Positions 1 to 46,720 of a DNA stretch of 46,720 bases are shown here, in pieces. The position numbers and the translations under genes were made by a program. This stretch comes from an uncultured Verrucomicrobiota bacterium (GTDB taxonomy: Bacteria; Verrucomicrobiota; Kiritimatiellia; Kiritimatiellales; Tichowtungiaceae): NCBI GenBank assembly GCA_903826865.1, contig CAIKGD010000077.1, positions 1-46,720 on the forward strand, read 5' to 3'. Positions within the stretch are counted from its first letter, which is position 1. The number at the start of each line of letters is the position of its first letter. The notes under the pieces are model-generated. The model saw only the letters and a program-made list of their open reading frames with translations, did no database searches and was not told the origin of the DNA.

Positions 1-1
1 G

Positions 2-1141
2 GTTCGCCCCACGTCCGAAACGATCATTGGTGCGACCTATGCCAAATGGGTACAGAGCTACCGCGATCTGCCGATTTTGATTAATCAATGGGCCAATGTG
101 GTTCGCTGGGAAATGCGTACGCGTCTGTTTTTGCGCACGACGGAGTTCCTCTGGCAGGAAGGACACACTGTTCATGAGACGAAAGAGGAGGCGTGGGAAG
201 AAACGGTCAAGATGCTGAACGTCTATAAACAGTTTGCCGAAGAGTATATGGCCATGCCGGTTTTGACTGGCGAGAAGACAGCCGGCGAACGTTTCCCCGG
301 TGCGGCAAACACGCTTTGCATCGAAGCACTGATGCAGGATTGCAAAGCCTTGCAGGCCGGAACGAGTCATTTCCTCGGCCAGAATTTTGCCAAGGCTTCC
401 GGAATTAAATTTCAGTCGCGCGAAGGGCGCGAGGAGATTGCGTGGACAACGTCCTGGGGTGTTTCAACGCGTCTGATCGGCGGGATGATTATGACACATG
501 GCGACGACGATGGCATGATTATGCCGCCGCGCCTGGCTCCGTCACATGTAGTGATTCTTCCGATTATCCGTAACGATGCGGATAAAGAAAAAATCATGCA
601 GTACTGCAATGAAACCGCCACCCTGCTTCGTGCGCAGACCTATGCCGGCCGTCCGGTCGAAGTGGTTGTTGACGGACGCGATATCAATGCCGGCGAGAAA
701 GGCTGGCAGTGGGTCAAAAAAGGCATTCCGCTTCGCGTGGAGATCGGTCCGCGCGATATGGAAAACAGCGCGGTGTATGTGGCCCGTCGCGACAAGAGCG
801 CAAAAGAAAAATACGGCCAGAACCGTGCCGAATTTGCCGCCTCTATTGCCGGTGTGCTCGCGGATATACAGAAATGCCTCTTTGACCGTGCTTGTGCATT
901 TCGCGCGGAAAACACCCGTGAGATCAACAGCTGGGACGAATTTGTTGCCTTTTTCAAAGGCAGCGGCGGGTTTGCCCTGGCGCACTGGGATGGCACCGAA
1001 GAGACCGAGAAAAAAATTAATGACGAATTATCTGTGACCATCCGTTGCATTCCGTTTGACTGTGAAAAAACCGGTGCCGGAAAATGTGTGGTCAGCGGCA
1101 AACCGAGCAAAGGCCGTGTGGTGTTCGCAAAAAGTTATTAG
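2..1141 (+). CDS. proS: Prolyl-tRNA synthetase, archaeal/eukaryal type (3' part)
   Basis: Class II synthetase charging tRNA-Pro. The gene enters from the left edge, so only the last 379 residues are visible, reading from base 2. Visible motifs are RPTSETIIGATYAKW just inside the edge and the class II motif 2 stretch RTTEFLWQEGHT. The C-terminal end, with CIPF, GKCVVSGKPS and a final VVFAKSY, is the zinc-containing tail and terminal tyrosine of the archaeal/eukaryal-type (ProS type 3) enzyme, not the long bacterial type with an editing insertion. A well-spaced downstream gene with its own GAGGAG site follows 21 bases later. The family call is firm; the 5' end is outside the window. Confidence 0.96.
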   Translation, partial: VRPTSETIIGATYAKWVQSYRDLPILINQWANVVRWEMRTRLFLRTTEFLWQEGHTVHETKEEAWEETVKMLNVYKQFAEEYMAMPVLTGEKTAGERFPGAANTLCIEALMQDCKALQAGTSHFLGQNFAKASGIKFQSREGREEIAWTTSWGVSTRLIGGMIMTHGDDDGMIMPPRLAPSHVVILPIIRNDADKEKIMQYCNETATLLRAQTYAGRPVEVVVDGRDINAGEKGWQWVKKGIPLRVEIGPRDMENSAVYVARRDKSAKEKYGQNRAEFAASIAGVLADIQKCLFDRACAFRAENTREINSWDEFVAFFKGSGGFALAHWDGTEETEKKINDELSVTIRCIPFDCEKTGAGKCVVSGKPSKGRVVFAKSY

Positions 1142-1162
1142 CCCTGTACCGAGGAGAGTGAT

Positions 1163-1756
1163 ATGGCGGTAAAAGGCAGATTTAATATTCACGGAACCAA
1201 GGACTTTATGGTCGCCGCAGTTTTTTGCGGTTTTCTCTGCATCTGGTCTATACGTGATGCCTGGTTTCCAACGGAAAAGATTCTCAAGAAACATCCCCAG
1301 GAAATTCCCGTGGCCTTTAAAGTTCACGGTGTGGTGAAGCATATCGCACTTCAGCCCGGTGAAGAAATTAACGGGAAAGTCGTGCTTGCCAGTCTTTATG
1401 ATGAAGGATACCGCGCCAAAGTCGCTGAAGCTGAAGCCGTTTTTGAGGATGCAAAAAAAAATAAAGATCCGGCAGTGGAGGGAAAGCTGGCGGTTCTGAG
1501 ACAGGCTCGCGATGATCTCGCCGCCTGCATAGTAGAGAACACTGATGTTATCTGGATGACTACGCACGGCGAAGACATTCTGCGCGGGAAAGTGGTGCGA
1601 ATTCTGGTTCAGCCCGGCGCTCAGATCGCGGCGGGTTCTCCGGTACTTACCGTCAATCCGGTTGACACTTTTTATATGTTCAATAAAACGCTGGCTGTAC
1701 TGACTTTTACAGGGATGATTTTTTCACTGGTATTCCACCGAATTGCCGCGCAATGA
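1163..1756 (+). CDS. Small membrane protein with a split biotinyl/lipoyl-like (HlyD-type) domain
   Basis: 197 residues, not a family I can name. One hydrophobic segment lies near the N terminus (about 14-31) and one at the C terminus (about 172-190). Two half-motifs of the barrel-sandwich type used by HlyD-like membrane fusion proteins frame the middle: GVVKHIALQPGEEINGKVV near 55-75 and GKVVRILVQPGAQIAAGSPV near 140-160, with a charged, helix-prone stretch between them. That gives a minimal adaptor anchored at both ends, far shorter than a normal membrane fusion protein (about 300-400 residues). GAGGAG at 1151-1156 sits well for the ATG at 1163. It follows proS closely and may share its transcript. 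The function is unknown; the domain call is inferred from motif spacing. Confidence 0.75.
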   Translation: MAVKGRFNIHGTKDFMVAAVFCGFLCIWSIRDAWFPTEKILKKHPQEIPVAFKVHGVVKHIALQPGEEINGKVVLASLYDEGYRAKVAEAEAVFEDAKKNKDPAVEGKLAVLRQARDDLAACIVENTDVIWMTTHGEDILRGKVVRILVQPGAQIAAGSPVLTVNPVDTFYMFNKTLAVLTFTGMIFSLVFHRIAAQ

Positions 1757-1778
1757 GTGAAAACATTTAGGATAGGGC

Positions 1779-1806
1779 TTGACCGTGCGCAGAGCCGCAC
1801 TAAGAT
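1779..1806 (+). promoter_or_regulatory. Possible sigma70-type promoter for the HU/hisS genes
   Basis: TTGACC at 1779-1784 and TAAGAT at 1801-1806 are separated by 16 bases, in the 114-base gap between the membrane-protein gene and the HU gene. The predicted start would fall just before the palindrome at 1823-1840. It is a sequence match only and the spacing is slightly short. Confidence 0.4.
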
Positions 1807-1822
1807 GTGCGTTCAATCTTGA

Positions 1823-1840
1823 GTTGTAACCTGTTACAAC
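1823..1840. promoter_or_regulatory. Perfect 8-bp-arm palindrome (operator-like) upstream of the HU gene
   Basis: GTTGTAAC, a 2-base spacer CT, then GTTACAAC form a perfect inverted repeat. It lies 17 bases downstream of a candidate -10 box and 30 bases upstream of the HU start codon. Position and symmetry suit a dimeric repressor site, or a structure in the mRNA leader. No run of T follows, so it is not an intrinsic terminator. I noticed no second copy in the window. Confidence 0.5.
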
Positions 1841-1870
1841 CAAGTCAATTCGAATGGAGCGGGGTACGAT

Positions 1871-2152
1871 ATGACAAAGAGAGATTTAGTAGTTCGCATC
1901 GCCGATGAAACCGGCCTTATCCAGCAGGATGTCGCCGCTATTCTCCAGAAGTCGCTCGACTATATTGTTGAGGCGCTCAACAAAGGCGAAACGGTTGAAT
2001 TCCGCAATTTCGGCGTTTTTGAAATCAATATCCGCAAAGCCCGTATTGGCCGCAATCCGAACAAACCGGCAGATGTCGTCGTCATCCCTGAGCGCCGTGT
2101 TGTCAAATTCAAACCCGGCAAGATCATGAAGCAGCGCATTACCGGCATATAG
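1871..2152 (+). CDS. HU/IHF-family DNA-binding protein
   Basis: 93 residues, the normal size for the family. The protein starts MTKRDLVVRIADETGL, has the helical dimerisation half (VAAILQKSLDYIVEALNKGE), then the beta-arm signature GRNPNKPADVVVIPERRVV, and ends KFKPGKIMKQRI. The beta-arm with its Asn-Pro pair bends DNA in the nucleoid. It looks more IHF-like than classical HU, but I cannot assign alpha or beta. GGAGCGGGG just upstream acts as the ribosome site. The stop codon lies 3 bases before hisS, so the two are probably co-transcribed and share the upstream palindrome and promoter. Confidence 0.95.
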   Translation: MTKRDLVVRIADETGLIQQDVAAILQKSLDYIVEALNKGETVEFRNFGVFEINIRKARIGRNPNKPADVVVIPERRVVKFKPGKIMKQRITGI

Positions 2153-2155
2153 ATC

Positions 2156-3400
2156 ATGGCCACCAATGCGTTCCAACCCATTCAGGGCATGTCCGACATT
2201 GCTCCGCCGGACATATATATCTGGCGAATGATCGAAGAACGGGCGCGCGAAGTTTTCGCGCGCTATCGTTTTGATGAGATCCGCACTCCCGCGCTCGAAA
2301 AAAACGAACTATTTACCCATTCGCTTGGCGACACCACGGATGTCGTTACCAAAGAGATGTACACCCTTGAAGACCGCGGCGGGCGCAAACTGTCTCTTCG
2401 GCCTGAAGGTACTGCCGGCGCAATTCGCTATGTGGCTTCCGGCGGCGAAGAAACCGCGGGTGCACGTGTTTTTTATATGGGTCCCATGTTTCGTTGCGAG
2501 CGTCCTCAGGCCGGCCGCAAACGCCAGTTTCATCAGATCGGCGTGGAAGCCGTCGGCGCACCGAATCCGCTGGCCGATGCCGAAGTAATTGCGTTGCAGG
2601 TGCACCTCCTCGCCGCATGGGGATTGAAAGGTGCCAAAGTCCGGCTTAACACGATCGGGATGCCGGAAGACCGTACTGCTGTTCTCGAAGGATTGCGCGA
2701 AGCAATCCGCCCGCGGCTGAGCGAATTGCCGGAGGAGGCGCAGCAGCGTTTCGAGACCAATGTTCTCCGGTTGCTCGATTCCAAAGATGAAGCGGTACAA
2801 AAAGTCATCGCCGATATTCCTCCGGTCATTGAATTTATGAGCGCAGAATCTCGCGCCTACCTTAACACCGTCATCGAAACACTCAAAAAGCTCGAAATCG
2901 ACGTCACAGTCGATGCCCGTCTCGTGCGCGGTCTCGACTATTACGTTCACACCGTCTGGGAAGTGGTGCACGGCGGTCTCGGCGCGCAGAACGCGCTGGC
3001 TGGCGGCGGGCGCTACCGTATCCATTTGGATAAGCGCGCCGTGGACGGCGTCGGTTTTGCGATAGGTGTCGAACGGGTCATTGCCGCGCTCGAGGCAGGC
3101 GGTATCACCGCCGCGCAGTTTGCACCCATCCCGCCGGTTTTTATTGTGTCTCTTGGCGATGCGGCGCTTAGTGAAAACCTGATGCTGCTTCAGATGCTCC
3201 GTCAGCGCGGCGTTGCCTGTGAAATGGAACTTTCAGCCCGCAAGGTTCAGGCGCAGATGCGCCGCGCCGACAAAACCGGTGCACAAACTGTTATTATTCG
3301 CGGCGACACCGAACTCGAAAAGGGGACGTTTGTAGTCAAGAACATGGCGGACGGCTCGCAGCGCGAAGTCGAACTGCCGGAACTGATAAAACTTTTGTAA
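2156..3400 (+). CDS. hisS: Histidyl-tRNA synthetase
   Basis: 414 residues, the expected length. Class II core: MSDIAPPDIYIWRMIE at the N terminus, motif 2 around FYMGPMFRCERPQAGRKRQFHQIG, and the two histidine-binding signatures RGLDYY and NALAGGGRY. An anticodon-binding domain fills the last ~90 residues (PPVFIVSLGD onward). It starts 3 bases after the HU stop codon. No internal break. A short palindromic sequence follows before aspS. Family call certain. Confidence 0.98.
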   Translation: MATNAFQPIQGMSDIAPPDIYIWRMIEERAREVFARYRFDEIRTPALEKNELFTHSLGDTTDVVTKEMYTLEDRGGRKLSLRPEGTAGAIRYVASGGEETAGARVFYMGPMFRCERPQAGRKRQFHQIGVEAVGAPNPLADAEVIALQVHLLAAWGLKGAKVRLNTIGMPEDRTAVLEGLREAIRPRLSELPEEAQQRFETNVLRLLDSKDEAVQKVIADIPPVIEFMSAESRAYLNTVIETLKKLEIDVTVDARLVRGLDYYVHTVWEVVHGGLGAQNALAGGGRYRIHLDKRAVDGVGFAIGVERVIAALEAGGITAAQFAPIPPVFIVSLGDAALSENLMLLQMLRQRGVACEMELSARKVQAQMRRADKTGAQTVIIRGDTELEKGTFVVKNMADGSQREVELPELIKLL

Positions 3401-3402
3401 GG

Positions 3403-3424
3403 GCAGGATTCATCCCGCCCCTGC
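3403..3424. repeat. Short inverted repeat between hisS and aspS
   Basis: GGGCAGGATTCATCCCGCCC forms an imperfect hairpin (GGGC, GGAT / ATCC, CGCCC). No T-run follows, so it is not a clear intrinsic terminator. It resembles the GC-rich short palindromes seen in other gaps of this window and may be a dispersed repeat or a weak attenuator. Confidence 0.4.
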
Positions 3425-3446
3425 ACAACAATAAATGGAATCAACT

Positions 3447-5234
3447 ATGCATAAATTTCGTACACATACCTGCGGGCAGCTTCGTAAAGAAAATGTCGGC
3501 CAGACCGTGCGTCTTTCCGGGTGGGTCAACACCATCCGTGATCACGGCGGCGTGCTCTTTATCGATTTGCGCGACCATTACGGCATCACACAGATTGTGA
3601 TCAGCCCCGAAAAACCTTTCTACAAAAACATTGAGCACTGGCGCGTTGAAACCGTGCTCTGCTTTACCGGTGCTGTAGTCGCCCGCGACGCGTCTGCCGT
3701 CAACCCGAAGCTGATTACCGGCGAAATAGAGCTGGTTGCTGAAACCATGGAAGTGCTCGGCGAAGCCGAGGTCATTCCTTTTCAGGTCAACAAAGAGGAG
3801 GAGTGCTCTGAAGCATTGCGGCTCAAATACCGTTTTCTCGATCTGCGCCGCAAGAACCTGCACGACAACATCGTCCTGCGCTCAAAAGTTATTTCGCGCA
3901 TACGCCAACTGATGACCGAACAGGGTTTTCTGGAATATCAGACGCCGATTCTCACCAGTTCCTCACCCGAAGGCGCGCGCGACTACCTCGTACCAAGCCG
4001 AGTTCATCCCGGCAAGTTCTATGCGCTGCCGCAGGCTCCGCAGCAGTTCAAACAGTTGCTGATGGTTTCCGGCTTCGACCGCTATTTTCAGATTGCTCCG
4101 TGCTTTCGCGATGAGGATGCCCGCGCCGACCGCTCGCCCGGAGAGTTCTACCAGCTCGATATGGAAATGAGCTTCGCTACGCAGGACGACGTTTTTGCGG
4201 TAAATGAAAAACTGCTCGCAACGATCTTCAAAGAGTTCAGCACCAAGAAAGTTGACGGGACACCTTTCGTCCGGATTCCGTACCGTGAAGCGATGGAAAA
4301 ATACGGCTCTGATAAACCCGACCTGCGCAACCCGCTCATTATGCAGGATGCCGGCGAAATTTTCCGCAACTGCGGTTTCAAAGCTTTTGCGGGTGTGGTT
4401 GAAAAGGGCGGCGTGGTTAAAACTGTTGCCGTCAAAGGCTGTGCCGGACAGCCGCGCAAGTTCTTTGACGACATGGTTGCCTTTGCGCAGTCGGTCGGGG
4501 CTAAAGGGCTTGGCTACATCAGCTGGGTTGACGGCGAAGTGAAAAGTCCGATTGCAAAATTCCTCAGTGCCGATGAAATTGCAAAACTTAAGGCGCTGGG
4601 CGGGGCCGGGGACAATGACACAATGTTCTTCATCGCGGATACTGCAAAGAATGCGCAGAGCATTGGCGGTGCCGTCCGCACTGAACTTGGACTGCGCCTC
4701 GATCTGCTTGAAAAAGATGTATTCCGTTTCTGCTGGATCGTTGACTTTCCGATGTACGAACTCGACGACGAAGGCAAGGTCGCATTCAGTCACAATCCGT
4801 TTTCCATGCCGCAGGGCGGAATGGATGCGCTGCTTACTAAAGACCCGCTCGATATTCTGGCGTACCAGTACGACATCGTATGCAACGGCACGGAACTGTC
4901 CTCCGGCGCGGTGCGCAATCACAGTCCGGAACTGATGATCAAGGCTTTTGATCTCGCCGGTTACGGGCAGGAAGTGGTTGAAACAAAATTTCCGGCGCTT
5001 CATCGTGCTTTCAAATACGGCGCGCCGCCGCACGCAGGGATTGCGCCCGGCGTGGATCGTATGGTGATGCTGCTGGCCGACGAACCGAATATCCGCGAAG
5101 TGATTGCCTTCCCGATGAATCAGAAGGCCGAAGATCTTTTGATGGGCGCGCCCGGCGAAGTGGAACTCAAGCAGCTGCGCGAACTGCACATCAAACTCAA
5201 CCTGCCGAAGAAGCAGGAAAAAGACATAGAATGA
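3447..5234 (+). CDS. aspS: Aspartyl-tRNA synthetase, bacterial type
   Basis: 595 residues, with an N-terminal OB-fold anticodon-binding domain ([26 protein letters not shown]), the class II catalytic core ([33 protein letters not shown]) and the GAD insertion that marks the bacterial type. The C-terminal motif 3 is [14 protein letters not shown] chose the ATG at 3447 because [13 protein letters not shown] matches the family's usual start and a weak GGA precedes it; an in-frame ATG at 3435 adds only four residues. Its last codon overlaps the next start (ATGA), so the glycosyltransferase is translationally coupled to it. Whether it is discriminating or non-discriminating cannot be decided from what is visible here. 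Confidence 0.98.
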
Positions 5235-5938
5235 GTAACGATAAACGTTCCATCATTATTCCGTTTTATAACGAAGAAGCCTGCGTCCGGACTGTTCTGG
5301 ATGAGGTGCGCGCCTGCCAGCCTGATGCAGAAATTATTGCCGTGGATGACGGCAGTGCGGACCGGACCTGGGAAATGATCTGCGGCACAGCTTCTGTGCG
5401 CGGTCTGCGCCTGACTGAAAATCGCGGCCAGAGTGCGGCCATGTACGCCGGAATGCGTGCGGCATCCGGTTCTATCATTGTGCTGATGGATGGTGACGGG
5501 CAGAACGATCCGGCCGATATTGAAAAACTGATCGAACTGCTGAATCAGGCCGGCGTGGATGTTGCCTGCGGCCGGCGGGTAAAGCGGCGCGACATCTGGA
5601 GCCGCCGGGTGGCCTCCAAGGCGGCTAATGCGATCCGCCGAAGCATCCTGAACGACGGGATCAGCGATACCGGCTGTTCACTCAAGGCGTTTCGACGCGA
5701 ACACGTTGAACTGCTTGTTCCTTTCAACGGATTGCACCGTTATCTTCCGGCCATTTTTAAGCATGCAGGACTTCGTCTGGCTGAAGTTCCGGTGAATCAT
5801 CGCGCCCGGACTCAAGGCGTTTCAAAATACACCAATTGGAACCGGGCACTGCGCGGTATTTATGATCTGGTTGGTGTTCGCTGGCTTCTGAACCGCAAGG
5901 TTATTTACCCCAAGACGGAGCAACATAATGAACAATGA
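5231..5938 (+). CDS. Family 2 glycosyltransferase (DPM1/ArnC-like)
   Basis: 235 residues with a GT-A fold. The nucleotide-sugar site is [17 protein letters not shown], then [11 protein letters not shown], and the metal-binding Asp cluster is [13 protein letters not shown]. The C-terminal half carries [12 protein letters not shown] and [11 protein letters not shown], typical of transferases that load a sugar onto dolichyl- or undecaprenyl-phosphate. It lacks the C-terminal membrane pair of full ArnC/GtrB proteins, so it probably works at the membrane surface. It overlaps aspS by 4 bp and the LAB_N gene by 11 bp. Together with the LAB_N protein and the GT39 genes it suggests a lipid-linked sugar pathway for envelope modification. 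The exact donor is unknown. Confidence 0.9.
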
Positions 5939-6233
5939 ACTGTTTATGCTTGGATCGTGGGTTATCACACCGTGGAAACTGATCGGTTATGTCGGTGTAT
6001 TTCTTTTCGGCGGCCGCTGGTTTGTGCAATTGGTTGCTTCCGGCATGCAAAAGAAACCGACGTTCCCGCAGCTTTTCTGGTACATGAGTCTTTCGGGAAG
6101 CGTCTGTCTGCTGGCTTACTTTACTTTTGGAAAAAACGATTCCGTCGGTATTTTATCCAATCTTTTTCCCGCTTGTGTGGCCGGCTACAACCTGTTTCTG
6201 GATATCACCCACAGGCGCCGCCAGACCGGCTAG
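5928..6233 (+). CDS. LAB_N-domain membrane protein (lipid-A-disaccharide synthase N-terminal-like)
   Basis: 101 residues with three likely membrane segments: [38 protein letters not shown] and [17 protein letters not shown]. The GRWFVQ motif and overall layout match the small LAB_N domain found fused to LpxB or stand-alone beside GT2 enzymes. The gene overlaps the GT2 gene by 11 bp on the same strand, and the convergent GT39 gene overlaps its last 4 bases. It is likely a membrane partner of the GT2 enzyme in lipid-linked sugar transfer; that role is inferred from the neighbour. Confidence 0.88.
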
Positions 6234-7816
6234 GGCTGATCGGTTCGCAGTCGCCAAAGCACCACGGACGTTTTTCCGCGGTACCGATGCGTGAAGCAGA
6301 CTTCCGCTTTTTTAGGCAGGTTATTCTGCTCGAGCTGATAGCTGATAAACAACGCGCCGGGATTGCGTTTGGCAAAATCATAAATTAACGCTTTGTCACC
6401 TTGCAGCACCGTTATGGGTTGCGGCAACCGTCCGAGGAAATGGTACTGTCCGTGATACTTACCGAGGTGCGCTACGCTGTGTCCGGCATCCATTTCACTT
6501 TTGATGAACACGGCTACTTCTTTTACGTCGTACCCATGCAAAAAACATTTATTTGCCTCGAAGAGTGCAAAGACCAGAAGAAGCGTCATGCTCAGCGCTA
6601 ATTTACGGGCCGTGTTGACGGTTGAGCGGAAAGGAAAGAGAAGCGGCAGTCCGGCGACCAGCAATCCGGCCGCAATAATCCACGTGGAGACCGATTCGCG
6701 AAGGCCGATGTCAGCGCCGAGTTTTGTGAAGGGAAAGACCATGGCGACCAGACCCGGCAACAGAAAAAGGATCCCGATGGCTTTGCCGGAACCTTTTCCG
6801 GCGGCGCTTTCGGATCGGGCGATATTCCGGCCGATCAGGAGTGCGCCGGCCGGAATAAAAGGAATCAGATAATGCACCTGTTTTCCGCTGATCAGTGAAA
6901 AAATGAGCAACGGAAGACCGAACCATATCAGACAGAAGCGTGTTCCGGTATCCGCAATCTTGAGCCGGAGTTTAGAAAATGCCGGCCGGAAAAAAATCCA
7001 GGGAAAGAATAACAGCGGAATAATCGGCAGATACCACCAGAGCGGGCGGCGATGCGCAAACGACGAGGTGACCCTGTCCATCGTCTGTCCCCACAGAATG
7101 GCCTGACGGTAGGTTTCGCCTCCCTGTATGGCTGCGGGAACCGCCCACAGAAGAGCAATCGCGAATCCAAGTGCCGCAATTCCCAGAATGCACAGATACC
7201 ATTTTGCACGAACTGGAGCTTCCCGGCGGACATCCCACCATACCCGTAATAGCGGAATGGAAAGAAGATAGACCAGTACGGCCGGACCTTTTGTCAGCAG
7301 GCCGCCGGCGACCCCGGCGGTCAGCAGAAGCCACCCGCCCCGTTGCTGTTCGGCGGCGCGTAATGTTCCCAGTAATCCCAGCAGAATCCAGAACGCGAGC
7401 ACCATGTCGAACATGATGGCGATCGACCAGACATCCCACATCATTGTGCCTGCCAGAATCAGCGCTGCATAAACAGCGGTTTTGCGTTCCTGCGGCCAAA
7501 TCCGCAGGCTGATCCGGTACACCAGCATGAGGCATAGCAGGCTGAAGAATCCGGGAATGAGTCGCGGGGTGATGTCGTTTACACCGAACAGCGCCCAACC
7601 GGCATGCATCATCCAGAACAGCAACGGAGGCTTGTGGGAATAAGGTTCTCCGTTTAAATAGGGAACCAAAAAAGAGTGCCGGTTCCACATTTCCCATGCA
7701 GCGGAAACGTAGCGTGTTTCATCAATCAGCAAGATCGGCAGGGACAGAGCGGCGCACAGACTCATCAGAGTAACCAGCAGCAACGGAAGTTTTAAATCAG
7801 TGAACATTTTTTTCAT
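6230..7816 (-). CDS. ArnT-like GT39/GT83 membrane glycosyltransferase
   Basis: 528 residues, polytopic, about 11-12 membrane segments and a soluble C-terminal tail. After the first membrane helix comes LIDETRY, the acidic pair in the first periplasmic loop that defines ArnT/PMT-type enzymes, then NGEPYSHKPPLLFWMMHAGW. Such enzymes take a polyprenyl-phosphate sugar and transfer it outside the membrane to lipid A, a glycan or a protein. AGGAC upstream supports the ATG at 7816. The gene converges on the GT2/LAB_N pair, which could make its donor. The acceptor is unknown. It is clearly paralogous to the gene at 8826-10472, though divergent. Confidence 0.9.
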   Translation of the reverse strand: MKKMFTDLKLPLLLVTLMSLCAALSLPILLIDETRYVSAAWEMWNRHSFLVPYLNGEPYSHKPPLLFWMMHAGWALFGVNDITPRLIPGFFSLLCLMLVYRISLRIWPQERKTAVYAALILAGTMMWDVWSIAIMFDMVLAFWILLGLLGTLRAAEQQRGGWLLLTAGVAGGLLTKGPAVLVYLLSIPLLRVWWDVRREAPVRAKWYLCILGIAALGFAIALLWAVPAAIQGGETYRQAILWGQTMDRVTSSFAHRRPLWWYLPIIPLLFFPWIFFRPAFSKLRLKIADTGTRFCLIWFGLPLLIFSLISGKQVHYLIPFIPAGALLIGRNIARSESAAGKGSGKAIGILFLLPGLVAMVFPFTKLGADIGLRESVSTWIIAAGLLVAGLPLLFPFRSTVNTARKLALSMTLLLVFALFEANKCFLHGYDVKEVAVFIKSEMDAGHSVAHLGKYHGQYHFLGRLPQPITVLQGDKALIYDFAKRNPGALFISYQLEQNNLPKKAEVCFTHRYRGKTSVVLWRLRTDQP

Positions 7817-8121
7817 GCGAAGTCCTGTTCGTTAAATTCTGCGGCGCATTTTCAGGAACGACCCCAAGGGTTCTTAAAGCCGCAGATAGTATGTAGTTTT
7901 CATCCGGCGTGCAAGGATTCAAAGGGTTTCGCGGGTTACGTGCGCACAGCCTGTCGGATTGGTGATCGAATTATTCCGAATTGCAAAGGAGTACAGTTAT
8001 TCAACCCTGTTATCTGGTCTGGCATATAAGTCTGTTTTGTGCGTTACTCAACGGCATGACCGGATCAGCCCGGTCTGGCGGTTTGAGCAGGAAACATTTG
8101 TTATTGCTGGAGCATTTATTG

Positions 8122-8841
8122 ATGAAACTTAAAATCTGGCCAGAGATTGCAGAGGATACCGGTGAGTTTTTCAGAACGCTTCCGGCTGTTTTCAATGAAT
8201 TCAGACGGACATTACTGCTTCTTGTTCTTTTCTTCGTTCTGTTGCTGTATCTGCTGGTGCCGTATGACCACACAATAAGTAAGCAGTTCGCAGCCGGCCG
8301 GGCACAGCCGTGGATTGCACTGGCCGAAGCGTTGCGGGAGTGGGGAGCGTTCTTCGACACCTTAACCGTGACGTTAATCCTGTTTGTTACCGGTTGGTTT
8401 TTTCGCCGTCGCAACTGGCGCCGCCTGGCCGTGACGCTTTTTCTGTCATCGGTGCTTTCCGGTCTGGCCGCCAACGTACCCCGGCTCACAACCGGGCGTC
8501 CCCGTCCGTACGTCGGTGTGGAAGACCGCTGGTATGGTCCGGTTTTTCTGTATCCGCGCAGCTGGATACCCGGACACCGCAAACCGTCTGCTTTTCAAAG
8601 TTTCCCGTCCGGCCATACGTCCGCTTCGGTTGCATCTGCCGTGATGCTGCTGACCGCTGCGCCTGCCGTTGGAATTCCCATGGCCATCAGTTCAACCGGT
8701 GTAGTCTGGTCCTGCTTATACGCCAACAAGCATTACGCAACGGATGTCGCGGCGGGCTCCGGCTTCGGAGTAATCTTTGGACTCGCCGGTGGACTGGCCT
8801 TCCGCCGGATGCGGGCAAGATCAGATCAGTCCATGCGATAA
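8122..8841 (+). CDS. PAP2-family membrane phosphatase
   Basis: 239 residues from the ATG at 8122, preceded by GGAG; the frame is open upstream to 7981 (TTG), but those extra residues look unlike the family. The three phosphatase motifs are visible: TTGRPRPY, PSGHTSASVASA, and KHYATDVAAGSGFG with the catalytic His and Asp. There are about five to six membrane segments. PAP2 enzymes dephosphorylate lipid phosphates such as undecaprenyl-pyrophosphate, phosphatidate or lipid A. Flanked by two ArnT-like transferases, a role in recycling the polyprenyl carrier or trimming lipid A phosphates fits, but this is inference. It converges on and overlaps the next gene by 16 bp. Confidence 0.88.
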   Translation: MKLKIWPEIAEDTGEFFRTLPAVFNEFRRTLLLLVLFFVLLLYLLVPYDHTISKQFAAGRAQPWIALAEALREWGAFFDTLTVTLILFVTGWFFRRRNWRRLAVTLFLSSVLSGLAANVPRLTTGRPRPYVGVEDRWYGPVFLYPRSWIPGHRKPSAFQSFPSGHTSASVASAVMLLTAAPAVGIPMAISSTGVVWSCLYANKHYATDVAAGSGFGVIFGLAGGLAFRRMRARSDQSMR

Positions 8842-10472
8842 TAAATCCGCAGCGTCATAAACGCTCCGCGGGCCGGATTGAACCCTTCAAACTTCACAAT
8901 GCGGTAATCTCCGGTATGCAGAGCATCCAGTTTGGCGCTGATATCCTTGGCGGGTTTTCGCTTGATTACATCTTCCGGCCTGAACTGCTTTTCCTGAACA
9001 ACCAACAGTCGCGGCCCGGCACCATCCAGAAAACTTTGCAAATCCTTACAACGGATCCATTGCCGGTGGGAATAAAAAACAAGATGAGGTTCCGTATATT
9101 CCGAAAACGCGCACACGGTTCCGGCCGGTAATGAAGCAAAGAGAGCCTGAAGCTGCGGGCCGGGAATGCAGGGACGCAGTCCGCTGCCGATCACCAGGAA
9201 TCCGGCAGCAACCAGCACCGGCGCGAGCACTCTACGAAACCGGTTCAGATAGAGCATTCCGGTCAGTCCGGCCACGACGGCGCCCAGTCCGGCGAGCGAA
9301 AAGCGCAGGCTGTTTACTGCCGCCGGCAACGGAACCAGTGCGGCCGCAATCAGCGCAATAACCGCCAGCGCCATGCCCAGCCCGGCGACAAAACGTTTCA
9401 GCCGGAGTCCCCACTTGGGCATGACGGTTTTCTGCTTCAGTGCCTCAGCCAGCAGTAGAAAAAATGCAGCAAATCCAGGCATGACGTAATGCGGCAGCTG
9501 AGTCAGATAAAGCGAGAAGATCAGGTAGGGCGCCAGCAGCCACGCCGCCAGCCAGCGGATGAGCAGCGTGCGGCTGTTGCGGACAATCCGCCAGACCAGT
9601 CCGAGCAGCGCAATCCACGGGAACAGACTGAACAGTGCCGTCAGCAGATAGTATCCGGGAATAAACTTCCGGGAGTTGAAAACGGAGTAACCGCGTTCCA
9701 CCACATGCTCGCCCATGCCGACGTTCCAGAACGCTCCGTTGGTTTGAAGCAGTGCCGGGATACCCCACGCGGCCACCGGCAGCAGAATGACCGGCAGGCC
9801 TTTCAGCAGTTTGATTCGTTTCCACGGCAGCGGTTCGCGCCAGAGAGCAAAACGCAGCAGCAGCAGAGCCAGCAGCGGAACGGCCCAGGCGATCGGACCT
9901 TTTGCCAGAAAACCAAATGCCAGCGACAGGTGCAGTGTCCAGAACCAGCGCCACGGGTAGTTCGAATCACGTTCCTTCAGCAACTCGTACAACGCAATGC
10001 AGCTCAGTGCAACCGCCAGAATCATCGGCATATCCGCTACACCGCTTCGTCCGTGAATCAACGTTTGCAGTGCGGTCAGCGAAAAAAGTCCGGCCAGAAA
10101 ACCGGTCTGGGCGGAAAACCAGCGCCGTCCGGTGTAAAACAACAGCAGGGCCAGCGAAATTGCGCAGACCACGGAATGGAAACGGGCGCCGAACTCGTTA
10201 ACACCAAACAGCGCATAGCCGCCGCGCATCAGCCAGTAGGTCATCGGCGGTTTATCGAACCGGTATTCACCGTTAAACCAGGGAATCACCCAGTCGCCGC
10301 GATCCATCATCTCAACCGTGGCTTGCGCAAAACGCGGTTCGTCCCGATCCAGCAGCGGAAGTGAAAAAGTGCCAGGCAGCAGCACCAGCAAGCCGATCAG
10401 CAGAAGCAGCAGCGGGGCGATGCGAATCAATTTGCGGTCGTCGGGAAGAAAGGCCGTCAGGTCTTTGGTCAT
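8826..10472 (-). CDS. ArnT-like GT39/GT83 membrane glycosyltransferase (second copy)
   Basis: 548 residues from the ATG at 10472, which has GAGGAGC at the right distance; a longer frame to 10523 has no ribosome site. After the first membrane helix the protein has LLDRDEPRFAQATVEM, the acidic catalytic loop, followed by WFNGEYRFDKPPMTYWLMR. About 11-12 membrane segments, then a periplasmic tail (FASLPAGTVCAFSEYTEPHL onward). It is closer to canonical ArnT than the copy at 6230-7816. A polyprenyl-phosphate sugar donor and an envelope acceptor are likely, but substrates cannot be read from sequence. Probably transcribed from upstream of 10472, separately from the mnmL-like gene. Confidence 0.92.
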   Translation of the reverse strand: MTKDLTAFLPDDRKLIRIAPLLLLLIGLLVLLPGTFSLPLLDRDEPRFAQATVEMMDRGDWVIPWFNGEYRFDKPPMTYWLMRGGYALFGVNEFGARFHSVVCAISLALLLFYTGRRWFSAQTGFLAGLFSLTALQTLIHGRSGVADMPMILAVALSCIALYELLKERDSNYPWRWFWTLHLSLAFGFLAKGPIAWAVPLLALLLLRFALWREPLPWKRIKLLKGLPVILLPVAAWGIPALLQTNGAFWNVGMGEHVVERGYSVFNSRKFIPGYYLLTALFSLFPWIALLGLVWRIVRNSRTLLIRWLAAWLLAPYLIFSLYLTQLPHYVMPGFAAFFLLLAEALKQKTVMPKWGLRLKRFVAGLGMALAVIALIAAALVPLPAAVNSLRFSLAGLGAVVAGLTGMLYLNRFRRVLAPVLVAAGFLVIGSGLRPCIPGPQLQALFASLPAGTVCAFSEYTEPHLVFYSHRQWIRCKDLQSFLDGAGPRLLVVQEKQFRPEDVIKRKPAKDISAKLDALHTGDYRIVKFEGFNPARGAFMTLRIYYRMD

Positions 10473-10532
10473 AAAGCTCCTCAAAATACCCGCACAGAAT
10501 ACGGGCGGATGCAGGATCGGCAAGCCAAAACG

Positions 10533-12227
10533 TCAAAGGCTGCGCACCGACTCCAGTGCCTCCTGCCGTTGACGCAGAATAGTTTTTGAAGTCGCGCAAA
10601 GGTACGGGTCGCGGTATGGAATGCACCGTCGCTGATCAAACGGTTTAACGATTCTGAAAACCAGATTTTCTGAACATTTAGCGGCAATGGTGCCGTTGCC
10701 CATTGGCTGCCCCGGCTTTGTTTCGCCGATACAGAAGCCGGCCTCCCGCATGGCGCCGCGCACGGGCAGGGACGATGAATACGTCAGCAATACGCCGCTC
10801 GGTTTCATCACACGATAGAGCTGCTGAAAAAACTCCACCGTCCAGAGTTCCGGACAGTGCTGCGATGAGAACGGATCATGAAACACAATGTCGAACGATT
10901 CCTGTTCCAAACTTTGAATCAGCCAGCGGGCATCACCCCAGTGGATGGAGAGCGATGCATTCGGAGCGCTGAATGATGACTGATAATAGAGTTCCGCAAG
11001 AACGGTTTGCCAGTTAACCGGATCGGTTTCCAAACATTGGAAACATTCAGCGGCTGCGCGGACTACCCGCTTGTCCATTTCGAGTGCGGTGATATCCAGC
11101 CGGTATTTTGCATTCGCCGCCGCACAAATTGCTGCCAGTGAGTTATTGCCGAGTCCGAAGCAGACGTCTAACAGTTTTAGGTTTGAGGTTTTAAGTTTTA
11201 AGTCCAACCCGGACGGAACGACAAACTTCTGCTGAGCTTCCAGCCGCGCGCCGGTTTTGGTGTGGTAATGCTCTTTCCAGTCTTCACTGAAGAAAGTGAT
11301 GCTTCCGTCGCCGGTGGCAACAGGAACCATTCCAGTTTCAGGTTTCAAGTTTCGAAGTTCCGCTAAATCTCCCTGCCGGATTTCCCGCAGCGTCATTTGT
11401 TGAATCACATAGTCGAGAAACTGCCCTTTTTCAAGGTGCCAGTGCGGGGCGACCAGTTCTTCGTCCGGCGTGTCGGTCGAGATACGCATGACTGGAATCG
11501 TTGGCGGAATGCGGCGCATAAAATCAATCAGCGCCTCGGCATATTCCCAGTGGCTCAGCACCGGCGGCGGATTTTCAGCCAGCCGGGTTCCTTTGATGAC
11601 GTGCAGGTTGTGAATCTTGATTCCGGCGATTGGAAGTTTGGCCAGTTCTTCCGCCGTGTTTTTCCAATGGTCGGAAGATTCTCCCGGCAGGCCGAGAATC
11701 ACATGCGGCGCAATATGAATACCGCGTTCCGTCAGCGCCAGAATCGCTTTCTTACTGCACGCCCAGTCGTGTCCGCGGTTGATCTTTTTAAGCGTTTCGT
11801 CGTCCGCTGTTTGCACGCCGAGTTCTACCCAGACTTCAACCTTTTCTTTCAGGGTATCAATAAAATCGAAGGCCTCTTTCGGCAGACAATCGGGGCGGGT
11901 GCCGATGCTGATGGCTTCAAAACGATATTTTTCCAGACATTGGAAAATCAGTTCCTGCTGCACAGGATTGGTCAAATCGGCGGTGAAAGCCTGGATGTAG
12001 AGCATCAGCTTTTGCGCCTTGTAGCGGCGCTTTGAAAATTTGATTGCCGCTTCAATCTGCTCCAGCGGACCTTCCTGCCGCTGTGTCTGCTGAGCCCGCG
12101 CGCCGTTCTCGGAACAAAACGTACAGCGTCCATGCGGACAGGTTGAAGCGATTTCAACTGGAACACGGAACAGGGCATCGCCGTAACGCTCAATCATCCA
12201 CTGCTTATACTGAACGAAAGGCGCCAT
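10533..12227 (-). CDS. Radical-SAM (YtqA/MnmL-like) fused to an MnmC(D)-like methyltransferase
   Basis: 564 residues, two enzymes in one chain. Residues 1-280 are a TIGR01212/YhcC-type radical-SAM domain with the cluster cysteines C30, C35 and C38 (CPHGRCTFC) and later VELGVQTADDETL and HVILGLPGE. Residues ~315-564 are a DUF752 methyltransferase like the MnmC(D) half of MnmC: YHTKTGARLEAQQKF, SAM loop DVCFGLGNNS, FHDPFSSQ, LWTVEFF and TYSSSLPVRGAM. YtqA-type proteins (MnmL) were reported to act with MnmM in turning cmnm5U into mnm5U at the tRNA wobble base. Here the two steps may be joined in one protein. Low-complexity repeats are read in frame at residues ~289-298 and ~339-352. It starts 3 bases after the PfkB stop codon, so the two are co-transcribed. 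Confidence 0.9.
   Translation of the reverse strand: MAPFVQYKQWMIERYGDALFRVPVEIASTCPHGRCTFCSENGARAQQTQRQEGPLEQIEAAIKFSKRRYKAQKLMLYIQAFTADLTNPVQQELIFQCLEKYRFEAISIGTRPDCLPKEAFDFIDTLKEKVEVWVELGVQTADDETLKKINRGHDWACSKKAILALTERGIHIAPHVILGLPGESSDHWKNTAEELAKLPIAGIKIHNLHVIKGTRLAENPPPVLSHWEYAEALIDFMRRIPPTIPVMRISTDTPDEELVAPHWHLEKGQFLDYVIQQMTLREIRQGDLAELRNLKPETGMVPVATGDGSITFFSEDWKEHYHTKTGARLEAQQKFVVPSGLDLKLKTSNLKLLDVCFGLGNNSLAAICAAANAKYRLDITALEMDKRVVRAAAECFQCLETDPVNWQTVLAELYYQSSFSAPNASLSIHWGDARWLIQSLEQESFDIVFHDPFSSQHCPELWTVEFFQQLYRVMKPSGVLLTYSSSLPVRGAMREAGFCIGETKPGQPMGNGTIAAKCSENLVFRIVKPFDQRRCIPYRDPYLCATSKTILRQRQEALESVRSL
11173..11202. repeat. Low-complexity GTTTTAGGTTTGAGG-type repeat inside the fusion gene
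   Basis: A T/G-rich run of GTTTTAG, GTTTGAGG, TTTTAAG, TTTTAAG units. A sister stretch (CAGTTTCAGGTTTCAAG) lies at 11333-11356 in the same gene. Read on the minus strand they encode LKLKTSNLKL and LRNLKPET, in linkers before and inside the methyltransferase half. Composition differs sharply from the surrounding GC-rich codons. Similar TTTCAAGTTT-style runs are common as intergenic junk in environmental genomes (general knowledge, not checked here). Confidence 0.55.
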
Positions 12228-12230
12228 CTG

Positions 12231-13142
12231 TTATTTTTCGACCGAAATTTGCGGGACGAGGGCGGCGATCTGTTCGGGTTTCACCACGCCCGGTTCAATA
12301 TTCATGGCGTTGGATGTTCCGCAGGCCAGCCCGAAAACAAACGCTTCAACCGGCGAATGACCTTTGGTCAGCGCAAAAACGGTTCCGGCGCTGACCGCGT
12401 CGCCGCTTCCGATCGGATTGAGCGCTTTTATCTGCGGAATACTGAAGGTATACGATGAACCGGGAATAAAAAGCATGGCCTGCGCCTTTCCCTGCGTTAT
12501 GCCGACAGCACCTGCACCGAGCGACATCAGTTCCGCGGTCAGCTCGTCAATCGGGGCTTTGCTTTTGAAGGTGCTTCGCAGCTCCTCGGCATTGATCTTC
12601 ACCACGGCCGGACGATGTTCCAAAGCGGCCAGCAGCGGCGCGCCGTAGGTGTCGATCAACACCTTTTTGCCATCGGTCAAAGAAAGCAGTTCGGCGTAAA
12701 TATCCTGCGGCGCATGAGACGGCAGATTGCCTGAAAAAACGATGCGGTCAAAGTCTCCTGCGAGTTCTGTGAAGGTTTTTACAAACGCTTTCCATTCACC
12801 GGCGGAGAGGGGCAGAGAGTTTTCAACCAGTTCTGTGCAGCCGTCGTGGTCATCGGAAAGCAGCGTCTGGCAGATGCGGGTTTCGGCCTTTGTTTCGACC
12901 CAGCGGCAGGGGAGCTGTTCTTTGGCGAGCAGATCGCGGACGGTTTCGCCGGTGCCGCCGCCGGCAAAACTGAGCATGAGCGGGTCGGCGCCGAGTATTT
13001 TTAATACACGGGCGGTATTGGTCGCCTTGCCGCTGGCGGCCACCGACACCTTGCGGGCGCGGTTGACCTCGCCCGGCCGGAATGAGGCATATTCGATTGT
13101 GCGCTGAAGCGCTGGAAAAAATCCACAGCAGAGTATTTTCAT
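12231..13142 (-). CDS. PfkB-family sugar kinase (1-phosphofructokinase/tagatose-6-P kinase-like)
   Basis: 303 residues from ATG 13142 (MKILCCGFFPALQRTIEY). It has the PfkB N-terminal substrate region (GEVNRARKVSVAASGKATNTARVL), a middle VLIDTYGAPLLAAL, and the C-terminal ATP/catalytic signature NPIGSGDAVSAGTVFAL with the catalytic Asp. The arrangement is that of the LacC/FruK branch that phosphorylates sugar phosphates rather than ribokinase. No PTS transporter gene is beside it, so the substrate is open. It is the first gene of a two-gene transcript with the radical-SAM fusion. No clear ribosome site; a CACAAAGG-type repeat lies just upstream (13157-13186). Confidence 0.85.
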   Translation of the reverse strand: MKILCCGFFPALQRTIEYASFRPGEVNRARKVSVAASGKATNTARVLKILGADPLMLSFAGGGTGETVRDLLAKEQLPCRWVETKAETRICQTLLSDDHDGCTELVENSLPLSAGEWKAFVKTFTELAGDFDRIVFSGNLPSHAPQDIYAELLSLTDGKKVLIDTYGAPLLAALEHRPAVVKINAEELRSTFKSKAPIDELTAELMSLGAGAVGITQGKAQAMLFIPGSSYTFSIPQIKALNPIGSGDAVSAGTVFALTKGHSPVEAFVFGLACGTSNAMNIEPGVVKPEQIAALVPQISVEK

Positions 13143-13156
13143 GGAAGGGAAGATAG

Positions 13157-13186
13157 TCACAAAGGCGCAAAGATGCAAAGGCGAAT
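13157..13186. repeat. CACAAAGGCGCAAAG-type short repeat
   Basis: GTCACAAAGGCGCAAAGATGCAAAGG lies in the divergent gap between the PfkB and rluA starts. It belongs to the same loose class as the CACAGAG repeats at 18117-18175 and the coding-region stretch at 34447-34475. No gene or clear promoter is visible in this gap. Confidence 0.5.
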
Positions 13187-13230
13187 AGAATCAAGCTCGG
13201 CATCCGTTGGCTTATCATTTCGTTTCTGCT

Positions 13231-14268
13231 ATGAGTGACTCAATGAAACGGCAGATGGTTTTTGAAATACCCGGCACAGCGGAGGGAACAGCAGCGGCTG
13301 ATTTCCTCGCCGCGCGCTTTCCTTACCATGACCGGACAGGCTGGTGCGCCCGCATCGAAGCCGGAACTGTGACGGTCAATGAGTTGCCGTGTGCGCCTGA
13401 TTTATTGTTAAAAACCGGCGACCGGCTGGCCTATGAACCCGACAACCGTCCGGAACCGCCGGTCGATTTCAATATCGGCATTATTTTGGACGACGAGGAT
13501 CTCCTGCTGGTGAACAAGAGCGGCAATCTTCCGTGCCATCCGGGCGGACGTTATTTCAACCATACGCTGTGGGCGTGGCTCAAAAGGGAGCAGGGGCTGG
13601 CTGATTTCACGTTCGTCAACCGCATTGACCGAGAAACCTCCGGACTGGTCGTCATCGCCAAAAATTTTGCGGCATCTGAAAACTGCCGCAAACAGTTTTC
13701 CGGACGCAAGGTCGTGAAGCGCTACCAAGCGCTGGTGGAGTCCACGGACTTTCCGGCGGAACTGGAGACCGCCGGTTGGCTGGTGGCCGACACCGCATCC
13801 GCCATCCGCAAAAAACGGAAATTTATTCCCGAAGGTAGGGACGCATCGCCGAGGCGTCCGTCAGCCCTGAACGCAACCGAAGAGCGGACCGCTCGGCGAT
13901 CGGTCCCTACCAATCCGCCGTCCGCCGATGCCGAATGGGCTGAAACCAAATTCCGACTGATTAAACAGTGCGGCGACATTGCCTTGATCGAGGCGGAACC
14001 TCATACCGGACGGCTCCACCAAATCCGCGCCACACTGCTGGCGCTGGGAACTCCGATTGTCGGCGATAAACTCTACGGCGTGGACGAAACCCTCTTCCTG
14101 CGCTTTTGCAAAGACACTCTCACGGTTGCAGACCGCGCACGGTTACGAATGGATCGTCAGGCTTTGCACGCTTCCGGACTCAGCTTTCACCATCCGAAGT
14201 TTGGACGGCCCGTCACCGTTGAACTCGATCTGCCAGATGACATGCAACGAAAAATTTTCTCGCTTTGA
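13231..14268 (+). CDS. RluA-family 23S rRNA/tRNA pseudouridine synthase with an in-frame palindromic insert
   Basis: 345 residues from ATG 13231 (another ATG at 13243; TTG 13207 less likely). An S4-like RNA-binding N-terminus (WCARIEAGTVTVNELPC) is followed by NLPCHPGG, the catalytic-Asp motif NRIDRETSGLVV and the late motif EPHTGRLHQIRATLLALG with GDKLYG. It isomerises uridine in RNA; which site (RluA, C or D type) is not clear. A 78-bp palindromic element (13834-13911) is read through as 26 residues at about 202-227, between the catalytic half and the C-terminal half. All key motifs are intact, so the enzyme is probably active despite it. The 3' end is duplicated at 14651-14777. Confidence 0.92.
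   Translation: MSDSMKRQMVFEIPGTAEGTAAADFLAARFPYHDRTGWCARIEAGTVTVNELPCAPDLLLKTGDRLAYEPDNRPEPPVDFNIGIILDDEDLLLVNKSGNLPCHPGGRYFNHTLWAWLKREQGLADFTFVNRIDRETSGLVVIAKNFAASENCRKQFSGRKVVKRYQALVESTDFPAELETAGWLVADTASAIRKKRKFIPEGRDASPRRPSALNATEERTARRSVPTNPPSADAEWAETKFRLIKQCGDIALIEAEPHTGRLHQIRATLLALGTPIVGDKLYGVDETLFLRFCKDTLTVADRARLRMDRQALHASGLSFHHPKFGRPVTVELDLPDDMQRKIFSL
13834..13911. repeat. 78-bp palindromic element inserted in frame in rluA
   Basis: The ends are GGTAGGGAC (13834-13842) and GTCCCTACC (13903-13911), a perfect 9-bp inverted repeat. A second nested pair is ATCGCCGAG and CTCGGCGAT. The length is 26 codons with no stop in the rluA frame. The element could fold into a long hairpin. It has the look of a REP/MITE-like mobile palindrome that landed in a tolerant loop, comparable in principle to the Rickettsia palindromic elements known to sit inside genes. 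Confidence 0.75.
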
Positions 14269-14358
14269 AAAACTCTTTATAATTAATTGTTGGCGTTGAC
14301 CGGCAGGGAGCTGCGGAATAATCTGGCAGGAACAGGCGGTTAGCGAGGGAGAAATTCT

Positions 14359-14643
14359 GTGAAAAGTGAAATAGTTAAAACGTTGCAGAGCCAGTTTGAT
14401 CATTTGGCACAGACCGTTCCAGACGCAGAAGTGGAGTTTTGGTTTGCCCGTGATTTGCAAGAGCCGCTGGGATATGCCCGCTGGGAAAATTTTTTCACGG
14501 CGATCAGTCGAGCTGTAGAGTCTTGTAAAACAACGGGTTGCAATCCTGACTATCATTTTCGTGGCGTCACGAAAATGATCCCGACCGGCAAAGGGGCGGA
14601 ACGTCCGGTTGATGACTTTATGCTGACCCGCTATGCCTGCTAG
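14359..14643 (+). pseudogene. Truncated dinD-like gene (N-terminal third)
   Basis: 94 residues from GTG 14359, preceded by GAGGGAG. It matches the beginning of DNA-damage-inducible protein D, a BRO-N-like family of about 270-290 residues: FWFARDLQEPLGYARWENF, AISRAVESCKTTG, DYHFRGVTKMI and DDFMLTRYAC. It stops exactly at RYAC, where full proteins continue with YL, and the sequence then switches to a copy of the rluA 3' end. This is a broken acquisition or a deletion remnant. DinD binds RecA in E. coli; this fragment is unlikely to keep that role. Reverse reading gives no better gene. Confidence 0.8.
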
Positions 14644-14650
14644 GTGGGGC

Positions 14651-14777
14651 GTCAGGCTTGCGCTCCGGACTCAGCTTTCGCCATTCGAAGTTTGGACGGC
14701 CCGTCACCGTTGATCTCGATCTTCCTGATGATATGCAGCAATTGCTAACAGCATCACAAATTTATGCAACGATCTGA
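14651..14777 (+). pseudogene. Duplicate of the rluA 3' end
   Basis: Starting within CTCCGGACTCAGCTTTCGCC, this stretch matches rluA 14158-14254 at most positions. From base 14664 it encodes SGLSFRHSKFGRPVTVDLDL, nearly the C-terminus of the intact gene (SGLSFHHPKFGRPVTVELDL), and ends with its own tail and stop at 14775-14777. Several differences are silent (GATGAT for GATGAC, CTTCCT for CTGCCA), so the copy is an old paralogue or came from a relative, not a fresh tandem duplication. It flanks the dinD fragment directly. Confidence 0.8.
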
Positions 14778-14787
14778 GAGTAGGCCG

Positions 14788-15378
14788 TCAGTGCAGAATG
14801 ATGTCTTCTAATTTAATTTCATTCAGGATTGTAAACCCTTGGATTCGACCCGTGACAGAAACAGGAGTTCCTTGTCGCATGAATTTAAATGTAGGGAAGT
14901 CGTTAACGTCGACATTGAAACGCACTTTAGTGCCGTAATCTGACTCCAAGCCTAAGGAAACTGTTATTTCCTTATCGTTATGTTTGTGAAGAACCCTAAG
15001 AACTCCAGAGAAGTCGATATATGTCCCGATGTAGTGCTTTTGCACCTCGTCTTGCTGAAATGGAGGTCGACTAGCTATGTCGTTTAAGATGTCATCGACA
15101 GACATGTTCAATGACGACTTGGCTTTGCCGGATAATATAGTGGAGTGATGATTTTTGATCTCGGCTGCGGCGTTACTGCCATTGTTAACGATGATATTGG
15201 TAATATTCCCTGCGTTAATTTTTGTTCCAGTGACTGAGGTTGCTGTTTCGGTAAAATTGGTATTTGTCGTTGTTTGTTTTTTAGGTTTTGTTTTTGAGAA
15301 AAAGGCAAAGAAACCAGCAAGTGCGGTCGCTCCAATGCCGGAAAAAAGCCACTCTTTATTTTCAGCTAACCACTCCAT
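14788..15378 (-). CDS. Membrane-anchored protein with a C-terminal OB-fold-like domain
   Basis: 196 residues from ATG 15378, with AAGGTG upstream. It opens with MEWLAENKEWLFSGIG, a short membrane-anchor start seen in various small accessory proteins, then a Thr/Asn-rich linker (about 35-75). The C-terminal ~100 residues (YIGTYIDFSGVLRVL, TKVRFNVDVNDFPTF, GTPVSVTGRIQGF, NEIKLEDIIL) have the strand pattern of an OB-fold/tRNA_anti-like domain. AT-richer than its neighbours and next to the dinD/rluA scar, so probably acquired. Function unknown; the OB call is by eye. Confidence 0.65.
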   Translation of the reverse strand: MEWLAENKEWLFSGIGATALAGFFAFFSKTKPKKQTTTNTNFTETATSVTGTKINAGNITNIIVNNGSNAAAEIKNHHSTILSGKAKSSLNMSVDDILNDIASRPPFQQDEVQKHYIGTYIDFSGVLRVLHKHNDKEITVSLGLESDYGTKVRFNVDVNDFPTFKFMRQGTPVSVTGRIQGFTILNEIKLEDIILH

Positions 15379-15419
15379 AATTCGCACCTTCTACACCACG
15401 GGCTTGATGTTTTTCAAAG

Positions 15420-16658
15420 CTAATCGTTACCAAATTCCCGCAGTTTCTTAATTCGCTCCAGCACCGGCGGGTGGGAGTATTGAAGGAAAACTTTGAGCGG
15501 GTGGGGCGTCAAATTCGAGAGATTGTCGACGGAGAGTTTTTTGAGCGCGCTGATCATTTCGCCGGGTTCTTTGGTGGTTTCGGCGGCGAAGGCGTCGGCT
15601 TCGTATTCGTGCTTCCGTGACAGGATATTGCCGAGCAGATTGAGAATCATGCTGATCGGCGCGTAGAGGAAGCCGAAGAAAACGAATCCGGCGTAGAGCG
15701 GCGCGCCTTCGATGCCGAACGCGGCGTAGAGTCCTTGTTTGGTGATGAAGAGCGAAAGGATGAAGAACATCAGCAGCGACGAGGCCAGCGAGATGATGAT
15801 GCTTTTTTTGATGTGGCCCTTTTTGCAGTGTCCGATTTCGTGCGCCAGCACGGCGACCAGTTCGCCGACGGTGTGTTTTTCGATCAGGGTGTCGAAGAGG
15901 GCGATGCGTTTGGTTTTTCCGAAGCCGGTGAAGTAGGCATTGGATTTGGTGGAACGCTTGGAGCCGTCGATTTTGAAGATGCCGCTGAGTTTGTATTTCT
16001 GTGCGGCGGCGAACGCTTCGATCTTTGAGCGCAGTTCGCCTGCTTCGAGCGGGGTGAATTTATTGAAGAGCGGCAGGATGACGACCGGTGCGATGAACAT
16101 AATGAAAAGCTGAATGACGGCCAGCGCGCCCCAGGCCCACAGCCAGGCGTTTGCTACGGAACTGAAAATCCAGAGGATGAGCGCGAAGACCGGCGCGCCG
16201 AGCAGGACAGTGAGCATCAGTCCTTTAAGAATGTCGATGACGAAGGTTTTCGGGGTGGTTTTGTTGAAACCGTAGCGTTCTTCAATGACGTAAGTGTCGT
16301 AGATGCTGAACGGAATACCGACCAGCTGTCCGATCAGAACGAGGATTCCGCCGAAGATGAGTCCCTGTACGATCATATTTCCGGATGCTGCCAGCGCGAT
16401 GCCGTTGACCCAGCGGAATCCGCCAAGCAGTATGAAGGCGATGGTGAGCGGAAGCATGATGGCGGCTTGAAGCTGGCTGAAACGGGTTTTTTCACGCAGG
16501 TAGCGCTGCGATTTGGCGTATTTTTCCGCATCATAAATGCCCTGAAACTCTGCCGGTATTCCGGTCGAAACATTGCGCAGATTGAGCGTTTCGACGATCA
16601 GGGACAGGAGCCAGTTGAAAATCAGCAGTGCGAGGATGAAAATCAGGTAGCCGTTCAT
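15420..16658 (-). CDS. M48-family (Ste24/CAAX protease-type) zinc metallopeptidase
   Basis: 412 residues from ATG 16658 ([18 protein letters not shown]). Multi-pass membrane protein with the zinc motif [13 protein letters not shown] and the third ligand Glu in [14 protein letters not shown]. The N-terminal half carries the Ste24-type membrane region ([20 protein letters not shown]). In eukaryotes Ste24 trims prenylated proteins; bacterial members are thought to handle membrane protein quality control. Divergent from leuC with only 58 bases between them. Length and motifs are normal. Confidence 0.93.
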
Positions 16659-16716
16659 AATTTGTGCGTCCTTTTGCGTTGATGAGAATGGGCGTAAAAA
16701 TATATCCTTCGACGCT

Positions 16717-18117
16717 ATGAGTAAAACACTGTTTGACAAGATTTGGGATGCACACGTCGTCAAGGATCTGGGTAACGGCGAGGTGCTTCTATATATCGAC
16801 CGGCATCTGGTTCACGAAGTGACCAGTCCACAGGCTTTTGAAGGGCTCCGTCTGGCCGGCCGCAAAGTCCGCTGTCCGGAACGGACTTTTGCCACGATGG
16901 ATCATAATGTTCCGACCGATGAAAACCGGATGAACATCACCGATCCGATCGCCAAGGCGCAGGTGGACGCGCTGACGGATAACGCGGCGCAGACCGGTGT
17001 CACACTGTTTCCGCTGGGCGACGACCGCCAGGGCGTCATTCACATCATCGGCCCGGAGCAGGGCATTGTTCTGCCCGGCATGACGGTGGTCTGCGGCGAC
17101 TCGCACACCGCGACGCACGGCGCATTCGGTTCGATTGCCTTCGGCATCGGCACCTCCGAAGTGGAGCATGTGCTGGCAACCCAGACGCTGCGGCAGAAAA
17201 AGCCGAAAAACTACAAAGTCGAATTTACCGGCAAGCTGCAAAAGGGCGTTACGGCCAAGGAGATGGTGCTGAAACTGATCGGCATGATCGGCACGGCGGG
17301 CGGAACCGGCTGTGCCTTTGAGTTCTGTGGCGAAGCGATCCGCAGTCTGTCAATGGAAGGCCGGCTGACGATCTGCAATATGGCGATTGAAGGCGGCGCG
17401 CGCGCCGGGCTGGTGGCACCCGATCAGGTGACGTTTGACTACGTCGCTTCCGGTGACCGCAAGTATGCTCCGAAGGACGAGGCACTGACGAAAGCCATTG
17501 CCGAATGGAAGAAACTTTACACCGATAAAGGCGCGCATTTTGATTGCGAGCTGATGATTGACGTGAGCGATCTGGCTCCGCAGGTGACTTGGGGAACCAG
17601 CCCCGGCATGGTAACCGACATAACCGGAAAAGTTCCGGCGCTGGACGCGGTACCGGAATACAGCCCGGCCGATGTGCGCGCGGCGCTGGATTATATGGGT
17701 CTTGAGCCCGGCATGAAGATGACCGATATCAAAATCGACACCGTTTTCATCGGCAGCTGTACAAACGGACGCCTTGAGGATTTGCGCGAAGCCGCCGCTG
17801 TCATTAAAGGCAAGAAGGTTGCCAAGGGTGTTCGCGTTCTGGTGGTGCCCGGCTCGGAAGCGGTGCGCTATGCGGCAGAAAAGGAACGTCTCGACCGCAT
17901 TTTTGTGAAGGCGGGCGCTGAGTGGCGCTATGCCGGTTGCAGCATGTGTCTGGCGATGAACCCCGACAAGCTGAAGGATAAGGAGCGCTGTGCTTCGACC
18001 TCCAACCGCAACTTTGAAGGCCGGCAGGGCAAGGGCGGACGCACTCATCTGGTCAGCCCGGCGATGGCGGCAGCGGCCGCTGTGGCCGGTCATTTTGTAG
18101 ATATTCGGAAAATTTAA
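16717..18117 (+). CDS. leuC: 3-isopropylmalate dehydratase large subunit
   Basis: 466 residues, an aconitase-family enzyme of leucine biosynthesis that isomerises 2- and 3-isopropylmalate with LeuD. Motifs: [15 protein letters not shown] at the start, [20 protein letters not shown], the 4Fe-4S cysteine in [13 protein letters not shown], and the remaining two cysteines in [13 protein letters not shown]. Ends [19 protein letters not shown], as in bacterial-type LeuC. No obvious Shine-Dalgarno before ATG 16717. leuD follows after a 99-base gap holding a CACAGAG repeat. Confidence 0.98.
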
Positions 18118-18200
18118 CCACAGAGTGCACAGAGGACACGGAGGAGAAAAAATAAAATCTCTGAGTCTCTGTGTTCTCGAGCGAGCGCAGTGAGCGGGTG
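18117..18200. repeat. CACAGAG-type repeat in the leuC-leuD gap
   Basis: ACCACAGAGTGCACAGAGG, then GACACGGAGG, then an opposing half TCTCTGAGTCTCTGTG form a loose inverted repeat around an A-rich centre. GAGCGAGCGCAGTGAGCGG follows, another small palindrome. The type is a widespread intergenic repeat in environmental bacteria (general knowledge). It separates two genes that are usually adjacent and could form a hairpin in their shared mRNA. Confidence 0.65.
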
Positions 18201-18216
18201 GTAAAAAGGAGTTAAG

Positions 18217-18828
18217 ATGGAAAAGTTTAAAACATTTACAGGAATCGTTGCCGGTGTAGACCGCGCGAACATTGATACCGACGCGATCATTCCGAAGGAA
18301 TATCTGAAGTCGATCAAACGGACCGGCTTCGGCGCGGCGCTGTTTTCCGATTGGCGCTACAAAAATGACGGCTCGGATAATCCGTCGTTTGTGCTGAATA
18401 AGCCGGAAACCGCCGGTGCGCAGATTTTGGTGGCGCGTAATAACTTCGGCTGCGGGTCGAGCCGCGAACACGCCGTCTGGGCGGTTCAGCAGTACGGTTT
18501 CAAAGTAGTCATTGCGCCGCGTCAGGATGATGTGCCAGCGTTCGCTGACATTTTCCGGGGCAACTGCGGGAAGAACGGACTGCTGACGATCGAGCTGACT
18601 GCCGCACAGGTGGATACCATTTTCAAAACCCTGGGAAAAGAGCCGGGTGTGAAGGCCACGGTAAATCTGGAGGCGCAGACGGTCATCGTACACGCGGCGG
18701 GCGGCGATCAGGTGTTTCCGTTCAACGCTGATCCGGTGCTCCGGAACAAGCTTCTGAATGGTCTGGACGATATTGCCCAGACGCTCCAGTATGCGGACGA
18801 CATTGCGGCGTACGAAGCGCGGCACTGA
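18217..18828 (+). CDS. leuD: 3-isopropylmalate dehydratase small subunit
   Basis: 203 residues. The swivel domain partner of LeuC: FTGIVAGVDRANIDTDAIIP, GFGAALFSDWRY and the conserved NNFGCGSSREHAVWA. AAGGAG lies just upstream of ATG 18217. Normal length and intact. Part of a leuCD pair; leuA and leuB are not in the window. Confidence 0.97.
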   Translation: MEKFKTFTGIVAGVDRANIDTDAIIPKEYLKSIKRTGFGAALFSDWRYKNDGSDNPSFVLNKPETAGAQILVARNNFGCGSSREHAVWAVQQYGFKVVIAPRQDDVPAFADIFRGNCGKNGLLTIELTAAQVDTIFKTLGKEPGVKATVNLEAQTVIVHAAGGDQVFPFNADPVLRNKLLNGLDDIAQTLQYADDIAAYEARH

Positions 18829-18843
18829 AACCGGGAGCGGCTT

Positions 18844-19869
18844 ATGCAAAACCAGCAGCGGATACTGATTTCCCTCATCGGAGTTATTGCACTGATACTG
18901 GTTGGTTTTATGCTTAAAACGGCACAGGCCGTCATTCTGCCGCTGGTCATTGCATGGCTTCTTTCCTACATCCTTGCACCGCCGGTTAACTTTCTTGCCC
19001 GGCACCGCGTGCCGACGGCACCGGCGGTCGCAGTGGTGATGATTTTGCTGTTCGGGTTTTTCTACCTGACCGGACTTTTCCTTTACGCCCGCGGAATGGC
19101 GTTTGTGGAGGCGTACCCGAAATACGCCGATCAGTTCACACAGATCACGGTTGCTGTCAAGGAACGCTATTCCATGCCGTCCTGGCTGTCGTTCGGTGAG
19201 ATTGATTGGAAACATCTGATCGGCCAGCGGCTGGTTTCTTTTTCCGGCTCTTTCATTACGTTCACCGGCAATCTGGTGATGGTTCTGGTTTTTCTGATTT
19301 TCATGCTGCTCGGCAAACCGTATTTCGCAGGCAAAGTTCAGCGCGCTTTTCCGGACGCACAAGGTAAACGCATTGCGGGTGTCACGGCTTCTATCGCACA
19401 CCAGATCAGCCGCTATCTTTACGTCAAACTGATCCTCAGCACGGTTTCCAGTCTGCTGGTCTGGCTGGTGCTCGTTATCGGTAAATCCGACTTTCCGCTC
19501 ACCTGGGCGATGCTCGCTTTTCTGCTCAGTTTTATTCCGAGTGTTGGAATCGTGGCGGCTTCGATTCCGCCGGTACTGCTGGCCTTTGTGCAGTTTTATC
19601 CCAATTTCTGGGTGGCGGCGGGTATCGCCGCAGCGCTGCTGATTATTCATCAGATCATCGGCGGTCTTATCGAGCCGAAGGTCATGGGTGACAACCTAAA
19701 CCTCAGTCCGATGGTGGTTCTGCTTTCGCTGGTTTTCTGGGGCTGGCTGTGGGGCATCACCGGAGCGCTGCTGGCTGTGCCGATTGCCGCCGCCATTAAA
19801 ATTGTCTGCGAAAATATCGAAATGCTGAAGCCGGCCGCCGTGCTGATGGGCGCGGATAAGCACCAATAA
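18844..19869 (+). CDS. AI-2E-type transporter family membrane protein
   Basis: 341 residues with about eight membrane segments: LISLIGVIALILVGFML, AVILPLVIAWLLSYILAPPV, and toward the end FLLSFIPSVGIVAASIPPVLLAF, then IGGLIEPKVMGDNLNLSPM. That last motif is the most recognisable signature of the family (TqsA/PerM/YdiK). Members are proposed exporters of autoinducer-2 or antiporters, so the substrate here is open. GGGAG precedes ATG 18844. It lies between leuD and nadC on the same strand with short gaps, so a shared transcript is plausible without a functional link. Confidence 0.92.
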   Translation: MQNQQRILISLIGVIALILVGFMLKTAQAVILPLVIAWLLSYILAPPVNFLARHRVPTAPAVAVVMILLFGFFYLTGLFLYARGMAFVEAYPKYADQFTQITVAVKERYSMPSWLSFGEIDWKHLIGQRLVSFSGSFITFTGNLVMVLVFLIFMLLGKPYFAGKVQRAFPDAQGKRIAGVTASIAHQISRYLYVKLILSTVSSLLVWLVLVIGKSDFPLTWAMLAFLLSFIPSVGIVAASIPPVLLAFVQFYPNFWVAAGIAAALLIIHQIIGGLIEPKVMGDNLNLSPMVVLLSLVFWGWLWGITGALLAVPIAAAIKIVCENIEMLKPAAVLMGADKHQ

Positions 19870-19895
19870 GAACCCGTATGATTTTGAGAATACGC

Positions 19896-20759
19896 ATGAA
19901 GCTCCCGGATATCCTTTCTTTTCCTGACGTTAAGCAGCGCATTCGCGACGCGCTGTCCGAAGATCTCGGCCCCGGAAAGCTCGACGCCACTTCGTTCGCG
20001 CTGGTGCCGAAGAGCGAGAAAGCCGCGGCGCAGCTCGTCGCCCGCGAAGCCGGTATACTGGCTGGCAGTTCCGTGGCCGCCGAAGTTTTTCATCAGGTTG
20101 ATCCGTCCGTAAAGGTGGTTCAGAAAAAGAAAGACGGCTCCGTCATTAAACCCGGTGATGTTATCCTGAGCATCTCCGGCTCAGCGCGCGCCATGCTGGT
20201 GGCTGAACGCACCGCGCTCAATTTTATCCAGCGCATGACCGGCATTGCCGCCTTGACCCGGCGCTATGTTGAAGAAGCCGCTAATCCGGATGTGCTGATT
20301 CTCGACACACGCAAAACTACGCCGACGCTGCGCACGTTTGAAAAATACGCTGTGGTTTGCGGCGGCGGCACGAATCACCGCTACGGCCTGTTTGACCGCG
20401 TGCTGATTAAAGACAATCACCTTGCACACTGGACGCGCAACGGCGGCGATCTGGCCGGCGCTGTTCATGCGGCGCGCAAAAAATATCCGCAGCTGCCCGT
20501 GGAGGTTGAAGTCGATACCATTCAGCAGCTCAAAGCCGTTTTATCAGCCAAACCCGACTGGGTGCTGCTCGACAATATGACGCCGGCGAAACTGCGCGAA
20601 TGCGTCAAGCTGTGCGCCGGTATCTGTAAAACAGAGGCCTCCGGCGGTGTGAATCTGAAAACCGTCCGGGAAATCGCTCGAACCGGCGTGACGGCCGTTT
20701 CCATCGGCGCGCTGACCCATTCGGCACCGTCCGCTGATCTTGCACTTGATTTCGTATGA
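19896..20759 (+). CDS. nadC: Quinolinate phosphoribosyltransferase (nicotinate-nucleotide pyrophosphorylase)
   Basis: 287 residues from ATG 19896, with GAGA nearby; ATG 19878 is an in-frame alternative adding six residues. It makes nicotinate mononucleotide from quinolinate and PRPP in de novo NAD synthesis. Motifs: LSEDLGPGKLD, ERTALNFIQRMTGIAALTR, LDTRKTTPTLRTFEKYAV, GGGTNHRYGLFDRVLIKDNH, and EVEVDTIQQLKAVL. All are typical and intact. Neither nadA nor nadB is in the window. Confidence 0.97.
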   Translation: MKLPDILSFPDVKQRIRDALSEDLGPGKLDATSFALVPKSEKAAAQLVAREAGILAGSSVAAEVFHQVDPSVKVVQKKKDGSVIKPGDVILSISGSARAMLVAERTALNFIQRMTGIAALTRRYVEEAANPDVLILDTRKTTPTLRTFEKYAVVCGGGTNHRYGLFDRVLIKDNHLAHWTRNGGDLAGAVHAARKKYPQLPVEVEVDTIQQLKAVLSAKPDWVLLDNMTPAKLRECVKLCAGICKTEASGGVNLKTVREIARTGVTAVSIGALTHSAPSADLALDFV

Positions 20760-20762
20760 CGA

Positions 20763-20905
20763 AATAAAGAAATTCAAACTCCTAAACTCGGAATCCGAAA
20801 CAATGCTCAAAAAACTGAAATCCAAAGTTTCGAAACCCCGGCGAAATTTAATTTTAGAAATTTTTTCGTGCTTGGAATTTTGTGCTTTAAATTTCACCAG
20901 GGAGC
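20763..20905. repeat. AT-rich repeat-like filler between nadC and coaX
   Basis: About 145 bases of A/T-rich text with repeated short words (AAATTCAAACTC, GGAATCCGAAAC, TGAAATCCAAAG, AAATTTAATTTTAGAAATTTT). It differs from its GC-rich surroundings and resembles the AATCCGAAA/GAAATTC-type intergenic repeats of some environmental genomes. No gene is visible. The coaX ribosome site (CAGGGAGCG) lies at its right end. Confidence 0.5.
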
Positions 20906-20909
20906 GTTT

Positions 20910-21674
20910 ATGAACGCGACTCTGGTGGTGGATATCGGTAACACCAGCACTTCACTGGCGGTTGCGCGCGGACTGAAGCTTTCGTCTGTTCAACGTACAC
21001 CTTCGGCAACGACTGCAATGAAACTGCGTTCGGTTCCGGAACGGGCGGTGATTGCCTCGGTAAAACCCGGGGTCAATAAACGCTGGGAGAAGTTTCTGAA
21101 AGAGCAGGGCGTTACCGAAATTCTATGGGTGAATCATACCGTCGATCTGGGCGTGCCGGTTTCTTATCCGAAGCCCGAAACAATCGGCGCCGACCGACTG
21201 GCCAACGCCTGCGAAGCCGCCGCAGCATACGGCACACCTGTTGTTGTCTGTGATTTCGGCACGGCGCTGACCTTCGACATCGTTAAAAAGAAAGAAGGTT
21301 ATGTCGGCGGCATCATCTGCCCCGGACTGCCGCTGATGTTCGACTATCTCGCCGAAAAAACCGCATTGCTTCCGCATATCAAGCCGGTCAAGACGACGCA
21401 TGTCGTCGGCAAAAGCACCGAAGAAGCGATGCGGATCGGCGCGCATTTCGGCTATCTCGGCATGGTGAAAGAGATTCTGGCGCAGCTGCGAAAAGAACTC
21501 GGACATGGAACCAAGGTCTGCGCCACCGGCGGTTTTGCACAATGGGTTTTTAAGGGTTGGGATCACCCGGTTCCCGTTGACCCGCAACTTACCCTCAGAG
21601 GTCTCGCCCGCATTGCTGTACTGAATTCATGCGACGGATCGCTTGCAAGCCGGAATAATTTTCGCACGGTATGA
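20910..21674 (+). CDS. coaX: Type III pantothenate kinase
   Basis: 254 residues from ATG 20910, with GGGAG seven bases before. Actin-like ASKHA-fold kinase for the first step of coenzyme A synthesis. Motifs: ATP loop VVDIGNTSTSLAVA, ETIGADRLANACEAAAAYG with the substrate-binding GADR, and VCDFGTALTFDIV with the catalytic Asp. GGIICPGLPLMFDYLAEKTALLP and KSTEEAMRIGAHFGYLGMV complete the fold. Type III enzymes are not inhibited by CoA and need a monovalent cation (family knowledge). Confidence 0.96.
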   Translation: MNATLVVDIGNTSTSLAVARGLKLSSVQRTPSATTAMKLRSVPERAVIASVKPGVNKRWEKFLKEQGVTEILWVNHTVDLGVPVSYPKPETIGADRLANACEAAAAYGTPVVVCDFGTALTFDIVKKKEGYVGGIICPGLPLMFDYLAEKTALLPHIKPVKTTHVVGKSTEEAMRIGAHFGYLGMVKEILAQLRKELGHGTKVCATGGFAQWVFKGWDHPVPVDPQLTLRGLARIAVLNSCDGSLASRNNFRTV

Positions 21675-21690
21675 GATAAATGAGAGTTCA

Positions 21691-22524
21691 ATGAAACAGC
21701 TTTTTCTGCCGGTGTGTCTGCTTGCTCTGCTTCTTACGGGTGGCGGCTGCTGTAATTTCTATCGGCTGGCAGGAAATGGACCCAGACCGCGCGCTGAATG
21801 GGCGGATGCACTGTCCGGTGCGACTGCTAAGCAAATGGATAAAATCCGGGTGGAGGCCGCTACCAGCGATATCACACTGCTTTTCGACCGCGGGGACTAC
21901 GGCGGATACAAAGTTAAACTTCACCGGGAATTTGCCTGGCATGTTCCGGCCGGCCCTTATCATGAACGCTCATTCTGGCTTCCGGACAGCAAACGGGGAG
22001 GACGCAGCATGTGCATGAAGATGGACTGCTGGGGAACAGACCTTCTGCCGTACATGGTTGGTGTATTTGTGGCCGGGAATGCGGCGGTCTATGATTATCC
22101 CCGCGGCGGTTGCATCGCGTATCAGCGCTTCATGCGGGCCGGTCTCATTCCGCTGGTTGTGTACGAGTCCAGTCTGCTGCCGGTCACAAAAGAGTTGCAA
22201 ATTCCCGGCGGGCCGAATGTCATGAACCCCGGCTCGCTCTGCGGATTTTCAAGCTCGCTGGAGGGCCTTAAGCTGGATCGGATGGGCAATTATTATTTCT
22301 GGCCGTCGACTTCGCTGAACCGCCTTAAATACGACCGGTTGACAGCGTATTATTTTCTTTGCGGACTGCTGGCGTTTGGACAAAAAAACGATCGCGCCTA
22401 TCTGCAGATCGCCTGGATACCGATTCCTCTGTGGTCAATGGAAGAAGAGCCGTCGTTCAAAGATATTATTCCGCGTGGTTTGGCGCGCCCAGTGGCAGAA
22501 CGGTTCGGCCGTACACTTCATTGA
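21691..22524 (+). CDS. Predicted lipoprotein of unknown function
   Basis: 277 residues from ATG 21691. The start [21 protein letters not shown] is a signal peptide with a lipobox-like GGGC, so the protein is probably lipid-anchored. The body has no motif I can name; it contains [16 protein letters not shown], several Cys ([15 protein letters not shown]) and a hydrophobic [11 protein letters not shown]. Its 3' end overlaps the convergent acetate-transporter gene by 59 bp, an unusually long tail-to-tail overlap. Real coding is supported by the signal sequence and full-length frame. Confidence 0.7.
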
Positions 22525-23059
22525 GAACCTGCGCGATGCCCGCATAGATGGCGGAGAAACCGCAGATGAGTCCTTCATAACCCGCGATCTGCTTGAGCTG
22601 TGCATTTTCCGTGGCATCGCCGACGGCGAGCAGCGCAAACAGAATAACCAGTGTTCCGAAAACAACCTGCAGGGCTCTGGAGAGTTTCAGCGTTCCGATG
22701 AACATCAGCAGAGTGAAAAAACCCCACAGACCGAGGAAGCTGGCCATCGCCATATTCGAAGCGGGGGCTGCCCAGCCGAGTTTGGGCAGAACAATCAGTG
22801 CGACGAGGGTGAGCCAGAAGAAGCCGTAAGAGATAAAGGCGGTGGTGCCGAAGGTGTTGTTCTTTTTCCATTCCATGATGCCGGTGATGACCTGTGCCGT
22901 TCCGCCGTAAAAAATGCCCATGGCGAGAATCATGGAATTGAGTTCATAGAGCCCGGCGTTATGAAGATTCAGCAGAACGGTGGTCATGCCGAAGGCCAGC
23001 AGGCCGAGCGGAGCGGGATTGGCGGTGGTGTCTTTGACGGTCATGGAATCGGTGCACAT
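22466..23059 (-). CDS. satP: Acetate/succinate uptake transporter, GPR1/FUN34/YaaH (SatP) family
   Basis: 197 residues from ATG 23059, with AAAGAGA upstream. The family signature [18 protein letters not shown] opens the first membrane segment, and [20 protein letters not shown] is the conserved second region. Six membrane segments, as in E. coli SatP. The family moves acetate and succinate with protons. In a fermenter it could take up or release acetate. A perfect 11-bp inverted repeat lies in its leader at 23074-23119. The 3' end overlaps the lipoprotein gene. Confidence 0.95.
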
Positions 23060-23073
23060 GGAAGAATCTCTTT

Positions 23074-23119
23074 CTGTATTAAATTTACGGTTCAAAAAAA
23101 ACGCAGTGATTTAATACAG
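23074..23119. promoter_or_regulatory. Perfect 11-bp-arm inverted repeat in the satP leader
   Basis: CTGTATTAAAT (23074-23084) and ATTTAATACAG (23109-23119) are exact inverted copies separated by 24 bases that include an A8 tract. It is 15 bases upstream of the satP start codon. It could be a protein-binding site or a stem in the mRNA leader. The arm itself contains a TATTAA word that could be a -10 box. Confidence 0.5.
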
Positions 23120-23167
23120 CTTTGCTTCGGATTGACACCACTTTTTGAAAATTTGTTGAAACGGAAA

Positions 23168-24001
23168 CTATTCCGCCGGTTTCCCGAGCGGAAGATCGCG
23201 CGAGGGCTCATCGCCGACCCCTGTTTCCTTTAACCGGTCGGGATGAATTTCAACCAGTGCATAGGCATTGCGGGAAGAAGCCTCGACCATTCCGCGGACG
23301 GTCACCTGATGGATGCCGTTTGCAAAAAAGTATCCGCCGCTGTGGACGTGTCCCGAAAACCAGACTGCAACACAGCCTGTTTCCACTGCCGTGCGGATCA
23401 CCTCTTCGGCATCTTTTAATAGCGGCTTGTTCGGCGCGAAATGGCAGAAACAGATCACTTTTTCCCGGTTTGCTGCGGCCTGTCTGAGCAGGGAGCAAAG
23501 CCAGTTGATTTGATCGTTTCCAAGTACGCCGTAGCCGGCGTGCATTCCGTCGAGCACGACGAAACGCCAGCCTCCGGCGCCGGGGACGGTAAAATCATAA
23601 TAGGATTTCTTCAGGCCGTATTTCTGCAGGAGAGCGTCTCTGTCCGCCATGACGCAATGATTGCCGATAACGTGATAATGAGGCATGGCAAGGCGGTTGT
23701 AGATACTCAGAACTTTGTCCAAATCCCGCGCAGATCCGGGAATATCACCCGGGTAGCCGTCAATAAGGTCGCCAAGCTGAATGACAAACGCCGGGTATTT
23801 TTGATTGAGATCGGCAACGCATTCCTCCAGCCGCAGCAGCGAATCACGGTAATGCCGCGCTCCCCGCGGATCTTTGTCGGCATATTGTATGTCCGTTATC
23901 ACCGCAAAGGTGAACAGCCGTTTCTCCGGCGGCGGTTGCGCATTAAGGCCGAAAGCACACAGGAGTGCCAAAGTTACGGCGGCTCGTTTGAACAGGCGCA
24001 T
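23168..24001 (-). CDS. Exported calcineurin-like metallophosphoesterase (ADPRibase-Mn-like)
   Basis: 277 residues. A signal peptide (MRLFKRAAVTLALLCAFGLNA) points to the periplasm. Metal-binding motifs in order: VITDIQYADKDPRGARHYR, QLGDLIDGYPGD, VIGNHCVM, FCHFAPNKPL and FSGHVHSGGYF. The DIQYAD and GHVHSGGY context is that of the Mn-dependent ADP-ribose/CDP-alcohol diphosphatase branch. The usual GNHD/E is GNHC here. It lies just upstream of satP on the same strand and 9 bases downstream of the Ehr small subunit gene, so it may be read through from that operon. Confidence 0.85.
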   Translation of the reverse strand: MRLFKRAAVTLALLCAFGLNAQPPPEKRLFTFAVITDIQYADKDPRGARHYRDSLLRLEECVADLNQKYPAFVIQLGDLIDGYPGDIPGSARDLDKVLSIYNRLAMPHYHVIGNHCVMADRDALLQKYGLKKSYYDFTVPGAGGWRFVVLDGMHAGYGVLGNDQINWLCSLLRQAAANREKVICFCHFAPNKPLLKDAEEVIRTAVETGCVAVWFSGHVHSGGYFFANGIHQVTVRGMVEASSRNAYALVEIHPDRLKETGVGDEPSRDLPLGKPAE

Positions 24002-24010
24002 GATTTTCTC

Positions 24011-24790
24011 CTACAGCCGGGCGGACGGGATGCGTCCGAGCAGACGAAGCAGTCCGTCGAGAATGGTGAGCGGATGCGGCGGGCAGCCGGGGATGTAGAG
24101 ATCGACCGGCAGAAGTGTATCGGCCCCGTTATTGACTTCCGAATGGTTGATAAAAGGTCCGCCGGACAGAGCGCAGGCGCCAACGGCGATGACAATTTTC
24201 GGTTTCGCTACCGCTTCATAGGTGTCGAGCAGAGCCGATTTCATATTCTGTGTAACGGGTCCGGTGATCAAAAGTCCATCGGCGTGACGCGGCGATGCCA
24301 CGAACTGGATGCCGAAACGGCCCAGATCCCAGCCGACGGTGCCAAGCACGTTGACGTCGGCTTCGCACGCATTGCATCCGCCGGCGCTGACCTGCCGCAG
24401 TTTAAGCGAACGGCCCAGCAGTTTTTTCAGTTCGCCGCCCAGCGATTCGGCCAGCTCTAACGCTGCTTCCGGTTTCACGCTGAGGTGCTCATGCTTGCGG
24501 ACGGCAAGCCGGTAGTCGCCGCTGTGACTGATGGCTTCTTGCGGACAGGCCCGTTTGCAGTCGTCGCAGAAAAGGCATTTGCCCAGATCAACCACGGGCT
24601 GTCTGTCCGGCGTAAAGGTGATGGCTTCCACCGGGCACGCTTCCGCACACTGGCGGCAGCCGTTTGTACAGCGCTGCGTATCAATCAGCAGCCGTCCGCG
24701 GAAGCGGTCGGGCATGGCGGGCGGCGGCGCATCCGGGAAACGGATGGTGCGGTACTTCTGATGGATTCGGGCTCTGATGATGTCGATCAT
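24011..24790 (-). CDS. Ferredoxin-fused small subunit (HyfH-HyfI/NuoI-NuoB-like) of an Ehr-type complex
   Basis: 259 residues. The N-terminal ~90 carry two 4Fe-4S sites: C41, C45, C48, C52 and C72, C75, C78, C82. The rest is the HycG/HyfI/NuoB-type small subunit, with the N2-type cluster ligands GGCNACE (C139, C142), GACA (C206) and PGCPPHP (C236). In E. coli these are two proteins (HyfH and HyfI); here they are fused. The electron wire is therefore complete up to the large subunit. AAGGACC precedes ATG 24790. Last gene of the complex; 12 bases after the large subunit. Confidence 0.92.
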   Translation of the reverse strand: MIDIIRARIHQKYRTIRFPDAPPPAMPDRFRGRLLIDTQRCTNGCRQCAEACPVEAITFTPDRQPVVDLGKCLFCDDCKRACPQEAISHSGDYRLAVRKHEHLSVKPEAALELAESLGGELKKLLGRSLKLRQVSAGGCNACEADVNVLGTVGWDLGRFGIQFVASPRHADGLLITGPVTQNMKSALLDTYEAVAKPKIVIAVGACALSGGPFINHSEVNNGADTLLPVDLYIPGCPPHPLTILDGLLRLLGRIPSARL

Positions 24791-24802
24791 GGTTCTGGTC
24801 CT

Positions 24803-26293
24803 TTATAAATCGTGGCCGCAATACGAAAGGTTGAAGCTCTTGTTGCAGAGCGGGAAGTCGGATATCTGCTGATCGCGCATGGCGTATGCGAGTCCCATCC
24901 AGTTGTGGAAGGACGGGTCGACAATTTTATACCGCGTAACGGCACCGGTTTCACCAGTGAGGGCGACGTGGCAAAGTTCGCCGCGCCAGCCTTCGATGAG
25001 CGAGACGGCCAGATGGCGGGGTTTAAGCGGGCCTATTTCGGCCTGAATCGATCCGGCGGGCATCGCCCGGAGCTGCTCGCGGATGAAATCGATGGACTGC
25101 TGAATTTCAAGCCAGCGGACGTAGGCGCGGGCAAACACGTCGCAGGTGTCCCAGGAGGACAGAGGCAGCTGGACAAACCGGTAGATGCCGGAGGGCTGAT
25201 CGTGGCGGACATCGCGCTGTAACCCGGACGCGCGGGCCGCCGGGCCGACTATGCCGAGTGTTTTGCAGATATCCTGCGGCAGAAGACCTTTGCCTTCAAG
25301 CCGGGCCAGCACAGACGGAGTTTCAAACAGCAGTTCGATGGCATTGGCGGCGTCTTTTTCTCCGTCGGAGAGCCGTTCCTGCAGTTCCTCAATCCGTGCG
25401 TCGTCCATGTCATAGCCGGTGCCGCCGGGTATAATCATGCCGCGGCCGAACCGGTTGCCGCACAGCAGGGCGGTCATGTTCAGAAAATCGCCGCGAATGC
25501 GCCCGCAATACGATGCGGTCGGCAGGAAGCCGATATCGTTGGCGATGGCGCCAAGGTCGCCGGTGTGGTTGGCGAGCCGTTCGAGTTCGAGCGCGATGCT
25601 GCGCAAGGCCTGGGCGCGTACCGTTTTTTTGCAGCCGGACAGCGCTTCGACCACCTGACAGTAAGCGGTGGCATGGCCGATGGACGTATCGCCGGCCAGC
25701 GTTTCCGCATAATGCAAGGCGCGTTTGGCCGGTTGCTCCACCATGGCTTTTTCAACGCCGCGATGCTGATAGCCGAGCGCGATTTCCAGATGATAAACGT
25801 GTTCGCCGTGGCACTGGAACCGGAAGTGTCCCGGCTCGATGATGCCGGCGTGGACGGGCCCGACGGAAACCTCGTGAATATCTTCGCCTTCAACGCGGTA
25901 AAAGTCGCCGGTGCCCGGCTGAATGGATGAGCCGGAGTAGCGTACCGGCTTGAGCCACGGATGACCTTCCGGCTTCAGTCCGAACTGTTCGGCGATTTCC
26001 CGTTCGAACAGATGGAGCTGGTTGCAGTCGGGCGTCATGGAGGGGAACTGACCGCCTTCGATACGGGTGGAGAGAATGTTCAGTTCACTGTATTCGTCAT
26101 TGGCCAGCAGGATAAAAAGATCGGTGCAGCCGGGCTGTCCGGATTCCGCGCCGAAAAATGAAACCGCGCGCTGTCCGCCGGTAATCTCGCGCCGCACAAT
26201 GTGCTGAAAGGTTTTTACATCGTGCCGGGGAATCTGATCGAGCGCGACGGACCGGCCGTTGATGGTGGTGAGCATTTCAGGTTGGACGGTCAT
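24803..26293 (-). CDS. Large subunit (HyfG/HycE/NuoCD-like) lacking NiFe ligands
   Basis: 496 residues: a NuoC-like N-terminus (~1-115, LHLFEREIAEQFG) joined to a NuoD/HycE-like part starting EVSVGPVHAGIIEPGHFRFQ, then HLEIALGYQHRGVE. In true group 4 NiFe hydrogenases the first CxxC follows in the helix after this; here residues 200-207 read AGDTSIGH. The second CxxC near the end is replaced by DFPLCNKSFNLSYC (C483, C492, eight residues apart). So no NiFe site can form. The same substitutions are characteristic of Ehr (energy-converting-hydrogenase-related) proteins as I know them. Overlaps hyfF-like by 4 bp. Confidence 0.92.
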   Translation of the reverse strand: MTVQPEMLTTINGRSVALDQIPRHDVKTFQHIVRREITGGQRAVSFFGAESGQPGCTDLFILLANDEYSELNILSTRIEGGQFPSMTPDCNQLHLFEREIAEQFGLKPEGHPWLKPVRYSGSSIQPGTGDFYRVEGEDIHEVSVGPVHAGIIEPGHFRFQCHGEHVYHLEIALGYQHRGVEKAMVEQPAKRALHYAETLAGDTSIGHATAYCQVVEALSGCKKTVRAQALRSIALELERLANHTGDLGAIANDIGFLPTASYCGRIRGDFLNMTALLCGNRFGRGMIIPGGTGYDMDDARIEELQERLSDGEKDAANAIELLFETPSVLARLEGKGLLPQDICKTLGIVGPAARASGLQRDVRHDQPSGIYRFVQLPLSSWDTCDVFARAYVRWLEIQQSIDFIREQLRAMPAGSIQAEIGPLKPRHLAVSLIEGWRGELCHVALTGETGAVTRYKIVDPSFHNWMGLAYAMRDQQISDFPLCNKSFNLSYCGHDL

Positions 26294-27723
26294 GGCTGAG
26301 TCTCCAGAAAATCAACCGCGTTGTGCAGAAGGTTGTTCAGCGGAGCGGGGATGTGCAGGCCCAGCGCCAGAACGAGACCCAGCAGCAGAACCGGCGGAAC
26401 GAGCGTGAGGAATCCTTCCCGGTAGGCGGTGCGCGGCGCGGATTCGGGCACACTGCCCTGAACCACCAGCAGTACGGTCGAACCCATCCCGATGAAGATG
26501 ATCAGCAGAAAGGCCAGAAACAAACCGCTCACGGCAAAGTGTCCGCTTGCGAAGCCGGCGTTCAAAATTGAAAATTCGCTGATAAACGGTCCGAACGGCG
26601 GCGATCCGGTGATAGCCAGAAAGCCGGTCAGGAACAGGGCCGCCGAGACGGGGAGCCGGCGCAGCGCTCCGCGGACGACGTCGGTGCTGGTGCTGCCGAA
26701 TGAGCGGTGAATATTGCCGGCGGACATAAAGAGGATGCCCTTGGTCAGTCCGTTGGTAAACAGATGCAGCAGTGTACCGAAGAGGGCCGGTGCGCCCAGT
26801 CCGAGTCCGAGAATCAGAATGCCCATGTGTTCGACGCTGGAGTAGGCGAGCATGCGTTTGTAATCCTGCTGACCCACCATGAAAATGGCGGCGACGACCA
26901 TGGAAAGCAGTCCCATAAAAAGGAGCATCGGAGACATGAAAGCCGTGTCGCCGGCGGCGGTGCAGACCTGATAGATGCGCAGGATGCAGAGGAACGCGCA
27001 GCTGGTGACGCAACCGGCCAGTATCGTTCCCACCGCTCCGGGCGCTTCGCCATACGCATCCGGTTTCCAGGTGTGCATGGGCGCCAGCCCCATTTTGGTG
27101 CCGTAGCCGATCAGCATCAGTACAAACGCGGCGTGCAGCCACGGCTTGGAAAGCTGCGGCGCGCTGTGCAGGAGCTCTTTTAAAACCAGCGTGGGCTGCA
27201 ATCCGGCGTGGAGCGAGGCGTACGCCAGAAAGAGAGTGCCCAGCAGGGCGAGCGCGATGCCGACGAATCCGATCAGCAGATATTTCCAGGTGGCTTCGAT
27301 GGAGCGCGGCGTTTTGTTGAAATAAATCAAAGGCGCGGTGCACAGCGCTGTGGTTTCAATGGCCACCCACATGATGCCTAAATGTTTCGACCAGGTGATC
27401 ATCGTCATGGTACCCAGCAGGCAGAGCAGGCAGGTGACGAATATGCGGTTCTGCCGCTGCGGATGGTACCGGAGATAGCCCGCGAGATAAAACGAGGTGA
27501 TCAGATAAATAATGCTGATCAGCAGTAGCACCAGCTGACCCGCCGGATCAAGGCCGATCCAGTCGGATGAAATCCGGTTGCCGGCGGAAAAAACAGAAGC
27601 CAGCGTCAGGGCGAAATGGATGATTCCGGCGACCGGTATGATCCACGGCCTCCAGCGGTTGGACGAAATGAGCAGCGCCGCGAGCGCCATGATGAACGGG
27701 AAAACAAGTAAGATAAGTGTCAT
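26290..27723 (-). CDS. HyfF-like antiporter-type membrane subunit
   Basis: 477 residues, about 14 membrane segments, Mrp/NuoN-M-like. Key ion-path residues: Glu in MWVAIETTALCT and Lys in GYGTKMGLAPMHTWKPDAYG, the HyfF form of the usual KxxxxPxHxWLPDA. Then GQQDYKRMLAYSSVEHMGIL. Slightly shorter than E. coli HyfF (526). It is the third antiporter-like subunit of the operon, next to the two HyfB-like proteins. Its stop overlaps the large-subunit start (ATGA), showing tight coupling. Confidence 0.92.
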   Translation of the reverse strand: MTLILLVFPFIMALAALLISSNRWRPWIIPVAGIIHFALTLASVFSAGNRISSDWIGLDPAGQLVLLLISIIYLITSFYLAGYLRYHPQRQNRIFVTCLLCLLGTMTMITWSKHLGIMWVAIETTALCTAPLIYFNKTPRSIEATWKYLLIGFVGIALALLGTLFLAYASLHAGLQPTLVLKELLHSAPQLSKPWLHAAFVLMLIGYGTKMGLAPMHTWKPDAYGEAPGAVGTILAGCVTSCAFLCILRIYQVCTAAGDTAFMSPMLLFMGLLSMVVAAIFMVGQQDYKRMLAYSSVEHMGILILGLGLGAPALFGTLLHLFTNGLTKGILFMSAGNIHRSFGSTSTDVVRGALRRLPVSAALFLTGFLAITGSPPFGPFISEFSILNAGFASGHFAVSGLFLAFLLIIFIGMGSTVLLVVQGSVPESAPRTAYREGFLTLVPPVLLLGLVLALGLHIPAPLNNLLHNAVDFLETQP

Positions 27724-27726
27724 AGC

Positions 27727-28368
27727 CTATTCCTTCAGCGCCGCCAGCCGGCGCGTATCCAATGATGAAAAAGTCTGGTTGATGTGGTTGACCATAATGC
27801 AGATGACGAAAATGGCGACAAACAGGTCCAGCAGCGCGCCGAGTTCCACGACCAGCGGCATGGCGCCCACCAGCAGCATACCGAAGATGTATATGCCGTT
27901 TTCCAGAACCAGATAACCCATGATCTGCGTGATGGCTTTGGCGCGTGTAGTCAGGAGGATGAAGCCGGCGAAGATGGTGGCGAGCGCCGCCGGTACCAGC
28001 AGCGGCGTGGTGTGTTCGCTGGCCAGCGGCAGGGCCGTGGCGAACAGCAGTGCAAATCCGGTGGCCAGCGCTCCCAGCAGCATGGAGGGCAGGAAGCCGA
28101 TCAGCGGTTCCATCTCGCGTTTGATCTGCACATCGCGCATGGCCCGCAGCAGCATGGTCGGGATCACCAGACCTTTCAGCAGAATGGCGGCGGCGGATGC
28201 CGATACGGCCGCGAGGGCGAGATGCTCTTCTATGAGCAGCGGCATAACGCCCAGCAGGAGACCTTGCAGCGACACGACTTTGATGACCGTGATAATCCGG
28301 CTGGTGCCCAGCGCAAACAGATTGAGAGCGAGGACAACGACTAAAAGTGCATTTAACAGGGAGTGCAT
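27727..28368 (-). CDS. HyfE-like (NuoK-type) membrane subunit
   Basis: 213 residues, about 6-7 membrane segments, close to E. coli HyfE (216). Visible features: LLVVVLALNLFALGTSRI at the start, QGLLLGVMPLLIEEHLAL with acidic residues expected in the NuoK-type ion path, and ITQIMGYLVLENGIYIFGM. It links the antiporter modules to the membrane arm. Three bases separate it from hyfF-like, four from hyfC-like. Confidence 0.92.
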   Translation of the reverse strand: MHSLLNALLVVVLALNLFALGTSRIITVIKVVSLQGLLLGVMPLLIEEHLALAAVSASAAAILLKGLVIPTMLLRAMRDVQIKREMEPLIGFLPSMLLGALATGFALLFATALPLASEHTTPLLVPAALATIFAGFILLTTRAKAITQIMGYLVLENGIYIFGMLLVGAMPLVVELGALLDLFVAIFVICIMVNHINQTFSSLDTRRLAALKE

Positions 28369-28372
28369 AAAA

Positions 28373-29281
28373 TTACCTCATGAGTAGAACAAAACCGAAA
28401 CCGCAGAGCAGGATGGCGGCAATTAACAGATGCTGAACATTGCGCATTTGCAGGCGGGCCATCACCGATTCAACGACGCCGACGGCCACGGCCGTAAGCA
28501 GCATCTCCAGCACGAACAGCGACCAGTCCAGCAGAGCCGAGCCGCTTTGAAAGGGGAATACAATGTGCAGCAGCACCGCGCTCAGCACGAACAGCTTTAC
28601 GGCCGCGCCGTACAGGATGATTCCTAACAACGGTCCGCTGTGATCCAGCACCATGACTTCATGAATCATCGTCAGTTCCAGATGCGTATTGGGATCGTCC
28701 ACCGGAATACGGCTGTTTTCCGCCAGCAGCAGAATGAAAAGACCGCCCGCAACCAGCACCAGCGAGGCGGCGGACGCCTGACTTCCGGCCGCCAGCGGCG
28801 CGTGCAGCATATTGGTCAGCACCAGCGATCCGGACATTTTAGCCAGCACCAGCAGCGCAAAAAACAGCGCGGGCTCCGACAGACAGGCGAAGGTGACTTC
28901 GCGGGCGGCGCCCATGCCTTCAAAGGCCGACCCGGTGTCCAGCGCCGCTGTGGTTGTGAAGAAGCGGCTGAGCGCCAGCAGGTAGGCGAAAAGAATCAGG
29001 TCGCCGGTGAAGGCGACTGGGGACTGGAACGGGCCCATCGGCACCATGAGTCCGGCCAGCATGATGGCGGTCAGGGTAATGACGGGTGCGGCGGTGAAAA
29101 CCCAGGTGGTGACCTGACTGATCACAACGCCTTTGCGGGCCAGTTTGATCAGATCGTAATAGAGCTGAAGAACCGGCGGTCCGCGCCGCCCGGCAAACAG
29201 AGCCTTGGTCTTGTTGATTACGCCCAGCAGCAGCGGAGGCATAATCAGCAGCAGCGCGATATGGATGAAAATATTAGTCAT
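28373..29281 (-). CDS. HyfC/HycD-like (NuoH-type) membrane subunit
   Basis: 302 residues, 8 membrane segments, matching the NuoH/HycD family: KTKALFAGRRGPPVLQLYYD near the N terminus, then the acidic loop NSRIPVDDPNTHLELTMIHE that couples redox change to ion movement. That loop is intact, which implies a working conduction path. Four bases separate its stop region from the hyfE-like start. The preceding gene ends 28 bases upstream. Confidence 0.94.
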   Translation of the reverse strand: MTNIFIHIALLLIMPPLLLGVINKTKALFAGRRGPPVLQLYYDLIKLARKGVVISQVTTWVFTAAPVITLTAIMLAGLMVPMGPFQSPVAFTGDLILFAYLLALSRFFTTTAALDTGSAFEGMGAAREVTFACLSEPALFFALLVLAKMSGSLVLTNMLHAPLAAGSQASAASLVLVAGGLFILLLAENSRIPVDDPNTHLELTMIHEVMVLDHSGPLLGIILYGAAVKLFVLSAVLLHIVFPFQSGSALLDWSLFVLEMLLTAVAVGVVESVMARLQMRNVQHLLIAAILLCGFGFVLLMR

Positions 29282-29309
29282 GGTTGGTTTTCCATCAGGT
29301 GCTATGAGT

Positions 29310-31310
29310 TCATCTTCCTATTCCTAAACTTTCCCAGCAAAGTAAAAACAGCAGGATAATCAGAATGTAGAGCAGATAGATGCTGATGCGGCCCTGCTGG
29401 AGCAGGCGCAGTTTCATCATCCGATGTCCGGCGTACCGGACAAACGGCAGAACGATCCGGTCCAGCACGGTGTCAGGAACCGTCGTCGAAAATCCGGACT
29501 TGGATGGAAAAGGTTCCGTGATGACCGGTTGCCGCGTGCGCGGACGAAGCGCCCAGGAAAACCGTTTGACCAGCATTTCGCCGAAGGAGGTAGCTGTGTA
29601 TTGCATACGCGGCGTCGGTTGCGCGTATCCGCAGCTCCAGGTTCCGATGGAAACAGCGGGCTGCCGCCGGATATTTTTCCGGATGATTGTGACGGCGATG
29701 CCGCTGACGACGATCAGCACGAGCGCCGCTCCGCTGATCCATTGAACCGGCGCAAGCGAAACGGGCAGGGGATTTTCCTGCATCGCCGGATCCATCCACT
29801 GCGCGGCGGCCTGCTGAATCAGTGGCAGGCCAACTTGCGGAAGAATGCCCAGCACTACGCAGCCGGCAGCCAGCAGGAACATCGGATAATGCATGAACGG
29901 TTGCGGGTCGTGCGGCGATGCATGGCTGGCGAAGCGCGGCTGTCCCAGAAAAACGGTGCTGTAGATTTTGACGAAGCAGGCGAGGGCCAGTGCGCCGATC
30001 AGCGCCAGTGCTACCGCGCCGATTCCAATGGCAGGCCAGGGCATGCCGTTTCCGGCATTCACACTTTGGAAAAGGCCGAGATAAATCAGCCATTCGCTTA
30101 CAAATCCGTTGAGCGGCGGCAGTCCGCAAATCGCCACGGCTCCGAGGAGGAAAAGTCCGGCGGTGCGCGGCATGAATTTGGCCAGACCGCCCATCCTGTT
30201 CATATCGCGGGTATGAACCGCATGCATGATCGCGCCGGAATTTAAAAAGAGCAGTGATTTGAAAAGGCTGTGGTTCCAGACGTGCAGCAGCGCGCCGCCG
30301 AGTCCCAGCAGAATAAAATCAACCCGGTGCAGTACGCGCCCCATCATCGCCAGTCCGATGCCCATGGTGATGATGCCGATGTTTTCAATGCTGCTGTAGG
30401 CCAGCAGGCGTTTGATATCACTTTGACCGATGGCGAACGCGATGCCGAGTATGCCGGTGACCGCGCCGAGGCCCAGCAGCAGTTCGCCGTTCCACATTTC
30501 GGTCGCCGGCAGCAGGGTCAGCATGCGGAGAATGCCGTAGACGCCCATTTTCAGCATGACGCCCGACATGACCGCGGATACGTGACTGGGCGCGTTGGCG
30601 TGCGCGCCGGGCAGCCAGACATGCAGCGGCATGATGCCCGCTTTGAAGCCGAAGCCGATGACGGTCAGAATAAACAGCGTGGCGGCAATGCCCGCCGTCA
30701 GCGAACCCGCATCGAACGCGTACAGGGTGAAACTTCCGGAGACCTGCCGCAGCAGAGCAAACAGCGCCAGCAGGCAGATGGTTCCGGTGTGCGTCGCCAC
30801 CAGATAAATCCAGCCGGCGAGGCGGACTTCGGGTTTTTCATTTTCAGTGGCGGCCAGAAAGAAAGCGGACAGCGCCATGATTTCCCAGAAAATCAGCAGC
30901 AGCACGGAATCGCGGGCGATCACGACCATGACCATCGCTCCGGCCAGCAGTCCGTAAAACAGACTGAGTCCGCGCCCGTTGTCCAGGTGCTCCGTCTGCC
31001 GCCAGTAACCCAGTCCGTAAACGGAGCCCAGCGCGGGCACGATAAAGACGGGAATCAGAAACACGGCGCTCAAGGCGTCCAGTCCGACCGAAAAACTTCC
31101 CCACGGCAGATGCCACGGCAGCGAGATGGCGCAGAGCCCTGACGAAAACAGCGCAACCGCCAGTCCGCTCAAGCCGGTCAGACTGCCCAGTACCATCAAA
31201 ACAGCGGCCAGCCGCTGGGCCGCCGCGGACTGCCGGGAACCGAAGCCCGCCGGAAAACCGCTGGCCATCATGAGGCCTGCGGCGCTGAGAATCATCCATA
31301 ACCCGTTCAT
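29310..31310 (-). CDS. HyfB-like (NuoL-type) antiporter subunit, copy 2
   Basis: 666 residues, close to E. coli HyfB (672), about 15-16 membrane segments. Ion-path residues: Glu in LIFWEIMALSAFFLAATE, Lys in GFKAGIMPLHVWLPGAH, then PSHVSAVMSGVMLKMGVYG and DIKRLLAYSSIENIGI. The C-terminal part has WSCGYAQPTPRMQYTATSFGEM, a HyfB signature. Clearly paralogous to the next upstream gene. A 26-base gap separates the two. Confidence 0.95.
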   Translation of the reverse strand: MNGLWMILSAAGLMMASGFPAGFGSRQSAAAQRLAAVLMVLGSLTGLSGLAVALFSSGLCAISLPWHLPWGSFSVGLDALSAVFLIPVFIVPALGSVYGLGYWRQTEHLDNGRGLSLFYGLLAGAMVMVVIARDSVLLLIFWEIMALSAFFLAATENEKPEVRLAGWIYLVATHTGTICLLALFALLRQVSGSFTLYAFDAGSLTAGIAATLFILTVIGFGFKAGIMPLHVWLPGAHANAPSHVSAVMSGVMLKMGVYGILRMLTLLPATEMWNGELLLGLGAVTGILGIAFAIGQSDIKRLLAYSSIENIGIITMGIGLAMMGRVLHRVDFILLGLGGALLHVWNHSLFKSLLFLNSGAIMHAVHTRDMNRMGGLAKFMPRTAGLFLLGAVAICGLPPLNGFVSEWLIYLGLFQSVNAGNGMPWPAIGIGAVALALIGALALACFVKIYSTVFLGQPRFASHASPHDPQPFMHYPMFLLAAGCVVLGILPQVGLPLIQQAAAQWMDPAMQENPLPVSLAPVQWISGAALVLIVVSGIAVTIIRKNIRRQPAVSIGTWSCGYAQPTPRMQYTATSFGEMLVKRFSWALRPRTRQPVITEPFPSKSGFSTTVPDTVLDRIVLPFVRYAGHRMMKLRLLQQGRISIYLLYILIILLFLLCWESLGIGR

Positions 31311-31336
31311 TCAAAAACTCCTAAGATCAAAAGCGG

Positions 31337-33367
31337 CTAGCGTGTAAACAGCCGTGTGAAAATGGTCAGTATCGGCAAAGTCCATATCAGCAGAATAATC
31401 ACGGTGAGCGCAACATAGATTAAATACTGATGCGTTAATCCCTGCTGCAAAGGACGGGCCCGGTTGAAAAGCTGTTTGATGAAATGAGCCGCCGGAATAA
31501 GTTTCCGGTCGAGCACCGGTTCATCCTGATGGGTTTCATAGCGTGACGGTTCGGCGAAAACAGAACGGATTTCCGGCTCGTGAATCCGGGGAGAAAGCAC
31601 GGAGCGGAACATGCCGGTCAGCATCTGAGCGAACGATGAAGCCGTATATTGCATACGTTCGGTCGGGCGGGCATATCCGCAGGACCAGGTGATGGTGTGC
31701 GGCGCTTTGCTCCATTGAACCCGGCGGGACAGGCGATAATACACTATGAGACACACACCGATTAACGCCAGCCCGGTCAAGGTAATCGCCGTCAGCGGAG
31801 TCAGCGTGCTCAACGGACAGGACGATTGCAGCAATCCTTCAATATCGCACGACAGGATGGTCCGGCTCAGGACGGGCGCCACGGTCCACGGGAGTACGCC
31901 GATTAAAACGCAGCATCCGGCCAGTACACCCATGGGAATCTGCATGGTAAGCGGAGCTTCATGCGGAACCGATTCCAAAGGCTGCCGTGCCTGGCCCAGA
32001 AAAACCGCGCCGTAAACTTTGACGAAACAGGCCAGCGCCAGCGCGCCGATAAGGGCCAGTACGGGTGCCGCCAGCGCGGCGGCTGTCCACGCCACAGCGG
32101 TTGTGTCGGATGCCGCATGAAACAGACCGAGATAAACAAACCACTCGCTTACAAAACCGTTCAGCGGCGGCAGACCGCAGATCGCCACCGCGCCGATCAG
32201 AAAAAACGCCGCCGTCCGGGGAATAAACTTTGCCAGTCCGCCCATGCGGTCAATCTGCCGCGTTCCGCTGCTGTGAATCGCGGAGCCGGCGCTTAGAAAC
32301 AACAGAACTTTGAACAGCCCGTGGTTCCAGACATGGAGCAGGCAGCCCGCCATTCCGAGGATTACCCACAGCGGACGCCCCAGCGACCGGCCGATCATGG
32401 CCAGTCCGAAGCCCATCAGAATGATGCCGATGTTTTCGATGCTGTGGTACGCCAGCAGGCGTTTGAGATCGTGCTGGCCGATGGCGAACACCACACCGAG
32501 CACGCCGCTGATACAGCCGGAGGCCAGAATGATAACGCCCCAGCTGACCGGCGGATCGGGCAGAAAGCCGATGAAACGGATCAGTCCGTAAATGCCGATT
32601 TTAAGCATTACGCCCGACAGCAGGGCGGAGACGTGGCTCGGCGCATTGGCGTGCGCGGCCGGCAGCCAGAAATGAAACGGCATCATGCCGGCTTTAACGC
32701 CGAAGCCCACAAGCGCCAGAAGAAAAATAATGGTGAGCGTTCCCAGTCCGGCTTCGCTTACGGCGAGAGCCCGCATTTCAAAGGAACCGGTGATCCAGTG
32801 AAAAAAGGCGAACATGGCAAAGAGTGTCAGCGTGCCGATATGCGTAGCCACCAGATAAACCCAGCCGGCGCGGCGTACTTCCGGCAGATGGTGTTCGGTG
32901 CTGACCAGAAAGAAGGCGGGCAGCGCCATGATTTCCCAGCCCATCATAAACAGCACGGCGTGGCGCGCCAGCAGGAGTAAGATCATTCCCGCGATCGCCC
33001 AGCCCCAGAACAGGCGCAGCGAAGGTCCGTTGTCTTCGTGCTTCGATTGCGGCCAGTAGCCGAGTCCGTAAGCCGAACCCAGCGCGCCCATCACCAGCAC
33101 GGGGACAATGAAAAATGCGCTCAGCCCGTCGGCGGCAACTTTCATCGGGTCGCCCATCACATTCCACGGCAGAACCATTGAATCGGTTCCCCGCAGGAAA
33201 ACCAGTGCGACCCCGGCCAGACCGATAGCGGTTGCGGCGCAGGAAAAAACCGTTGCGATCCGTTCGCTCATGGCCGTCCGGCGCGACATTAGCAGTCCGG
33301 GGATTCCGCTCAGCGCATGCAGCGCGGCGGAACTCAGAATCAGCAGGATGGATAGGTGGGATTGCAT
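31337..33367 (-). CDS. HyfB-like (NuoL-type) antiporter subunit, copy 1
   Basis: 676 residues, same layout as copy 2: MGWEIMALPAFFLVSTEHH, GVKAGMMPFHFWLPAAH, PSHVSALLSGVMLKIGIYG, HDLKRLLAYHSIENIGI and WSCGYARPTERMQYTASSFAQM. The two copies are aligned throughout but differ at many positions, so the duplication is old. A complex with two HyfB-type and one HyfF-type antiporters could move more ions per electron pair than one with a single pump. First structural gene after the HTH-EIIA gene (21-base gap). Confidence 0.95.
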   Translation of the reverse strand: MQSHLSILLILSSAALHALSGIPGLLMSRRTAMSERIATVFSCAATAIGLAGVALVFLRGTDSMVLPWNVMGDPMKVAADGLSAFFIVPVLVMGALGSAYGLGYWPQSKHEDNGPSLRLFWGWAIAGMILLLLARHAVLFMMGWEIMALPAFFLVSTEHHLPEVRRAGWVYLVATHIGTLTLFAMFAFFHWITGSFEMRALAVSEAGLGTLTIIFLLALVGFGVKAGMMPFHFWLPAAHANAPSHVSALLSGVMLKIGIYGLIRFIGFLPDPPVSWGVIILASGCISGVLGVVFAIGQHDLKRLLAYHSIENIGIILMGFGLAMIGRSLGRPLWVILGMAGCLLHVWNHGLFKVLLFLSAGSAIHSSGTRQIDRMGGLAKFIPRTAAFFLIGAVAICGLPPLNGFVSEWFVYLGLFHAASDTTAVAWTAAALAAPVLALIGALALACFVKVYGAVFLGQARQPLESVPHEAPLTMQIPMGVLAGCCVLIGVLPWTVAPVLSRTILSCDIEGLLQSSCPLSTLTPLTAITLTGLALIGVCLIVYYRLSRRVQWSKAPHTITWSCGYARPTERMQYTASSFAQMLTGMFRSVLSPRIHEPEIRSVFAEPSRYETHQDEPVLDRKLIPAAHFIKQLFNRARPLQQGLTHQYLIYVALTVIILLIWTLPILTIFTRLFTR

Positions 33368-33388
33368 TTCACTGCACGGACGAAGCGT

Positions 33389-34081
33389 CTATTCCTGTTG
33401 CGGTTTGATTGCAGGAAGCGCGCTTTCCGCCCGTGCCAGTTCTTCCAGAATTTTTTCGCTCGGCTGTTTCTTCTTCAGGGCCTCCTTGAAGGCCGGATTC
33501 TGCAGCACAAAGCCGAGGCGTGACAGCAGTTGCAGATGTGTCCGGACCGTCGGGCTGATCAGCGTGAACAGCGTATCCACCGGTTCCCCGTCAATCGCTC
33601 CGAAATTAACCGGATGTTCCAGAAAGCAGAGCATGATCATCGGTTTGGTAATGTGCAGGACGATTGGATTGCGGACGTGCGGAATGGCGATGCCGTCACC
33701 GATGCCGGTGGAGCCGAGGTTTTCGCGCGCCAGCAGGATCTGATAGAGAAACTCGCGATCCACTTCTTCGGGCAGATGCATTGCATCGACCACATTACGG
33801 AGAACGGTTGGCGTATCGGCACCGCTCAGCCGGTGGACGATTCCTCCTGTTTTGATGATATCCACCAGACTCAGCACCGGTTTGCTGCCGTCGGATTCCG
33901 TCAGGATATCCGCCGAGAGCGGTATCCGCTGGGCGGTGGCCCACTCAATAATCTCTGCACGGCTGAACCGGCACTGCTCGTTGCTGCGATGGACCGGGAT
34001 GCTTTCCTGCTTAATCCAGCGGTAAATTGTTTCCTCAGTGACATTTAACAGTTTCGCGACATCTTTGACCGATAATTGCAT
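33389..34081 (-). CDS. HTH (excisionase/MerR-type) protein fused to a PTS EIIA (PtsN-like) domain
   Basis: 230 residues from ATG 34081, with AAGGAAA upstream. Residues 3-45 form a DNA-binding domain (VKDVAKLLNVTEETIYRWI, then HRSNEQCRFSRAEIIEW). Residues ~68-215 are a fructose/nitrogen-type EIIA with the phosphorylation site His135 in GIAIPHVRNP. No EIIB or EIIC partner is nearby, so the protein is probably a regulator that senses phospho-transfer state, not a sugar transporter part. It is the first gene of the Ehr operon, directly behind the promoter at 34107-34135, and may control it. Confidence 0.9.
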   Translation of the reverse strand: MQLSVKDVAKLLNVTEETIYRWIKQESIPVHRSNEQCRFSRAEIIEWATAQRIPLSADILTESDGSKPVLSLVDIIKTGGIVHRLSGADTPTVLRNVVDAMHLPEEVDREFLYQILLARENLGSTGIGDGIAIPHVRNPIVLHITKPMIMLCFLEHPVNFGAIDGEPVDTLFTLISPTVRTHLQLLSRLGFVLQNPAFKEALKKKQPSEKILEELARAESALPAIKPQQE

Positions 34082-34106
34082 AAGTTTCCTTGAAAAAATT
34101 GATACA

Positions 34107-34135
34107 GATATAGACCCAATGTCCGTAAATGTCAA
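34107..34135 (-). promoter_or_regulatory. Sigma70-type promoter for the Ehr operon
   Basis: On the minus strand TTGACA (34130-34135) and TATATC (34107-34112) are exactly 17 bases apart, 26 bases or so before the HTH-EIIA start codon. It is the best promoter match in the window. The region between 34082 and 34219 is divergent, so it also contains the (unidentified) promoter of the FAD dehydrogenase. Confidence 0.6.
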
Positions 34136-34219
34136 ATGGCAGGCCGAATTGTCATCCTGTCAAAAGTTATTGTTTTTCAGACTGTGCCGGAGGCGGGGTT
34201 TGAATATGCTTCTGAGCTC

Positions 34220-35947
34220 ATGAAACTTCGCATCAACCAGCTCGATCTGCCGCCGGGATACACGCCGGAACAGCTCCTTAAAGCCGTCGCCAAAGCGCTG
34301 CGCTGTAATCCACCGGCGCTGAGCGGATTGAAAACGATCCGCCGTTCGATCGACGCGCGCGGCCGTTCGCCGCGCATGACGGTCGTGGTCGAAGTGGAAT
34401 TTACCGGAAAACTGCCCGCCGGCCTGCGCGATGTTGAAGTTGAGGAGGCGCAGAGGAGCAAAGGCACAGAGGAACAAAGCCGAAAATCATCAATCATTAA
34501 TCGGGAATCGCCAATTCTTGTTGTTGGTGCCGGTCCCGCCGGACTGATGGCCGCGCTTGGTCTGGCGGAAGCCGGACTCAAGCCGCTTCTGATCGACCGC
34601 GGCGAAGCCGCCGCGCCGCGCGCCAAGCGGGTCGAGTCATTCTGGAAAAGCGGAACGCTCGATGTCGAAAGCAACGTGCTCTACGGCGAGGGCGGCGCGG
34701 GCCTTTTTTCCGACGGCAAACTGACCTCACGAAGCAAAGACCGGCCGCGCGTCCGGCGCTTTCTCGAAGCGCTGGTGAGCTGCGGTGCATCGCCCGATAT
34801 TCTGATTGATGCCGAACCGCATTTGGGCAGCGACATCCTTGAAGAACTGGTTCCGGCACTGCGCAACCGGATTATTGAACTCGGCGGCGAAGTGCGTTTC
34901 GGTGCGCGGCTCGACCGGCTCGAAATTGAAAACGGTGCGGTGCTCGGCGCGGTGATTTCCGGCGAACAGTTCCGTACCGATTGCTGCGTACTGGCAACCG
35001 GTCACAGCGCCCGCGATATGTACGAGATGCTGGCGGAGCAGGGCGTACCGCTCGAACCAAAACCGTTTGCTGTCGGCGTGCGGCTTGAAATTCCTCAACC
35101 GCGTATCGACACCGCGCAGTGGGGCGGAAGTTTTCCAATGCTTGGAAGCGCCAGCTTCCGGCTGACGCGCCGCGAAGAGGAAAACGCCCGCGCCTGTTAC
35201 TCCTTCTGTATGTGTCCCGGCGGACTCGTCATTTCCTGCGCGTCGTCGGCGGGCCTGATGACGACAAACGGCATGAGCCTTTCCAAACGCGACCAGCCGT
35301 TCGGCAACGCGGCATTTCTGGTTCCGGTGATGCCTGAAGATTTTGCATCATCATTCAACCCACCCCGTCCGTCACTTCGTTCCGGCCACCCCTCCGGTGG
35401 AGGGGAATTTTTAAGTTCCACAGGGTGCCCGACTTTGTCCGCCGCAGCTTCAGCAGGGTTGGAAGCCTTTAGCGAAGGCTGGAAGGGCGGGGTGGGTTTG
35501 ACTGCTCTGGCCGGCATCGAATTCCAAAAAAAACTGGAAACGGCGGCGTTCGCGGCGGGCGGATCGGATTATTCACTGCCCGCCCAGCGGCTGGTTGATT
35601 TTCTCGAAGGTGCCGCGCCTTCGGAACTCCCGGCGGAACGTTCCTGTACGCGGACCCGTCCGGCGCAACTGCGCGGACTGCTGCCGGAGTTTGTCGAACA
35701 CACTTTGCGCAGTGCGGTGCCGAAAATGCTGCGCAGTATGCGCGGTGTGGTTCTGGACGAAGCGCTGCTCTATGCATCCGAAACGCGCAGTTCCAGTCCG
35801 GTGCGCGTTGTGCGCGGCGAAGACGGACAGTCGGCGGTGCGCGGACTCTATCCCTGTGGCGAAGGCGCGGGCTACGCCGGCGGCATCGTCAGCTCCGGTA
35901 TCGATGGCTTACGAATTGCCGAGGCAGTGGTTGAAACCATTAGGTAA
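34220..35947 (+). CDS. FAD-dependent dehydrogenase (COG2509-type) with two in-frame repeat inserts
   Basis: 575 residues from ATG 34220 (MKLRINQLDLPPGYTPEQLL). A small N-terminal domain of about 75 residues precedes the FAD domain, opened by the Rossmann motif LVVGAGPAGLMAALGLAEAG. Later YGEGGAGLFSDGKLTSRSKD, VLATGHSARDMYEML and the C-terminal GAGYAGGIVSSGIDGLRIAE are typical. The natural substrate of these proteins is unknown. Two stretches look inserted: residues ~75-98 (34444-34515, CACAGAG-type text) between the domains, and ~380-426 (35357-35498, palindromic element). The frame stays open through both. Divergent from the Ehr operon. Confidence 0.9.
   Translation: MKLRINQLDLPPGYTPEQLLKAVAKALRCNPPALSGLKTIRRSIDARGRSPRMTVVVEVEFTGKLPAGLRDVEVEEAQRSKGTEEQSRKSSIINRESPILVVGAGPAGLMAALGLAEAGLKPLLIDRGEAAAPRAKRVESFWKSGTLDVESNVLYGEGGAGLFSDGKLTSRSKDRPRVRRFLEALVSCGASPDILIDAEPHLGSDILEELVPALRNRIIELGGEVRFGARLDRLEIENGAVLGAVISGEQFRTDCCVLATGHSARDMYEMLAEQGVPLEPKPFAVGVRLEIPQPRIDTAQWGGSFPMLGSASFRLTRREEENARACYSFCMCPGGLVISCASSAGLMTTNGMSLSKRDQPFGNAAFLVPVMPEDFASSFNPPRPSLRSGHPSGGGEFLSSTGCPTLSAAASAGLEAFSEGWKGGVGLTALAGIEFQKKLETAAFAAGGSDYSLPAQRLVDFLEGAAPSELPAERSCTRTRPAQLRGLLPEFVEHTLRSAVPKMLRSMRGVVLDEALLYASETRSSSPVRVVRGEDGQSAVRGLYPCGEGAGYAGGIVSSGIDGLRIAEAVVETIR
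34444..34515. repeat. CACAGAG/ATCATCAATC-type repeat inside the FAD dehydrogenase gene
   Basis: GCGCAGAGGAGCAAAGGCACAGAGG is followed by AATCATCAATCATTAATCGG and GAATCGCC. The first part is the same loose repeat class as 18117-18140. It encodes a hydrophilic linker (QRSKGTEEQSRKSS) between the N-terminal domain and the FAD domain. Confidence 0.55.
35357..35498. repeat. 142-bp palindrome-bounded element inserted in the FAD dehydrogenase gene
   Basis: Ends AACCCACCCCG (35357-35367) and CGGGGTGGGTT (35488-35498) are a perfect 11-bp inverted repeat. Inside is a perfect hairpin, CCCCTCC ggt GGAGGGG (35389-35405), followed by AATTTTTAAGTTCC. The translated insert is Pro/Gly/Ser-rich (PPRPSLRSGHPSGGGEF). 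Looks like a non-autonomous mobile element of the MITE type. Confidence 0.7.
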
Positions 35948-35960
35948 TTAAGGAGATGTG

Positions 35961-36548
35961 ATGCATTCGAAAATTAAGCGGTTCACTCCATTTTTGATAC
36001 GACACACCATCTGCACAGCACTTCGCGGCTTGTTTTTGTATCTGGTGGTAATCGGAATCAACACTGGTTGCGTCAATTTCGTTACACACGGGCGACAAAA
36101 CTCTTCATACTGGGGTGGGTATTCTTCTGGGCAAAAGCTCGAGCTTTTACAGGATTGTTTTATCGCAGGAGTTGACGATGGCCTCGACGGATATCGGCAT
36201 GCTCTTCTCCCTCAAGGGGACCTGTGGAGACCAGCCGGCTTACACCCGGCACCTAAGACGATATCTTGTTGGAATAAAGGGGAAACAAACGAATGGCGGT
36301 TTCCCGGAATCGACCTTATTGGGGTAATTCCAAAAGGGACCTTGATCAAAATTAGTCATGTAAAAGTGAATCGAGGGTGGAGTTGGTGGGCGGGTGCATA
36401 CTGCGACGCTACGGTCTATGGCAAAATTACAGATGGTGAATTCTATGGACAGCTTGTTGATATGCTTGATGCGTCGGTTTTGCGGTCTGATGAAAATTGG
36501 GAGCCGAATCCTGTCCTACTTAGATCAGCTGGGAAGGCTGGACAATAA
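35961..36548 (+). CDS. Hypothetical exported protein
   Basis: 195 residues from ATG 35961, which has a near-ideal AGGAG five bases upstream. A hydrophobic stretch (LRGLFLYLVVIGINTGC) ends in a Cys that could be a lipobox, though the leading ~20 residues are long and charged. The remainder (WGGYSSGQKLELLQDCFIAG, GDLWRPAGLHPAPKT, GIDLIGVIPKGTLIKISHV) matches no family I know. Codon use is AT-richer than the neighbours, suggesting recent acquisition. It follows the FAD dehydrogenase by 13 bases. Confidence 0.65.
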   Translation: MHSKIKRFTPFLIRHTICTALRGLFLYLVVIGINTGCVNFVTHGRQNSSYWGGYSSGQKLELLQDCFIAGVDDGLDGYRHALLPQGDLWRPAGLHPAPKTISCWNKGETNEWRFPGIDLIGVIPKGTLIKISHVKVNRGWSWWAGAYCDATVYGKITDGEFYGQLVDMLDASVLRSDENWEPNPVLLRSAGKAGQ

Positions 36549-36657
36549 ATTTTAGAATCAAAGGTAGATCTTCGGCGCGTTTAAGCATTAAAGCTGTGAG
36601 TTTCGAGTTGGAGAAGAGTGGACTGATGAAATTTCACAGTGTTCACCCGTTGTGATG

Positions 36658-36708
36658 CTGTTGTACCGGATTTGGAGGGCGCGGTTCCACCCGCGCCGCT
36701 GACAACAG
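36658..36708. repeat. Nested inverted repeat between convergent genes
   Basis: Outer arms CTGTTGT (36658-36664) and ACAACAG (36702-36708); inner arms GGCGCGG (36678-36684) and CCGCGCC (36691-36697) around TTCCAC. It sits between two convergent genes, so it may act as a bidirectional terminator, but there is no T-run. The GGGCGCGGTTCCACCCGCGCC core looks like a dispersed palindromic repeat. The remaining bases of 36549-36717 show nothing else. Confidence 0.55.
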
Positions 36709-36717
36709 TCAGTCCGA

Positions 36718-37236
36718 TCAGTTCGTCTTGTCTTTAACTTTGATATCCACGGACTTCAGAGTGCCAATGTCTTCAAGCGCACTGCCGGTATAACCTTCGG
36801 ACAGAGGGACCGTTAGACTTCGAAAGTTTTCTCCGAAATGCGTGCGGGACTCTATGCGAAGAACATACTTTCCGTTCAGCAGGTCAATTGCGCCGATTTG
36901 CGCCGGAATGCTGACCGTGCTGCTCTGGTTCCAGCCAACGGTTGCTCCGCTGACCGCGTCAATATCGGTAAGCTTTTCTGTCGCTTTCGATTTAGATGCC
37001 CAGCTCTTCAGTTTGTCGTAATGAGTTTTTCGTTTAGAGAACATATGCAGGGTCTTAACAAACTCACCGTTATCATTTTCCAGCCAGAGCACCATCATGG
37101 GATTGTCGTTGCTGCCATCACGGATTGTGACCGTTATTTCCAGAGTTTTGCCTGTGCTGTCTGCATACAGTGCCGAAAACTGTGGGGATGCAGTTAATGC
37201 CGTTAACGCCAGAATCAGCTTAATTCTACTTTTCAT
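36718..37236 (-). CDS. Exported DUF2271-like protein
   Basis: 172 residues with a signal peptide (MKSRIKLILALTALTASPQFSALYA, cut after about residue 25). The body resembles DUF2271 periplasmic proteins: MMVLWLENDNGEFVKTLHMF, then WASKSKATEKLTDIDAVSGAT and VPAQIG-type beta strands with YVLRIESRTHFGEN. DUF2271 members are often found beside flavin-linked redox or iron-uptake genes; function unknown. The family call is moderate. Confidence 0.7.
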   Translation of the reverse strand: MKSRIKLILALTALTASPQFSALYADSTGKTLEITVTIRDGSNDNPMMVLWLENDNGEFVKTLHMFSKRKTHYDKLKSWASKSKATEKLTDIDAVSGATVGWNQSSTVSIPAQIGAIDLLNGKYVLRIESRTHFGENFRSLTVPLSEGYTGSALEDIGTLKSVDIKVKDKTN

Positions 37237-37275
37237 ATACCAATCCGTTTTTTGCCATTCGAAAACAGAATCCGG

Positions 37276-37917
37276 TTACTCAGTTTGGACGTCCAATATG
37301 CAGTAGAGGGTAATATAATCATTTACATCAAAGTTGTCCGGCGGAAGCGCTATTGCGCGTTGATCGGGTCCCACGATGTATTCTCCGGACGGAGGAATAG
37401 CTGTTGCACGGTTGTCGGTGCCGACAATACTGATCCATCCCTTTGGCGTAGCAATTGTGCGGCCGTCCGGACCTTCAAGCGTTGTTCCTTTGGGTGGAAC
37501 GGCGACAATACGTCCGTCTTTGCCTTCAACTTGTTTCCAGCCTTTAGGAACGGCAACGAGCCGGTTATCCGGTCCTTCGACAGCTATGCCGCCCGGCGGA
37601 ATGGCAACGACACGGCCATCTGATCCCTCTCCGTAACTCCATCCTTTGGGAATGGCGACCAAACGCTGATCGTTTCCTTTTTCAGCCGTTCCTTGCGGCG
37701 GAATTGCAACCAGCCGTCCGTCCGGACCCTGTGCCTTATCCCAGCCCGCCGGAATTGAGGTGGTTCTGCCGTCCAGTCCGCAATATCCACCGCCGTTCGG
37801 GGTAACGGCTACGGCCCGTCCATCCGGGCATGTTTCCGATTTCCACGCCGCAGAAGCAGTTGTCGTGCTGACAATTAAAATTGAAGCGGTGATTGAGGCT
37901 TTTATGCAACTTTTCAT
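37276..37917 (-). CDS. Exported protein built from ten 17-residue repeats
   Basis: 213 residues from ATG 37917. A signal peptide (MKSCIKASITASILIVSTTTASA) is followed from about residue 31 by ten tandem units of exactly 17 residues, consensus PDGRLVAIPPGGxxxEG. The units alternate between a PPxG type (for example PDGRLVAIPPQGTAEKG) and a PKGW type (for example NDQRLVAIPKGWSYGEG), so the true period is 34 residues. DGR/DNR/DQR and VAIP are the invariant parts. The pattern predicts a regular beta structure (solenoid or propeller-like). Ends with a short FDVNDYITLYCILDVQTE tail. Not a family I recognise. Confidence 0.85.
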   Translation of the reverse strand: MKSCIKASITASILIVSTTTASAAWKSETCPDGRAVAVTPNGGGYCGLDGRTTSIPAGWDKAQGPDGRLVAIPPQGTAEKGNDQRLVAIPKGWSYGEGSDGRVVAIPPGGIAVEGPDNRLVAVPKGWKQVEGKDGRIVAVPPKGTTLEGPDGRTIATPKGWISIVGTDNRATAIPPSGEYIVGPDQRAIALPPDNFDVNDYITLYCILDVQTE

Positions 37918-38129
37918 AGCGTACTGTTTTGTCCGGATGCAGCTTGATTTACAAGCCCGACGATCAGTGTATATCACCAATGACAGATGTCCGGCAAACA
38001 GGAAAGTCGCCGTTCCGTGACTTGCTGATTTTATTGCCTTGCAGTGGTGCGCGCTGCCGAACCGGACGCCGGCGATACGTAACCGCCGCCGCCCGGACGG
38101 CGTGGAGGCCGTTCATCCATTATGCTGAT

Positions 38130-38909
38130 TTAATCAATGAGTTTTGCGGCCAGCCATTCGTCAGGCCGGTGAAAAGAAATTACCGGATGCGGTGATGTCG
38201 TGGACAGTACAAGTTCGCGATGTTTCGCATAATCGTAACGGCAGAAGCTGACGCGCAGGCTGTTCCCGGACTTGAAGCTGACCAGTCCCAGCACAGCCGC
38301 CGGCACTTTTACTGATACGTTCCAGCCCTTGGATGTACGTGTCACTTTGCTGCTGAACCCGACCGGGGTCACGAGCATGTTTTCGAACGGCAGGCACTCG
38401 GCATCCGGAGCGGAGCGCCCGCCGGGGCCCGGAAGGTGCAGGTGCATCCGCCGGTTATTGGGCGTGATATGCAGTTCAACATAATCCGCGCGGCCTTCTG
38501 CCTGTAAAAACATTTCAAACACGTCGCCCAGCTGCCACATTTTCTGATTATCGTCTGTTGCCAGTGTGGACACCTCGTCGTCCGATAATACCGCTTTAAC
38601 AATCAGCGTTTCCGGAGTCCATGCCACGCGGACTGCGGCAGGCTTGAATTCCGGACCGGTGGATTGCCGCCAGGGCTGGCCGAGATACAGTTTTTTTGAG
38701 ACCGCCTTGTTACTCAGGGTGCGCGGAACTTCAATCGCTTCAGGGTTCAGCTGAGAAGTCACCGCGGCGGATTGATGTGCGCATCCAGTGAGCGACAGGG
38801 CGGCTGATTGTGCTGCTAATGAGGTCAATGTAAGCGCCTTTCGATATTTTTGTTTGAATCTGCCGGACCATACCCCGGGTGCGACTTCTCTGCTTTGCCG
38901 TATTCGCAT
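38130..38909 (-). CDS. Lipoprotein with a CBM9/DOMON-like domain
   Basis: 259 residues from ATG 38909; a longer open frame to 39053 lacks support. The N-terminus has a hydrophobic run ending ALSLTGCAHQS, a lipobox. The rest has the strand-rich pattern of family 9 carbohydrate-binding-like domains: VRVAWTPETLIVKAVLSDDEV, QLGDVFEMFLQAEGRADYVEL, HITPNNRRMHLHLPG, and GWNVSVKVPAAVLG. This suggests binding of a glycan or small ligand at the cell envelope; no catalytic domain is attached. The 149-base gap downstream (37981-38129) shows no gene. Confidence 0.7.
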   Translation of the reverse strand: MRIRQSREVAPGVWSGRFKQKYRKALTLTSLAAQSAALSLTGCAHQSAAVTSQLNPEAIEVPRTLSNKAVSKKLYLGQPWRQSTGPEFKPAAVRVAWTPETLIVKAVLSDDEVSTLATDDNQKMWQLGDVFEMFLQAEGRADYVELHITPNNRRMHLHLPGPGGRSAPDAECLPFENMLVTPVGFSSKVTRTSKGWNVSVKVPAAVLGLVSFKSGNSLRVSFCRYDYAKHRELVLSTTSPHPVISFHRPDEWLAAKLID

Positions 38910-39088
38910 GATTGCATTTGAATAGACGTGAAAAAAATAAAAGTCAACCTGCTTGTGATGCGAATGCGGCGGCAGGCGCGGCTGACTTCCAGCGCTGTAA
39001 CGATATGAGCCTGCGCAGCCGTATAAGCCCCGCCCGAAAATGGCGCGACTCATGGAATCGCGGGTTGATCTTAGCCGGTAAATTTAAC

Positions 39089-39116
39089 TTGTTTTCGGTA
39101 TTGGAAATAATATACA
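39089..39116 (+). promoter_or_regulatory. Possible promoter for infA
   Basis: TTGTTT (39089-39094) and TATACA (39111-39116), 16 bases apart, about 28 bases before the infA start codon. The rest of the 235-base gap (38910-39144) shows no gene or strong structure. Confidence 0.4.
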
Positions 39117-39144
39117 GCAGTGCAAATTTCTGTGCGGAGACTGT

Positions 39145-39369
39145 ATGGCGAAGCAGGATGACACTTTAGTTTCATTGGACGGTACGGTTACAGAGGTGCT
39201 TCCGGGCACCATGTACCGCGTGAAGTTCGATAACGGGCACACGGTGCTGGCGCACGTCTCCGGCAAAATCCGCAAAAATTTCATCCGCATTTCCATCGGC
39301 GACAAGGTGACTGTTGAGATATCCACCTATGACCTGACCAAGGGCCGCATCACCTATCGCCACGCCTGA
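39145..39369 (+). CDS. infA: Translation initiation factor IF-1
   Basis: 74 residues, standard size. OB-fold protein that occupies the ribosomal A site during initiation. Signature stretches: [61 protein letters not shown] at the right spacing before ATG 39145. Intact. Confidence 0.97.
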
Positions 39370-39516
39370 TTCAGTTGTGTTTAAAGTGAACCGCGACCGG
39401 GTATACTTTCTAACGCTCCCGGACAGCTTATTATTCCATTAATTTTCTGTTGTCTCACTGCGGAATAGGGCTTATCCTCCCCGCTCATTTTTGTTCTGCT
39501 AAATGGAGTTTTTGTT

Positions 39517-40221
39517 ATGGCGCACCCGCTTGAAGCACTGCTGGTATTGCAGGAAACGGATCGAAAAATCGCAAAACTTCAGCGCGAAATCCGCGACATC
39601 CCCGCCCGTAAAGCCGACATCGAAAAACAGCTCGAAGGCGCCAAAATCAAACTTTCACAGGCCCGTGAAGCGCTGAAAAAAAACGCGGCCGATCTCAAAC
39701 AGCTGGAAGTCGAGGCCGGAACTCACAGCGAAAAGATCATAAAATACAAACAGCAGCAGATGGAGGCTAAAACCAACGATCAGTACCGTGCGTTTCTCCA
39801 GGAAATCGCCGCGGCTGAAAAAGTTATTTCCTCCCTCGAAGACCGCGAAATCGTATTGATGGAACAGGCCGAGGCCGCCAAAAAAGTCATCGCCGAGCGC
39901 GAGACGGAACTGAAAGAAGAAGAAGGCGGCGTAAGCGAAGAAAAAGAGATGCTCGAAGACCGCCTGAAAGAAGTTCAGGAAGATCTCAACGCGCTGATCG
40001 CTGATCGCGGGCGGATCACTGCAACGGTCAGTCCTTCACTGCTTGCCAAATACGACCGGCTCTTCGCCAACAAAGGCGACTTTGCGGTTGTTCAGGTGGA
40101 AAAAGACCACTGCTCCGGCTGCCACATGAAACTGCCGCCGCAGGTTACGAACGACGCACTCAATCCGGCTAAACTGGTCATCTGTAATTTTTGCGGGCGC
40201 ATGCTCATCCACCTCCGCTAA
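39517..40221 (+). CDS. C4-type zinc-ribbon coiled-coil protein (DUF164/CT398-like)
   Basis: 234 residues. About residues 10-180 are a long charged coiled coil (KLQREIRDIPARKADIEKQL onward). The C-terminus has a zinc ribbon, CSGCHMKLPPQV then CNFCGRMLIHL, with two CxxC pairs. CT398-type proteins are of uncertain function (reported contacts with RNA polymerase or export systems in chlamydiae). In many genomes this gene lies beside the RNase P RNA gene, as here. ATG 39517 has TGGAG upstream. Confidence 0.93.
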   Translation: MAHPLEALLVLQETDRKIAKLQREIRDIPARKADIEKQLEGAKIKLSQAREALKKNAADLKQLEVEAGTHSEKIIKYKQQQMEAKTNDQYRAFLQEIAAAEKVISSLEDREIVLMEQAEAAKKVIAERETELKEEEGGVSEEKEMLEDRLKEVQEDLNALIADRGRITATVSPSLLAKYDRLFANKGDFAVVQVEKDHCSGCHMKLPPQVTNDALNPAKLVICNFCGRMLIHLR

Positions 40222-40228
40222 GCAAAAA

Positions 40229-40340
40229 CTCTGGAGTGCGGACGCAAGCAGCGCGCGAGGCCGCTTTGTTTCTGAAAAGCTCCGTCGCACTTCGTTTGCC
40301 GGAGCACTCCAAAGCGCGCTGCGCTTCAAACTTTGGAAAA
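40229..40340. repeat. Palindromic repeat between the zinc-ribbon gene and rnpB
   Basis: GGAGTGC (40233-40239) and GCACTCC (40304-40310), with GCGCGCGAGG and AAAGCGCGCT around them, form an interrupted inverted repeat. The CTCTGGAGTGCGG/CACTCCAAAG style is that of a dispersed repeat. It may also end transcription of the upstream gene. No gene in the gap. Confidence 0.5.
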
Positions 40341-40380
40341 CTTCTCGCCTTGGCGGATGCCGCCGCGTACCTTCCTTCAC

Positions 40381-40740
40381 CGCAGGCAGAGTGTATCGAC
40401 CGCTCTTTGGTTCGCCAAGGGGAGGAAAGTCCGGACTCCGCAGGGCAGGACGTTCCGTGGTTAACGCGGAAACTCCGGTGCTAAATCGCCGGGGATGGAA
40501 AGTGCCACAGAAATTATACCGCCCTGAGGGCGCTTCGGCGCATCGAAGGGTAAGGGTGAAATGGTGGGGTAAAAGCCCACCGCTCCAAGGGTAACCGCGG
40601 AGGCAGGGTAAACCCCGTCCGGAGCAAGATCAAATAGGGAACGAGGAGCTGCCCGCTCCACTTGAGTTCCGGGTTGATCGCATTAGATAAATGGTCGACT
40701 CCTTCGGGAGAACAGAATCCGGCTTACAGCTCTGCCTGCG
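40381..40740 (+). ncRNA. rnpB: RNase P RNA, bacterial type A
   Basis: Catalytic RNA that removes 5' leaders from tRNA precursors. The conserved cores are present: GAGGAAAGTCCGGACTC (40422-40438), CAGAAATTATACCGCC near 40508, GGTAAGGGTGAAATGGTGG near 40549, GTAAACCCC near 40610 and ACAGAATCCGGCTTACAG near the 3' end. The P1 helix is exact: CGCAGGCAGA at 40381-40390 pairs with TCTGCCTGCG at 40731-40740. About 360 nt. It follows the zinc-ribbon gene. Confidence 0.97.
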
Positions 40741-40748
40741 CTTTTTGG

Positions 40749-40888
40749 ACGTAACGAGTACTGCGTATTCCGTAATCGGTGATATCTCTTCGACAGAAAC
40801 TGGTGCCGAAAAGCCGGTTTCTGGAATTCGCTTTAATTCGAGTTCATTCGCGGTCGCTTTTCCTCATTACGCATTACTCGTTACGTAG
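40749..40888. repeat. Inverted repeat of ACGTAACGAGTA type after rnpB
   Basis: ACGTAACGAGTACTGCGTA near 40751 is matched by the inverted TACGCATTACTCGTTACGT near 40867. The ~100 bases between are AT-balanced filler with no gene. It lies between rnpB and the convergent hydE gene; possible terminator or dispersed repeat. Confidence 0.55.
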
Positions 40889-41972
40889 TACGTTTCTCAT
40901 AATGCTTCGAATCGCCCCACTGGTTGAAGCCGATGGTTTCGCCGATGGACTGGATGCGGCGGGTCAGGCAGCCGCGGCACATAGATGAATTTTCATCGAG
41001 GCACGGTTTATTGTCATAGAGCACATAGTTCGGGCGGAACTCGGTTTCGGTGACGTTAGGCATGATGACGTTTGCGCCGCACTTAAGTCCCATTTCCCGT
41101 CCGGAATGTTCCAGGGCCTGAAGCGCGGTGGCGGCGGCGATGTTAACGTCCTTAAGCACAATGCGCGTTACGGCGATCATCTTGAGACCGAGCGTCAGCG
41201 CAGCCTGTTTCTGTTCGTCAGTGTAGGGCGGAATCGCTTGGCCCATCGGCGTGTCGCGGTGCGGGATATACGGCCCCATGCCGACCATGTCGATGTCGAG
41301 ATCCTTCATAAACAGGATGTCGTTGACCAGATCGTCCGTCGTCTGGCCGGGCAGCCCCATCAACACGCCGGTGCCGACCTGATAGCCGGTTTTTTTGAGC
41401 AGGGCAAGGCAGTTTTTGCGCGCTTCAAAATCGTGATCGGCCGGATGCAGTTTTTTATACAGCTCCGGGTTGGTGGTTTCGATGCGGAGCAGGTAACGGT
41501 GAGCGCCCGCTTCGCGCCCGCGGCGGTAAGTTTCTTCCGTTTGTTCGCCGAGCGACAGCGTGACGCCCAGTTTGCCGTCTGTGGCCGCTTTGATCTGCCG
41601 GAGCACCCGTTCAATCAGTTCGATATACGCCGCATCCTGCCGCTCGCCGGACTGAATCACGACCGAGCCGTATTCGTTTTCAAACGCCCAGATCGCTTCG
41701 CGTACCATTTCCTCTTCGTCCATCTGGAAACGTTTCACGTTCCGGTTGCTTTTGCGGATGCCGCAGTAGTAGCAGTCCTTGATGCAGATATTGCTGCACT
41801 CAATGATGCCGCGGAAATAGGCAACCTTACCGACATACTTGGCTTTCACCCGGTACGCGCAGTCGTACAGCGCCTGAAGCTCCTTTTCATCGGAGAGCTC
41901 GAGCAAGTACCGGATCTTATCCGGAGTCAACGCTTCGTCGCGGTCAACTTTTTTTAAAATGTGATCTGTCAT
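40881..41972 (-). CDS. hydE: [FeFe] hydrogenase maturation radical-SAM enzyme HydE
   Basis: 363 residues from ATG 41972 (MTDHILKKVDRDEALTP); the frame is open to 42092 but those residues overlap hydG. The SAM cluster is CIKDCYYCG (CxxxCxxC). A second set of cysteines near the C terminus (CLDENSSMCRGCLTRR) can carry the auxiliary cluster. HydE acts on the Fe(CO)2CN complex from HydG to build the H-cluster precursor. Last gene of the maturation operon, 19 bases after hydG. Length matches known HydE (about 350). Confidence 0.96.
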   Translation of the reverse strand: MTDHILKKVDRDEALTPDKIRYLLELSDEKELQALYDCAYRVKAKYVGKVAYFRGIIECSNICIKDCYYCGIRKSNRNVKRFQMDEEEMVREAIWAFENEYGSVVIQSGERQDAAYIELIERVLRQIKAATDGKLGVTLSLGEQTEETYRRGREAGAHRYLLRIETTNPELYKKLHPADHDFEARKNCLALLKKTGYQVGTGVLMGLPGQTTDDLVNDILFMKDLDIDMVGMGPYIPHRDTPMGQAIPPYTDEQKQAALTLGLKMIAVTRIVLKDVNIAAATALQALEHSGREMGLKCGANVIMPNVTETEFRPNYVLYDNKPCLDENSSMCRGCLTRRIQSIGETIGFNQWGDSKHYEKRTT

Positions 41973-41991
41973 GTCAGTCAAATCCGGCGGA

Positions 41992-43401
41992 TCAAAAATA
42001 CAAATCCCGGTCACCGGCTTTAATCTGCTCAATACGTTCGAGCAGTTTGGTTTTCTGGTCGCCGTCGGGCATACGTTCGAGTTCGCGCTCAATCTGTTTC
42101 ATGCCGACCTTGCGGGTTTCCGGCGACGAGTAGTCCTCCATGTATTCGAGGAAAGTCAGCACGGCGTTCGGCGTGCAGAAGCGTTTCACGAAGCCGGGGA
42201 TGGCGAATTCCATGAAATGCTCGCCGGTACGGCCGAGGCGGTAGCATCCGGTGCAGAAGCTGGGAATAAAGTCGGCTTCGCAGAGTTCGCGGATCACCTG
42301 ATCGAGCGAGCGGCCGTCGTTGAGCACAAACTGGCTCTTTTTGTAGGCTTCACCGTCTTCCTGTGAATACGCCCCGATGCCGATGTTCGAGCCGGCATCA
42401 ATCTGCGACACGCCGAACTGAATAATTTCATTTCGCAGTTCGACCGATTCGCGGCAGGTGAGAATCAGGCCGGTGTATGGAACCGAAAGGCGCAGAATGG
42501 CGACGAGCCGTTTGAAGTCGTAGTCGCTGACTTCATAGGGCGGCCGGTCGCACATGGCCGTGCCGATAGCCGGTTCAATGCGCGGGAACGAAATCGTGTG
42601 CGGCCCGACGTGGAATTTTTCTTCCAGATGAATGGTGTGGTAGAGCAGGGCCATCGTTTCAAAACGCCAGTCGAACAGTCCCATCAGCGCGCCGATACCG
42701 ACGTCGTCGATGCCCGCCTGCTGTGCGCGGTCGAGTCCGTGCAACCGCCAGAGATAACTGCTCTTCGGGCCGGACGGATGCATCGTTTTGTAGGTTTCCT
42801 GATGATAGGTCTCCTGAAAAATCTGGTAAGTGCCGATACCGGACGATTTAACCAGCTTAAAGCCTTCAACATCCAGCGGTGCGGCGTTGATGTTGACGCG
42901 CCGGATTTCACCGTTGCCGTGTTTCTGTTTGTAAACTTCCAGCACGGTGTCGTGGATAAACTGCGCGTCGTACTGCGGGTGCTCGCCGTAAACCAGAATC
43001 AGCCGTTTGTGTCCGCGCTTGACCAGCGCTTCGATCTCGCGATCCAGTTCGGGCATCGTCAGCGTTTTGCGCGAAACTTCTTTGTTGGTGCAGCGGAACC
43101 CGCAGTATTGGCAGTTATTGATGCATTCGTTGCCGATATAAAGCGGGGCGAACAGCACGATACGGTTGCCGTAGACGCGCTGCTTCAGCTCGCGGGCGCC
43201 TTCGAAGATTTCATTCACCAGCTCCGGATCCTCGGCGTTGATTAAGACCGCCATTTCTTCGGGATCGAGCCGGTTTTTATTCAGTGACTTCTGAATTACT
43301 TGGCGGACACGTTCCGGCGTTGGATTTTTTGTTTTTTCCAGCCATTGGAAAATTTCGTTTTCGGGAATGAAGGACTTCAGCCCTTCGGTATCGATTTTCA
43401 T
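41992..43401 (-). CDS. hydG: [FeFe] hydrogenase maturation tyrosine lyase HydG
   Basis: 469 residues, normal length. ThiH-like radical-SAM enzyme that splits tyrosine to give CO and CN for the H-cluster. SAM cluster CINNCQYCG (CxxxCxxC), then the HydG-only C-terminal cluster CTGCYRLGRTGEHF with the third ligand 22 residues later (KRFC), i.e. CxxCx22C. This C-terminal motif separates HydG from ThiH. Overlaps hydF by 4 bp. Confidence 0.97.
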   Translation of the reverse strand: MKIDTEGLKSFIPENEIFQWLEKTKNPTPERVRQVIQKSLNKNRLDPEEMAVLINAEDPELVNEIFEGARELKQRVYGNRIVLFAPLYIGNECINNCQYCGFRCTNKEVSRKTLTMPELDREIEALVKRGHKRLILVYGEHPQYDAQFIHDTVLEVYKQKHGNGEIRRVNINAAPLDVEGFKLVKSSGIGTYQIFQETYHQETYKTMHPSGPKSSYLWRLHGLDRAQQAGIDDVGIGALMGLFDWRFETMALLYHTIHLEEKFHVGPHTISFPRIEPAIGTAMCDRPPYEVSDYDFKRLVAILRLSVPYTGLILTCRESVELRNEIIQFGVSQIDAGSNIGIGAYSQEDGEAYKKSQFVLNDGRSLDQVIRELCEADFIPSFCTGCYRLGRTGEHFMEFAIPGFVKRFCTPNAVLTFLEYMEDYSSPETRKVGMKQIERELERMPDGDQKTKLLERIEQIKAGDRDLYF

Positions 43402-44609
43402 TTGAGATTCCTTTCAAAAGCATCCAGTGCGGCGGGGAAGGGCGAGAGAACGCGTTTCAGTACGCCCTGAGTCTGAGAAATACAAAGTCCGTAGTTGGTA
43501 ATCGGCACGCCGGCCGCCTCGCACTTTTCAATGCGCGAGAGAATTTCGCGCCGGTTGTGCATACAGCCGCCGCACTGCACGACGAGGCTGTAGTCGGCCA
43601 GATTGTCCGGAAAGTCGCGTCCGGCAAAGACATCAATTTGCAGTTCACATCCGCAGTACTGGCGCAGCCAGCGCGGAATTTTTACGCGGCCGATATCGTC
43701 TTCCGCCGCGTGGTGGCTGCACGACTCGGCAATCAGCACCTTGTCGCCGTTTTTGAGCCGGTCAATCGCCGCAGCGCCCGCCGCCAGTTTCGGCAGATCG
43801 CCTTTCAGCCGCGCAAAGAGGATCGAGAAGGTTGTGCAGGGAACATTAGCCGGCGTGTCGCCGATCATCTTCAGCACCACCTGGGAATCGCAGACGACGA
43901 GATCCGGTGGCGTTTTTAATTGGCTGAGCAGGTGTGCATATTCACGCTCTTTGACGACCAGCGCGGCGGCATCGTTGTCGAGCGCGTCGCGGATGGTGGA
44001 AACCTGCGGCAGAATCAGACGCCCTTTCGGGGCCTGCAAGTCAATCGGCACGATCAAAATGGCAAGGCCGCCCGGTTTCACCAGATCGCCAACCAGCGGC
44101 GGCGGCTGGATAAATTCTTCAGGGCAGACCGCAATCAGGCGGGCTTTTAGCTGTGCCAGCACTTTTTCACGGGAAGCAAAGTCAGTTGAATTACACGGAA
44201 GAAAAGACGGATCGGATGGATTGGATATATCTGATTTGTTTGCGACTCGAATGACCGGAATATTTTTTTCTTTGGCGCGGTTTCCAACCGCCTGTTCAAA
44301 CTCACCAAACTGATCGCCTTCGCAAATTAAAATAATCACGTCGGCACGGTCAAAAACCTTTGCGGTTTTTTCGATGCGCTTTCCGCCGAGCACCGTGGTG
44401 TCATCAAGTCCGGCGGTGTCTATAAATACCACCGGCCCAATGGGTAGCAACTCCATTGTTTTTTCGACGGTATCGGTTGTTGTCCCCGGCTGCTCCGAGA
44501 CAATCGAAACATCCTGACCGGCGATCAGATTCAGAAAGCTCGATTTGCCGACGTTTGTGCGGCCGAACAGAGCAATATGCAGTCGTAAACTTTTCGGGGC
44601 GGTTTTCAT
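43398..44609 (-). CDS. hydF: [FeFe] hydrogenase maturation GTPase HydF
   Basis: 403 residues. GTPase half: ALFGRTNVGKSSFLNLIAG (P-loop), GTTTD, DTAGLDD and NKSD. C-terminal scaffold half with Cys297-x-His299 (ESCSHH) and CGGC (C346, C349) for the 4Fe-4S cluster that accepts the diiron precursor. Family knowledge says HCxxC; here the preceding residue is Gln345, so one candidate ligand differs. Residues ~127-141 (SNPSDPSFLPCNSTDF) after NKSD look like an extra loop. Overlaps both neighbours by 4 bp. Confidence 0.96.
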   Translation of the reverse strand: MKTAPKSLRLHIALFGRTNVGKSSFLNLIAGQDVSIVSEQPGTTTDTVEKTMELLPIGPVVFIDTAGLDDTTVLGGKRIEKTAKVFDRADVIILICEGDQFGEFEQAVGNRAKEKNIPVIRVANKSDISNPSDPSFLPCNSTDFASREKVLAQLKARLIAVCPEEFIQPPPLVGDLVKPGGLAILIVPIDLQAPKGRLILPQVSTIRDALDNDAAALVVKEREYAHLLSQLKTPPDLVVCDSQVVLKMIGDTPANVPCTTFSILFARLKGDLPKLAAGAAAIDRLKNGDKVLIAESCSHHAAEDDIGRVKIPRWLRQYCGCELQIDVFAGRDFPDNLADYSLVVQCGGCMHNRREILSRIEKCEAAGVPITNYGLCISQTQGVLKRVLSPFPAALDAFERNLK

Positions 44610-45934
44610 TTATAGCCCAATGACATTAAATTTTGAGGAGAAAGCGTTCTCTTCACGACTTCTTCTCCCAGTTCCTTTTCTAAAAACTCACGGATGTTTC
44701 CTTTGCCGTGCTGTTCGAACTGCCTGAACAGTTCCGAGCAGCGGTCGTAGCCAAGCATCGGGACAAACGCGGTGATGATTTCGGGAGAAGCATACAGCCT
44801 TTCGCGGCAGCGTCCTTGATCCGCATCAATTTCTGCAGCGTGTTTTGCCAGCATCAGCGCGGCGGCGATCAGCAGGTCAATGGAATCAAGCAGAGCGTCG
44901 GCTAGCAGCGGCATAAACTCGCAAATCTGAAGCGAACCGCGCGCGGCGCAATCGGCGATAATCCCGTTGTTCGCTTTCACTTTGATTCCAATCTGGATGA
45001 CGGACTCCAGAATGACCGGATTGACTTTGCCGGGCATGATAGAAGAACCGGCCTGCACAGCAGGCAGTTTAATTTCGCCGAGCATCATCAGACGGCGCAG
45101 ATCGTCGCTGACTTTGATCAGGTTAACGGCGGCGGCATTGAGAATCCCGGAGACTTCGACGAAACAGTCGGCATTTGCAGTGGCCTCAACCATATTCTCG
45201 GCACGGCTCAGGCCGAGTCCGGTCACTTCGCGCAATTTTTCGACGACGAGAAAAATATAACTGCGCGGCGCAGTAAGGCCGGTTCCGATAGCGGTGCCAC
45301 CGAGATTAACGGTACGCAACCGTTCTTCACATTTAAACGTGCGCCAGCGGTCGCGGGCAAAAGCTTCGGCGAATGAGGCGAACTGAGAGCCAAGCGTAAG
45401 CGGCACGGCATCAACAAGTTCTGTTTTTCCAAGGACAGGAAGATCGGCCCATTTTTTTTCCAATGTTTGAAACGTGCCTTGCAGTGCGGCAAACGCTTCG
45501 CTCAATTCGCGCACACCGCCGATGGAAGCGATTTTAAGTGCAGTCGGATAAGTATCGTTGGTGGACTGGTGCAGGTTGATCTCTTCGAGCGGGTGCGCTC
45601 CGGCCATATTACCGATGATTTCATTGACCATCATGTTGGTTGAAGTTCCGGCGCCACCCTGCAAGGCTGAAAGATGAGGAATGAAAGATGAGAGATGAAA
45701 ATGGTCACACGCGGAGATAATTTTATCCGCTCTGGCGCTGTCGAGAAAGCCGAGTTCCTTATTGGCGAGGGCGCAGGCTTTTTTCACCTGACCATATGCT
45801 TTGAGCAGTCGCGGGTTCACGGAGCTTCCGGGAATTTTAAAATTCTCCAGTGCCCGGGCGGTATGAATTCCCCACGGCGTATCGGCCGGAAGTTCTTTTT
45901 CTCCAAGGAAATCTGTTTCTGTGCGGGTTCTCAT
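44606..45934 (-). CDS. aspA: Aspartate ammonia-lyase (aspartase) in the hydrogenase maturation operon
   Basis: 442 residues, slightly short for the family (~470). Fumarase/aspartase superfamily: LQGGAGTSTNMMVNEI, HLQSTNDTYPTALK-type region (INLHQSTNDTYPTALKIA), TGLTAPRSYIF and the signature GSSIMPGKVNPV. It converts aspartate to fumarate and ammonia. Residues ~77-89 (CDHFHLSSFIPHL) come from a GAAAGATGAGGAATG-type repeat that replaces the usual sequence before QGGAGTS. ATGA overlaps on both sides tie it to the TM1266-type gene and hydF, so its product probably serves the hydrogenase pathway. Aspartase versus fumarase: the operon context favours aspartase. Confidence 0.92.
   Translation of the reverse strand: MRTRTETDFLGEKELPADTPWGIHTARALENFKIPGSSVNPRLLKAYGQVKKACALANKELGFLDSARADKIISACDHFHLSSFIPHLSALQGGAGTSTNMMVNEIIGNMAGAHPLEEINLHQSTNDTYPTALKIASIGGVRELSEAFAALQGTFQTLEKKWADLPVLGKTELVDAVPLTLGSQFASFAEAFARDRWRTFKCEERLRTVNLGGTAIGTGLTAPRSYIFLVVEKLREVTGLGLSRAENMVEATANADCFVEVSGILNAAAVNLIKVSDDLRRLMMLGEIKLPAVQAGSSIMPGKVNPVILESVIQIGIKVKANNGIIADCAARGSLQICEFMPLLADALLDSIDLLIAAALMLAKHAAEIDADQGRCRERLYASPEIITAFVPMLGYDRCSELFRQFEQHGKGNIREFLEKELGEEVVKRTLSPQNLMSLGYK
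45667..45704. repeat. GAAAGATGAGGAATG-type repeat inside aspA
   Basis: Three near-copies of GAAAGATGAG in tandem (CTGAAAGATGAGGAATG, AAAGATGAGAGATGAAAATGG). Purine-rich on the plus strand, unlike the surrounding codons. Read in frame by aspA. Similar runs are known as intergenic filler in environmental genomes (general knowledge). Confidence 0.55.
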
Positions 45935-46182
45935 TTAGCTTTGCTCAACATGGATTTGACCGAGATGCCGGGCAGAGCGCCGAGTTTTCCGGTGAGAACA
46001 CCAAGTTCATCGGTGGTGGCATCGACGATCAGCGTAATGGCGGAGCAGGAGCGTTTTTGGTAGGGTACGCCCATCCGGGCAACGATCAGGTCGCCGTAGT
46101 TTCCCAGCAGTTCGTTGACCGCCGCTGCGTTGACTTCCCGGTTCTCAATGATGATTCCGATGAATCCCAATCTTTTTTGCAT
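45931..46182 (-). CDS. TM1266-type iron-only hydrogenase system regulator (ACT-like)
   Basis: 83 residues. MQKRLGFIGIIIENREVNAAAVNELL, VARMGVPYQKRSCSAITLIVDATTDELGVL and TGKLGALPGISVKSM match the small family named after T. maritima TM1266, found beside hydE, hydG and hydF. Fold resembles the ACT/NikR C-terminal domain; no DNA-binding part is attached, so it may sense a ligand. GGGAGG directly upstream of ATG 46182 is a strong ribosome site and overlaps the end of the terminator U-run. First gene of the maturation operon. Confidence 0.93.
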   Translation of the reverse strand: MQKRLGFIGIIIENREVNAAAVNELLGNYGDLIVARMGVPYQKRSCSAITLIVDATTDELGVLTGKLGALPGISVKSMLSKAK

Positions 46183-46194
46183 AGCATTCCTCCC

Positions 46195-46230
46195 AAAAAA
46201 AAGTGCTCCGCCGCATTTCTGCGGCGGAGC
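46195..46230 (-). terminator. Intrinsic terminator/attenuator before the TM1266-type gene
   Basis: On the minus strand a perfect 10-bp stem, GCTCCGCCGC / GCGGCGGAGC with loop AGAAAT (46205-46230), is followed by ACTTTTTTTT (46196-46204). It lies between the hydA stop and the maturation genes, only 13 bases or so before the ribosome site. A TTTCTGCGGC segment at 46304-46313 (minus strand) is exactly complementary to its left arm and loop (GCCGCAGAAA). Confidence 0.8.
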
Positions 46231-46336
46231 ATGGAGACGGCTGGCAGCTACGCAAACCGTTTTCCTAAATTGTCCGTTTGCCTTGGGTCAGGGAAGGCCC
46301 CTTGCCGCAGAAAACTCAAGCACGGTACACCAGTTT
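46231..46336 (-). promoter_or_regulatory. Structured leader of the H-cluster maturation operon, possible riboswitch
   Basis: The 106 bases upstream of the terminator can form a closing stem (TTTCTGCGGC with GCCGCAGAAA) that would prevent the terminator, enclosing about 79 nt with further stems: AGGG/CCCT and GCAAAC/GTTTGC. Conserved-looking single-strand words are CTGCCAGCCG and CCATGCTC. The words remind me of the Moco/Tuco RNA class, but from memory only. Alternatively a protein-binding attenuator. No ORF of use here. Confidence 0.4.
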
Positions 46337-46720
46337 CTACTTTTTGTACACTTTTCGTTCCTGATAGACGGTGTGCAAAAGTTCGTGAGCCTTGTGGCTC
46401 AACGGTTTACCAAGAAAATCTTCATATATTTTAGTGATCATCGGGTTGTGGTGGGAGCAGCGCCGGACGCTTTTCTCGTCATCCGAGTAAATCCCGGCAA
46501 TCCGCTTTTTGCGGATCTCATCAGTCGCGCCGTGGGGCTGTCCGCCCCCGCCGATACATCCGCCGCGGCAGGCCATCACTTCGATGAAGTGGAAAGGCAG
46601 GTCCTCGCCTTTTTCCTTCGCCGCGCGCACCTGATCGAGCACCGCCGCGACGTTCCCCATCTGGTGGGCGACTGCGATGCGGATTTTGGTGCCTTTGATG
46701 TTCACTTCGGCGGCCTTCAC
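46337..46720 (-). CDS. hydA: [FeFe] hydrogenase catalytic subunit (C-terminal part)
   Basis: Only the last 127 residues lie in the window; the gene continues past the right edge. The third H-cluster motif is EVMACRGGCIGGGGQP with its two cysteines, the last of which bridges the 4Fe-4S and diiron parts. The rest (SDDEKSVRRCSHHNPMITKI, FLGKPLSHKAHELLHTVY) is the small-subunit-like tail found in HydA and HndD proteins. Arg instead of Pro in MACRGGC is a common variant. Whether it belongs to an electron-bifurcating HndABCD-type enzyme cannot be seen from here. Confidence 0.96.
   Translation of the reverse strand: MKAAEVNIKGTKIRIAVAHQMGNVAAVLDQVRAAKEKGEDLPFHFIEVMACRGGCIGGGGQPHGATDEIRKKRIAGIYSDDEKSVRRCSHHNPMITKIYEDFLGKPLSHKAHELLHTVYQERKVYKK

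Follow-up and report, generated by a model that had tools for sequence, protein, structure and literature searches.

Among the closest described systems is the Ehr complex of Geobacter sulfurreducens (GSU0739-0745; EhrA-1, EhrA-2, B, C, D, L, and S), whose likeness to the operon reported here is taken from published descriptions: hydrogenase-4-like membrane subunits (PMC7894505, PMC13194489), two of them HyfB-type, together with large and small subunits and no NiFe site. An earlier note on this DNA had remarked that the electron acceptor of Ehr is not established, and the literature likewise gives its function as unknown (PMC6349859, PMC10284858, PMC12342949, PMC10432482); we found no biochemistry or known reaction there for any Ehr. 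One recent paper calls Ehr non-functional (PMC13194489).

The window examined here is a 46,720 nt stretch of DNA from an uncultured Verrucomicrobiota bacterium, probably one of the Kiritimatiellae. The operon in it would specify a membrane ion pump derived from a hydrogen-producing enzyme. The minus strand of the window carries, at 24011-34081, eight genes in the same direction, in the order HTH-EIIA, HyfB, HyfB, HyfC, HyfE, HyfF, EhrL, EhrS, with the following features:

33389-34081, minus strand: fusion of HTH_17 and PTS EIIA (Ntr-like) domains, gene 1 of the operon (Pfam HTH_17, E 1.9e-13; PTS_EIIA_2, E 2e-26)
31337-33367, minus strand: HyfB copy 2, 676 aa, NuoL/M-like pump subunit (NF005086, 580.6 bits)
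29310-31310, minus strand: HyfB copy 1, 666 aa (NF005086, 592.9 bits)
28373-29281, minus strand: HyfC, NuoH-like membrane anchor (PF00146, E 4.5e-31)
27727-28368, minus strand: HyfE-like membrane subunit (NF008556, E 3.8e-21)
26290-27723, minus strand: HyfF antiporter-like subunit (NF005044, 330.8 bits)
24803-26293, minus strand: EhrL, HyfG/HycE-like large subunit with NuoC and NuoD parts, 496 aa, without NiFe ligands
25673-25696, minus strand: A200-G-D-T-S-I-G-H207 of EhrL, in place of the first NiFe CxxC; D202 is invariant
24806-24859, minus strand: C-terminal pocket motif of EhrL, DFPLCNKSFNLSYCGHDL (C483, K485, S490, C492, G493)
24011-24790, minus strand: EhrS, two [4Fe-4S] ferredoxin clusters fused to a HyfI-like subunit

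The seven subunits that the earlier note had read in this range are all present where it placed them, but the range also holds an eighth gene, the HTH-EIIA regulator at 33389-34081. Compared with hydrogenase-4 (Hyf) and formate hydrogenlyase-1 (Hyc) of E. coli, the window encodes the same subunit types, with HycE matching EhrL over its full length and the proton path kept; unlike them, it has no NiFe cysteines, formate dehydrogenase, or HyfD, a second HyfB standing instead of HyfD, and the ferredoxin part is fused to HyfI. With complex I (NuoBCD and the membrane arm) Ehr shares the NuoCD fold, the pump residues, and an Asn at the canopy position, but it has no NADH module, its quinone ligands are replaced, and its proximal cluster motif is CxxC rather than CC.

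EhrL was aligned with HycE, HyfG, Mbh, and the Ech of its own genome. HycE C241-G-I-C244 falls opposite A200-G-D-T-S-I-G-H207, as the earlier note had proposed, with A200 and T203 at the Cys positions; HycE C531 and C534 have S490 and G493 as their counterparts. The lack of Cys at all four ligand positions supports the reading of the operon as Ehr-type, with hydrogenase parts but no NiFe site, and the two CxxC motifs of the group 4 [NiFe] hydrogenases (Hyf/Hyc/Mbh/Ech) are not found in EhrL. The second pair pointed out earlier, C483 and C492, does have eight residues between its members, and neither is a NiFe ligand. No other cysteines fill the NiFe positions, although the new ones adjoin them. 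The two L2 NiFe positions flank C492, and C278, in the alignment, lies five residues ahead of the place of the His that neighbors N2 in complex I. H207 varies in divergent class I members (see below) and for that reason was not retained among the likely ligands. The same genome carries a separate, true Ech [NiFe] large subunit, which keeps both CxxC motifs, and also encodes a group A6 [FeFe] hydrogenase; the loss of NiFe ligands is therefore specific to the Ehr complex.

Around the former NiFe site much is retained. With residue roles in HycE taken from PMC9474812, the proton path residues E193, H284, R395, and E437 correspond to EhrL E153, H243, R354, and E396, and the canopy Arg R478 is kept as R437, while the canopy Asp529 is replaced by N488. 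Judged by these residues, the site is still equipped for proton-coupled chemistry. The quinone head-group ligands of complex I (His38 and Tyr87 of Nqo4) are missing: they align with I152 and G201, both of which are invariant. N242, on the other hand, matches a complex I Asn (N185 of NDUFS2, PMC9474812). Since the NiFe cysteines and the Nqo4 ligands have all been replaced, the site matches neither that of a hydrogenase nor the one usual for quinone; the complex is not a hydrogenase, and is unlikely to be an ordinary quinone reductase.

In a scan of genome contigs, 259 relatives were recovered, and 80 of them, with 53-77% identity, were kept; these come from Kiritimatiellota, Verrucomicrobiota, Planctomycetota, Elusimicrobia, Omnitrophota, Riflebacteria, Deltaproteobacteria, and other groups. 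Over the resulting 81 sequences no part of EhrL is better conserved than its last 16 residues (481-496, PLCNKSFNLSYCGHDL), with a mean of 99%. All 81 carry D202, C161, C278, and C492, and 80 have C483, which is missing from the close relative L003; the presence of the C483/C492 pair is thus not due to chance. C278 is lacking in L099. Because its C-terminal end is the most conserved part of EhrL, the pocket is not a relic, and on these sequence grounds the former NiFe pocket almost certainly still does some chemistry. An AlphaFold2 model of EhrL has a mean pLDDT of 85.8, with values below 50 for pocket residues 149-154 and 484-496; EhrL was modelled alone, without its partner subunit, and low scores at these places would be expected if the small subunit or a ligand were needed there. 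Its best structural match is HycE (7z0s_E; Z 39.0, rmsd 2.6 Å over 468 residues), followed by complex I (Z about 34).

Further sampling and a tree distinguish four sets of large subunits, which neighbor each other, apart from HycE/HyfG; the class labels are introduced here. Class I, with C161, C278, C483, and C492, comprises the window and the 80 loci above. Class II has GD[ST].FAH and NKSFN.SYSG but no pocket cysteines (L090, L092, L093, L096). A third type, with C483 plus C489, occurs in small complete genomes of the phylum, which we infer, in part from PMC6688271, to be Methylacidiphilum-like. The fourth set consists of four-Cys [NiFe] relatives with the NKSF motif (the second operon of L033, and L117); a Desulfotomaculum ruminis EhrL with four cysteines had already been noted in 2012 (PMC3569383). 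These branch next to Ehr, with which they have NKSF, HAGIIEPGHFRF, and N242 in common, but they keep all four NiFe cysteines and lack D202, C161, C278, C483, and C492. D202, in the old CxxC, is common to all of the NiFe-free sets (with the exception of L101); none of the NiFe enzymes compared has it. Class I operons in places lie adjacent to, or are nested with, class II or four-Cys operons (L090, L092, L033/L091, and the Variovorax plasmid loci L129/L135), which hints at a joint function.

The small subunit, EhrS, has its full set of cysteines, eight for the ferredoxin clusters and four for the proximal cluster (C139, C142, C206, C236), as in the iron-sulfur wire described earlier, but the spacing is the CxxC of hydrogenases rather than the adjacent CC of complex I N2, so that "N2-type" does not quite apply. 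This spacing (C139-x-x-C142) is found in 99% of homologues, and all 12 cluster cysteines in 74 of 92 class I small subunits. The fusion of ferredoxin and HyfI parts, which the earlier note thought could help to place the complex, is near universal in class I, making that suggestion less well supported. The MBS complex of Pyrococcus furiosus, a sulfane reductase, resembles Ehr in being NiFe-free, ferredoxin-fed, and without quinone ligands, and has two large pump subunits, MbsH and MbsH′, as the window does (PMC7684303). Its proximal cluster, however, has a shortened motif with three ligands (PMC7684303); Ehr differs in its CxxC spacing and has all four. Ehr also keeps the Glu of the β1-β2 loop (E153), whose counterpart, MbhL E21, is reported missing in MBS (PMC7684303). 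With four proximal ligands and E153 kept, there is no indication that Ehr uses the unique-iron mechanism of MBS.

Some small subunits have lost their proximal ligands. In the class I loci L011 and L090 these are replaced by N/S, E, E, and W; in the class II-type L092/L093 by T, C, D, and D, with no ferredoxin part; and in L130 by T, D, E, and S. The plasmid-borne relatives L131-L134 also have small subunits without a ferredoxin domain. L011 and L090 nonetheless retain the whole class I pocket, including all four new cysteines, a combination that misfits a simple electron wire of the kind preferred below. In these two, either electrons reach the pocket otherwise, perhaps via a center formed by the new cysteines, or the task of the pocket is non-redox.

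The ion path, described earlier as intact, is borne out. The acidic residues of HyfC are present and 98-100% conserved, and HyfB copy 2, HyfB copy 1, and HyfF keep the Glu of TM5 (E145, E143, and E123, respectively), the Lys of TM7 (K225, K223, and K210), and the Glu of TM12 (E408, E406, and E383). K256, H345, and H349 are likewise intact in copy 2, as are K254, H343, and H347 in copy 1. The membrane arm, of complex I/Hyf type, has in these three its antiporter-like subunits, each competent to pump.

The two HyfB proteins are 47% identical. In a HyfB tree, both copies from the window and from L003-L005 fall into one clade; in L007, L008, L010, L011, L051, and L062, copy 1 groups with the single-HyfB operons and copy 2 lies in the other clade; both L037 copies are in the second clade, and both L080 copies in the first. 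From these split placements, the doubling arose at least three times. Geobacter already has an ehrA-1 and an ehrA-2 (PMC8691401, PMC13194489), and the doubled HyfB, which had been offered as a second means of placing the complex, is accordingly a less well supported guide.

Outside the complex itself, the only conserved neighbor of Ehr operons is the regulator; no formate dehydrogenase, NuoEFG, or hydrogenase protease was found around them. Frequent clusters of neighboring genes were rejected as partners, as they are antisense shadows of the HTH-EIIA gene, and so were the downstream acetate transporter and phosphoesterase, which are not kept beside the operon in relatives. The HTH-EIIA gene leads the operon in 46 of the 53 loci whose sequence extends 900 bases or more ahead of the first hyfB, and mostly overlaps or abuts that hyfB. 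The EIIA phospho-acceptor His (IPH) is present in all 46 (codon 33677-33679 in the window), and two proteins of the window's genome are there to serve it, a PtsI-like EI and a PtsP-type GAF-EI of 759 aa; a phospho-His in the EIIA domain and a GAF-EI in the genome are the features expected of EIIA-Ntr. No paper tying an HTH-EIIA gene to Ehr was found in open-access text.

By these sequences the complex is a genuine class I Ehr, almost certainly a functional one, and its regulator is unusual. We consider it somewhat more likely than not, if by no means assured, that class I Ehr is a ferredoxin-fed, ion-translocating, proton-coupled reductase whose acceptor is neither H+ nor, as a rule, quinone. 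Reduced ferredoxin would be made by 2-oxoacid:ferredoxin oxidoreductases, and would hand on its electrons via the two ferredoxin clusters and then the proximal cluster to the pocket, where a small acceptor would be reduced with proton uptake. The energy released would drive H+ or Na+ through HyfC, HyfE, HyfF, and the two HyfB subunits, the extra HyfB presumably allowing more ions to be moved for each pair of electrons; running in reverse, the complex could use the gradient to make reduced ferredoxin. The HTH-EIIA switch, if phosphorylated by the PTS-Ntr chain, would tie expression to the PEP/energy state. As to the acceptor, we have a weak preference for a disulfide-type or other thiol-reactive compound, because the cysteine pair adjoins an iron-sulfur cluster.

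A survey of 383 genomes of the phylum, each 90% complete or better, is in line with a ferredoxin donor. Ehr-positive genomes, defined by a large-subunit match at E ≤ 1e-100 and including at least one class II-only genome (G047), number 95. POR_N, a marker of ferredoxin-dependent 2-oxoacid oxidoreductases, is present in all 95, vs. 237 of the 288 Ehr-negative genomes (p 2.6e-7, not corrected for phylogeny); this association is partly one of lifestyle, that of anaerobes.

As a first alternative, quinone itself might be the acceptor, making Ehr a ferredoxin:(demethyl)menaquinone oxidoreductase like complex I, with the same cavity but other head-group residues. The homology of the EhrL pocket to the complex I quinone site, and the match of N242 to its Asn, suggest this, as does the cultured relative Pontiella sulfatireligans F21 (L004, which by its coordinates matches survey genome G022), which carries the same double-HyfB operon and makes MK-9/MK-8 (PMC7356697). 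The exchange of both Nqo4 head-group ligands for invariant residues argues against it, as do the menaquinone-ring markers: MqnA/D or MenD is present in 22 of the 95 Ehr-positive genomes vs. 127 of the 288 others, a negative association (odds ratio 0.38, p 2.6e-4, not corrected for phylogeny), and thus absent from 73 of the former. The MqnA/D marker is sound in the Pontiella family, given the menaquinone of P. sulfatireligans and P. desulfatans. Neither MenD nor MqnA/D was found in the window's genome (98% complete). It does encode a MenA-like protein that just passes the cut-off (102.9 bits against 102.15), with an NADH dehydrogenase-like protein and a polyprenyl synthase encoded alongside, so that DHNA or quinone scavenging would be possible. 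On balance a quinone acceptor seems rather unlikely. Sulfur, Fe(III), fumarate, and AQDS reduction, reported for both P. sulfatireligans and P. desulfatans (PMC7356697), were rejected as roles of Ehr: the putative P. desulfatans genome (G002) has no Ehr match, so Ehr is not needed for them.

As a second, C161, C278, C483, and C492 might bind a new Fe-S cluster or other metal, replacing the NiFe cofactor or the proximal cluster. All four are nearly or fully invariant in class I (80-81 of 81) and absent in class II and the NiFe relatives; they stay in place in L011 and L090, where the proximal ligands are lost; and C492 and C278 lie, respectively, between the L2 positions and near that of the complex I His. 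C161, however, belongs to the strand that follows the loop and may be far off, and L003 and L099 manage without C483 and C278, respectively, leaving this only a slim chance. It has a bolder form: that class I evolved a new catalytic center in the old NiFe site, an Asp/Thr pocket plus four cysteines binding a replacement Fe-S or metal cofactor, as a third kind of catalytic head on a complex I-type pump, in some lineages working without a proximal cluster. This we regard as doubtful.

A redox-free ion channel or antiporter like Mrp, its peripheral arm vestigial or regulatory, would account for the loss of proximal ligands in L011, L090, L092/L093, and L130 and of the ferredoxin domain in L131-L134, but the 12 cluster cysteines kept in the window and in most class I small subunits would be unlikely without selection for electron transfer, and we consider it improbable. 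Very improbable is a non-functional hydrogenase relic, as proposed for Geobacter Ehr, where the ehr genes acquired missense mutations on anodes (PMC13194489): the NiFe ligands are indeed lost, but a relic would lose its pocket first, whereas residues 481-496 are nearly invariant across phyla and the pump residues are all intact. A working [NiFe] hydrogenase with unusual ligands, for which only the homology to HycE and Mbh speaks, is hardly credible with no Cys at any ligand position, the canopy Asp529 changed to Asn488, and no maturation protease beside the operon.

Membership in Ehr was already known; what is added here are the pocket residues, their classes, and the regulator. Roughly one in four sampled genomes of the phylum carries Ehr, which is also present in many other phyla, and with a pocket that is the most conserved part of its large subunit, the residues that define it, and a conserved regulator, the question of its acceptor becomes directly testable. 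If the class I cysteines do hold a new cofactor, the complex I superfamily would gain a new catalytic head.

At relative loci L033/L091, a second operon immediately downstream of the class I Ehr operon (the NiFe-free type with C161, C278, C483, and C492) encodes a four-Cys [NiFe] large subunit with an Ehr-like NKSF motif; this subunit is the nearest hydrogenase relative among those compared. On Variovorax sp. PBL-E5 plasmid 3 (L129/L135), a class I operon adjoins a second Ehr-like operon, and at locus L090 (G127:C1:3158000-3177000, positions 13-15107) the hyfF and large-subunit genes of the class I operon are separated by a class II operon (B-C-E-F-G-I; NiFe-free Ehr without the pocket cysteines). 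The class I small subunit of L090 has lost its proximal-cluster cysteines, while the ferredoxin part of its class II small subunit is degenerate.

Five loci have small subunits in which the proximal [4Fe-4S] ligands (C139, C142, C206, and C236 in the window's EhrS) are replaced, in operons that are intact in other respects:

L011:11552-12346, small subunit, ligands replaced by NEEW
L090:14250-15107, small subunit, ligands replaced by SEEW
L092:9529-10065, small subunit, ligands replaced by TCDD
L093:1800-2345, small subunit, ligands replaced by TCDD
L130:10272-11153, small subunit, ligands replaced by TDES

Large plasmids from Burkholderia, Rhizobium, Variovorax, and others (L129/L135, L131-L134) also carry Ehr-like operons, whose annotation reads NADH-quinone oxidoreductase or hydrogenase-4; those on the L131-L134 plasmids encode a small subunit that lacks the ferredoxin part.

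In the window, the Ehr operon is followed on the same strand by two genes, neither kept beside Ehr at other loci:

22466-24001, minus strand, metallophosphoesterase and acetate uptake transporter

Elsewhere in the window's own genome (G000), one contig (C60, 34-18861; L097) encodes the large subunit of an Ech-type [NiFe] hydrogenase, with both CxxC motifs present, as well as an NADH-dependent [FeFe] hydrogenase of group A6. Another (C33, 3450-6828; L128) groups genes for a polyprenyl synthase, an NADH dehydrogenase-like protein, a small membrane protein, and a MenA-like prenyltransferase; as MenD and MqnA/D are absent from this genome, DHNA scavenging is possible.

Within the window's genus, presence of the Ehr large subunit is patchy (found at E <= 1e-60 in 0 of 12 other genomes tested in the order survey), and Ehr has therefore been either lost or gained horizontally.

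Follow-up and report, generated by a model that had tools for sequence, protein, structure and literature searches.

A conserved leader RNA, likely a riboswitch, ahead of [FeFe]-hydrogenase maturation genes in the class Kiritimatiellia

The maturation operon and its leader

The window (the whole 46,720-nucleotide stretch of DNA analysed here, from an uncultured bacterium of the class Kiritimatiellia) carries on its minus strand, in this order, the end of hydA, a leader, a TM1266-family gene, a lyase gene, hydF, hydG and hydE. The 3' end of hydA (46337..46720) was assigned from the sequence, and its full-length homologue in genome G008 is an NADH-dependent [FeFe] hydrogenase of group A6. The TM1266-family gene (45931..46182; TIGR03959, 99.5 bits; PF21699) is a relative of PDB 2nzc, while the three maturases are encoded by hydF (43398..44609; TIGR03918, 521 bits), hydG (41992..43401; TIGR03955, 488 bits) and hydE (40881..41972, with an inferred ATG start; TIGR03956, 341 bits). 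The lyase (44606..45934) belongs to the aspartase/fumarase superfamily and scores below the equivalog cut-offs; its gene sits between TM1266 and hydF in the operons of relatives as well. On the plus strand, a bacterial RNase P class A RNA occupies positions 40383–40742 (243.5 bits).

The leader ends in an intrinsic terminator on the minus strand, identified both by computation and by reading the sequence: a 12-bp hairpin closed by a GAAA loop (TGCTCCGCCGCA-GAAA-TGCGGCGGAGCA, 46204..46231), then a single C and a T8 tract (46195..46202). The first-pass annotation had placed a 10-bp stem and the T8 here; the position and the tract are as described, and the stem is two pairs longer. The likely ribosome binding site, GGGAGGA (46188..46194, minus strand), follows directly, and a terminator scan detected no second terminator-like site in the leader region. 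Upstream on the same strand, the segment TTTCTGCGGC (46304..46313) is exactly complementary over 10 nt to GCCGCAGAAA (46216..46225), which comprises part of the left arm and the loop of the terminator (p ~0.002 against shuffles). This complement, proposed from the window alone, is kept at 9–11 bp in all ten genus copies that precede TM1266. Across the eight genus copies that can be aligned, the left arm of the terminator has one variable column and the right arm five, the pattern expected if the left arm is steadier because it has two partners. Together these features bear out the earlier view of the region as a terminator/antiterminator leader ahead of H-cluster maturation genes. A possible but weak promoter (TGTACA, 17 nt, TACCGT; 46322..46350, minus strand) lies within the 3' end of hydA, and sequence comparison places similar boxes in relatives (TTTACA-TACACT and TTTACA-TACATT); a strict consensus scan of the window for sigma-70 promoters returned none.

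No Rfam 15 family matched the window leader at the gathering threshold, and no relevant match appeared in the leaders of relatives at E≤1. A suggested resemblance to the Moco/Tuco RNA (RF01055) fell away: that RNA is likewise a leader of metal-cofactor genes, but its covariance model matched neither the window (E up to 10) nor the leaders of relatives (E up to 1). Known SAM and metal riboswitches gave no match in the leaders either, so that the comparison with covariance models leaves the element in no known class. The first-pass annotation had also suggested that RNA control of hydrogenase maturation would be new; the subset of the literature searched, in which few subscription journals were represented, yielded no account of an RNA that regulates [FeFe]-hydrogenase maturation.

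A covarying core hairpin and its gene targets

Of the ~79 nt enclosed between the complementary segments, said earlier to form two further stems, one conserved irregular hairpin is present, whereas the spacer outside it differs from species to species. This core, a candidate aptamer recognised by comparison (46281..46311, minus strand), starts with P1 (UCU/AGG, 46311–46309 with 46283–46281), followed by a GC/A junction, P2 (GG/CC, 46306 and 46305 with 46285 and 46286), a CA/GAC junction and P3 (AG[G]GG/CCCU). The antiterminator 5' strand overlaps its P1 and P2. The folding energy of the window copy does not reveal the core, a 36-mer folded alone being unremarkable (z 0.83). Within the genus we counted 11 copies in 10 of 14 genomes, with 28 invariant positions in the first ~45 nt, and a diverged version is seen in the TM1266 leaders of other families. 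Throughout the class the core is an irregular hairpin of ~31 nt with P1 (YCU/AGG), P2 (GG/CC) and P3, and the alignment gives the consensus YCCUG[C/A]GG-YR-AGG-stem-loop-CUGA-nn-CC-AAGG.

P2 and P3 covary across families, in agreement with the check by homologous alignment that had been proposed. Double-sided changes in these stems numbered 28 in a first alignment (6.9 in shuffles), 19 in a second (5.4) and 41 among 44 sequences (10.3), a level reached by none of 500 shuffles in any of the three cases, and the signal was lost once partner columns were slid by one. Alignments A2, A5 and A9 are the stronger tests because, unlike A8, they were not fitted to the structure. P2 varies from GG/CC to GU/AC (L116) and GA/UC (L129), while P1 and the outer P3 pairs are almost invariant. 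Covariation favours neither of two drawings of these outer pairs, one with A-U, G-C and a bulged G, the other with G-U and G-C next to a tandem G.A. The 5' leader thus contains a covarying structured domain, as expected of a riboswitch.

The first covariance model, R1, found nothing convincing beyond the genus, and a pattern drawn tightly around the genus, scanned over GTDB genome contigs, returned the genus and four chance matches in coding sequence; the wider models R2 and R3 followed from reading TM1266 leaders in other families. With R3 (E≤0.05), 346 genomes of the class yielded 30 matches, 22 at TM1266, six at hydG and two in coding sequence, the last (in G051 and G140) being discarded on that ground. 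The window copy is picked up by R2 at 43.8 bits and missed by the strict R3 scan. In a phylum sample of 388 genomes (E≤0.02) every match fell within the class. Overall, ~17 families of the class have the core at the head of a TM1266-hydEFG or hydG operon, an eighteenth has a divergent variant, and more hydG leaders with the core occur in families f29–f31. Second, distantly related TM1266-like genes (CPF_0552-type) lack it in their leaders. As 28 of the 30 matches precede TM1266 or hydG (one TM1266 case being degenerate), the element is tied to the genes of one pathway, another property of riboswitches. In five genomes (G001, G334, G336, G337 and G343; leaders L017, L207, L208, L230 and L231) it precedes TM1266, which is followed by a gene for a TonB-dependent receptor.

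Two individual loci deserve mention. G084 (L200, contig C62) has a degenerate element and a TM1266 remnant lacking a start codon, and HydA, HydE, HydF and HydG were not detected in this genome. G006 (C49) has an orphan element with a terminator after hydA (L006, 1500–1622) and no TM1266 behind it, while its second copy (L011) precedes TM1266.

Family f2 (L097–L115) carries a variant whose inner stem is longer, with P2 pairs GC/GC, UC/GA or GA/UC and a covariation of its own (12 double-sided changes against 5.6 in shuffles, a level reached in two of 500). Its leaders lack a terminator. A downstream block (UCUGAAGGUUUCG...CGGAAC-GGAGGAG) is conserved ahead of the TM1266 start in this family, with a small covarying hairpin before the Shine-Dalgarno (SD) sequence.

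This distribution bears on what might control the leader. TM1266 directly follows most copies and is annotated as a putative regulator, and irregular hairpins commonly serve as protein sites, which makes it conceivable, at rather low probability, that TM1266 or another maturation factor binds the hairpin and feeds back on termination or translation. Such an autoregulation element would be expected always to adjoin TM1266, yet in families f28–f31 it is hydG that carries the element, whereas TM1266 is encoded elsewhere and lacks a copy, and in G272 the element occurs although no TM1266 gene was detected. It appears unlikely that the RNA is a riboswitch for some general cue (Fe(II), S-adenosylmethionine or a different common metabolite) that happens to serve this regulon alone. 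The maturases do employ iron and radical SAM chemistry, and the closest solved structures to the TonB receptor are heme, siderophore and B12 receptors; against this, none of the class matches precedes other iron or SAM genes, and the known riboswitches for SAM and metals do not match.

Alternative pairing and the predicted sign of control

The 5' strand of the core, CUGCGG, can pair alternatively with the left arm and loop of the terminator or with an anti-SD strand. A script scored a terminator in 27 of 29 leaders of the first set, one or two of them weak. Outside the genus the alternative helix reached p≤0.05 in 10 of 36 leaders, with a combined p of ~5e-9 (5e-7 once five near-duplicates were dropped), values to be read with shuffles that keep base composition only and with leaders that are related to one another. 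The flanks of the helix change together, as in TTTCTGCGGC/GCCGCAGAAA, TAACTGCGGTA/TGCCGCAGTTG, CATCCTGCGG/TCGCAGGATG and TTCTGAGGCGGAGG/TTTCCGTCTCAGAA; leaders with such co-changing flanks are L153, L128, L218 (14 bp), and L212 and L214 (13 bp). A convincing alternative helix is absent in L129, L130, L217, L228 and others. In L132, L149, L212, L214 and L218 the antiterminator strand takes in the P3 strand too. Because the antiterminator strand is the 5' strand of the core, core and antiterminator are mutually exclusive; at the level of sequence, and with L129, L130, L217, L228 and others excepted, the expression platform is therefore exclusive with the structured domain, as in a riboswitch. 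In three hydG leaders (L202, L203 and L225) the core 3' strand of P1, AAGGAG, is itself the ribosome site, and inspection suggests that the downstream partner of the core 5' strand may cover the SD as well in L212, L218 and L219.

The shared 5' strand and the hydG ribosome site inside the core both imply that a folded core should switch expression OFF. They oppose the ON-type switch of the first-pass annotation, in which a long-range CUGCGG/CCGCAG helix, stabilised by a ligand, would act as the closing stem and keep the terminator from forming. The helix is real and conserved, and the 5' pyrimidine strand of f2 can pair with the SD, so that either sign fits that family; but the long-range strand is half of the covarying core (with the P3 strand included in several species), and hydG leaders without a long-range partner have a core that covers the ribosome site, leaving the ON switch very improbable. 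That the leader is an ordinary constitutive hydA terminator, or a set of mRNA-stabilising hairpins with chance complementarity, is scarcely credible: the end of hydA does lie immediately upstream in the window and the orphan copy in G006 follows hydA, but the core covaries, the alternative pairing is conserved, and the position before TM1266 or hydG holds class-wide regardless of hydA.

Good support exists for a new structured RNA in these leaders, one whose platform acts by attenuation or by hiding the SD, and the element is likely a riboswitch. We favour, as the probable explanation, a cis-acting leader with two exclusive folds that would serve as a feedback OFF riboswitch of H-cluster cofactor supply. 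A stabilised hairpin would leave the 5' strand unable to pair downstream; the result would be a formed terminator in the window and the majority of TM1266 leaders and a hidden ribosome site in hydG leaders, with expression OFF in either case. Without stabilisation, the CUGCGG strand would disarm the terminator or the anti-SD and expression would be ON. The stabiliser is presumably a small molecule signalling that the H-cluster, or its diiron precursor, is in sufficient supply. The gene set supports this cofactor-supply reading, consisting of the maturases or, where these were undetected, of TM1266 and the TonB receptor. Counting against the proposal are the near-invariance of P1 and the outer P3 pairs, the leaders lacking a convincing alternative helix, the f2 variant with its missing terminator and ambiguous sign, and the possibility that a protein acts in place of the ligand.

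TonB receptors and HydA without detected maturases

The five receptors in the regulon are orthologous (37–43% identity). HydG was not detected in these genomes at E≤1e-80, and matches to HydF and HydE lay far under the curated cut-offs, none being true. HydA was found in G001, G334, G337 and G343 and was not found in G336 (79% complete); the other genomes are 90% (G001), 93% (G334), 85% (G337) and 94% (G343) complete. The HydA sequences of G334, G337 and G343 were read and have intact H-cluster motifs (TSC[CS]PxW, MPCxxKxxE and ExMxCxGGC). Assuming independence, we infer a probability of ~1e-5 for the chance loss of a clustered maturase locus in all five. The exclusion between receptor and maturases is not strict, since G044 carries both the receptor and HydG. 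The five genomes suggest an OFF riboswitch over diiron cofactor supply, whether by synthesis or by uptake.

The cobalamin riboswitch (RF00174) controls cob genes and btuB. The element resembles it in that, as an OFF-type leader, it would govern genes for making a cofactor as well as a TonB-dependent receptor, and differs in its unrelated sequence and fold and in its regulon of [FeFe]-hydrogenase maturation. With small OFF riboswitches (such as preQ1 and the SAM classes) it shares a short core, alternative pairing of the 5' strand of that core, and the use of both transcriptional and translational platforms by members of a single class; unlike theirs, its core is a single irregular hairpin absent from Rfam.

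We speculate that what the element senses, and what the receptor brings into the cell, is the H-cluster or a precursor. The most specific form of this idea, that the RNA responds to the diiron subcluster, or to a late precursor, by repressing hydEFG or import through a dedicated TonB-dependent receptor, and that bacteria with intact H-cluster motifs in HydA but no maturases salvage the cofactor from neighbours, is a conjecture that we consider doubtful. Natural salvage is chemically conceivable because an added synthetic diiron complex ([2Fe]adt) activates apo-HydA inside living E. coli (PMC6984386). Several eukaryotes also have HydA but no maturases, and how their HydA is activated is an open question (PMC9161772). 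Through a dedicated RNA, the sensing of H-cluster supply by cells would become accessible to genetics. Its regulon reveals genomes that encode HydA together with a hydrogenase-linked TonB receptor but where HydE, HydF and HydG were undetected. The element points to a possible uptake route for the cofactor, and natural salvage can now be tested.

The receptor is present in 15 genomes of the class, and the core was not found ahead of TonB receptors in families f9, f34 and f49. In G293, G301, G304, G328 and G344 the receptor gene adjoins [FeFe]-hydrogenase genes, in G304 by ORF reading only. At L257, L258, L261, L263 and L255, loci without the RNA element, an orthologous receptor lies beside [FeFe]-hydrogenase genes of the group A6 type.
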